From Methanobacteriota archaeon (GTDB taxonomy: Archaea; Thermoplasmatota; Thermoplasmata; SG8-5): DNA of 36,382 nucleotides. The notes beneath the pieces were generated by a model. That model did not search any database, was not told the origin of the DNA, and saw only the letters and a list, made by a program, of their open reading frames with translations. Positions 1-36,382 of the stretch are shown here, in pieces. The translations under genes and the position numbers were made by a program. The stretch lies in assembly GCA_013791785.1 (NCBI GenBank), contig VMTD01000052.1, positions 1 through 36,382 of the forward strand, written 5' to 3'. Each line of letters starts with the position of its first letter. The stretch's first letter is position 1.

Positions 1-41
1 CACTCCCCGTTTCCAAACTCCCGTTGGGCCCACTTATTTTT

Positions 42-55
42 GGGGGGTTCCCCCC
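42..55. repeat. Perfect G6/C6 palindrome upstream of the integrase
   Basis: Six G residues, two T residues and six C residues form a perfect inverted repeat at the left edge of the window, just upstream of the integrase promoter. There is no T-tract directly after the stem on the plus strand. It could be a transcription stop for a gene to the left, or part of an attachment-site region. The sequence alone does not decide. Confidence 0.35.
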
Positions 56-60
56 ATTAG

Positions 61-70
61 ATTTATAAGT
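61..70 (+). promoter_or_regulatory. TATA box of the integrase gene
   Basis: The motif ATTTATAAGT lies about 22-30 bases before the ATG at 91, the spacing expected between an archaeal TATA box and its transcription start. No Shine-Dalgarno-like sequence precedes the ATG, so the mRNA is probably leaderless. Confidence 0.5.
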
Positions 71-90
71 ACTGGATAACCATTATAATC

Positions 91-1284
91 ATGAATAACC
101 TTGATATTCACCGAAGAGAGAAAATATACAACCGTGGGTTGAGCCTAATAGAAAATTCTAAACAGATATCTCGAAAGAATAAGGATAATATCTATGCCTT
201 TGTAGATAAATTACAAAAACAACCAAATCTCTCTTTATCTCGGATTAACATATATTTATTCAGGTTATCTGTAATCTGTAAAAATATTGAAAAAGATTTG
301 AGCCAGTGTAATTTCAATGATGTACAAAATTTGATTGATAAAATGCGCTCGGGAGAGATGAAAAAGCAAAACGGTGAACCGTATTCCAAGAGATCAGCAG
401 AAAACATAGCTCAAACGTTCAAGAGATATTACAACCTCATGGGAAATAAGCGTCTAGCAAAGAAAATAAAGGTTCATAAAATAAGAACCAAAATAGATGC
501 TGCAGATGTCTGGACCGATAAAGAACGAAAGTTACTCCCCTCTTATTCACAGAACCCTATGCAACGTGCATTTCTTGGTATTATGGCCGAGTGTGGAACG
601 CGGTGCGAGGAAGCAGGAACTCTGCGCCTTAAAGATATCACAATTCTTGATAATGGCCATGTGAAAATATTTATCTCAAGATCAAAGACGGTCCAGAGGG
701 AAAATTTTCTGATTTGGAGTGCGACAGATCTCAGACTCTGGTATGATATGCACCCACATAGAGATAGTCCTGATTGTCCAGTTTTTATTAGCCCTCAGAA
801 AAATGAAAACGGTAATCACAACTGTATGAGCTACAATGGACTGGTAAAATGGTTAAAGGAAGCGGCATCAAATTTCATTAAGAACAAGCCAGTTCATCTC
901 CATATTTTGAGACATACATCAATCACATTAGACTTGAGAGCGGGAATTCCTATTTCTATAGTATCAAAAAAACATGGGGTCAGCATCAGTGAAATAGAGA
1001 GAACTTACTCTCACCTTGTTTCTGATGACATTTACAATGAACAGTTAAAGGTCAATGGCCTAACTAAAAAACAAGAACAGCCAACATTGAATAGGTGCAA
1101 GAGCTGTGGTAGTGTTTTAGCAATTGGAGATGAATGCGGAATCTGTAAGAAGATGAAGCAGGACCAACAGCTACATTATGAAAGAATTAAGCTGGAGAAT
1201 GAGAAACTGACAGAGAAAATATTGGGCATACTTGCTAAACACGGAGTAATGTCGGTTTCAAAGAATGAACTTCCGAACATTTGA
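91..1284 (+). CDS. Tyrosine recombinase (phage-type integrase) with C-terminal zinc finger
   Basis: A 397-residue XerC/D-like tyrosine recombinase, expected to cut and rejoin DNA through a 3'-phosphotyrosine intermediate. The N-terminal ~130 residues look like a SAM-like core-binding domain. The catalytic domain shows the family residues in order: Arg171 (GTRCEEA), the box HILRHTS with His271 and Arg274, and the nucleophile Tyr306 in TYSHL. After the catalytic domain comes a four-cysteine finger (CKSCG...CGICKK, about residues 338-361) and a short basic coiled tail. This arrangement is common in archaeal integrases. The gene is intact. It sits at the left end of an accessory region whose right end holds a truncated gene near 32100, so it may be the integrase that moved the island or part of it. 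It could instead belong to an element lying further left. Confidence 0.9.
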   Translation: MNNLDIHRREKIYNRGLSLIENSKQISRKNKDNIYAFVDKLQKQPNLSLSRINIYLFRLSVICKNIEKDLSQCNFNDVQNLIDKMRSGEMKKQNGEPYSKRSAENIAQTFKRYYNLMGNKRLAKKIKVHKIRTKIDAADVWTDKERKLLPSYSQNPMQRAFLGIMAECGTRCEEAGTLRLKDITILDNGHVKIFISRSKTVQRENFLIWSATDLRLWYDMHPHRDSPDCPVFISPQKNENGNHNCMSYNGLVKWLKEAASNFIKNKPVHLHILRHTSITLDLRAGIPISIVSKKHGVSISEIERTYSHLVSDDIYNEQLKVNGLTKKQEQPTLNRCKSCGSVLAIGDECGICKKMKQDQQLHYERIKLENEKLTEKILGILAKHGVMSVSKNELPNI

Positions 1285-1299
1285 GGTCAGATAGTGAAA

Positions 1300-2325
1300 T
1301 TATGGATACACTTCTTCAATGGAAAAAAACAAAGCATTTAAAATTCTTTCAGATATTTTGTCAAAGTTTTGATAAATAACGGGTTGATCTTCTATCCTAT
1401 GGGCTCCGAAGTTTCTAAAACCATAAACAAGTGCGAAATCCACTTCAATGGGTTGGAGGGCTGCCCCATCTTGGAAGCGATACTCTGAACTTAATAAGTT
1501 TTGAACTGTGTTAGAGAAATTGGTCTTGAATGCACCATTTAATTCTACTATCTTTTGATCATTAAAGATTAAAGAAGATTGAGTAGAAAGAAATTTCAAG
1601 TGGTCAGAAAATTTCCATTGACCTGGATTCTTATGTTTCAAAACATTATCTATGATGAGACAAAGAGTAAATATTGTATTTGCCTGTAGCAAAGAACTAA
1701 GGGTATTTTTTGTTAATCTTTGATCAATCTCTGCAAGTAACTTTTTAAGATGGAACGATTCAAATGCGAAGTAGAAGACCACCTCTCTTAAAGCAACAAA
1801 TTCTAAGAACCTTGATTTAAATTCAGATAAATTCAATGTTCCCTCCCTTGATGAACGATAAACATTCAGCTTTCCATCAATGAAATTTGTGATTTCCTCA
1901 ACTTTTTGCTTAAAAAACTGGTCTTGTTTCTCATAATCTAAAGTTACAAAAGAGTAGGCAGGCGTAGTAGGTGAATCAACACCATATGTTATTTTATCTT
2001 CTTCTAAAGCTTGATGCATCAATAAGAAACCTTTTTCTAGATCTCCATTTAAGATACAGGTTACGCCCCAAAAGTAGTATGGGGTTCCTTTATGGATTCT
2101 CTTACCATGTTTATCCTCCCATTCATATGCTATTTTCAAAGCTAAATCCCATACTAATTCACAAGCCCTAAAACGTCCTTGGTGTAGAAAAAATCTCCAG
2201 ATAATTGTGAAAGATCCAAAAAATGGATCATGGCTTTTATTATCATCAATATTCTGGCCGAAAAATTCTTCTGGATCCAGAACCCTAAAGCCTTGTTCTT
2301 CAATACTAAGTTCTATTACCTTCAT
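1300..2325 (-). CDS. Uncharacterised protein with C-terminal HEPN-like RNFGAH motif
   Basis: A 341-residue protein with no function I recognise with certainty. The N-terminal ~130 residues contain TPR-like helices (GTPYYFWGVTCILNGDLEKG). The C-terminal region is all-helical and carries GFRNFGAH at residues 303-309, which matches the R-x4-6-H signature of HEPN-fold RNases (Arg304, His309) and is followed by a long helix. HEPN proteins often act as RNA-cutting toxins in defence, and the position beside an integrase and R-M-like operons suits that role. The activity is inferred, since the motif is short and the rest of the fold cannot be confirmed by eye. The gene converges on the integrase with a 15-base gap and is transcribed alone. 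Confidence 0.6.
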   Translation of the reverse strand: MKVIELSIEEQGFRVLDPEEFFGQNIDDNKSHDPFFGSFTIIWRFFLHQGRFRACELVWDLALKIAYEWEDKHGKRIHKGTPYYFWGVTCILNGDLEKGFLLMHQALEEDKITYGVDSPTTPAYSFVTLDYEKQDQFFKQKVEEITNFIDGKLNVYRSSREGTLNLSEFKSRFLEFVALREVVFYFAFESFHLKKLLAEIDQRLTKNTLSSLLQANTIFTLCLIIDNVLKHKNPGQWKFSDHLKFLSTQSSLIFNDQKIVELNGAFKTNFSNTVQNLLSSEYRFQDGAALQPIEVDFALVYGFRNFGAHRIEDQPVIYQNFDKISERILNALFFSIEEVYP

Positions 2326-2480
2326 AGTTAAAATATAGAACGGATGGTTAAAAACATATCGCTAATATCAATTTTCTTCTCATCCCTCAGGAACGCTTCC
2401 ATCTGCTAACAACAAACCCGCAAATGACATCTTAGCTAATCTGACCGAACGCAAAGCTGTCTATTTGGGGCTTTGCCCTA

Positions 2481-3233
2481 TTATTGAGATTCGGCATCTG
2501 GCTTATCACTCAAGTAGGATTCAAAGTTAGCTCCAATAGATTTTGCTGGTATCTCCCATTGCAACCTTTTTGCTATAATTCTGGTAAATATTTCATATAT
2601 ATCTTGAGTCAAGATTAGATATTTAGAATACCATTTTCCACCGTATTCATATATAGTGTATGTATAATCTTTCTTAGCCTCAAAAATCATTATTTCATTA
2701 GTTTCTGTGTTTTTCATTGGAAAGATACGCAAACCATGTTTGTAAGAAGTGTAAAATGGATAATACTGGATATAAAATTCAGCAATTTCATTCAGTTTTG
2801 CTTGTAATTTCTCTGCTGATTTGTTGAGAGATTCTACTTTGTTATCATCAATTTTTGTGTAACCAAATATATCAATGAAATAGTCAATTGGCCTGTTCTT
2901 GATGTTTTGATAGAATTCCAATATAGAACCAGAACCTGTTTCATGAATTGACATTAAGCGCTTCTGTAAATTTGGAATATCTTCTTTTAAAGTAATGATT
3001 ATTGCAGCTAAGTCTGCAGCATACTGGACTGTATTAATGACAACCTCAACTTCATACATCCTTTTTAACGATGGACGTTTATCTTCTTCTATCTCTGGTA
3101 TTATCTCTTCCATATTTTCTATGAAACGTTGCAACATATGAGCTTTGTAATATCTAAATAAAAAAGCATATGAATATCCGAATACTGCGTTTTCAAGCCC
3201 TATTTGGCGAAAATGTATCTTTCCTTGCTTCAT
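2481..3233 (-). CDS. Uncharacterised helical protein with HEPN-like YKHG motif
   Basis: A 250-residue, predominantly helical protein. The segment FYTSYKHGLRIFP (Tyr164-Lys-His166-Gly) resembles the conserved N-x-YKHG motif of a HEPN/Abi-like family of uncharacterised prokaryotic proteins. Around it are long amphipathic helices and a beta-rich C-terminal piece (EYGGKWYSKYLIL). It is on the same strand as the 1300-2325 gene, 155 bases further upstream, so the two may form a loose pair. A promoter probably lies in the AT-rich 3235-3265 interval shared with the divergent small genes. No catalytic residue can be named with confidence. A toxin, an immunity protein or an abortive-infection protein are all possible. 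Confidence 0.5.
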   Translation of the reverse strand: MKQGKIHFRQIGLENAVFGYSYAFLFRYYKAHMLQRFIENMEEIIPEIEEDKRPSLKRMYEVEVVINTVQYAADLAAIIITLKEDIPNLQKRLMSIHETGSGSILEFYQNIKNRPIDYFIDIFGYTKIDDNKVESLNKSAEKLQAKLNEIAEFYIQYYPFYTSYKHGLRIFPMKNTETNEIMIFEAKKDYTYTIYEYGGKWYSKYLILTQDIYEIFTRIIAKRLQWEIPAKSIGANFESYLSDKPDAESQ

Positions 3234-3292
3234 ACAAATGTATTATTTTTAGATATATTAAAGATGACCTCCAATTGTATAATTTTGCAGAG

Positions 3293-3421
3293 ATGCGAAC
3301 ACCTTTTCTCCTGAACAAAGCCAGTGAGAAAATGAGTTCTCAGGTTTCAGACACCTGCGCCCCAGGTGTCAAGGAAGCAGGGGCTGTTAGAGAGAATGAT
3401 TATAGGCAGGTGAAGCCATGA
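3293..3421 (+). CDS. Small hypothetical protein translationally coupled to a zinc-ribbon peptide
   Basis: A 42-residue ORF (starts MRTPFLLNKASEKMSSQ). The ORF track reports it with a longer N-terminus from 3170, but that stretch is antisense to the neighbouring 2481-3233 gene and lacks family signals. I choose the ATG at 3293 because it lies outside the neighbour and follows an AT-rich TATA-like stretch (AGATATATTA, about 3250-3259). Its stop codon overlaps the next ATG in an ATGA arrangement, supporting real translation. The product is unknown. Confidence 0.4.
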   Translation: MRTPFLLNKASEKMSSQVSDTCAPGVKEAGAVRENDYRQVKP

Positions 3422-3528
3422 TCTGGCTGATGTGTGAAGTTTGCGGCCAGGCCTTCAATAGGAATCGAATGGTCATGTATGGCACTGGTTCCGATGTTTG
3501 TCCTGGGTGCAAAAAACCAGAAAAATAA
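3418..3528 (+). CDS. Very small zinc-ribbon protein (two CxxC knuckles)
   Basis: A 36-residue ORF too short for the ORF track. It encodes CEVCG near the N-terminus and CPGCK near the C-terminus, a CxxC...CxxC arrangement that can bind one zinc ion as a rubredoxin-type knuckle pair. The ATG overlaps the stop of the preceding 42-residue ORF (ATGA), so the two would be co-translated. Small zinc-ribbon peptides are frequent in archaeal mobile DNA and often bind nucleic acid or a protein partner, but the specific role here is unknown. Confidence 0.5.
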   Translation: MIWLMCEVCGQAFNRNRMVMYGTGSDVCPGCKKPEK

Positions 3529-3532
3529 AATA

Positions 3533-3579
3533 ACGGAGTGCTTGGCTTTAACGCCAGGTTGGAGAGAGAAACACTCCGT
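3533..3579 (+). other. Structured element: nested inverted repeat after the zinc-ribbon gene
   Basis: ACGGAGTG at 3533-3540 pairs perfectly with CACTCCGT at 3572-3579. Inside, CTTGGC and GCCAGG can form a second short stem around a TTTAAC loop. It starts five bases after the stop of the 36-residue ORF. It could be a transcription end, a small structured RNA or a protein-binding palindrome. No T-tract follows it. The remaining stretch 3580-3794 holds only AT-rich sequence and a weak 8-base inverted pair (ATATTAGG/CCTAATAT). Confidence 0.35.
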
Positions 3580-3794
3580 CGTGGGGAAGAGTTTATCCTA
3601 ATCTATCATTCATTGCCCATTTATTTTGCCTTACTAATTTCCTTTGCTTCCCGAAGACCTGTATAATGAAACATGATATTAGGTTTTCGTATGCTTTTGA
3701 TTCACATTGATGAACTTAGTAATATTTGATTACAATAAAGCCTAATATGCCCTTTTGCTAGGTGAGCCAACGTTCAATTTGAGTGCTGTCTTTT

Positions 3795-4025
3795 CTATTC
3801 GACCATATCCACCCTACAACCCTTTAACCATTTCTTGGACACTTGAAAACAATCATCATTGGTAATATCATGGGCTAATTTCCAGTTGACATGATTTTTA
3901 TCTTGTTTATAGCACATATGCATCATAAGGTGGTTTAATTCCTTGAACCATTTTGTGCAGGCTGGGCATTCATAATAATACTTCAGCACTTTTCCATCAA
4001 GCAAATCCATGAGTTCGACTTTCAT
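3795..4025 (-). CDS. Small C2H2-like zinc-finger protein
   Basis: A 76-residue protein with the pattern CPACTKWFKELNHLMMH followed by further His/Cys residues (MCYKQDKNH). This resembles a C2H2 finger with a hydrophobic core residue between the Cys and His pairs. Such small proteins are common in archaeal viruses, plasmids and islands and typically bind DNA. The gene is divergent from the DISARM-like operon across an 85-base gap that includes an AT-rich TATA-like sequence, so it may control that operon or itself. Regulation is inferred from position only. Confidence 0.6.
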   Translation of the reverse strand: MKVELMDLLDGKVLKYYYECPACTKWFKELNHLMMHMCYKQDKNHVNWKLAHDITNDDCFQVSKKWLKGCRVDMVE

Positions 4026-4048
4026 TGTTCCCCTATCAACTTGATTCT

Positions 4049-4060
4049 ATTAAATATAAT
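4049..4060. promoter_or_regulatory. TATA-like box in the divergent promoter before the DISARM-like operon
   Basis: The AT-rich stretch ATTAAATATAAT lies between the divergent zinc-finger gene (start 4025) and the helicase gene. It is about 50 bases upstream of the TTG used as helicase start in the ORF track. It could serve either direction. Assignment is tentative. Confidence 0.35.
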
Positions 4061-4110
4061 GCGCCATTTTATTTAATCCTACATTAACAGCAAAGGTTTA
4101 TTTTTCTGTA

Positions 4111-7014
4111 TTGCTTCGAGGCTCTGTAAGGCTTGTTCTCTCTGGAAGTGAGAGTGCGGGGGTAAGGTGCGTGTCTGGAGAAGGCTCATTTAATCCTGGA
4201 GAAATAATCGAAATGCGTTCACGATTGTGGCGTGTTGATTCAATCATAGATGATATCTTGGAGGCCACACCAATAGACGGCCTAATCTTTGAGCAACAAA
4301 AGTTCTTCATGCCTTTCGAGAACATTAAACCGGGGAAATTATCTGCACCCAATCCAAACTTGATTGGCAACTATGCACAGCAGAAGCTTCTGCATCACGC
4401 TTACAAACTGGATTTACTGCATAGCACAGCCCCAATTCTCAGCCTTCAACGCTCTCGTGTAATTCCTGAAGAATATCAGCTGGTTCCATTAATCATGTCA
4501 ATGGATATGCCCAAGGTTAGGCTGTTGATTGCTGATGATGTTGGATTAGGAAAAACCATCGAGGCGGGCTTAATAATTAAAGAGTTACTGGCCAGAAATC
4601 GAGCAAAGAGGGTTCTGGTCGTGTGTCCAGCAAACCTTAGAGAACAATGGAAAAACTCAATGGATTATTTCTTCCACCTTGACGCAAGGATTATATCAAC
4701 CAGGCACAGGCGAGGCATGGAGAGGGAGCTACCTCCGGGAGCTAATCCCTGGGAACATTATGACTTATTGATTACTTCTGTGGATTATGTAAAAAACGAC
4801 CCCACCAGAAATTACGTGTTTGAGCAGGACTGGGATATTGTTGTTGTTGATGAAGCTCACAACTGTGCAAAACCACACCAGATGCAGAGAAGCCAGAAAG
4901 TGGATATGAAGCGTTTTGAGTTCGTAAGGGATCTCGCAAAAGAATGCAAACATTTGTTGTTGCTTACGGCTACACCGCACAACGGTTACTCAGATAGCTA
5001 TGGAAGTTTATTCGGGTTCTTAGGCATGGACCTCACATCTGGGCCTGTTCACAATCCCCGCATATTAAAAGATAGGGCCAGAGACTATGTTTGCCAGAGG
5101 AGAAGGAAAGATGTTATGGAATGGATTGAATCCTCTGGAGGGAGAGTTGTACCCTTCCCAAAAAGAGATCAGAAAGAGATTTCAATACTCCTATCACCAC
5201 AGCAAAAAGAAGCTATTGACAAAGTAGATGATTTCACAAAGTATCTGTCATCTGTTGCACAGGCGGAAGGTCAGGGGCATAAGAAATTAATGGCTGGCTG
5301 GACTATAATGCACTTCCATAAACGGGCATTAAGTTCGCCAGCAGCACTAATTAAATCGCTACAAAACAGAATCAGGAAGATAACAGAAGATGAACATGCC
5401 GAAGACTCTGGACTCACTCTCTCAGAGGCAAAGGCAACCGCCCTCGATGAGGACACTGGAGAAAAACTTAGTGAGGAGGAAGCCTCTACCCAGCTCGACA
5501 AAGAGATTTTTGGCACAACTGAATCTCGTTCGACGGAGCTGGCCTTATTGGAAGGGGCTTTGGAATGTGCTAAAAAGATAACGCCAGCTAGGGACATGAA
5601 GCTTCGAGAGTTGAAATCAAGACTTTCAGATCGTCTGAAAATCAATCCCAAACTTATAATTTTTACCAAGTACAAAGACACACTGGACTATCTAGAAAAA
5701 CAAATTGGAAAAGATAATGATTTCAAGGATACCAGGATAGTTACTATTTATGGAGAAATGACCGAAGCCCATCGTAGAGAGAAATTCATTCAGTTCGAGG
5801 ATGCTGCAAAAGCCGTAATGATTGCAACGGATTGTATTTCTGAGGGAATTGATTTGCAATATCTTTCATCTCAATTAATCCACTATGAGATTCCCTGGAA
5901 CCCAAACCGATTGGAACAAAGGAATGGACGTATTGATCGATATGGACAAAAAGAAAGCGAAGTCTATATCCGGATATTTTACATGGAAGACCCTCTTGAT
6001 GCAGCCATCCTGAAGGTCCTTGTGAAAAAAGCTGAACAAATACGCAAGGACTACGGTTTTTCTCCACCATTCTTTGGAGACGACCAAACAGTCATTGACC
6101 TCATTTTAGAAATGGGTTTGGACATTCCTTATAAATCTCAAACCAGTCTTTTAGAGTTCGAGAAAGGTGATAAAGCCACTGTAGAAATCAACCCGATGTC
6201 AGATGAAACCATTGAACGAATAAAGGAAGAATCCTTCTTTGGCCAGACTAAATTAGACCTTGCGGAGGTTCAGGAAAGGCTTGAAGAAACCAGAAAGCAA
6301 TTTGGCAATCAGGAGCAAATTGAGAAATTCATTATTAGTGCTTTGAACAGATTTAGTACAAAAATCACAAAACATAATGACTTGTATGATCTGGAAATAA
6401 CCGATGACACTCTCCTGGCCCCAGGCATTGAAAAAGAAATGAAGAACATTTCATTCGACCCCAATCGCTCAGCAAAGAGTTCCCGAATCGGATTGATTGA
6501 CCTGGGCCACCCGCTAGTACGTCAATTAATCGAACGCCTGAAAACTTCGGCTTTCGAAGACACTGAAAGATATGAACGAACCGCATATATTACTTCAAAA
6601 TCTGTTAAAGAGGTAACAGCAATCTACCATCTCCTTGTTCGGTACACAGTTGCTACAAAACCAATCTCAATCTTGGAAGAAATTGTCCCGATAGCTCGAA
6701 CTGTCTATGGAAAAGAAACATTGGACGACAATTCTTTAACCCTCATTCTCGACTCTTCTCCCGAGCGCACAACCCAAAGCGAAATAACAGTTAAGGACAC
6801 ATTACAAAAGGCACTATCTGGCATTTCTGGGGATTCTTTTGGGGATACCATTGAACAGAGGCGTAGAAATTTATGCTTGGAAAGACGGCGGTTGAAAGAG
6901 AGGCTTGAGAAAGAAGGCTCTGCAGAATGGGCAAAGGGAATTGACAACATCAAGATAGCATCAATAGACCTCTTAACCGTGACTCTTTATTTCCCAATTC
7001 CTGGAGGGGCGTAA
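4111..7014 (+). CDS. drmD: SNF2-family helicase, DISARM DrmD-like
   Basis: A 967-residue SF2/SNF2 ATPase, expected to translocate on double-stranded DNA. Motifs visible in order are Walker A GLGKT (145-149), VVVDEAHN (Asp247), LLLTATPHNG, ATDCISEGIDLQ and RLEQRNGRIDRYGQ. An N-terminal all-beta piece (FNPGEIIEMRSRLWRVD) precedes the helicase core, as in DrmD-type and RapA-like proteins. The length fits the DrmD family. It is the first gene of a three-gene operon with a PglX-type methylase and a helicase-DUF1998 protein, the class 1 DISARM gene order. The start is uncertain: the frame is open from 4060 with no ATG before 4213, which would cut the N-terminal domain, so TTG at 4111 or GTG at 4171 is more likely. 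The gene abuts the methylase directly (stop 7014, ATG 7015). Confidence 0.85.
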   Translation: MLRGSVRLVLSGSESAGVRCVSGEGSFNPGEIIEMRSRLWRVDSIIDDILEATPIDGLIFEQQKFFMPFENIKPGKLSAPNPNLIGNYAQQKLLHHAYKLDLLHSTAPILSLQRSRVIPEEYQLVPLIMSMDMPKVRLLIADDVGLGKTIEAGLIIKELLARNRAKRVLVVCPANLREQWKNSMDYFFHLDARIISTRHRRGMERELPPGANPWEHYDLLITSVDYVKNDPTRNYVFEQDWDIVVVDEAHNCAKPHQMQRSQKVDMKRFEFVRDLAKECKHLLLLTATPHNGYSDSYGSLFGFLGMDLTSGPVHNPRILKDRARDYVCQRRRKDVMEWIESSGGRVVPFPKRDQKEISILLSPQQKEAIDKVDDFTKYLSSVAQAEGQGHKKLMAGWTIMHFHKRALSSPAALIKSLQNRIRKITEDEHAEDSGLTLSEAKATALDEDTGEKLSEEEASTQLDKEIFGTTESRSTELALLEGALECAKKITPARDMKLRELKSRLSDRLKINPKLIIFTKYKDTLDYLEKQIGKDNDFKDTRIVTIYGEMTEAHRREKFIQFEDAAKAVMIATDCISEGIDLQYLSSQLIHYEIPWNPNRLEQRNGRIDRYGQKESEVYIRIFYMEDPLDAAILKVLVKKAEQIRKDYGFSPPFFGDDQTVIDLILEMGLDIPYKSQTSLLEFEKGDKATVEINPMSDETIERIKEESFFGQTKLDLAEVQERLEETRKQFGNQEQIEKFIISALNRFSTKITKHNDLYDLEITDDTLLAPGIEKEMKNISFDPNRSAKSSRIGLIDLGHPLVRQLIERLKTSAFEDTERYERTAYITSKSVKEVTAIYHLLVRYTVATKPISILEEIVPIARTVYGKETLDDNSLTLILDSSPERTTQSEITVKDTLQKALSGISGDSFGDTIEQRRRNLCLERRRLKERLEKEGSAEWAKGIDNIKIASIDLLTVTLYFPIPGGA

Positions 7015-10000
7015 ATGCGTGAAAAATCTGCATTTCATATACACCCCAGCGGTGGCCTTTTGACAACCCAGTTTATTGACAAGCTTAAGAACAGGGATAT
7101 AAATGAGCCATATGTAAAAGCAAATACATTTGCTTACGATGACCGTCCAGCACCCAACCCAGCAGATTTAGAAATGCTGGTTTCTAAGGCCTGGATTGAC
7201 CTGCTTGAAAAGTGGCATTCTGTTTCCATTTTCATTGAGAAATATGATGCATCAAAAGCACGTATGCGATGGATTATTCCATTGCTCGAAGCACTGGGCT
7301 ACGAGCCTGTTTTCCTGAAAAGCGATACTTTGGTTTCTAACGTAAATGATGTTAAGATTCCACTCTCACACCGCGGAGGAAGCTGGAAGCATGCGCCGAT
7401 AATCCATACTGTCGAGCCAGGCCAGAATCTTGATGAGCGCCCGTCCCAAAAGCGTGGCATCAAGAGCCCTCATGATGATGTTCAGATATATCTCAATGAA
7501 ACAAAAGAAGACCAGTGGGCCATTGTGACAAATGGTCGCATACTGAGACTACTCAGAGACTATCATCACACTTACACTAAAGGTTACATTGAATTCGACC
7601 TAGAGGGTATATTCGAGGAGAGGAGCTTCTCTGATTTCTATGCTCTGTATCGTCTGGTACACCCGAGCCGATTTGTCCCTGACGGGGATGGAATTTCGCC
7701 ACTTGAACACTTCTACAAGAAGAGCCTAGCTGCTGGAGAAAAGATTGGGGACGACCTCCGAGAGAATGTGAAATCCTCAATCGAACTTCTTGGAAACGGC
7801 TTCCTGACCAAGGAACTAATCGACAAATTCATTGAAGACCCAGAGGAATGCCAGAAATATTACCAAGAGATTTTACACGTTGTTTATCGAATAATGTTCC
7901 TCATGTTCGCTGAACAGAGAGGAATGCTCCCAACTAGGGGCTCCCTCTACGCCGAGGCTTATAGCATTACCAAGCTCAGGGAACGAGCTGAGAAAGCTAA
8001 GAAAAGAGACACCCATAAAGATGTCTGGCAGGGGCTTCTGGTAACCTTTAACATGATAGGACAGGGTGTGGAAGATAAGCGGGTCAATATATTCGGATAC
8101 AATGGCGGTCTTTTTGACAATTCCAAAATCAAGACCCTGGAAAAGTTGAATTGTGAAAATTCCCATCTACTTCAAGCTATCAGGTATCTTACATATTTTG
8201 AGGCCGAGAGAACATTACAGAGGATAAGTTACGTTGATCTGGGTGTTGAAGAGATTGGCTCGATTTATGAAAGTCTTCTAGACTACACACCGAGGATACT
8301 ATCGGAAGACGTAGCAGTTGATAATAGGACATATCTGGCCAGAACATTCTTTTTGGACCCACGGGGGGCTGCCAGGAAATCCACCGGAAGCTATTACACA
8401 GACCCACGGTTGGTTAATGAACTCATTAATAGTGCATTGAAGCCAGTCCTCGAAGACCGGCTCAAAGGCAAGCGTTCTAGAGATGAGAAAGTGGAAGCTC
8501 TGTTGGACATCAATGTCTGCGATCCCGCTTGTGGGAGTGCTGCTTTCCTCATTGCAGCCACAAATTTCTTAGGAAAGGAGCTGGCTAAGATAAGAACTGA
8601 TACCGAATATCCACCAGATAAAGAAGAAAGGATAGCAAGACGTGATGTACTCCAGCATTGTATTTATGGAGTTGATTTGAACCCAATGGCCGTTGAACTG
8701 GCTAAGGTATCTCTCTGGATAAATGCATGTGTTTCAGAAATGCCATTAAACTTTTTGGATTATCACATCAAATGTGGAAATTCATTAATTGGTACAACTC
8801 CAGATTTGCTGGAAAATGGAATTCCAGACGAAGCTTTCACACCTGTCGAAGGGGATAATAAGGGATATGCAAGTGAAATCAAGACCCTCAATAAGAAACA
8901 GAAGCAAATAAAAACGTTGGACCGCTGGGAAGAGGAGGAAGAGGCAGTCAAAACAGATAAGTTCGATTTGTTGAAGGACCTGCCAGAAGATTCTATCGAG
9001 GATATCAATCTCAAGAAAGCAGAATATGAGAAGCTATTGGCAAACGAGGATTACAAGCTTGATAAGTTGCTGTGTGATACTTGGACATCTGCTTTCTTCT
9101 GGCCTTTGACTTCTGAATCCCCCGACCCGCCTACTGCGAGAGTTTTGGACAAGATGTACGACCATGGTGTAGCTGATGTGGATGAGGGCACTTTAGAATT
9201 GATTAGAAAGCTGGCTGAAGAACATAGGTTCTTCCATTGGCATTTGGAATTCCCGGAAATATTTTCAGAAGACAAGTCGGGTTTCAGCTGTATCATTGGA
9301 AATCCACCCTGGGACAAAATAAAACTTCAAGAAAAAGAATTTTTCGCCCCATATAATCAAGAGATTAGTGAGGCATCTACAGCTGCAAAAAGGAAAAAGA
9401 TGATTAAGAAGTTGAAAGAAAGTGAAAAAGTAAATGATATTTTACTTCATGACACTTATAGATTAGAAATGAAAACGTTTGAAAACTATAATCATTTTGT
9501 TAGAAATTCGGGCAGATTTCCTCTAGCTGGACGGGGAGATGTTAATACATATTCGGTTTTTGCTGAATTGTCATCACAGTACACCAATTCAGGCGGATAT
9601 TTTGGGATGGTGTTAAAGACGGGAATAGTTTCAGATGACACAAATAAATATTTCTTTCAGGAGATGGTTTCAAACAGACGGATTGATTCTATTTATGACT
9701 TTATAAATAAAGAAAAACTATTTCCTGATGTTGGAGCAATAGAGCGATTTTCATTATTTACTTGTGCATCTTCTTTGGCTGGACCTGAAGAATTTGAAAT
9801 ATCAGTATTAAATGAAAACTTTGAGGATCTTCACAATCAAGATAAACGATATAGATTATCTTTTGAAGATATTAGACGAATGAATCCTAATACACTTACG
9901 TGTCCACTTTTCCACAAGAAGGAAGATGTCGAGATATGTAAGAGCATGTATCAAAAGAATCCAGTTTTAATTAATGAAACCGAAGATAATCCTTCAAATT

Positions 10001-10959
10001 ATTGGGATTTGGAGTATTTTAGAATGTTTGATATGACCATTGATTCTGGATTATTTAAGGATAAAGAATGGCTGGAAGAAAATGGATTTTCAAAGAGTTA
10101 TTACGGATCATATGAAGCATCAGATAAACTCTATCTTCCTTTGTTAGAGGGAAAATTGTTTACAAATTATGATCATAGACATGGAACTTTCACTGGAGTT
10201 CCTCGTGAACGGCGGTTTGTTACCAAAGCAATGGCAAAAAGTGTATCATTAGAGCAAAAACAGGATATGAGATTTCAAATCGAAGCGAGATATTGGGTTG
10301 AAGAGAAGGATGTGATTAATCTGTGTGAGAACAAAAATATTCCACAAGATGCTATCTTCTTATTTCGCAATGCTTCGCAACCTATGACAAATGCACGAGT
10401 ATCCATTGGTACTATTGCTCCATTAAGTGCTGCTAGTAATGGTTGCCCTCTCTTTATATTCAGAGGCGAGGATAACACTGAAAGAGCTAAGCGAATGATT
10501 TTATTCACAACTGTATACAATTCTTTACCATTTGATTTTGTATTAAGGCAAAAAATGGCTACTGGAAATATTAATAAATTTATTGTAGCTCAAGTTAGTG
10601 TAGTAAAACCCATTGAATTTCAAAGAATCATTAATCATAAGGGAATCGTGAAGCCAGCAGAAGAATTTGTGTTAGATGTGGCTCCGAATTTTCTTTACAA
10701 TGATGAGTCTTTAACTCCCTTTTTTAAGCATATAGGTAAATCTGAGCCAATAGTATATGATAGTTTAAAGCGAAAAAAAGATATTTGTTTCGTTGATGCT
10801 ATCATTGCTCATTTATATAATCTTAACCGAGAGGAATATGATTATATCCTTTCTCAATTCAATATGATTAAGACAAATGACGAAAATGAATATGGCGAAT
10901 TTTTAACTAAAAGAATGTGTTTATCCTTCTATGATGAAATTGAAGAGGTGATTCCATGA
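7015..10959 (+). CDS. drmMI: N6-adenine DNA methyltransferase, PglX/DrmMI-like
   Basis: A 1314-residue type IIG-like adenine methyltransferase that would mark host DNA for the DISARM-like system. The SAM-binding motif I is DPACGSAAF (503-510) and the catalytic motif IV is NPPW (763-766), the hallmark of N6-adenine enzymes of the Eco57I/PglX group. The ~480 residues before motif I include a DISARM/BREX-type N-terminal region (IVTNGRILRLLRDY). After motif IV, from about 9330, the DNA becomes noticeably richer in A+T than the first half. This C-terminal part should hold the target-recognition domain, and the shift suggests domain exchange. No PD-(D/E)XK motif is evident within the protein. The last codon overlaps the next gene by four bases (ATGA), so the two are translationally coupled. 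A BREX PglX is less likely because PglZ, BrxC and BrxL are absent. Confidence 0.88.
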   Translation: MREKSAFHIHPSGGLLTTQFIDKLKNRDINEPYVKANTFAYDDRPAPNPADLEMLVSKAWIDLLEKWHSVSIFIEKYDASKARMRWIIPLLEALGYEPVFLKSDTLVSNVNDVKIPLSHRGGSWKHAPIIHTVEPGQNLDERPSQKRGIKSPHDDVQIYLNETKEDQWAIVTNGRILRLLRDYHHTYTKGYIEFDLEGIFEERSFSDFYALYRLVHPSRFVPDGDGISPLEHFYKKSLAAGEKIGDDLRENVKSSIELLGNGFLTKELIDKFIEDPEECQKYYQEILHVVYRIMFLMFAEQRGMLPTRGSLYAEAYSITKLRERAEKAKKRDTHKDVWQGLLVTFNMIGQGVEDKRVNIFGYNGGLFDNSKIKTLEKLNCENSHLLQAIRYLTYFEAERTLQRISYVDLGVEEIGSIYESLLDYTPRILSEDVAVDNRTYLARTFFLDPRGAARKSTGSYYTDPRLVNELINSALKPVLEDRLKGKRSRDEKVEALLDINVCDPACGSAAFLIAATNFLGKELAKIRTDTEYPPDKEERIARRDVLQHCIYGVDLNPMAVELAKVSLWINACVSEMPLNFLDYHIKCGNSLIGTTPDLLENGIPDEAFTPVEGDNKGYASEIKTLNKKQKQIKTLDRWEEEEEAVKTDKFDLLKDLPEDSIEDINLKKAEYEKLLANEDYKLDKLLCDTWTSAFFWPLTSESPDPPTARVLDKMYDHGVADVDEGTLELIRKLAEEHRFFHWHLEFPEIFSEDKSGFSCIIGNPPWDKIKLQEKEFFAPYNQEISEASTAAKRKKMIKKLKESEKVNDILLHDTYRLEMKTFENYNHFVRNSGRFPLAGRGDVNTYSVFAELSSQYTNSGGYFGMVLKTGIVSDDTNKYFFQEMVSNRRIDSIYDFINKEKLFPDVGAIERFSLFTCASSLAGPEEFEISVLNENFEDLHNQDKRYRLSFEDIRRMNPNTLTCPLFHKKEDVEICKSMYQKNPVLINETEDNPSNYWDLEYFRMFDMTIDSGLFKDKEWLEENGFSKSYYGSYEASDKLYLPLLEGKLFTNYDHRHGTFTGVPRERRFVTKAMAKSVSLEQKQDMRFQIEARYWVEEKDVINLCENKNIPQDAIFLFRNASQPMTNARVSIGTIAPLSAASNGCPLFIFRGEDNTERAKRMILFTTVYNSLPFDFVLRQKMATGNINKFIVAQVSVVKPIEFQRIINHKGIVKPAEEFVLDVAPNFLYNDESLTPFFKHIGKSEPIVYDSLKRKKDICFVDAIIAHLYNLNREEYDYILSQFNMIKTNDENEYGEFLTKRMCLSFYDEIEEVIP

Positions 10960-13900
10960 ATCCATTTGAGGCCCTAGAGAATATCCAGGAAGAGTACAAG
11001 AGATACGTCTTTAGTTTTCAGAAGTTTAAGAATCCAACTATTAAAGACTGGGTTGAGGAACGGGTCCAGGGTGGAACTCTTCTGTGGAAAGAACCACATA
11101 TTCAATTGAATAAGAACTTCAAGAAAGGAGATTCTCTCAAGTCGTTAGTTGATTCAGGGGTGTTGCATCCAGGGGTTCTGAAGGTCTTCAGAATTAATCT
11201 GGACGAAGATGGTTCACCACCGATAAAACCTCACATGCATCAGAGCGAGGCTGTGAAATACATACTTGAGAAACAAAAGAACACTATTGTATCTACTGGC
11301 ACTGGTTCAGGAAAGAGTTTTTGTTTTGGCATACCCATTGTGAGCACATGTTTGAAAATGAAGGAGGAAGGGCTCAAAGGAATCAAAGCCATTATAGTGT
11401 ATCCAATGAACGCCCTGGCCAATTCCCAGTATGATGATTTCTCAAGGAGGCTTCACGGCACTGGATTGAAGATATCACTTTATACAGGCGATACAGAAAC
11501 GAGCCCGGATCAGGCATTGAGGACATACCGTGAGACCACTGGGCGTGAAGAGCCCTGGGACTCTGAGGTTTTATCGAGAGAAGAGATTCAAGCCAATCCA
11601 CCAGACATCATAATGACCAACTATGTCATGCTGGACCTGATATTCTCAAGATTCGATGATAAGAATCTATTCCCAGATGCCCATATAGGAAATCTAAAGT
11701 TCCTTGTCCTGGATGAGGTTCATACTTACACTGGCCAGCAAGGGGCCGATGTGGCATGCCTGATAAGAAGGGTCAAACAACGCACAGGAACAATTGGAAA
11801 ACTTACCTGTATAGGGACAAGTGCTACAGTCCAAGCAGGAGAGAATGAGGATGGAGCCAAGATTGTCGCTGATTTTGCCACAGAGCTTTTTGGTGAAAAA
11901 TTCAACTCAGAAGAAGTAGTCGGTGAGATGTATGAAGAAAGTGAGAATCCACCAGGGGCCCTATTTGCACCCGTACCAAGCATAACCTCAGAATTGCTAT
12001 CTGGCTATGATGGAAGCATCGAATCCGCAACCACCCTACTAAAGGCTTTGGCGAATGATGATTCTATAACTTGTAGCACTCCAATCGATCTAGGAGCATA
12101 TTTAATTCAGACCAAGATATTTGAATTTATTTTAGAAGAAATAAACCATACATCGTCATTTAAGGAGCTGGTTATTCGGTATCAAAAGAAACTAAGGCCG
12201 GAAGCCAGTCTTCAGGCCTGCATCAACGAAGTCAAAGCTTTATTTCTGATAGGAACGCTCGCAGACATGGAAAAAGACGATGGTATTCAGAGTGTGATTA
12301 TTCCCAAGCTCCACACCTTCTTCTCTCAAGGTAGAACCATTTCCAGCTGTTTAACAGAAAATGAACCACACCTAAATGACCGGGGTGAGTCCATATGCCC
12401 CACTTGTATCAATAATGGCCGGGAACGGATAACATTCCCTCTTAATTTCTGCCGTGCTTGCGGGCAGGAATATTATGGGGCTGCCCTGCTTGAGAATGGA
12501 GAATTACTGCCGAGAGACATTGATACAGAGGTCGAGGAAGGACTGGACATCTACATCTACCCCAATGAATTCAAAGAGGAGGACCAACCTTACCCTGGGG
12601 ACTGGTACAAGGATGGTGGCGGTCTAAAGGACTCTTATAAAGAATCGGTTCCGCACAATTGTGAATACTGCCCCGAATGTAACAAGTTCGACCCATCTCC
12701 TGAAGAGTGTTTCGGTCATCGAAAAATAAAGGTATCGACAATAGCCAGCCCATTTCAATTCTGCCCAAGTTGCGGAGTCTATTTCGACAGGCGAAGACGT
12801 GAGTTCAACAAGCTCTTCACCTTTGGATCTGTTGGGAGAAGCACGGCCACAGATGTGCTTCTGGCAGCCACCCTTGAACAATTACCAGAGGACCAAAGGA
12901 AGATAATTGCCTTCAGTGACAATCGACAAGATACTGCACTGCAAGCAGCTCACATCAACAATTTTCAGAAACGGATACATTTTAGGCGTGGATTATTCCA
13001 ATCGTTATTTCAAAATGGAGCAAAGGAAATTGCTGATATCGGTTCAGAGATATACAACCTGTATGAGAAAGAGAATGTCATGCCCAAATACTCCAGCATG
13101 GACAACAAATACATTCCAGATACCGCTTCTGAACGAGCCTTTCGAAGGTATCTTCAGTATAATGTTATAGTTGATTTAAGATCCAGCCAGCACAAAAATC
13201 AACAGAACCTTGAGGATGTTGGACTCCTGAAAGTTTCATATGGTGGCATCGATAAGTTAGCTGCCGATGAGGGGGTTTGGTCAAAGGTTCCTGAAATGTC
13301 TAGATTATCTGATTTGGGAAAGCAGGATTTTCTTTCTGGATTCTTCGATATCTTCAGAAAGCAACAGGCAATTGAGCATGAATCCATATTGAATTTTATT
13401 AATTTTGAAACTGAAACCATCGACAAGATTGATGAGGAAGCGCATTTCCATATTGCTAGATTTGGTAGAGCCATTGTGGGTTATAGCGAATCGGCAGACA
13501 ACAAAAATCGTCGGGCTAGAATCTTGAGAATAACAACAGCCAGGAGCCGATTAGTGCTCTGGATTAAAAAAGTCTTGGGCACTGAATTGGATAGGTCAAA
13601 AGATATCGCCCTTGAATTGGTCGATATCCTAACTCGGGTTGGATATTTGGCTAACCACACTGTAAAAAAGTGTGGTAATATTCATGTGCTAAAGTCCGGG
13701 ACAATACTCTTAGAAGCAAACACAGATCCCATTAATAAGAAATGCAGAAAATGCGGGGCAGTGTATCATTTCAAAGAACTCGATTTATGCACTGAATCTG
13801 GATGCACTAATTTGATAGATGATGACCTCTCGAATAACTATTTCAGAAGACTATATTCAAAGCCATTTATTGAGGCGGTCAAGATAGAGGCAGAAGAACA

Positions 13901-16148
13901 TAGTGGTCAGGTGGGGGGAAATGAGAGGAAGGACATTGAGAACAGATTCAAGAATCCAACGGATTCGCTTAACACCATCATATGTACGCCAACAATGGAA
14001 TTGGGCATCGATATTGGCAACCTGTCTGCTGTGTACATGAGAAATGTTCCACCCAGCCCCAGTAACTACGCACAGCGTTCTGGAAGGGCTGGAAGGAAGG
14101 GGCAGTCATCAATAATATCCACATTCTGTGGCGTTGGGATGAGACGTGGGCCACATGACCAATATTTCTACAAGTATCCAGAGAAGATAATTGCTGGTCA
14201 GATAACACCACCAAGATTTATGATAGATAATCAGAAGCTGGTCAAAACACACCTGCATTCTTTGATACTGGAAGAATCAAATATGAGGCTTCCAAGCAAG
14301 CCTTATGAGATACTGAATCTAGACCATGAGGGCGAGAACTTCCAGATGTATGACAGTTTGAGAGAAGAGATTACAAAACATGTAACAGCATCCAAATCTA
14401 GAATATTGGGTTCAATACATGAGGCGTTCGCATCTGAGATGGAAAAATATCCATCATGGTTTGCGAATTCATTTATCGAAGAAACCATTGATGGGTTTAC
14501 TGATGGAATCGATGACACATTCAATTACTGGCGAAACGAATACAAAAACCTGCTGAGAGAGTTGAAATTGCTCAATATTCAGGGTGAGAAAGAAGGACCT
14601 TTAAAGAAGAATACCAGTAGGAGAATGGCGATAGAGGCAAAGTTAAAGGCTATGCGCGAAGGCGAGAAGGGATTCTCGACTTACAATTATCTAAGAGGCC
14701 AGGGCTTCTTACCGAGCTTTGGGTTCCCCACCTCATTTGCTACGTTATCATTGAGTGATGTCGATGACGAGATAACAAGAGATAAAATAATGGCTCTTTA
14801 TGAATTCGCTCCTGGCAATACATTGTACTTTAAGAATCAAAAATACAGCATTATTAGAGCAAGGCCAAGGACTGAAGAAATGAGGCCTCTGAGGGAGGCC
14901 ATGATTATCTGTCCCACTTGTGATTCAGCATATTTGGGAGAGAGGGCGAAGACCCTTTCGGCCTGTGCAGAATGCGGAAGTACATTTGAGAATATTCATC
15001 CCAACCTCAACACAATGGAAATGCCTGATATGTACGGATCTAAAATTGAGCGTATATCAAGTGATGAGGAGGAAAGAAGGAGGCTGGGCTATAACATCAC
15101 ATCACATTATGAAAGGGGCCCAACCGTAGAAAATTATACAATTACAAGCGGTGAAACCAGTTTTGATATAAGTTATGAACATAATGGAAAAATAATAATC
15201 GTGAACCAGGGGACCAACCGAAGCGAAGATGAGGCTGAGGGCCAAGAGGCTGGGTTCGTATTCTGTAATGCTTGTAATAAGTGGCTATTCGGTGAACGTG
15301 GGAACAAGCACCTGGAAGAGGGCTACGACCAGTGTCCCAGGAATGCCTCGGATGATGATATAATCAAAGGGATTTTCTTGTTTGCCCATGGATTGCATGA
15401 CGTAGTGACCTTAGACATCCCTTATCCAAAGAACCTACCTCCCGAATCCCGAGAAGCCTTCTATTTATCAGTAAAAGGAGCGATTCTCCAGGGGCTCCAG
15501 ATAAGCTTGAACATAGAAGAAAGCGAAGTCAAAGGAATGATAAAGCCAAACCCAGAAAGGGAAGGTGAATACAAGATTCTGATTTATGAGAAAGTTGAAG
15601 GTGGAATTGGGGTTGTCAAGGCCCTCACCGAAGAAGCACGTCTAAAGGATATTCTATTGAGGGCCAGAGAGATACTTCATGAGGGGGAACCAGAGGGGTG
15701 CCAACGAGCCTGTTATGAATGCCTATTGAGTTATTACAATCAAATTGAACACGCTCTATTGGACAGAACTCTGGCACTCGATTTCCTGAAGGATTACATT
15801 GATTTGCGAATACAAAAGGGCATTGAAGAGGATAGATTCCAGGAATTGTATGATAAATGTGATTCTGGTTTCGAGAAAGCCGTGTTGAATAAAATTGTGG
15901 AAATTGGTATCCGCCTACCTGACGATGGCCAGAAGATAATCTATGACTCGGAATCAGTTCCAATTGCTAAACCGGACTTTTTCTATAAGCCAAATATAGC
16001 AATATTCGTGGATGGCCCAGATCATGAGAAGGAGCATGTGAAGAAATCGGACGAAGTGAAGAGAGACAAATTGAGAGCACTGGGATATACTGTTGTTGAA
16101 ATAAAAGATATGAGCCAGGTTGATAATTTAAAGGGATATATCAATTGA
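10956..16148 (+). CDS. Giant SF2 helicase with DUF1998 domain and C-terminal Vsr/DUF559-like nuclease
   Basis: A 1730-residue protein that looks like DISARM DrmA and DrmB joined in one chain and extended by a nuclease. The helicase core has TGTGSGKS (114-121), DEVH (253-256), IGTSATV, MELGIDIGN and QRSGRAGRKGQ (about 1040-1050). Many CxxC pairs punctuate it (CPTC, CRAC, CPEC, CPSC, CRKC, CAEC, CNAC), implying several zinc ribbons. Near 1575-1600, GCQRACYECLLSYYNQ and LLDRTLAL match the DUF1998/MZB zinc module known from MrfA-type helicases and DrmB. The last ~110 residues show a conserved Glu helix (SGFEKAVLNKI), KPDFFY (Asp1674), IFVDGPDHE (Asp1686, His1690) and KRDKLRALGYTVVEI, which is the Vsr/DUF559 endonuclease layout. 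No separate DrmC (phospholipase D-type) gene is present, so this domain could replace it. It could also act on mismatched or damaged DNA. Confidence 0.85.
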   Translation: MNPFEALENIQEEYKRYVFSFQKFKNPTIKDWVEERVQGGTLLWKEPHIQLNKNFKKGDSLKSLVDSGVLHPGVLKVFRINLDEDGSPPIKPHMHQSEAVKYILEKQKNTIVSTGTGSGKSFCFGIPIVSTCLKMKEEGLKGIKAIIVYPMNALANSQYDDFSRRLHGTGLKISLYTGDTETSPDQALRTYRETTGREEPWDSEVLSREEIQANPPDIIMTNYVMLDLIFSRFDDKNLFPDAHIGNLKFLVLDEVHTYTGQQGADVACLIRRVKQRTGTIGKLTCIGTSATVQAGENEDGAKIVADFATELFGEKFNSEEVVGEMYEESENPPGALFAPVPSITSELLSGYDGSIESATTLLKALANDDSITCSTPIDLGAYLIQTKIFEFILEEINHTSSFKELVIRYQKKLRPEASLQACINEVKALFLIGTLADMEKDDGIQSVIIPKLHTFFSQGRTISSCLTENEPHLNDRGESICPTCINNGRERITFPLNFCRACGQEYYGAALLENGELLPRDIDTEVEEGLDIYIYPNEFKEEDQPYPGDWYKDGGGLKDSYKESVPHNCEYCPECNKFDPSPEECFGHRKIKVSTIASPFQFCPSCGVYFDRRRREFNKLFTFGSVGRSTATDVLLAATLEQLPEDQRKIIAFSDNRQDTALQAAHINNFQKRIHFRRGLFQSLFQNGAKEIADIGSEIYNLYEKENVMPKYSSMDNKYIPDTASERAFRRYLQYNVIVDLRSSQHKNQQNLEDVGLLKVSYGGIDKLAADEGVWSKVPEMSRLSDLGKQDFLSGFFDIFRKQQAIEHESILNFINFETETIDKIDEEAHFHIARFGRAIVGYSESADNKNRRARILRITTARSRLVLWIKKVLGTELDRSKDIALELVDILTRVGYLANHTVKKCGNIHVLKSGTILLEANTDPINKKCRKCGAVYHFKELDLCTESGCTNLIDDDLSNNYFRRLYSKPFIEAVKIEAEEHSGQVGGNERKDIENRFKNPTDSLNTIICTPTMELGIDIGNLSAVYMRNVPPSPSNYAQRSGRAGRKGQSSIISTFCGVGMRRGPHDQYFYKYPEKIIAGQITPPRFMIDNQKLVKTHLHSLILEESNMRLPSKPYEILNLDHEGENFQMYDSLREEITKHVTASKSRILGSIHEAFASEMEKYPSWFANSFIEETIDGFTDGIDDTFNYWRNEYKNLLRELKLLNIQGEKEGPLKKNTSRRMAIEAKLKAMREGEKGFSTYNYLRGQGFLPSFGFPTSFATLSLSDVDDEITRDKIMALYEFAPGNTLYFKNQKYSIIRARPRTEEMRPLREAMIICPTCDSAYLGERAKTLSACAECGSTFENIHPNLNTMEMPDMYGSKIERISSDEEERRRLGYNITSHYERGPTVENYTITSGETSFDISYEHNGKIIIVNQGTNRSEDEAEGQEAGFVFCNACNKWLFGERGNKHLEEGYDQCPRNASDDDIIKGIFLFAHGLHDVVTLDIPYPKNLPPESREAFYLSVKGAILQGLQISLNIEESEVKGMIKPNPEREGEYKILIYEKVEGGIGVVKALTEEARLKDILLRAREILHEGEPEGCQRACYECLLSYYNQIEHALLDRTLALDFLKDYIDLRIQKGIEEDRFQELYDKCDSGFEKAVLNKIVEIGIRLPDDGQKIIYDSESVPIAKPDFFYKPNIAIFVDGPDHEKEHVKKSDEVKRDKLRALGYTVVEIKDMSQVDNLKGYIN

Positions 16149-16334
16149 TTTTATCTTCTAAGTTGTAGTATACCTCTAGATAGCGCCTTTAAATTTCGCA
16201 TAATAGAGATTAGTTTAGTTAATAATGTATGTAGCACCTCTGATAGGCGTCATAGTAGTTTTTAACATGTTGGTTGCTATTTGAATAACGCTTTAAATAT
16301 GGATGAATTATAGTCATCTCCATAAGAGGAAATT
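16149..16334. promoter_or_regulatory. Intergenic promoter region of the SEC-C gene with two similar short elements
   Basis: No gene is visible here. CTTTAAATAT at about 16290-16299 is a TATA-like box roughly 35-45 bases before the GTG/ATG starts of the SEC-C gene. A second TTTAAATTT lies near 16189. Two imperfect copies of a TGTAG-N-ACCTCT-N-ATAG pattern (about 16164-16182 and 16228-16246) may be binding sites. Both are read by eye. Confidence 0.3.
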
Positions 16335-17636
16335 GTGAAGGATAGAGATAATATGACTAAGAAGATTGGTAGAAACAAGCCATGTCCTTGTGGATCCGGT
16401 AAGAAATATAAAAAATGCTGTTTATTACACGATTTAGATAAGGGTGCAGGAACTACAAAAATAACATTGAAAACAATAATCAACGCTGCTAGCTTGCATA
16501 TTTCTACTTTAGAATCTGCAGGTGATTCTACAAAAAGAGTGGTAATTAAAGGTATAGATATGATGAATGGGATTATTGTAGCCACTATAGGACTATATTC
16601 AAAAGATCCTATGGGAATAAAAATTGAATCAGGCCAAATAATTGCTTACCTTTCTAGTCTTTTTGATGGGGAAGATAAGATAGGGGATTTTGGAATTACA
16701 CACTTTGCAGTGAGGGGTATTGATGACAATAACAATGAAATCATGTATGTGGTTTCTTCGAAAGAATCCGCACGTTTTGCTAGAAATGGACAGTCTGTGG
16801 AATGGTTAATGCATTCACTATTTCAAGACAATACCGATGAAACCAGGTTATCTCAAGCTAAGAATATGATATCGAGAGTAGAGAAAGGATTGCGAAATGT
16901 TATAATCCATGTCCTTCAGAATAGAGAGGGGAACGATTGGTGGAACAGTATACATAATAAAAGTAGAAAAAGTGCAGAGAGTGTTTATTCAAACAAATAT
17001 GGAGTAACGACTTTACCAAATGGGGATGAATTAATTGATTACACCTATCTTCCATCTTTAAAAGTCATAATCTTGGAAAACTGGTCTGATTTTAATCATA
17101 TATTCAGGGATGAAAATGATTTTACATCAGATATGGATAGACTAAATATTATCAGGAGAGAGGAGAGCCATAATAGGATAATCAGCCCACCTCTTATTGT
17201 CGAACTTGGAGAGATATACAAACGATTGCTTGGCTTAATTGAACAGGAAATTCCAGGCACAGTTCCACATTTTTTGATTGAGAATTGGAGAAATGAATTA
17301 GCGAAAATGTTTGACAATCTAACAAATAATATGATTGATATTACTGATGAAGACAGAAAGAAACCAATTGTTATGATGGAAAAATTCCAAATAATTAGAG
17401 ACCTCAATTTTGATTTGAGTATCAAATTAAATGGCGTAGTAGTTCCACCAAGTAAGGAAGAGCTACACACGAATTTATCTGGCATTATTACGAAATCGGT
17501 AGCAGCTTTAGATCGAATGAATGCTGCTTCAAAGATAATAAATGTGAAAGAGGTTGAGGAAGCTACTAAAGAGTATGAGAGATGTATGAACGAATTGAAT
17601 AAATTTAAGGAAGTGTATTTATTATCTGAATTATAA
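16335..17636 (+). CDS. SEC-C zinc-motif protein, otherwise uncharacterised
   Basis: A 433-residue protein. Near its N-terminus is GRNKPCPCGSGKKYKKCC, a textbook SEC-C motif (CPCGSGKKYKKCC) that binds zinc and often mediates contact with a protein or nucleic acid partner. The rest is mixed alpha/beta then helical, and I do not recognise a catalytic domain in it. The ORF track starts at GTG 16335, preceded by GAGGA. ATG at 16353 is an equally plausible start and loses only six residues. It lies between the two methyltransferase modules with its own apparent promoter, 186 bases after the helicase gene, so it could serve either one. SEC-C proteins do appear in defence islands, but its role is not established by the sequence. 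Composition is AT-rich like its downstream neighbours. Confidence 0.7.
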   Translation: MKDRDNMTKKIGRNKPCPCGSGKKYKKCCLLHDLDKGAGTTKITLKTIINAASLHISTLESAGDSTKRVVIKGIDMMNGIIVATIGLYSKDPMGIKIESGQIIAYLSSLFDGEDKIGDFGITHFAVRGIDDNNNEIMYVVSSKESARFARNGQSVEWLMHSLFQDNTDETRLSQAKNMISRVEKGLRNVIIHVLQNREGNDWWNSIHNKSRKSAESVYSNKYGVTTLPNGDELIDYTYLPSLKVIILENWSDFNHIFRDENDFTSDMDRLNIIRREESHNRIISPPLIVELGEIYKRLLGLIEQEIPGTVPHFLIENWRNELAKMFDNLTNNMIDITDEDRKKPIVMMEKFQIIRDLNFDLSIKLNGVVVPPSKEELHTNLSGIITKSVAALDRMNAASKIINVKEVEEATKEYERCMNELNKFKEVYLLSEL

Positions 17637-17705
17637 CTTAGTAGAAGAAGTTCCGCAAGAAACAAATAAATACATTTAATAATATGTGGGGTTGAATGTG
17701 ATTAT

Positions 17706-17849
17706 ATGCCTTCAAAAAACGTAACTTTGAATGTCGATGAGGATTTATACAATAAATATCGAAAGTTCTGCAAGAAGAAGGGTTGGATTATTTCTAGACA
17801 ATTTGAGATTATGATGGAATATCAAATGAAGGAGGAAAAGAATCAGTGA
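17706..17849 (+). CDS. Ribbon-helix-helix-like small regulator upstream of the cytosine methylase
   Basis: A 47-residue ORF too short for the ORF track. It starts MPSKNVTLNVDEDLYNKYRK. The pattern (polar basic start, a beta strand VTLNVDEDLY, then helix, turn and a second helix) fits an Arc/CopG-type ribbon-helix-helix DNA-binding protein. Its stop overlaps the GTG start of the cytosine methyltransferase (GTGA), and GGAGG lies 10 bases before that GTG, so the two are co-translated. An autoregulator of the methylase cluster is the natural reading, as R-M operons often open with a controller gene. TATA-like sequence (ATACATTTAATAATA, about 17671-17685) precedes it. Confidence 0.6.
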   Translation: MPSKNVTLNVDEDLYNKYRKFCKKKGWIISRQFEIMMEYQMKEEKNQ

Positions 17850-18925
17850 TTGAGATGGAAAATACCCAACATAAATCCACGCCAAATTTCACTGCAATAG
17901 ATTTATTCTGCGGTTGTGGAGGAGTTACACAAGGACTTAAAAGCCATTTTAAAGTCATTGCCGCAGTAGATAACAATCAGTATGCTTCTGCATCATATGT
18001 TACTAATCATCCAGACGTCCACTTCTTTGAAGAAGATATTACTAAATTAGACCCAACGACAATTCTTCAAGTTGTTGGCGATCAAGACATAGATCTTATG
18101 GTAGTCTGTGCCCCCTGCCAACCGTTCAGCAGTCAGAATAATATAAAAAACTCGGATGAGAGAATGGATTTAATACTTCAGGCAAGTCGTTTCGCGGAAA
18201 TTTTGAAACCTAAATTGATTTTTTTTGAAAATGTTAAGGGCATTATTGCATCTAAACATTCCGGCATTATAAAAACACTTAAAATTGATTTGAAAAAGCT
18301 CGGGTATAAATATTGGCTTGGACCTATCAGCGTTGATGCCGCGGATTATGGAGTACCACAACGTCGACAGAGGTGTATAATGATGGTAACAAATGAGAAA
18401 AAGACACTACCTACCTTACCTAATCCAACCTCGCCGAAAGGCCAACGAATTACCGTGAAAGATGCGATAGGTGACTTACCTTCTCTCTCATCTGGAGAAG
18501 TAAGTGAAAATGATCGGCTCCATTTTGCACGAAAACACAAACCCATCGCTCTTAGGCGATTCGCTTACATAAAAAAAGATGGCGGATCGCGGTTTGACCT
18601 GCCTCCTGATTTGGAATTGAATTGTCACAAAGGACATAAAGGTCACCCAGATGTATATGGTCGAATGACTTGGAACGATGTTGCCCCTACTTTGACTACG
18701 GGATGCACGGATGTGACACGAGGCAGATTCCTACATCCACGTGATGATAGAGCAATCACCATTAGGGAGGCTGCAAGACTTCAAACTTTTCCCGATAATC
18801 ACCAATATGAAGGTTGCCCGTCAGAGATAGCACGTCAGATTGGTAATGCAGTACCTGTGGAATTTGTTCGGACTATCGGACATGCAATTGCCGAATCTTT
18901 GAGGGAATCCAGTCGGAGGGATTAG
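17846..18925 (+). CDS. DNA C5-cytosine methyltransferase (Dcm family)
   Basis: A 359-residue enzyme that transfers methyl from SAM to C5 of cytosine in DNA. All the classic motifs are present in order: motif I IDLFCGCGGVTQGL, motif IV VCAPCQPFSS with the nucleophile Cys91, motif VI ENVKGI, motif VIII QRRQRC, then a short target-recognition region with TLTTGCTDV, motif IX AARLQTFPD, and motif X QIGNAVP. The length is normal and the enzyme appears active. It starts at GTG 17846 overlapping the small upstream regulator, and its stop TAG is immediately followed by the ATG of the MORC/kinase protein at 18926, showing tight operon coupling. It corresponds functionally to the self-marking enzyme of an R-M or DISARM class 2 (DrmMII-like) system. 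Here it is paired with GHKL ATPase and receiver proteins. Confidence 0.95.
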   Translation: MIEMENTQHKSTPNFTAIDLFCGCGGVTQGLKSHFKVIAAVDNNQYASASYVTNHPDVHFFEEDITKLDPTTILQVVGDQDIDLMVVCAPCQPFSSQNNIKNSDERMDLILQASRFAEILKPKLIFFENVKGIIASKHSGIIKTLKIDLKKLGYKYWLGPISVDAADYGVPQRRQRCIMMVTNEKKTLPTLPNPTSPKGQRITVKDAIGDLPSLSSGEVSENDRLHFARKHKPIALRRFAYIKKDGGSRFDLPPDLELNCHKGHKGHPDVYGRMTWNDVAPTLTTGCTDVTRGRFLHPRDDRAITIREAARLQTFPDNHQYEGCPSEIARQIGNAVPVEFVRTIGHAIAESLRESSRRD

Positions 18926-21900
18926 ATGGCAAAAATTAGAGTCAGAGCAAGAGCAGTTGATATGCTTGGTCGGCAACAGATTGCAGGAATCCCGACTGCA
19001 TTACACGAAATTTTAAAAAATGCACATGATGCTTATGCTGATTATGCGGAGGTTGACTACTTCCGACAAGACAAATCGCTGCTTATAAGAGATGATGGTA
19101 TAGGAATGACCAAGGATGAGTTCGAACTGAGATGGCTCACAATAGGTACGGAAAGTAAATTGGAATTAAGTGGAATAATTCCACCTTATCGTGACCCGAA
19201 TAAACCTTTGAGATCAATTCTCGGTGAAAAAGGAATAGGCAGACTTTCCATAGCCGCAATCGGAAAACAGGTTTTGGTTTTAACCAGGGCAGAACGGGAT
19301 GGTGTTTTGCATGACATCGTAGCATGCTTCATACATTGGGGGTTGTTTGAAATTCCGGGTCTTGACCTGAGCGAAATCGAAATACCAGTTGAAACATGGT
19401 CGGAAAATGTTTTGCCCAATCGCAAATTTGTCGACAAATTGGTTGAGAGTGTTCGTAAAAATGTAAATAAACTTGGAAATAAATTTCCTGAAACTACACG
19501 TATTTCTATTCTTCATGATTTGGAAAGCTTTAAAATTGCCCCTGATGTTCTTTCAAAACGGTTAGAAGGATTGTCACTTGCAAATGGACGAGGAACCCAT
19601 TTTTTCATCCACCCCGTGGATTCCATCCTTGAAACAGATATAGATGGAGGTGGGGATACCAAATTATTCGCTCCACCATTAAAGAAAAATCTCATTGGGT
19701 TTTGCAACACCATGACACCCGATGCACCAGTTCCCGCCGTGCGAATCACCTTCCGAGACCATCGAATGGATGGTAGCATACACGACTTAGTCGACCCAGA
19801 TATAGAGTTCTTCACACCCGGCGATTTCAAATCAGCAGATCACCAGTTCGATGGGGTATTCAACGAATTCGGACAATTCGATGGTACAATCTCAATTTAC
19901 GGTGGAAAGCCAATAAAATACGTTCTCCCTTGGAACGGAGCGAGAGGGAAGCCAACAAGCTGCGGACCATTTCGGCTGAAAATGGCGTACGTGCAAGGAT
20001 TGCAAAGAGAATCACGCCTCCCACCAGAGATATATGGCCCAATCACAAACAAACTGAACCAAATTGGTGGAGTTTACGTGTACCGCGACGGAATTCGAAT
20101 TCTACCTTATGGTAATTCAGACTATGATTGGCTGGGTGTAGAACGTCGTCGCAACCTGGCAGCAAAGGATTATTTTTTCAGCTATAGACGCATATTCGGG
20201 GTTGTCGAGATAAAAAAAGAGGCGAATCCTGGGCTTATCGAGAAAGCGGGTCGCGAGGGGTTCATGGAAAATGCGGCTTTCCGCCAAGTGCGAGAATTAG
20301 TCCAGAACTTTCTCGTCGAGGTCGTACGCGAATATTTCCGCAAAGGAAGCAACCTTGCAGATGATTTTTGGCGAATAAAAATTGAACTTGATAGACAGGA
20401 CATACTTCTAAAACAACGTGAGAAACGAATATCGAATAAAAAACAAAATTTTGCTTCTGAACTTGGTAATTTTTTCCAGAAAATTGAGAACTCTAAACCT
20501 ACCTACGAAGTTAACAATATCAAGGACAGTATAGAAGCGAAGCTCAAGTCTGTCAGTGCACAGATAGAAAGCAATCCCGAAGAGGCTGGAAGAATACTTT
20601 TGAAAATTGAGGCAACACTTAGGACAGAAATTGCTGACCTTCGCAAACGATACTCCATCACCCGACCACGAGGGATGGGACTTACCAAAAATCAGCAAGA
20701 TAACTGGAATGCTTACATGAAAGAAGCCGAGGAACTCGAAAATAAACATTTCAAAATATTGGAAAAACATCTGCAAAATGAAATAAACAAAGCTTTCGCA
20801 TCATTATCCAGTTACGTTGACAAACGACGGCGTATCGATCAAATGTTACAAGAGATGAAGAAGCAGACTGAAAGCGATGCAAAACGAATGAGAACGGAAA
20901 CAACCGACGAGGTAAAAAGCCTCCAAGACACAGTCCTCGTTGAAATTAAAGAACATATGGAAGCTTTACAAAATACTTTGAAAGAAACACTGATTGAATT
21001 CGAACAAATGGACCTCTCTACATTATCGGATGCCGAACAAGAAAAATACCAAACAGAACTTGCGCGCAAATTGGAATCTTCTTCTACAAAGGAACTTAAA
21101 GGATTGGAAAGCGTCCGTGACCAACTTACCATGCTTAACGAAGCATTGGCAAACGACGAGTCTATCTCGGATGTGACCATCGCTTTAGAAGAAAGAGTAG
21201 ACTCCTTCAAAAATCAAATTGACCAATATGCTGAATTAGCCCAGATTGGCACCGCAGTTGGCATTGTACAACATGAATTCTCAAGCACTGTCAAAATGAT
21301 GCATGACTACATTAAACAATTACGTGCCTGGGCCGTCACAAATCCCCAAATCGATGAAATATATCAAAATATTCGAATCAATTTTGAGCACTTTGATGAA
21401 TATATGAATGTATTCAAACCATTTGACAGACGGCTCCAGCGTAAAAAAATGGACATACCTGGGCAGGAGATTCGTTATTACCTGCAAAGACTATTCGAAG
21501 ACCGATTGGCACGGCACAACATCAAAATCAAAGCCACACGGAAATTTGATAATGCTATAATATGCACATACCCATCGACAATATATCCGTGCTTCGTGAA
21601 CATAGTAGATAACGCCATATATTGGATTACCAAAGACGCAGAGGGAAGACCTCGAATAGGTGATACTAAAAAAGAAATCCGACTTGACGCGGATGACAAC
21701 GGTCTGTTTGTTAGCAATTCTGGACCTGGCATAAAACGAAGAATAGCCGATCGAATTTTCGATTTTGGTTATTCGGAAAAGAAAAATGGCAGGGGAATGG
21801 GCCTGTACATATCACGCGAAATCCTAAGAAGAGAGGGGTTAGATCTCGTTCTGGAAGAAAGTGGCAAGAACGTGAGACCGATATTCAGAATCGTGTTTGG

Positions 21901-21931
21901 ATCAGGGAAACAGGAGGAATCTGATGAGTAG
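18926..21931 (+). CDS. Dual-GHKL ATPase: MORC/Hsp90-like N-terminus and histidine-kinase-like C-terminus
   Basis: A 1001-residue protein with two separate GHKL ATP-binding modules. The N-terminal one has N-box HEILKNAHDA (27-36), DDGIGM (56-61) and GEKGIGR (100-106), the MORC/Hsp90/MutL-like form. Between about residues 490 and 760 is a long charged coiled coil. From 767, AQIGTAVGIVQHEFSST resembles a HisKA phosphoacceptor helix with His783. It is followed by a kinase-type HATPase_c: NIVDNAIYW (N-box, about 891-899), SNSGPGI and NGRGMGLY (954-961). The gene starts directly after the methyltransferase stop and overlaps the receiver gene by eight bases, so the three act together. MORC-type ATPases linked to Dcm enzymes in R-M operons are known from comparative genomics. 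The combination with a full kinase module is notable. Domain limits are read by eye, and kinase activity is inferred. Confidence 0.8.
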   Translation: MAKIRVRARAVDMLGRQQIAGIPTALHEILKNAHDAYADYAEVDYFRQDKSLLIRDDGIGMTKDEFELRWLTIGTESKLELSGIIPPYRDPNKPLRSILGEKGIGRLSIAAIGKQVLVLTRAERDGVLHDIVACFIHWGLFEIPGLDLSEIEIPVETWSENVLPNRKFVDKLVESVRKNVNKLGNKFPETTRISILHDLESFKIAPDVLSKRLEGLSLANGRGTHFFIHPVDSILETDIDGGGDTKLFAPPLKKNLIGFCNTMTPDAPVPAVRITFRDHRMDGSIHDLVDPDIEFFTPGDFKSADHQFDGVFNEFGQFDGTISIYGGKPIKYVLPWNGARGKPTSCGPFRLKMAYVQGLQRESRLPPEIYGPITNKLNQIGGVYVYRDGIRILPYGNSDYDWLGVERRRNLAAKDYFFSYRRIFGVVEIKKEANPGLIEKAGREGFMENAAFRQVRELVQNFLVEVVREYFRKGSNLADDFWRIKIELDRQDILLKQREKRISNKKQNFASELGNFFQKIENSKPTYEVNNIKDSIEAKLKSVSAQIESNPEEAGRILLKIEATLRTEIADLRKRYSITRPRGMGLTKNQQDNWNAYMKEAEELENKHFKILEKHLQNEINKAFASLSSYVDKRRRIDQMLQEMKKQTESDAKRMRTETTDEVKSLQDTVLVEIKEHMEALQNTLKETLIEFEQMDLSTLSDAEQEKYQTELARKLESSSTKELKGLESVRDQLTMLNEALANDESISDVTIALEERVDSFKNQIDQYAELAQIGTAVGIVQHEFSSTVKMMHDYIKQLRAWAVTNPQIDEIYQNIRINFEHFDEYMNVFKPFDRRLQRKKMDIPGQEIRYYLQRLFEDRLARHNIKIKATRKFDNAIICTYPSTIYPCFVNIVDNAIYWITKDAEGRPRIGDTKKEIRLDADDNGLFVSNSGPGIKRRIADRIFDFGYSEKKNGRGMGLYISREILRREGLDLVLEESGKNVRPIFRIVFGSGKQEESDE

Positions 21932-23723
21932 TTTCGATGAAATGTGCAAAGAAGCGGTCGAGCGATTCATACAAACTGTCGCTATCATCGATGATATGGC
22001 AACATACGATAATAATTCACAATCAGATGATGACAAAGATAAAACAAAAACACTAACACCCCCTGCTAATGGTCTCACGACGGACATCCTTGAACAAGAA
22101 TCTCCATCAACTGAAAAAGGACCTGAAGACAATGACGATAATCTCGGTCAGCTTGATGCAAAGGTTGTGATCAATGCTTTTGCGGATATGGGTATCACAT
22201 GTTGTATCCAACGCCCTAAACACGAGGAGTCATCGTGTGAACGAGCAGTAAAATTGGCAACATCCGCTGATATCCTTGTCCTTGATTGGGTTCTCGATAA
22301 AAAAAATATAACGCTTCCTCGCGACATCATTAAACAGGTAATGAAAGAAGATAAGAGCAAAGGTGGTCGAATGCGACTCATAGTTGTGTACACATCCCAT
22401 AACTATGTCGACCAGATGCTCAAGGACTTAAAAGAAGATGCTGACGATGTATACGATGGCATCCTGAGGATGGACAAAAAACAGCTCACTATAGCAAATG
22501 ATTGTCTTCGAATCGTTATTCTCAATAAAGAAAAAACTAAAAACCCACCTGAAGAAGCTCGAATTGTCCCATTCAGCGATTTACCTAATAATATCATTTT
22601 GGAATACGTCGAACTGATGAAAGGCATAATTCCTGGTGTCACATTACACAGTATTGCTGCTATGAGGGAAAAAACTCATGCACTACTCTCGATATTGAAC
22701 AGAAATCTTGACGGAGCCTATTGTCTGCATCGTGCCTTTCTTCTCGAACCTTCAGACAGTGTTGACTTTGCCATGAACCTGATTACAAGTGAAATTGAAA
22801 CAGTTATTCAATCGGATGCAAAAGCACGGCAATTCGTTGATAGAAACGGGATAAAGGAGTGGTTAATACAAAAAGCAGGTGATGAAAAGAAATTTCCGTA
22901 CTGTAACAGTTCACTTTCGGTAAAAACAATTGAAAATTGTATATTAAATGGGCAACTATCCAAAAAAGAGGAGGTAACGAATATTAAAAAAGAATATGCA
23001 ACTAATTGGATTCAAGCTAAGTATGATGCAGGAGAGATTCTGAAAAATGATGAGGATGAAGACATTACTTTAACAGACGCGAAAAAATATATCAAACAAA
23101 ATAAATTGGAACGTATTAAGGGATGCAAACCTCCTGTAGAAACACGTTTTGCTGAAACATTGTATTCTACATCAAAAGAAGCTATCAATGGGTGCAAAGA
23201 ATTATCGCGTTTAAACTGTACAACTCGGGATACTGTAAGTCGCCCATATATTGATGAACAGCATGGCCCGACTATTAAATTAGGTAGCATTCTTAAAGTG
23301 CGAAAAAAAGACCACAATGATTTAGTTGATGATTGGTTCCTTTGTCTTACTCCACTTTGTGACTGCATACGTTTAGAAAAAGAAGAAAAGGTAGAATTTC
23401 TCTTTTTACATCTTTACCCTGGGAAAAAAGATAACGCAGACATTTACGTTGAGACACAAAAAGGGGAAATTGAACCTCTAGTTTTCAGAGGAAAAAATAG
23501 AAAAATAGAACTATTGACAATTCCATTCTTCCCTGATAAGAATGATCGCATTCGCGCTAAATTTTGTAAAAATAAATGGCGAGTCAAATCTAAAAGGAAA
23601 AATTATCAATGGATTGCTGAACTCAGAAATAACAAAGCTCTAGCAATTGCCCATCATGTTGCGGCTAATACATCAAGGGTAGGTATCGATGAATTTGAAT
23701 GGTTCCGTCGCCAAGCACCATAA
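21924..23723 (+). CDS. Receiver-domain protein with large uncharacterised C-terminal region
   Basis: A 599-residue protein. I choose ATG 21924 over the track's start at 21897 because AGGAGG lies just before it and the domain begins there. The N-terminal ~170 residues look like a response-regulator receiver: TVAIIDDM (Asp23/Asp24 for the acidic pocket), a low-complexity acidic insert (about 30-75), ADILVLDW (Asp121, the likely phosphoacceptor) and LIVVYTSHN (Thr157). The remaining ~430 residues, with a lysine-rich end, are not a standard output domain that I recognise. The start overlaps the dual-GHKL gene by eight bases. Its partner carries the HisKA-like helix, so phosphotransfer from His783 of that protein to Asp121 is the obvious prediction. 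It would make DNA-status or infection sensing a two-component event inside a methylase operon. A pseudo-receiver acting only by binding is the alternative. Confidence 0.72.
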   Translation: MSSFDEMCKEAVERFIQTVAIIDDMATYDNNSQSDDDKDKTKTLTPPANGLTTDILEQESPSTEKGPEDNDDNLGQLDAKVVINAFADMGITCCIQRPKHEESSCERAVKLATSADILVLDWVLDKKNITLPRDIIKQVMKEDKSKGGRMRLIVVYTSHNYVDQMLKDLKEDADDVYDGILRMDKKQLTIANDCLRIVILNKEKTKNPPEEARIVPFSDLPNNIILEYVELMKGIIPGVTLHSIAAMREKTHALLSILNRNLDGAYCLHRAFLLEPSDSVDFAMNLITSEIETVIQSDAKARQFVDRNGIKEWLIQKAGDEKKFPYCNSSLSVKTIENCILNGQLSKKEEVTNIKKEYATNWIQAKYDAGEILKNDEDEDITLTDAKKYIKQNKLERIKGCKPPVETRFAETLYSTSKEAINGCKELSRLNCTTRDTVSRPYIDEQHGPTIKLGSILKVRKKDHNDLVDDWFLCLTPLCDCIRLEKEEKVEFLFLHLYPGKKDNADIYVETQKGEIEPLVFRGKNRKIELLTIPFFPDKNDRIRAKFCKNKWRVKSKRKNYQWIAELRNNKALAIAHHVAANTSRVGIDEFEWFRRQAP

Positions 23724-23833
23724 ATCGAAAAATAATGAAAAACCGCAAAACGTCCTCTTTATCCCTAAACTTCATATTCAGTTATAAGATGCATTCTAGA
23801 TATTCAACACCCACAGTAGGCGTTAGACTGTTC

Positions 23834-23914
23834 GCTTTTGTCCAGGCAAAAGCTGATTTGCAAGCAAATCAACAAAACCAGGAAATGACAGTTGATGGAG
23901 AGGAACCCTCTCCA
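23834..23914. terminator. Three tandem hairpins between convergent genes
   Basis: Three perfect short inverted repeats stand in a row in the 213-base gap between the receiver gene (plus) and the Kelch gene (minus): GCTTTTG/CAAAAGC (23834-23853), GATTTGC/GCAAATC (23855-23870) and TGGAGAGG/CCTCTCCA (23896-23914). Their position between convergent genes suggests a two-way transcription stop. The rest of the gap holds no gene. Confidence 0.4.
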
Positions 23915-23936
23915 AACCACACCTAAATGAGACCGA

Positions 23937-25679
23937 CTACTCTTCCGGGGAACTTTGCTCATCACTTTCTTTTTCTGGCGGTTTCTTCATTCGGGAATAT
24001 AGTCCAATACCAATCACTGCAGCAACACCAACCAATATGACAAGCCAGAATAGGGAGGTAGTGAAAATATCATCACTAGAATCATCATCACTATCTAGCA
24101 AGCCGTCCTGAGCAGAATCGGTAGCAGTTGGCGTGGCAGATACTTCATTAGAAAAGGCCCCTTCACCTACGCTGTTTATAGCACGGACTTTGTAGTAATA
24201 TGTTTGGTCATTGGTGACAGAAGTATCTGTGTAAATTAGTACATTCTCCGTGTTTGTAAGGTAAGTTTCTATTCCTGATGAAGCTCCACGATAAATCTTA
24301 TAATTTGTAATAGTTAATCCACCATCGGAGCTTGGAACAGCCCATGTAAGTGTAACCTGTCCATCGCCAGCAGTCGCCTGAAGATTGCCTGGTGCAGAAG
24401 GCGCTGTTGTTCCAGTAATAGGTGTTGCACTAACTGAATTTGATTTTGTCCCCTCTCCCACAGAATTGATAGCACTAACTTTGTAATAGTAAATATGACC
24501 GTTGGTAACTGACAAATCTGTGTAGGTTAACACATTATCTACTGTTGTATGAAGTGTTTCTCCCCCAGTAGTTATGCCACGATATATTTTATAATTCGTT
24601 ATACTAGCACCACCGTCCGATGCAGGGGCTGACCAATCCAAAATAACTTTTCCATCACCAGCTGTTGCTTGAAGATTTAATGGTACACTTGGGGCTGAGA
24701 TGGGGTCTGGCTCATATGGTGTGTAAACTTCATTTTTCGAATATTCATAAAAGGTCGTGTAGGTTTCACTACTATAAGTTGTCGAGGCCCCACCAATTGC
24801 ATAGATTTTTCCTCCCAATTCTACAACACCAAGTTGAGTCCGGGGTGTCGGAAGCGGTGTTCCCTGCGACCATGTGTCTGTATCATAATCATATATCTCA
24901 ACTTTATTTACTACTTGATAATTAACGCCAGTTGGTGAGTTTTGATCCCCGCCAATCGTATATATTGAATTATTAATAACAGCAAGGCCAAAGTACTCTC
25001 TTGGTGTTGGCATTGAGCTTTTTAAATCCCAAGAATTGGTATTTGGATCATAAATCTCAACAATTCCAGTGTTTTCATAAGGATAATTACCAGTAAATCC
25101 TCCGATTGCAATAATTTTATTATCAATCACACCTGAAGATAATCCTCTTCTCTTCGTTGGCATTGGTGATTTTGTACTCCAACTATTTGAACCAGTATCA
25201 TAGACTTCAATCGTATCTAACCAATCCCCCCCTGCTGCTTCGCCACCGATGCAATATATTTTATTATCAATTACTGCCGTAGCAAAAGAATGACGTGGAG
25301 TGGGCATATTAGTTCCATTGCTCCAAATTTCTGTTTCAGGATTATATATTTGTACTAAATTACTATTTATCCCGATACAGTATATTAAATTATTAACTAC
25401 CGCAACACCAGCTCTGTAAAAACCCCCAAGCATATTGCCTTTTAATGTCCATATGTCTAATTCAGGGTCATATTTCTCAATTATTGTAGTATGTGCTCCA
25501 TCTTTTACACCACCCAAAGCGTAAATACCTTCATTAACAACTGCCAGACCCAGACCTCTTCTAGTATATTGCATTGATTGTTTAGTAGTCCAAGAATCCC
25601 CCTGGGCATTTACATTATAAGTTATCAAAGACGTTAGTAGCAGCAAGCTCACAAGGATTATCACGACAACTCTCTTCAT
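23937..25679 (-). CDS. Secreted, membrane-anchored Kelch-repeat and fibronectin type III protein
   Basis: A 580-residue surface protein. Residues 1-25 form a signal peptide (KR, then a leucine-rich core ending in VNA). About residues 30-325 hold six Kelch repeats recognisable by IYALGG/IYCIGG, YDP and MPTPR motifs, which should fold as a six-bladed beta-propeller. Two FN3 domains follow (about 335-510). They are nearly alike (LQATAGDG and YYYKV in each), pointing to an internal duplication. A transmembrane helix (LFWLVILVGVAAVIGIGLY) and a short charged cytoplasmic tail end the protein. Propeller-plus-FN3 proteins serve in adhesion or cell-surface contacts in archaea. It stands alone on the minus strand between two defence modules. 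It may be a passenger gene or a cell-surface part of the island. Its promoter probably uses the TATATCC region at about 25731-25737. Confidence 0.88.
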   Translation of the reverse strand: MKRVVVIILVSLLLLTSLITYNVNAQGDSWTTKQSMQYTRRGLGLAVVNEGIYALGGVKDGAHTTIIEKYDPELDIWTLKGNMLGGFYRAGVAVVNNLIYCIGINSNLVQIYNPETEIWSNGTNMPTPRHSFATAVIDNKIYCIGGEAAGGDWLDTIEVYDTGSNSWSTKSPMPTKRRGLSSGVIDNKIIAIGGFTGNYPYENTGIVEIYDPNTNSWDLKSSMPTPREYFGLAVINNSIYTIGGDQNSPTGVNYQVVNKVEIYDYDTDTWSQGTPLPTPRTQLGVVELGGKIYAIGGASTTYSSETYTTFYEYSKNEVYTPYEPDPISAPSVPLNLQATAGDGKVILDWSAPASDGGASITNYKIYRGITTGGETLHTTVDNVLTYTDLSVTNGHIYYYKVSAINSVGEGTKSNSVSATPITGTTAPSAPGNLQATAGDGQVTLTWAVPSSDGGLTITNYKIYRGASSGIETYLTNTENVLIYTDTSVTNDQTYYYKVRAINSVGEGAFSNEVSATPTATDSAQDGLLDSDDDSSDDIFTTSLFWLVILVGVAAVIGIGLYSRMKKPPEKESDEQSSPEE

Positions 25680-25729
25680 CTACTTCCTCTAAGATTTGCT
25701 TTCGGAACATAGAATTTGGGATATAAAAG

Positions 25730-25739
25730 ACTTTGCCTA
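25730..25739. promoter_or_regulatory. Bidirectional TATA-like element between the Kelch and Tfx-like genes
   Basis: GGATATAAAA on the plus strand reads TTTTATATCC on the minus strand, so it can serve as a TATA box in both directions. It lies about 51-60 bases upstream of the Kelch ATG (minus) and about 73-82 bases upstream of the Tfx-like ATG at 25812 (plus). Confidence 0.4.
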
Positions 25740-25811
25740 TTTAGGTTAATTAGATTAATGTGTTCAACACGCCTAATTAACGCAATCACTTATCAGGTTT
25801 CTTGTGATAAT

Positions 25812-26069
25812 ATGAGTTTTTTAACTGAACGAGAAAGAGAAATCATGAGAATGTTGAAAGCTGGAAAGAGGGTCAAAGACATAGGGAAACACTTTAAGGT
25901 GTCCGATGCGAGTGTTTCCAAGTCTATTTCCAATGCAAAAAACAAGATAGTGAACTTGGAGGACGATATTGAATTTCTAATCGATATTGGTTTCATGACA
26001 ATCTTGAATAATGAAATTGAATTCATTTCAGAGAGCCGGGACCCAAAGGCATTGGCTAGAGAGAAATAA
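25812..26069 (+). CDS. Tfx-family-like helix-turn-helix regulator
   Basis: An 85-residue protein. I use ATG 25812 (MSFLTEREREIMRMLKAG) and not the longer track start at 25716, because the family begins with this F-L-T-E-R-E block. The N-terminal half resembles a sigma-70 region 4/LuxR-like helix-turn-helix (GKRVKDIGKHFKVSDASVSK), which is the layout of the archaeal Tfx family of DNA-binding proteins. The acidic C-terminal half may support dimerisation. It lies about 190 bases upstream of the Ubl operon on the same strand and divergent from the Kelch gene, so it could regulate either. No Ubl-related function is implied by its sequence. Confidence 0.7.
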   Translation: MSFLTEREREIMRMLKAGKRVKDIGKHFKVSDASVSKSISNAKNKIVNLEDDIEFLIDIGFMTILNNEIEFISESRDPKALAREK

Positions 26070-26167
26070 CGACACTTTGACGTATTAATTATTGGATACT
26101 AAACGTGACGTATAATTTTGCTTGAGCATTTAATTAGGGTCCTGCGTGAATCCAGATGTTATCCCCA

Positions 26168-26610
26168 ATTCTCTCCCTGATTTGTGGGACAAATCGTTTT
26201 GGATATAGTCATTGAAGGTCATGCCTAAGCTTGAGGTGACAAACCTCGGGAGTTGATATAATCACAAAGAAAATAACAGTGAAATTTGTAAGATTGGGCC
26301 TCCTCACATGGAAAGATGTAAGATTACAAAAAGGTGCAACTGTTAGAGATTTAAAAAGGGTATTTAAACTAACACAATACTACAATGTTTATAGATGCAA
26401 GACCGAAATCATGTTAAATTATAACCAAGATATTTTCAAATTACTTGAAGAAGGTGAGTTTTTAGAAATTTCTCCCCCATTTATGCTATAATTTCTCTCA
26501 TTCTCTCTCCAATGTTTAGGACAAATTATGCTCAGATATATACTCTATTTTCGCTTATGTTATGAGGGAAAACCTCAGGAGCATGGAAACATGACAAAGA
26601 AAATAACAGC
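26168..26610 (+). repeat. Tandem duplication of Ubl leader and coding start
   Basis: The leader of the first Ubl gene (26168-26278) and that of the second (26499-26608) are homologous. Both contain ATTCTCTC, GGACAAAT, GATATA, AAACCTC or AAAACCTC, a GGGAG/AGGAG ribosome-binding site, and an identical ACAAAGAAAATAACAG block at the coding start. The distance from GGACAAAT to that block is 77 and 75 bases respectively. The duplication therefore covered promoter/leader plus Ubl coding sequence. At the base triplet where the second copy has its ATG (26591-26593), the first copy has ATC (26261-26263). Confidence 0.7.
26279..26491 (+). CDS. Ubiquitin-like (beta-grasp) protein, first copy, start codon altered
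   Basis: At least 70 residues, homologous over its whole length to the Ubl half of the next gene: both show V-K/D-L...T-x-x-D-x-KRV, (Y/N)xVYR, QD, LLEExExLEISP. This is the size and strand pattern of a small beta-grasp ubiquitin-like domain. It ends in LEISPPFML with no Gly-Gly, so canonical activation by E1 is not supported by the tail. The start is abnormal: the homologous position 26261 is ATC, no ATG/GTG/TTG lies in frame between the preceding stop (26237-26239) and GTG at 26279, and starting at GTG cuts into the first strand. A GGGAG site at 26248-26252 still faces the ATC. Either translation begins at a non-standard codon or at GTG 26279, or the copy is decaying. The downstream genes remain intact. 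Confidence 0.65.
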   Translation: MKFVRLGLLTWKDVRLQKGATVRDLKRVFKLTQYYNVYRCKTEIMLNYNQDIFKLLEEGEFLEISPPFML

Positions 26611-27301
26611 AAAAATACTAGGAACCGGAAGCCCGGTAGTGAAGGACCTAAATATAAAAGAAAAAACAACCCCAGCTGATGTGAAAAGGGTGATTAATGT
26701 CCCCCAGACATATCAGGTTTATAGGGTTTCAACAAAGACCTTTCTGAAGGATGGTCAAGATCTTCACGGGTTGCTAGAAGAACATGAAAAATTGGAGATT
26801 TCTCCCGAGTCAGAGTTGGGCTGGCTGGGGGAGAAAATCTCCTCCCTTTTTTTTTCTGTTGAGGAAGAAAACAAGATAGAAGTTACGAACTCATGGTCCA
26901 TGCCCCCGTTGGAAGTTGGCCCACAGCCTTTCAGTTATGTCCAGCCCCCTCAGGCAATGCCCAGGTTGGAAGTATCAGTTGAGCCTGCAGAATTGATTGG
27001 CGCACAAGCGGAAATGGCAAACATTGAGTGGTTCCCAACTGATGAAGGATATGCTGGATTTTACACAACATGGGCGGGGAGGAAATATCAAGGCAAGATG
27101 AGCAGAAAATGGAGCTTGTTTCCACGATATTACATCAAGGATCCCCCACCAAACATTTTCTCTGGAAGGCATAGTCATTGCTTTTCCATAGCTATCGATG
27201 GGTGGTATCATTGTCATTTCGCAAAAGGTGCTGGAAACAATCCACTCACACTAATTCGCAAAGTCGAAGAGTATCTGAACGATACGGAGGTATGCTCATG
27301 A
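26591..27301 (+). CDS. Ubiquitin-like domain fused to an E2-like (UBC-fold) domain
   Basis: A 236-residue protein. ATG 26591 is preferred over the track's 26528 because an AGGAG site sits nine bases before it and the Ubl domain begins there. Residues 1-72 are a Ubl domain like the upstream gene. Residues ~75-140 are a proline-rich linker (QPFSYVQPPQAMP). Residues ~143-232 match the C-terminal half of an E2: LFPRYYIKDPPPNIF, then GRHSHC with Cys197, Trp205 eight residues later, and a final helix (PLTLIRKVEEYL). In classical E2 enzymes the catalytic Cys is also followed by Trp at +8 and preceded by an HP-rich turn, so Cys197 is the best catalytic candidate, with Cys208 second. The stop overlaps the JAB gene start (ATGA). 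It would carry thioester-linked Ubl, but the fused Ubl has no free tail, so it may act as a regulatory or docking domain. Confidence 0.7.
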   Translation: MTKKITAKILGTGSPVVKDLNIKEKTTPADVKRVINVPQTYQVYRVSTKTFLKDGQDLHGLLEEHEKLEISPESELGWLGEKISSLFFSVEEENKIEVTNSWSMPPLEVGPQPFSYVQPPQAMPRLEVSVEPAELIGAQAEMANIEWFPTDEGYAGFYTTWAGRKYQGKMSRKWSLFPRYYIKDPPPNIFSGRHSHCFSIAIDGWYHCHFAKGAGNNPLTLIRKVEEYLNDTEVCS

Positions 27302-27996
27302 AAAAGGAAATCATAGTAGACAAGAAAAAAACCAAAACACTGATTAAAGATTCGAAATCAATACGAAAGGAATTCCTGAGCCTATACACCAAAGCTTGTG
27401 AGGAAGGAAAGGAAGAGGCCGACTTTTTTCACAATGTTTTAAAGCATCTGTATGGAACAGAGCAGCAAATATCCAATATTAGGAAGATGGATGGATTGGA
27501 AGATTCAGAATTTCCTCGATATCTGATGTCATCAAAATTAATCCACGATTTATTCGACTATCTTGTTGAAGATGATGAAATTGAGAAGATGTGCCAATGT
27601 ACTGGGGTTGTGGATGAGAAGACCAATACTATTGTCCCAACAGAAATTCTCAAGCTGGGGATGAGTCAGAGAAGTAGTATTTATGTCAAAGGAGATAGGA
27701 GATCGATAAATAATACTTATTCCCAACTTGATGACTACCTACACTCCATCGTCATTCAGGGACATAGACATCCCGGAAGTGGACCTGGAGCAACACAGCC
27801 ATCAAGCATTGACTTAAGGAACCACAAGGACATGGAGATGTGCTATCCAGTAATTGGAATAATCTTTGTGAAAGGTGGCTATTTCAGATTTTTCAGCTCT
27901 GATGATAAGTTTGAGATAGAGATTTACGGAACGATAAACGGAAAAGAGGTGGTGAAAGTAGATGACAGAACCTACCGTATCCAAGATGTTAATTAG
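27298..27996 (+). CDS. JAB/JAMM-domain metalloprotease (deubiquitinase-like)
   Basis: A 232-residue protein starting at ATG 27298 (ATGA overlap with the E2 gene, CGGAGG seven bases upstream). The track's longer N-terminus overlaps the E2 gene. The zinc-site signature H-x-H...S-x-x-D is visible as QGHRHPG with His156 and His158, then SSID with Ser169 and Asp172. The gap between the second His and the Ser is somewhat longer than in AMSH-type enzymes, filled by a Gly/Pro/Thr insert. An upstream glutamate (Glu116 region) may complete the site. A strand VIGIIFVKGGYFRFF follows. In known prokaryotic Ubl operons, JAB enzymes process the Ubl or remove it from targets. The first ~100 residues are helical and not typical of minimal JAB proteins, perhaps a partner-binding region. 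The E1 gene overlaps its 3' end by 35 bases. Confidence 0.8.
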   Translation: MKKEIIVDKKKTKTLIKDSKSIRKEFLSLYTKACEEGKEEADFFHNVLKHLYGTEQQISNIRKMDGLEDSEFPRYLMSSKLIHDLFDYLVEDDEIEKMCQCTGVVDEKTNTIVPTEILKLGMSQRSSIYVKGDRRSINNTYSQLDDYLHSIVIQGHRHPGSGPGATQPSSIDLRNHKDMEMCYPVIGIIFVKGGYFRFFSSDDKFEIEIYGTINGKEVVKVDDRTYRIQDVN

Positions 27997-28744
27997 GGCT
28001 CCAGGGATGGCCCCCACCGAGATGGGAGAGCAGGATGCTCATGACAGGCATACTTTAATTAATGGATGGAACCAGGATGCTTTGAAGGGTGCTAAGTTAG
28101 TTTTCGTTGGTGTTGGTGGTCTTGGAGGAGAAACCCTTGAAAAGGTGGCCAGACTTGGTGCAAATCATCTTGTATTCTGTGATTTTGATACTATTAATCT
28201 TCATAACATGCATACCCAACCTTTTTATTTAAGCCAGAGGTTCCAAAACAAGGCATTTGGTATGCTTGAAAATCTCAAAAAGGTGTGTACAGCCCCATCG
28301 TTATTAGAAGCATATCCCATGGATTTAGGTAGTATGATAAGAGACTATCCAGACGCCATTAAAGATGCAAACCTAATAGTTTGTCTTGTCGATAACGATG
28401 AAACCAGACGCCAAGCGAGTGAATATGGTTTGGAACACAACATCCCTGTGATATTCGCTGCAGTTTCCAGAACAACACTGAATGGTTATGTATTCATTCA
28501 AAATGGAAGGGCTTGCTTTAACTGCATCAACTCGTTAAAGAAGAACACAAAAGAGGAGTGCCGAGAACCATCTGTGATTTATATCCACACGGCCATTATT
28601 GGCATTGTCACATATGCGGTAGTCTCCCTTCTTATGAACTGGAATATGAGCTGGAATTTCTATGAATTATTCCTTGATAGTGAGTCAAGGGTACTCTTGA
28701 GGGAAAAAAGAGTGGATTGTGAAATCTGTAAGGGGGTGGAATAA
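27962..28744 (+). CDS. E1-like Ubl-activating enzyme (ThiF/MoeB superfamily)
   Basis: A 260-residue adenylating enzyme that would activate a Ubl C-terminus with ATP. It has GVGGLGGE (50-57), the FCDFDTINLHNMHTQ acidic/Asn loop, LVDNDETR, and zinc-binding pairs C185FNC188 and C253EIC256. Cys200 in KEECREPSVIY stands where ThiF/MoeB-type E1s have their thioester cysteine (CR/CxxAGV), so transthiolation to an E2 is plausible. The length is close to MoeB/ThiF (about 250). The start at 27962 overlaps the JAB gene. ATG 27986, 28007 or 28022 are alternatives that would leave the Rossmann core intact. The extra N-terminal ~40 residues are polar. Its linkage to JAB and E2 genes separates it from sulfur-transfer MoeB/ThiF enzymes, though that biochemistry cannot be excluded. 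Confidence 0.88.
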   Translation: MTEPTVSKMLIRAPGMAPTEMGEQDAHDRHTLINGWNQDALKGAKLVFVGVGGLGGETLEKVARLGANHLVFCDFDTINLHNMHTQPFYLSQRFQNKAFGMLENLKKVCTAPSLLEAYPMDLGSMIRDYPDAIKDANLIVCLVDNDETRRQASEYGLEHNIPVIFAAVSRTTLNGYVFIQNGRACFNCINSLKKNTKEECREPSVIYIHTAIIGIVTYAVVSLLMNWNMSWNFYELFLDSESRVLLREKRVDCEICKGVE

Positions 28745-28758
28745 TCGAAGAGGAGATA

Positions 28759-28980
28759 ATGGTCGTGGGTCCAGAAGAGAAGCGGAATTGGCTCTATGGC
28801 TTTTGCCATGTAATCTATCGATTCTTCGCTTGGATTGGGGAGGGGATTCTAGCATGCCCGAACAAGGCATTTTACGCCGTTCTTATCATAATGTGCATCC
28901 TTGCCCCAATCATTGCGATAGTCCTCACAATAGGGCTTCTGTGTGGGATTTACAGGAGGGGAAAGCCATGCCACCAGTAA
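28759..28980 (+). CDS. Small membrane protein 1 of the Ubl operon
   Basis: A 73-residue peptide with one long hydrophobic segment (AFYAVLIIMCILAPIIAIVLTIGLLCGIY), followed by a short RRGKPCHQ tail. The preceding part (FCHVIYRFFAWIGEGILAC) could form an amphipathic or second membrane helix. An AGGAG site sits just upstream of ATG 28759, 14 bases after the E1 stop, and the gene overlaps the next by 13 bases. It has no recognisable domain. Its place between E1 and the ATPase implies a membrane-located step in the system. Confidence 0.65.
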   Translation: MVVGPEEKRNWLYGFCHVIYRFFAWIGEGILACPNKAFYAVLIIMCILAPIIAIVLTIGLLCGIYRRGKPCHQ

Positions 28981-29189
28981 TCCGTCCACAGTCCGACTAT
29001 GATGGCATTGCCTTGATCCTGTCAATTGTATTCTGCTTTGTTCTGGTGTTGATCGGGATTTACTTCGCTGTCGCTGAGGCCTATATCCCGATGATTATCT
29101 GTTTGGTGGCTGGAGCATTCTTTGTCTTCATTGTCTATGGATTGAAAGCTATCGTGGCTTGGTCCAGGCTCCGGAGACCCGAACAATGA
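28968..29189 (+). CDS. Small membrane protein 2 of the Ubl operon
   Basis: A 73-residue peptide (MPPVIRPQSDYDG...) with two transmembrane helices (ALILSIVFCFVLVLIGIYF and IPMIICLVAGAFFVFIVYGL) and a basic C-terminus. The track gives this frame a longer start at 28719, but the added part is only a shadow of the preceding membrane gene, and ATG 28968 follows AGGAGGGGAAAG. It ends with an ATGA overlap into the ATPase gene. Two tiny membrane proteins directly before a HerA/VirB4-type ATPase resemble the small membrane subunits of secretion or conjugation machines, but no homology can be shown by eye. Confidence 0.65.
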   Translation: MPPVIRPQSDYDGIALILSIVFCFVLVLIGIYFAVAEAYIPMIICLVAGAFFVFIVYGLKAIVAWSRLRRPEQ

Positions 29190-31708
29190 AGTCATTCCAA
29201 AAAACTATTAAGATAGCCAAAATCAGTGAATTCAATCCTGTCATTTTTCTCAGAGGGCTAGTGGGTACTGGGATAGGTTGTAATCTTCACGTTTATACGG
29301 GTTCTCAGTCTTATGTTCATTTGTCCACGGTCGGAACTGGATTTTCAATTGTTAAAGCTCTGAAAAGAGCTGAACTCAATCAGAAAATTCTGGAAAGTTT
29401 GCTATACACAGTAAAATTTGAAGAAGTCGATGAGGAACCCGTTATCAGAGCTGGGAAGTGTTCAACATTATTCGAAATTGTTTCTCCTCAATCAATGGAA
29501 TATCAGGAACAATTTCATTTTCTGTGTTCAAGGCTGTTTAGTGCGGGTGTGCCTTGCCATATGATTGTAAAAGTTTCGCCCGTAGCCATTGGTTATGACT
29601 ATTATGAAGATGATACTCTCGGCATGAAATCCAAATCCCCAATAAGTAGCCAGTTACAAAAATTAGAGATAAAAGAGGAATTGGATCTTTTCATGGATTC
29701 AGCCTTCGAGGTAACCTTTGGTGTATTTATAACTGCAAATTCTGACTATCAATTGAAGAGATGGGCTTCAATTGCCTTGAGTTATTTGACCAGTACTTAC
29801 AATATAAACGGTGTTCACAGTCAGTGTATCCAATATGATGGAAAACGCGCTATTGGTGCTTTTAATAGAGTTATGGCTGGCGGTCATCTTAATTCCTCGG
29901 TGATTACTTCGAAGAACCTTGCAGCTTATTTTCAGATCCCCGCAATTGGACCATTAGAGCCCAGAGTAGAGATTGATTTTCCCACACCAGAACTTGGACA
30001 AAATGGCATTAAGCTTGGCAATGTTTTGGCTCCAGACAATGATGTTATGGGAGATGCTATCTTTGACCCCTGCTCAATTTTTGAGCATATTGCAATCTGG
30101 GGGGCAACTGGCACCGGAAAAAGCACCTTGTTAAAACGTATGATTATTGAGCTTCATAACAATGCTGGGCTCCGGTTAATAATCTTTGATTTACATGATG
30201 AATATCGAGAAATTATCAGTCACCTAAACGGTGAAATTGGCAAGGATATCACAATAATAAACCCAATATTACAAAAATTCTCTGTCAACCCCTTGGAATT
30301 GTTCACTCAAGATGCCGTTTCTCGTGATATTGCGGTTGCCGAGAGGACAGAAAATTTCATATCATTGCTTAAACAGGTCTTCATTCTAGGCGAGATACAG
30401 GAAAGCCGGGTTAGAGCCGGAATTTACAGCCTTTACAATTCTGGAACCCCAACCATTGAAGATCTTGTTAAGGTTCTCTTGTCGCAGAAAATTGATAACT
30501 TGTCAGGAAAGCTGATGAAATTTACGAGGGGGTTCTACGGGAATATATTCAATGTGAAAAGCTCCAGTCTTCCGTTTGATAAGTTGGAAACCACAACCAC
30601 AATCTTTGAATTAGGAAGGTTACCCACGGGAATGAGGTGCTTCTTTGTTTCTGTATTCTTGATACTTTGGTGGGATTACAAGCGCAGGAACCGTCCATCT
30701 GAAGCCACGCCCCATGTCATGGTTTTGGATGAATTTCATCATTATTCTGGGCTTTCGGTCATTAATAAGATGCTCTCTGAGGCCAGAAAATACAAGGAGG
30801 GATTGATATGTAGCCACCAAGGACCCAATCAAGTTACGTCCAATAATGTTCTTGATAACCTTGTTCGAAACACCGCTACGAAGATTATATTTCGTCAAGA
30901 ACAGGCAAGTGATAAGCACACGGTTTCAACTGCATTGGGTGGCCTGAGCAAAGAACAGGCCGCATACCTTTCAGTTATGGACGTGGGGGAGGCCATTGTC
31001 AAGCTCAAAGGTGTGAAAACCGCTTTTAGAATTAGAACAGATGATTTCCAGGCTGGTACACCTATTGATGATGATCAGGTAAGACAAATCGTTCTGAATG
31101 ATCAAATGATTACTTCCATTGAGCAATTATCTGATGATGAAATACGGTTTCTTAAGGCCGTTTATGAGCATCCGAGGTCTCGGGTGGCGGATGTATCAAA
31201 AAATCTCAAGATACGTAATTTGGACGGTTATGCCCTATTTAATGGCTTGAAACAAAGAGGTGCGCTCATCGAAGAAACCGTTAAGCATGGCGTTGGAAGG
31301 CCAAAGAACATACTAAGCCTGTCCGTTCAGGCGCACAGGGTGCTTGATTTAGGCAGAAGGAGCGAATCTGCCCACCATGGAGGAACAGAACACATCGAAA
31401 TGGGCAGAAGCATTGCGGATATACTGGAGGCAGACGGCTGGAATTGCCTGATAGAAGACGGATGTGATGTCAAGGCCGAAAGAGATGGTTTTATCATTGC
31501 TATTGAGGTGGAAACAGGCAAGGCAAAGACCCGGTCTCACCTGATTAAGAACCTTGAGAGAGATAGTTGGGCCGATATCATCATCGTGGTTTGCCCGAAC
31601 AAGGTTGATAAACAGGAGATTGAGAAAATTATTGCCCGGAACAATATTGGGAACGTATTTGTCATAACTTATGGAACAGTCGAGAGCATTATGGATTTAA
31701 TTCCTTAG
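29186..31708 (+). CDS. HerA/VirB4-type ATPase with wHTH and C-terminal PD-(D/E)XK-like domain
   Basis: An 840-residue protein. ATG 29186 overlaps the previous stop (ATGA) and is preferred to the TTG at 29159. The first ~300 residues form an alpha/beta region typical of HerA/VirB4/TraC-like ATPases (GVFITANSDYQLKRWAS). GATGTGKS (306-313) is Walker A and HVMVLDEFHH is Walker B, with FDLHDEYREI between them. These ATPases form hexamers that move DNA or protein through membranes or along DNA. Around residues 640-720 is a winged helix-like region (AVYEHPRSRVADVSKNL). The end (about 750-840) reads ADILEADGW, DVKAERDG, IAIEVETGKAKTRSH and IIIVVCPNK, an Asp...Glu-x-Glu pattern like a PD-(D/E)XK nuclease. 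It is the last gene of the Ubl operon. Confidence 0.8.
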   Translation: MKSFQKTIKIAKISEFNPVIFLRGLVGTGIGCNLHVYTGSQSYVHLSTVGTGFSIVKALKRAELNQKILESLLYTVKFEEVDEEPVIRAGKCSTLFEIVSPQSMEYQEQFHFLCSRLFSAGVPCHMIVKVSPVAIGYDYYEDDTLGMKSKSPISSQLQKLEIKEELDLFMDSAFEVTFGVFITANSDYQLKRWASIALSYLTSTYNINGVHSQCIQYDGKRAIGAFNRVMAGGHLNSSVITSKNLAAYFQIPAIGPLEPRVEIDFPTPELGQNGIKLGNVLAPDNDVMGDAIFDPCSIFEHIAIWGATGTGKSTLLKRMIIELHNNAGLRLIIFDLHDEYREIISHLNGEIGKDITIINPILQKFSVNPLELFTQDAVSRDIAVAERTENFISLLKQVFILGEIQESRVRAGIYSLYNSGTPTIEDLVKVLLSQKIDNLSGKLMKFTRGFYGNIFNVKSSSLPFDKLETTTTIFELGRLPTGMRCFFVSVFLILWWDYKRRNRPSEATPHVMVLDEFHHYSGLSVINKMLSEARKYKEGLICSHQGPNQVTSNNVLDNLVRNTATKIIFRQEQASDKHTVSTALGGLSKEQAAYLSVMDVGEAIVKLKGVKTAFRIRTDDFQAGTPIDDDQVRQIVLNDQMITSIEQLSDDEIRFLKAVYEHPRSRVADVSKNLKIRNLDGYALFNGLKQRGALIEETVKHGVGRPKNILSLSVQAHRVLDLGRRSESAHHGGTEHIEMGRSIADILEADGWNCLIEDGCDVKAERDGFIIAIEVETGKAKTRSHLIKNLERDSWADIIIVVCPNKVDKQEIEKIIARNNIGNVFVITYGTVESIMDLIP

Positions 31709-31741
31709 TAGCCAGATTATCATTTTCATAAATTATATCAG

Positions 31742-31761
31742 ATTATTCATGCTTGAATAAT
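31742..31761 (+). terminator. Hairpin after the HerA/VirB4-type ATPase gene
   Basis: ATTATTCA and TGAATAAT form a perfect 8-base stem with loop TGCT, 34 bases after the ATPase stop, with pyrimidine-rich sequence just downstream. This is a likely transcription-end or mRNA 3' stabilising element. Confidence 0.4.
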
Positions 31762-31834
31762 ATACTTCCTTTCCCTATGTCTCAGGTTCCTTTCAATTAT
31801 TCTGTAAATGACTACATTTGATGGAAAACTTTAT

Positions 31835-31856
31835 TATATACTTAGTATATACTTAG
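31835..31856. promoter_or_regulatory. Tandem 11-base operator/TATA region of the AbrB gene
   Basis: TATATACTTAG occurs twice head-to-tail (31835-31845 and 31846-31856), with the palindrome AGTATATACT at the junction. It also contains the TATA-like sequence and ends eight bases before the AbrB ATG at 31865. Autoregulation by the AbrB-type product is the simplest reading. A related AAGTATATATAA sequence lies 3' of the gene at about 32066-32077. Confidence 0.5.
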
Positions 31857-31864
31857 TCGTTACT

Positions 31865-32032
31865 ATGCCTTTGAAACTTGAGACCAAAATTCAAAAAGTA
31901 GGTGCTACCGGTACGTTAGCAACTAGCATACCGAAGCCCATAGTCAAGGCTTTAGGTCTTCATAAGGGTGATAGAATTACCATGTTTCTTGATGAAAAAA
32001 ATCGCATTGTAATTGAGAAATCGGAGGGATAA
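31865..32032 (+). CDS. AbrB/MazE-type (SpoVT-AbrB) DNA-binding protein
   Basis: A 55-residue protein starting at ATG 31865 (MPLKLETKIQKVGATGTL). The track's 31808 start lies upstream of the probable operator. It is the size of a single swapped-hairpin domain: KVGATGTLATSIPKPIVKALGLHKGDRITM is the AbrB/MazE pattern (S-IPK...LGL-GD). Such proteins are transcription regulators or antitoxins. No partner toxin gene is visible next to it. A tandem-repeat operator immediately precedes the gene. It stands at the right edge of the AT-rich accessory region, next to the truncated membrane-protein fragment. Confidence 0.85.
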   Translation: MPLKLETKIQKVGATGTLATSIPKPIVKALGLHKGDRITMFLDEKNRIVIEKSEG

Positions 32033-32083
32033 AAAATGAACAGAATTGGCTATACTGGACCGTTAAGTATATATAACCGAAAA

Positions 32084-32206
32084 CTACTTAATAATACACG
32101 CCACCTTGTTCACATGAATTCCTGGCACCAGCCCTGTAATTATGCCGGCCATGCAGCCGAGCAGCGTGAACAAGATTATTGCAAGCAGGAATTCCAGAGT
32201 CCCCAT
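32084..32206 (-). pseudogene. Truncated 5' end of a TctA/DUF112-like membrane-protein gene
   Basis: On the minus strand, 40 codons read MGTLEFLLAIILFTLLGCM, then AGIITGLVPGIHVN and stop soon after. The hydrophobic start ending in G-L-(I/V)-P-G-I-H-x-N is, to my recognition, the conserved beginning of a large archaeal TctA/DUF112-like transporter family of several hundred residues. The reading leaves family character right after HVN (about 32108), and the sequence to the left is AT-rich and unrelated. The gene was therefore cut here, probably by the event that placed the accessory region. Not in the ORF track because it is short. Confidence 0.55.
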
Positions 32207-32299
32207 TGACTATTCTCCAGGGGATGGGATGGGGAAATGGCATAAAAAGGGATTTATTTGCTCCCTGATTTCTTATTTTGCTTCCGTCTCTGTAAACTA

Positions 32300-32390
32300 C
32301 CAGCCCCTAAAGTGGCTGGCGTTTCTAACTGGGCTGGAAATTTACCCAGGGGGCCATGCACCTGATTTATCAAAGCCAAATGGCTTTGAT
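32300..32390. repeat. Cluster of hairpins in the intergenic region right of the island
   Basis: The gap 32207-32530 has no convincing gene. It holds CCAGCC/GGCTGG (32300-32319), a perfect 9-base stem ATCAAAGCC/GGCTTTGAT with loop AAAT (32369-32390), and further right CAGCCC/GGGCTG (32510-32525). The last precedes the 3' end of the minus-strand RING-like gene and may act as its transcription stop. Confidence 0.4.
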
Positions 32391-32409
32391 TTCATGCGCA
32401 ATAGATTGG

Positions 32410-32465
32410 ACGATGCATGGCAGGTCATGCATATGAACACGATGCATGGCAGGTCATGCATATGA
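32410..32465. repeat. 27-base direct repeat with internal ATGCAT palindromes
   Basis: ACGATGCATGGCAGGTCATG and the seven bases following it (GCATATGA ending) occur twice, at 32410-32436 and 32439-32465, separated by two bases. Each copy contains two ATGCAT palindromes. Two copies with almost no spacer rule out a CRISPR. It looks like a duplicated protein-binding site or a slippage product. Confidence 0.6.
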
Positions 32466-32530
32466 GCATGGCGATCTCCAACGTTTTTACTGTCGATGCC
32501 GATTCATCTCAGCCCCTCAGGGCTGGGCTT

Positions 32531-32983
32531 TCACGGCATTTGTACAGTAAAAAGCACATCACAATTGGGACACTTGCCAAATCTCTCTCCACACGTTACA
32601 TGATAGTCCCTACCGCAGGAACATTTGATCATATCCATGTTCATCCTGATTGTGCCCATACAACTTTTACACTTTGTGTCTGTTAAAGCTTTCATTTTCT
32701 CGAATGATACTGTGTCGGGTGCCTTGGTGGCAATGATCTCTGAGTTGAGTGAATTTAAATGTTCTATCCCCAATTCGGTGATATATGCCATGAACTGGTC
32801 TGGACCCATCCATTCGATTTCAACAAAAACCTTCTTCTCCAGGGACTCGATAGCATTCTTCAAATCCTGATATTTCAAGCCAGGAATGGTATTATAAAAT
32901 ATCTCCCTCGTGACACCCCGATAATCCCACTTGAACAGGATGTGAAGAATAGCTTCCTCGAAATTCCCGCGTTCACCTTCCAT
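32531..32983 (-). CDS. Winged-helix protein with C-terminal RING/PHD-like zinc finger
   Basis: A 150-residue protein. Residues ~8-80 look like a winged helix (AILHILFKWDYRGVTREIF, then a strand-rich wing and LGIEHLNSL). The end has eight ordered ligands: Cys105, Cys108, Cys121, Cys123, His128, Cys131, Cys138, Cys141 (C4HC3, CX2C-X12-CXC-X4-HX2C-X6-CX2C). This matches the RING-CH/PHD layout of cross-braced treble-clef fingers. RING-like fingers occur in some archaeal Ubl systems, but this gene lies outside the Ubl operon and beyond the proposed island edge. The likelier job is a DNA-binding regulator with a zinc module. A role as an E3-like partner of the E1/E2 pair is speculative. Confidence 0.7.
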   Translation of the reverse strand: MEGERGNFEEAILHILFKWDYRGVTREIFYNTIPGLKYQDLKNAIESLEKKVFVEIEWMGPDQFMAYITELGIEHLNSLNSEIIATKAPDTVSFEKMKALTDTKCKSCMGTIRMNMDMIKCSCGRDYHVTCGERFGKCPNCDVLFTVQMP

Positions 32984-33062
32984 GTAAGAAATATAATGTG
33001 ATATGAAGTATTAATATTTAGGGGATAGTACGCACCCCTGTATTATCCTGACAGACGGGGAT

Positions 33063-33386
33063 CCGCCACAATAAATATTATGTATTTGTTTAGCTGGGAG
33101 CCAGATACCATCTTCGTTCCCTCGCTATCTCCAGACCAATTCGATTTTCAGTGAATAGTGATAAGTGAAAAATGAAAAAGAATCCACCGAAAGACACTGA
33201 AGGACACCGACAATATGACCCATCAGTGTATTCGGTGTATTCAGTGGATAAAAGAATAGGGCAGATTCGAGAACAAAAACCCCTTCGGGGTAAGCTGAGT
33301 ACGATAAACAAATACCTTTTCACTATTCACTCTAACTTTCTGTAATTAACGACAGCCAGAGGGGACCCGCCACAATAAATATTATG
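33063..33386. repeat. MITE-like intergenic element flanked by a 20-base direct repeat
   Basis: CCGCCACAATAAATATTATG occurs at 33063-33082 and again at 33367-33386. Just inside are TATTTGTTTA (33083-33092) and its inverse TAAACAAATA (33305-33314), and AGTGAATAGTG (33150-33160) with its inverse CACTATTCACT (33321-33331). The middle holds an imperfect long palindrome (33182-33210 with 33224-33249) built of ~10-base CACCGAA/CACTGAA units, then ACCCCTTCGGGGT (33279-33291). No coding sequence is convincing. It fills most of the 32984-33434 gap. Confidence 0.55.
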
Positions 33387-33434
33387 GATATCCTAAGTCC
33401 GATACAAAAAGGTAAAAGGCGAATCGATAAATAC

Positions 33435-35450
33435 TTAATCAAAACTAATTGTGATATATAATGGAAGGTGGTCCGAACCTTCCTGGCCCATCAAAACATC
33501 ACAGGAGTTTACTCCGGATATCAGTTCCCCTGATACGAAGATATAGTCAATTCGTTCGTAGGGCTCAACCGAATCAAAAGTATAACCCGAGGAATCGAAT
33601 GGGTCATGACCTGCCAGCACCCATGCATCGTTCATCACCGTTGTCAAATTTGAATATATCGTTTCATTGGGCCAGGTATTGAAATCCCCCATCATGATGA
33701 AGGGCATTGTCTCATTGGCCAGCATTTCCACAACTTCGGCGGATTGGGATGTTCTATCCTCCGGACTGAGGCCCATGTGAATACCATAGATTGCTACGGT
33801 TTCTGAGCCAGTGTTCAGCTGGCATCTGAACCAAACTCGTTGGTCCTCCTGGCTTTCCAGAAAGAACAGGGCGCTGTCCTCTATCGGATACCTTGAAAGA
33901 AGCGCCAGCCCGTAAATCTGCTCCCCGGTCGACGGGCCGGAATACACGTACATTTCAAGCTTGCAAGCCAGCCAGTTAAGGATATCCACGTTCATGCTGG
34001 ATAATCTGTTGGTATCCGATTCCTGAAGCACCAGTATGTCCGGATTGACTTCCCTTATGGTATTCAATATCTCCCAGGGGTCCAACAGGCCGTCCATTCC
34101 GTAGCCCTGATGAATATTGTAGGTCATGACTGTTATGGAGTCAGTGCCTCCTTGGGTGATGGTGCGCACCCCGTCCGAGTTTGCAGCCGGAAAACCGCAG
34201 ATGCAAATCAATGCCAGTACACACAATATTACGAAAAGCGGGTGGATTTTCACCAAACCAGAACTTGCCAGGCCTGGCCTTGAATGTACGCCAATTCTGT
34301 AGAATACATGTGTGAAAAAGATGGTGGCCAGTGCCGCAAATAATGTCAGAATATCCATCTTGTCCTTGAGGGCGGCCGTTCCAGGCACATGAGCCCATGT
34401 AAGAGTCAGCACGGAAAGGATAACTAACATCACAAACACAAATCCGGCCAGGAATAAATTCCCCGGGACTCGATTCTTGTGCCCGTCCGAAGCGAGAAAA
34501 ACGTTTAGATTGTTGAAGAATAGAACTGCCAGCGGAAGGATGCTGGCCGGCAGAAGAACCGCCGAAATAATACCTGTTGGGTCAATGATGAGCATTATGA
34601 AGGTTACCGCCAGGACTGCCTCGAAAAGCAGCAGACCGAACTCGCTCAGCATTAAACTGCGGCCTGCTGGGATGTATAGCAGCATAATGAAAACAAAGAG
34701 CGAGACGGATGTAATGAGATAGCTCAACATGGGAGCGGTTGAAACCCAGCCAGCACAGCAATTGGGATAGCCGGAAAAGGCCATATACATGAAAAACAGG
34801 ATGCCCATATTGATTCCGAAGAAGGGTGTTGATGGTCCTTTTTCGACCCCTAATGTCTGAGCTTCTTTCAGATTGATGTAAAATCGAATCGTGCCGTAGA
34901 AGAATATTACCACAAGCGGGGCGGCAATTATCAAAGATGTGGCTCTGACATCTGTGAATCCGTAAATGGATATGTCAAAGCTACCTCCTGCGGCACGGAA
35001 TGCCATGTCCAGACATACTGCAACAATAACCCCGAGGATGACAAACTGGCTAATGCCTTGTGAATCGCCCCCTGGAACAAGATATGACATGGAAACAATG
35101 AAAACCAATGCAGAGGATACAAGAACAAAGGACATTGCAAGGTACAGGCCATCGTCCGGGCCGGAAGACATAATAATTCTGGAGGTGGCCATAAGAATTC
35201 CAGATATCAACATGAGGTGTTTTTGGTTTAGCCTTTTGAGGAAAATTGGGTAAAGCACCGGAGATAGGAAAGCGATGACCGCCACAATGGAAATGTTTAT
35301 GGACATGGTGGAAAGATTGAAATTGTAGATAGTTCCGATGAGTTCCCGGGAACCCTGAAGGAAGAACAGGGTGACCAGTGACAACATCATAACAAAGAGC
35401 CAGGACCGGCTTGTTTGTATTATTTTCCCTTCCTCATTGACATCTACCAT
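33435..35450 (-). CDS. Polytopic membrane protein with C-terminal endonuclease/exonuclease/phosphatase (EEP) domain
   Basis: A 671-residue protein. The first ~430 residues contain about a dozen hydrophobic segments (LFVMMLSLVTLFFL at the start, LHPLFVILCVLALICICGF near the end of the block) and form a membrane domain. The last ~230 residues are an EEP-fold phosphodiesterase with TYNIHQGYG, ILVLQESD, YGIHMG, MMGDFNTWPN, RIDYIFVSG and GSDHLPLY. These are all the usual metal and catalytic positions (Asn, Glu, His, Asp-Asn, Asp-His). The domain probably faces outside the cell and hydrolyses a phosphodiester, perhaps in lipids or extracellular nucleic acid. The substrate is not determined by the sequence. 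The G+C is higher than in the accessory region, and this looks like a chromosomal gene. Confidence 0.88.
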   Translation of the reverse strand: MVDVNEEGKIIQTSRSWLFVMMLSLVTLFFLQGSRELIGTIYNFNLSTMSINISIVAVIAFLSPVLYPIFLKRLNQKHLMLISGILMATSRIIMSSGPDDGLYLAMSFVLVSSALVFIVSMSYLVPGGDSQGISQFVILGVIVAVCLDMAFRAAGGSFDISIYGFTDVRATSLIIAAPLVVIFFYGTIRFYINLKEAQTLGVEKGPSTPFFGINMGILFFMYMAFSGYPNCCAGWVSTAPMLSYLITSVSLFVFIMLLYIPAGRSLMLSEFGLLLFEAVLAVTFIMLIIDPTGIISAVLLPASILPLAVLFFNNLNVFLASDGHKNRVPGNLFLAGFVFVMLVILSVLTLTWAHVPGTAALKDKMDILTLFAALATIFFTHVFYRIGVHSRPGLASSGLVKIHPLFVILCVLALICICGFPAANSDGVRTITQGGTDSITVMTYNIHQGYGMDGLLDPWEILNTIREVNPDILVLQESDTNRLSSMNVDILNWLACKLEMYVYSGPSTGEQIYGLALLSRYPIEDSALFFLESQEDQRVWFRCQLNTGSETVAIYGIHMGLSPEDRTSQSAEVVEMLANETMPFIMMGDFNTWPNETIYSNLTTVMNDAWVLAGHDPFDSSGYTFDSVEPYERIDYIFVSGELISGVNSCDVLMGQEGSDHLPLYITISFD

Positions 35451-35538
35451 AGTTTCCAGTTAGGCTTTTCTCAGATAAATATATATCCCAGGCAGCGATT
35501 TGATTATATAAGAATATTGGCTATTAAGTTGTGATACA

Positions 35539-36039
35539 TTGTCAAACATCGAGATTATCCAGGGCGACATAACAAAACTGGAGATAGAATGCATAGTGAA
35601 CGCGGCCAACAGTTCCCTTCTCGGAGGAGGAGGCGTGGACGGCGCGATACACGATGCCGCCGGCCCTGAACTCCTGGAGGAATGCCGTGAGCTGGGGGGA
35701 TGTGAGACCGGAGAGGCAAAAATAACCAGAGGTTACAACCTTCCGAGCAGATGGATAATTCACACAGTAGGCCCCGTTTGGAGGGGCGGCAGCCACAATG
35801 AAGATGCTTTATTGGCCAGTTGCTACCGGAATTCCCTGGAACTCGCCGTGGAGAACGATATTCTGGATATTGCATTTCCTTCCATCAGCACCGGTGCGTA
35901 CAGTTTTCCGCTGGACAGGGCGGCCGGGATAGCCATCAAGACAATGATGAATTCCGGAGCTCCGATTAGAAGAGTGGTCATGGTTTGCTTCAACGAAATA
36001 GTGAAAAATGCCTATGATATGGCTTTGTCAAAACAATAA
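35539..36039 (+). CDS. Macrodomain protein (ADP-ribose/O-acetyl-ADP-ribose deacetylase-like)
   Basis: A 166-residue MacroD-type protein. It reads [19 protein letters not shown], then [33 protein letters not shown] and ISTGAYSFP. These are the adenine-binding Asp, the catalytic Asn in VNAAN, the [10 protein letters not shown] loop and the STGxYxFP phosphate loop. Such proteins remove acetyl or ADP-ribose groups. The track's TTG start at 35539 is adopted, since no in-frame ATG precedes the domain. TATA-like ATTATATAAG at about 35502-35511 fits a short-leader transcript. It is divergent from the EEP gene. It appears to be chromosomal housekeeping rather than part of the island. Confidence 0.92.
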
Positions 36040-36050
36040 AATGAAAAGGA

Positions 36051-36070
36051 GAGGGACCCGTGGGCCCCTC
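36051..36070. terminator. GC-rich hairpin between convergent genes
   Basis: GAGGGACCC and GGGCCCCTC form a strong stem with one mismatch, followed on the plus strand by ATTCTGTTTC. It lies between the macrodomain gene stop and the minus-strand partial gene, so it probably ends transcription from both sides. Confidence 0.5.
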
Positions 36071-36084
36071 ATTCTGTTTCGTGT

Positions 36085-36382
36085 TTACGGATACGGTACG
36101 TCCCACGTTGTTGTGGAAGGTACGAACACCCAGTAGGCGTTTCCATCCGACATGGTCACGCTGACCAGATTCGTATAATCCTGGATGTACGGTGTAGTGG
36201 AAGTGTAGACCGAAATTATGGTCGCACCAGTCCCGGCAAGTGCCAGGTTGGCCGTCATGGGATTCTGCGACGGATACCCGACCATATTCCAACCGGCGTA
36301 GAGGGTTATCTGCACCTGGCTGGAGGGGAAATCGCCAGCAAGACCGGTGGTCAGCTTGCTGCCGCCGACCGCAATGAGGTGC
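36085..36382 (-). CDS. C-terminal end of a secreted repeat-type protein (partial, runs off the window)
   Basis: The track lists only 76 residues from a GTG, but the minus-strand frame stays open to the window edge at 36382 (IAVGGSKLTTGLAGDFPSSQ precedes it), so this is the 3' end of a larger gene. The visible part reads LYAGWNMVGYPS, then ISVYTST and AYWVFVPSTTTWDV. This is the GWN-x-VGYPS...YWVYV pattern common at the C-termini of archaeal and bacterial extracellular proteins. No membrane anchor follows. A secreted or surface role is inferred from family resemblance. Confidence 0.7.
   Translation of the reverse strand, partial: HLIAVGGSKLTTGLAGDFPSSQVQITLYAGWNMVGYPSQNPMTANLALAGTGATIISVYTSTTPYIQDYTNLVSVTMSDGNAYWVFVPSTTTWDVPYP

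What the first reader, a model, noticed from the sequence alone, without database searches (positions are those of the whole stretch)
26168..31708. Ubiquitin-like conjugation operon joined to membrane peptides and a HerA/VirB4-type ATPase-nuclease
Seen: seven plus-strand genes. From the Ubl-E2 gene onward, adjacent genes overlap by 4-35 bases, except for a 14-base gap before the first membrane peptide. In order they encode Ubl, Ubl-E2 fusion, JAB, E1, two ~73-residue membrane peptides, and an 840-residue ATPase with Walker A GATGTGKS and a C-terminal Asp...Glu-x-Glu region. Known: E1-E2-JAB-Ubl operons (Bil type, type II CBASS, archaeal Caldiarchaeum-like) exist and modify phage or cellular targets. 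Inference: here the conjugation set is tied to a DNA/protein pump, so the Ubl may tag or control a membrane channel or the ATPase. I do not recall this exact gene set as a described system, and that recollection is not evidence of novelty.
Basis: partly seen in the sequence, partly recalled or inferred. Interest (0 to 1): 0.92.

Follow-up and report, generated by a model that had tools for sequence, protein, structure and literature searches.

The report
Archaeal ubiquitin-like operon with DNA-pump ATPase
A little-known group of archaea carries gene sets that look able to attach a ubiquitin-like tag to proteins, placed in one operon with two small membrane proteins and a DNA-pump-like ATPase, and the same set occurs twice in one genome, so the link is probably real and may show how such tags control DNA-handling or defence machines.

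Summary
One plus-strand operon (26591-31708) encodes a Ubl-E2-like fusion, a JAB/JAMM protease, a minimal E1, two short membrane proteins and an 840-residue VirB4/HerA/CedD-like ATPase with a winged helix and a nuclease-like tail. The same six genes, in the same order, occur again in this genome (contig C42) beside different genes. Protein identities between the copies are mostly 22-54%, so this is not a recent duplication. A third relative, in another family of the same order, keeps Ubl-E2, JAB, E1 and a short membrane protein; its contig ends 30 bases into the next gene. Three relatives (two genera, one family) lack the ATPase, but their JAB carries a two-helix membrane anchor.

Corrections: the first "Ubl" gene is a tandem duplicate whose ATG is now ATC and which lacks the terminal Gly. 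The UBC fold of the "E2" was not confirmed. The nuclease is motif-level only.

Best reading: a rare, patchy Ubl-conjugation system that tags and controls a membrane-anchored DNA translocase, probably in defence. The window copy lies beside DISARM/Druantia-like genes. In Sulfolobus, Urm1 is found conjugated in vivo to a HerA-family ATPase from its own gene neighbourhood. New variant of a known kind.

The parts
26258..26491 (+). Tandem duplicate of the Ubl domain (77 codons) with start codon ATG changed to ATC and no C-terminal Gly; probably decayed or not conjugatable
   Evidence: DNA alignment of the two copies including leader and GGAG ribosome-site-like motif; dN/dS about 0.32, frame open by chance with P about 0.001
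26591..27301 (+). Ubl-E2-like fusion (236 aa): ubiquitin-fold domain residues 1-77 ending SPESELG, linker, E2-like domain about 130-236 with invariant C197 and H209
   Evidence: AlphaFold + Foldseek: N-domain = ubiquitin fold; E2-like domain helix-4 strands-Cys-strand-helix but no significant UBC match; invariant residues
27298..27996 (+). JAB/JAMM metalloprotease (232 aa), ExxC..G + HxHP..SxxD motif (E96, H156, H158, S169, D172)
   Evidence: Invariant in six relatives; Prok-JAB PF14464 in 3 of 6 relatives, best E 0.0093
27962..28744 (+). Minimal single-domain E1 (260 aa), MoeB/ThiF type, Zn cysteines 185/188/253/256 and candidate thioester Cys200
   Evidence: PF00899 8.6e-29; C200 aligns with the MoeB Cys at +15 from the first Zn Cys; invariant in six relatives
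28759..28980 (+). TM1, 73-aa hydrophobic membrane peptide, motif IYRFFAxxGExxLxCPNKAFY...CILAPxxAI...LLCGxYRR
   Evidence: 54% identical in the C42 copy, Z = 35; only clean matches in 300 class genomes are the two Ubl operons
28968..29189 (+). TM2, 73-aa hydrophobic membrane peptide, conserved in position and size, hardly in sequence
   Evidence: also in the G011 locus
29186..31708 (+). VirB4/HerA/CedD-like ATPase (840 aa): ATPase core about 292-620 (Walker A 306-313, Walker B DE 515-516), winged-helix-like region about 640-710, nuclease-like tail about 735-840 (D761, E774xE776-TG)
   Evidence: CedD NF053655 6.6e-22, VirB4 TIGR00929 6.5e-21, DUF87 6.5e-13; alignment with the C42 copy
4111..23723 (+). 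Neighbouring defence island (DrmD, DrmMI, DruE-like helicase, SEC-C protein, 5mC methylase, HEF_HK kinase, receiver); context, not part of the operon
   Evidence: PADLOC/Pfam: DrmD 4e-134, DrmMI 7e-99, DruE 2e-125, MTase 1e-89

Best explanation
The operon encodes a reversible ubiquitin-like conjugation cascade that controls the DNA-handling machine encoded at its end. JAB would free the Ubl from the Ubl-E2 precursor after Gly77. The minimal E1 would adenylate it and take it onto Cys200, and the E2-like domain would pass it from Cys197 to a local target: TM1/TM2 or the ATPase. JAB would later remove it. TM1 and TM2 anchor the VirB4/CedD-like ATPase at the membrane. There it would translocate DNA, and possibly cut it with its C-terminal domain, when foreign DNA enters or leaves. 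The biological role would be defence against viruses or conjugative elements, or control of DNA exchange. SHOWN: gene set, its recurrence, Ubl fold, E1 family, JAMM motif, VirB4/CedD-type ATPase, hydrophobic peptides, defence-island context of the window copy. INFERRED: E2 activity, Ubl processing and target, DNA translocation and cleavage, defence role.
For: Same six-gene order in two diverged operons of one genome, in different surroundings. Identities: TM1 54, E1 49, JAB 43, Ubl-E2 38, ATPase 22-23%. In G011, Ubl-E2-JAB-E1-TM peptide is followed at once by TAA-ATG of a further gene cut by the contig end. TM1 gave clean matches nowhere else in 300 genomes. Relatives without the ATPase carry a two-helix anchor on JAB, so membrane attachment is a shared theme. 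Free Ubl versions end SPEAKFG-A/R-stop, placing the Ubl end at the Gly. Patchy presence (5 of 400 genomes) and the DISARM/Druantia-like island fit a defence gene. Experimental parallel: Urm1 attached in vivo to HerA/FtsK/TrwB protein Saci0667, highlighted by the Urm1 gene context (PMC4569737); a Urm1/HerA-like ATPase operon was described earlier (PMC2948915).
Against: The E2 fold is not confirmed. The ATPase is absent from three of six loci. The C42 ATPase is closer to a mobile-element ATPase (C58) than to the window's, so the slot may have been filled twice. No VirB6-like channel, relaxase or pilin was seen in the operon. TM2 hardly aligns between copies. No target or activity is known. Defence evidence is contextual only; the copies in the other family (f19) sit next to metabolic genes.
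Confidence: 0.5

Rival explanations
1. Two modules share an operon but not a mechanism: TM1-TM2-ATPase is a small mobile-element or T4SS-like cassette that travels with the Ubl cassette inside defence islands, and the Ubl cascade modifies other targets (for example viral proteins, as in Bil).
For: ATPases of the two operons are only 22% identical and the C42 one is closer to the C58 mobile-element ATPase near a recombinase; relatives of the Ubl cassette exist without the ATPase; a tyrosine recombinase lies directly upstream of the G011 copy.
Against: Short overlaps between genes, the same order in two surroundings, and TM1 found cleanly only in these operons.
Confidence: 0.27
2. The E2-like domain is not an E2. 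It is another Cys-containing fold, and the E1 transfers the Ubl directly (as in SAMP/Urm1 systems) or the Ubl-E2-like fusion is only an adaptor.
For: No Pfam, PDB-profile, Foldseek or profile-profile match of the domain to UBC.
Against: Invariant Cys with an invariant downstream His, PP-F-H-C pattern and helix-four strands-helix order; gene order Ubl-E2-JAB-E1 as in described bacterial operons; separate Ubl and E2-like ORFs in f19.
Confidence: 0.13
3. A DNA-exchange (Ced/Ted-like) import device whose assembly is timed by the Ubl system; no immune role.
For: Best NCBIfam match of both ATPases is CedD (6.6e-22, 7.5e-28); CedD is needed for DNA import in Saccharolobus (PMC11868833).
Against: No CedA/VirB6-like protein or pilin in the operon; extra nuclease-like tail; defence-island context.
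Confidence: 0.1

Closest known systems
Bacterial Ubl-E2-JAB-E1 operons of Iyer et al. 2006 rows 6d/6e (Bil, Bub; 'multiubiquitin - E2/UBC - ThiF(JAB-E1) - DUF6527' plasmid loci L060-L071)
   Same: Ubl, E2-like protein, JAB and E1 in that order; occasional Ubl-E2 fusion (L070, L071); patchy, mobile distribution
   Different: JAB and E1 are separate genes here; E1 keeps Cys200 (no Cys aligned there in the 6e E1s checked); no DUF6527 in the operon; adds TM1, TM2 and a VirB4-like ATPase; E2 homology not demonstrated
Sulfolobales Urm1 locus with HerA-like ATPase (arCOG00540/arCOG00286; Saci0667)
   Same: A Ubl gene beside a membrane-associated HerA-superfamily ATPase; a HerA/FtsK/TrwB protein from the neighbourhood is a conjugate in vivo (PMC4569737, PMC2948915)
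   Different: No dedicated E2 or JAB reported in that locus; the locus there is ribosomal/thermosome context, not defence
Ced system ATPases CedB/CedD and T4SS VirB4
   Same: Same ATPase family accompanied by small membrane proteins
   Different: No CedA/VirB6 channel seen; winged helix and nuclease-like tail added; Ubl enzymes in the operon
Caldiarchaeum subterraneum ubiquitin operon
   Same: Archaeal Ub, E1, E2 and JAMM protease together
   Different: That one has a eukaryote-like E2 and a RING E3; here the E2-like domain shows no sequence match to UBC and no E3 is in the operon
Type II CBASS Cap2/Cap3 and 6A-MBL
   Same: E1 core homology (PADLOC E1-E2 5e-13, Cap2 in PDB)
   Different: No CD-NTase; E1 not fused to E2

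Membership tests
Bil (BilABCD) / row 6d operons | Gene order Ubl, E2, JAB, E1 | tested here: met
   Ubl and E2-like fused in three loci, separate in three
Bil (BilABCD) / row 6d operons | E2 with catalytic Cys and invariant downstream His | tested here: inconclusive
   C197 and H209 invariant (BilB C138/H151 per PMC11354881), but no fold or profile match
Bil (BilABCD) / row 6d operons | E1 with inactive plus active adenylation domains and a Cys domain | tested here: not met
   E1 is one 260-aa ThiF/MoeB-like domain
Bil (BilABCD) / row 6d operons | BilA with two tandem Ubl domains | tested here: not met
   one Ubl domain per intact protein
Row 6e / multiubiquitin-type operons | JAB fused to E1, DUF6527 partner | tested here: not met
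   JAB and E1 are separate genes; no DUF6527 match in the operon
Row 6e / multiubiquitin-type operons | Homologous E2/UBC-like domain | tested here: inconclusive
   hhalign probability about 0.1% on shallow alignments
E2 (UBC) superfamily | UBC fold | tested here: inconclusive
   AF2 pLDDT 79, pTM 0.70; no PDB match better than E = 0.67
JAB/JAMM proteases | E + HxH + SxxD metal site | tested here: met
   E96, H156, H158, S169, D172 invariant; weak Prok-JAB hits
E1/ThiF superfamily | ThiF fold, adenylation residues, catalytic Cys | tested here: met
VirB4/CedB/CedD ATPases | FtsK-HerA P-loop ATPase of VirB4/CedD type | tested here: met
   CedD 6.6e-22, VirB4 6.5e-21, both below NCBI's equivalog/subfamily cut-offs
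Type IV secretion / Ced-Ted apparatus | VirB6/CedA polytopic channel and pilin | tested here: not met
   no such gene in either operon; TM1/TM2 have no significant family match
Caldiarchaeum-type ubiquitin operon | eukaryote-like E2 and RING E3 in the operon | tested here: not met
   no UBC Pfam match; RING gene at 32531-32983 is on the other strand and absent near the relatives
Anti-phage defence system | protects against phage or plasmid | not testable with these tools
   context only

The most novel reading that the evidence does not exclude
A previously undescribed archaeal system in which a dedicated E1-E2-Ubl-JAB cascade, tethered to the membrane, switches a T4SS-derived DNA translocase-nuclease on and off by covalent tagging: ubiquitin-like control of a DNA pump, used in immunity against incoming or outgoing DNA.
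Probability: 0.35. Interest if true: 0.9.

Novelty: new variant of a known kind. Interest (0 to 1): 0.74.

Why it matters
Prokaryotic ubiquitin-like operons are the proposed ancestors of eukaryotic ubiquitin signalling, yet their targets are mostly unknown. Here the gene order itself names a likely target: two membrane peptides and a DNA-pump ATPase encoded in the same operon. If true, it would link archaeal Ubl conjugation to DNA transport and defence. It would also help explain why Urm1 modifies a HerA-family ATPase from its own gene neighbourhood in Sulfolobus.

Tried and rejected
ATPase search of genome contigs with the single sequence: no relatives. JAB, E1, Ubl-E2 and ATPase searches of viral contigs: none, apart from one generic E1. 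JAB, E1 and Ubl-E2 against plasmids: no match at the limits used. ATPase against phages: one generic hit.

UBC fold test by AlphaFold + Foldseek: no significant match. Profile comparison with ten bacterial E2/UBC domains gathered from plasmids: not significant. PDB profile searches with the JAB and E2-like alignments gave only chance hits.

Idea that TM2 or TM1 split off from the JAB-borne hairpin of the other relatives: shuffle scores too weak. Idea that the winged-helix/RING gene downstream is the E3: it is on the other strand and not near any relative. Idea that the first Ubl is simply a seventh gene: set aside because its start codon is lost.

In one search the row L029 is a wrong ORF and should be ignored. 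The other genomes' ATPase hits (L033-L037, L043-L056) were taken as HerA-like repair or element ATPases from their weak partial scores; only two of these loci (L043, L044) were read.
Full report
1. What is there. The window is contig C142 of a 2.62-Mb genome whose sampled class relatives include records titled Thermoplasmata and Methanomassiliicoccales archaeon. From 26591 to 31708 on the plus strand six genes follow one another: Ubl-E2-like fusion, JAB, E1, TM1, TM2, ATPase. Overlaps are 4, 35, 13 and 4 bases, with one 14-base gap before TM1.

2. The first "Ubl" gene. The stretch 26258-26491 aligns at DNA level with the start of the Ubl-E2 gene, including its leader and GGAG motif, but the ATG is ATC and the end is ISPPFML without Gly. 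Its frame has dN/dS of about 0.32 against the other copy and is free of stops (P about 0.001 by base composition), so it was a real gene for long; whether it is still expressed is open. The second operon has no such gene.

3. The second operon. Contig C42 of the same genome (locus L009) carries Ubl-E2, JAB, E1, TM1, TM2 and ATPase in the same order on its minus strand. Identities are 38, 43, 49, 54, about 15 and 22-23%. The flanks differ: TIR-domain, HNH-like and GIY-YIG-like genes there, a large restriction-type island here. This is the strongest evidence that the two halves belong together. TM1, aligned from both copies, gave clean matches only to these two operons in 300 class genomes; one further hit was marginal and interrupted by a stop.

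4. Other relatives. G011 (same order; named record Euryarchaeota archaeon NC_groundwater_1944, L015) has Ubl-E2, JAB, E1 and a 65-aa two-helix peptide. Directly after its TAA an ATG opens a frame that is cut by the contig end about 30 bases later. Three genomes of another family (G053, G025, G162; records L014, L017, L016) have Ubl and E2-like ORFs separated by a stop, a JAB with an N-terminal two-helix membrane anchor, E1, and then a winged-helix gene instead of the ATPase (the winged-helix gene was read in G053 and G162). Searches of these four genomes with the ATPase profile gave only weak HerA-type hits. In all, JAB relatives were found in 5 of 400 class genomes and not in the plasmid or viral collections. 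The E1 tree groups the window, C42 and G011 apart from the other family (support 0.95).

5. What the proteins are. Ubl: AlphaFold model of the fusion, N-terminal domain matches ubiquitin with Foldseek probability 1.00 and rmsd about 1.7-2.0 A. E1: ThiF family, single domain, with two CxxC zinc pairs and C200 at the position of the MoeB/ThiF reactive cysteine (alignment; that this is ThiF C184 is from established knowledge), invariant in six relatives. JAB: complete JAMM residues, invariant, weak Prok-JAB matches. ATPase: CedD, VirB4 and HerA models match both copies, CedD best at 6.6e-22 and 7.5e-28, PDB HerA 5e-12. Its C-terminal D...ExETG region is conserved between copies but unidentified; calling it a nuclease is inference.

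6. The E2 question. The E2-like domain has invariant G, W, P, F, C197, GW, H209 and P. Its predicted order is helix, four strands, short helix, Cys, strand, helix. A conserved His after the Cys is what Iyer et al. noted for row 6d E2s (PMC1779556), and BilB has C138/H151 (PMC11354881). But Foldseek found no significant UBC match, Pfam none, PDB profiles none, and a profile comparison with ten bacterial E2/UBC domains collected from plasmids was not significant. All alignments are shallow. E2 is therefore likely from context, not shown.

7. Mechanism. The Ubl end is marked by relatives whose free Ubl stops one residue after FG, so JAB processing after Gly77 is the natural reading. E1 and the E2-like domain then load it. 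The gene order suggests the target is the membrane/ATPase set. In Sulfolobus acidocaldarius Urm1 conjugates were found in vivo on a HerA/FtsK/TrwB protein, Saci0667, highlighted by the Urm1 gene context (PMC4569737), and a Urm1/HerA-like operon had been predicted earlier (PMC2948915). CedD is required for DNA import in Saccharolobus (PMC11868833). Together these favour a Ubl-controlled, membrane-anchored DNA translocase. The neighbouring DrmD, DrmMI, DruE-like and methylase genes, the patchy distribution and the recombinases nearby favour a defence role. Against this stand the ATPase-free relatives, the possibility that the ATPase slot was filled twice (C42 ATPase closer to the mobile-element ATPase of C58), and the absence of any activity data.

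8. Comparison and verdict. Filed under prokaryotic Ubl-conjugation operons as a new variant. It is not Bil (E1 lacks the double adenylation domain; one Ubl per intact protein), not row 6e (JAB and E1 separate, no DUF6527), not Caldiarchaeum-like (no UBC Pfam match, no RING in the operon), and not a complete T4SS (no channel, pilin or relaxase in the operon). I found no description of this gene set in the paper library, which lacks most subscription journals, so prior description cannot be excluded.

Noticed in passing
window 4111-23723: Large defence island mixing DISARM-like (DrmD, DrmMI) and Druantia-like (DruE-type helicase, cytosine methylase) genes, followed by a GHKL/HEF_HK kinase and a Response_reg_2 receiver.
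   Followed up: partly
window 32531-32983 (-): 150-aa winged-helix-like protein with a Prok-RING_1-like zinc finger, 0.8 kb from the Ubl operon on the other strand; no relative near the other Ubl operons.
   Followed up: partly
window 26258-26491: Tandem Ubl duplicate with ATG changed to ATC but a conserved ribosome-site-like motif and an open frame under past purifying selection; possibly a non-canonical start.
   Followed up: partly
L011, L012, L013: In another family JAB is fused to a two-helix membrane hairpin and the operon continues with a 253-292-aa winged-helix protein (HxlR-like) plus a divergent 127-aa paralogue instead of the ATPase.
   Followed up: partly
L026:10768-12852: A third VirB4/HerA-like ATPase with winged-helix and nuclease-like tail in the same genome, near a tyrosine recombinase and a DNA-methylase-like gene; no Ubl genes.
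   Followed up: partly
L009:1571-2164, 4477-5393: Around the second Ubl operon: TIR-domain protein, HNH-like and GIY-YIG-like small nucleases; the TIR and HNH-like proteins had no PADLOC match.
   Followed up: partly
window 35539-36039: Macro-domain protein (PF01661, 6e-48) at the end of the window.
   Followed up: no
window 31808-32032: AbrB/MazE-like antitoxin-type regulator directly after the ATPase gene, no toxin partner seen.
   Followed up: no
L070:2155-3303, L071:2236-3297: Bacterial plasmid operons with Ubl and E2/UBC domains fused in one protein, a parallel to the archaeal fusion.
   Followed up: partly
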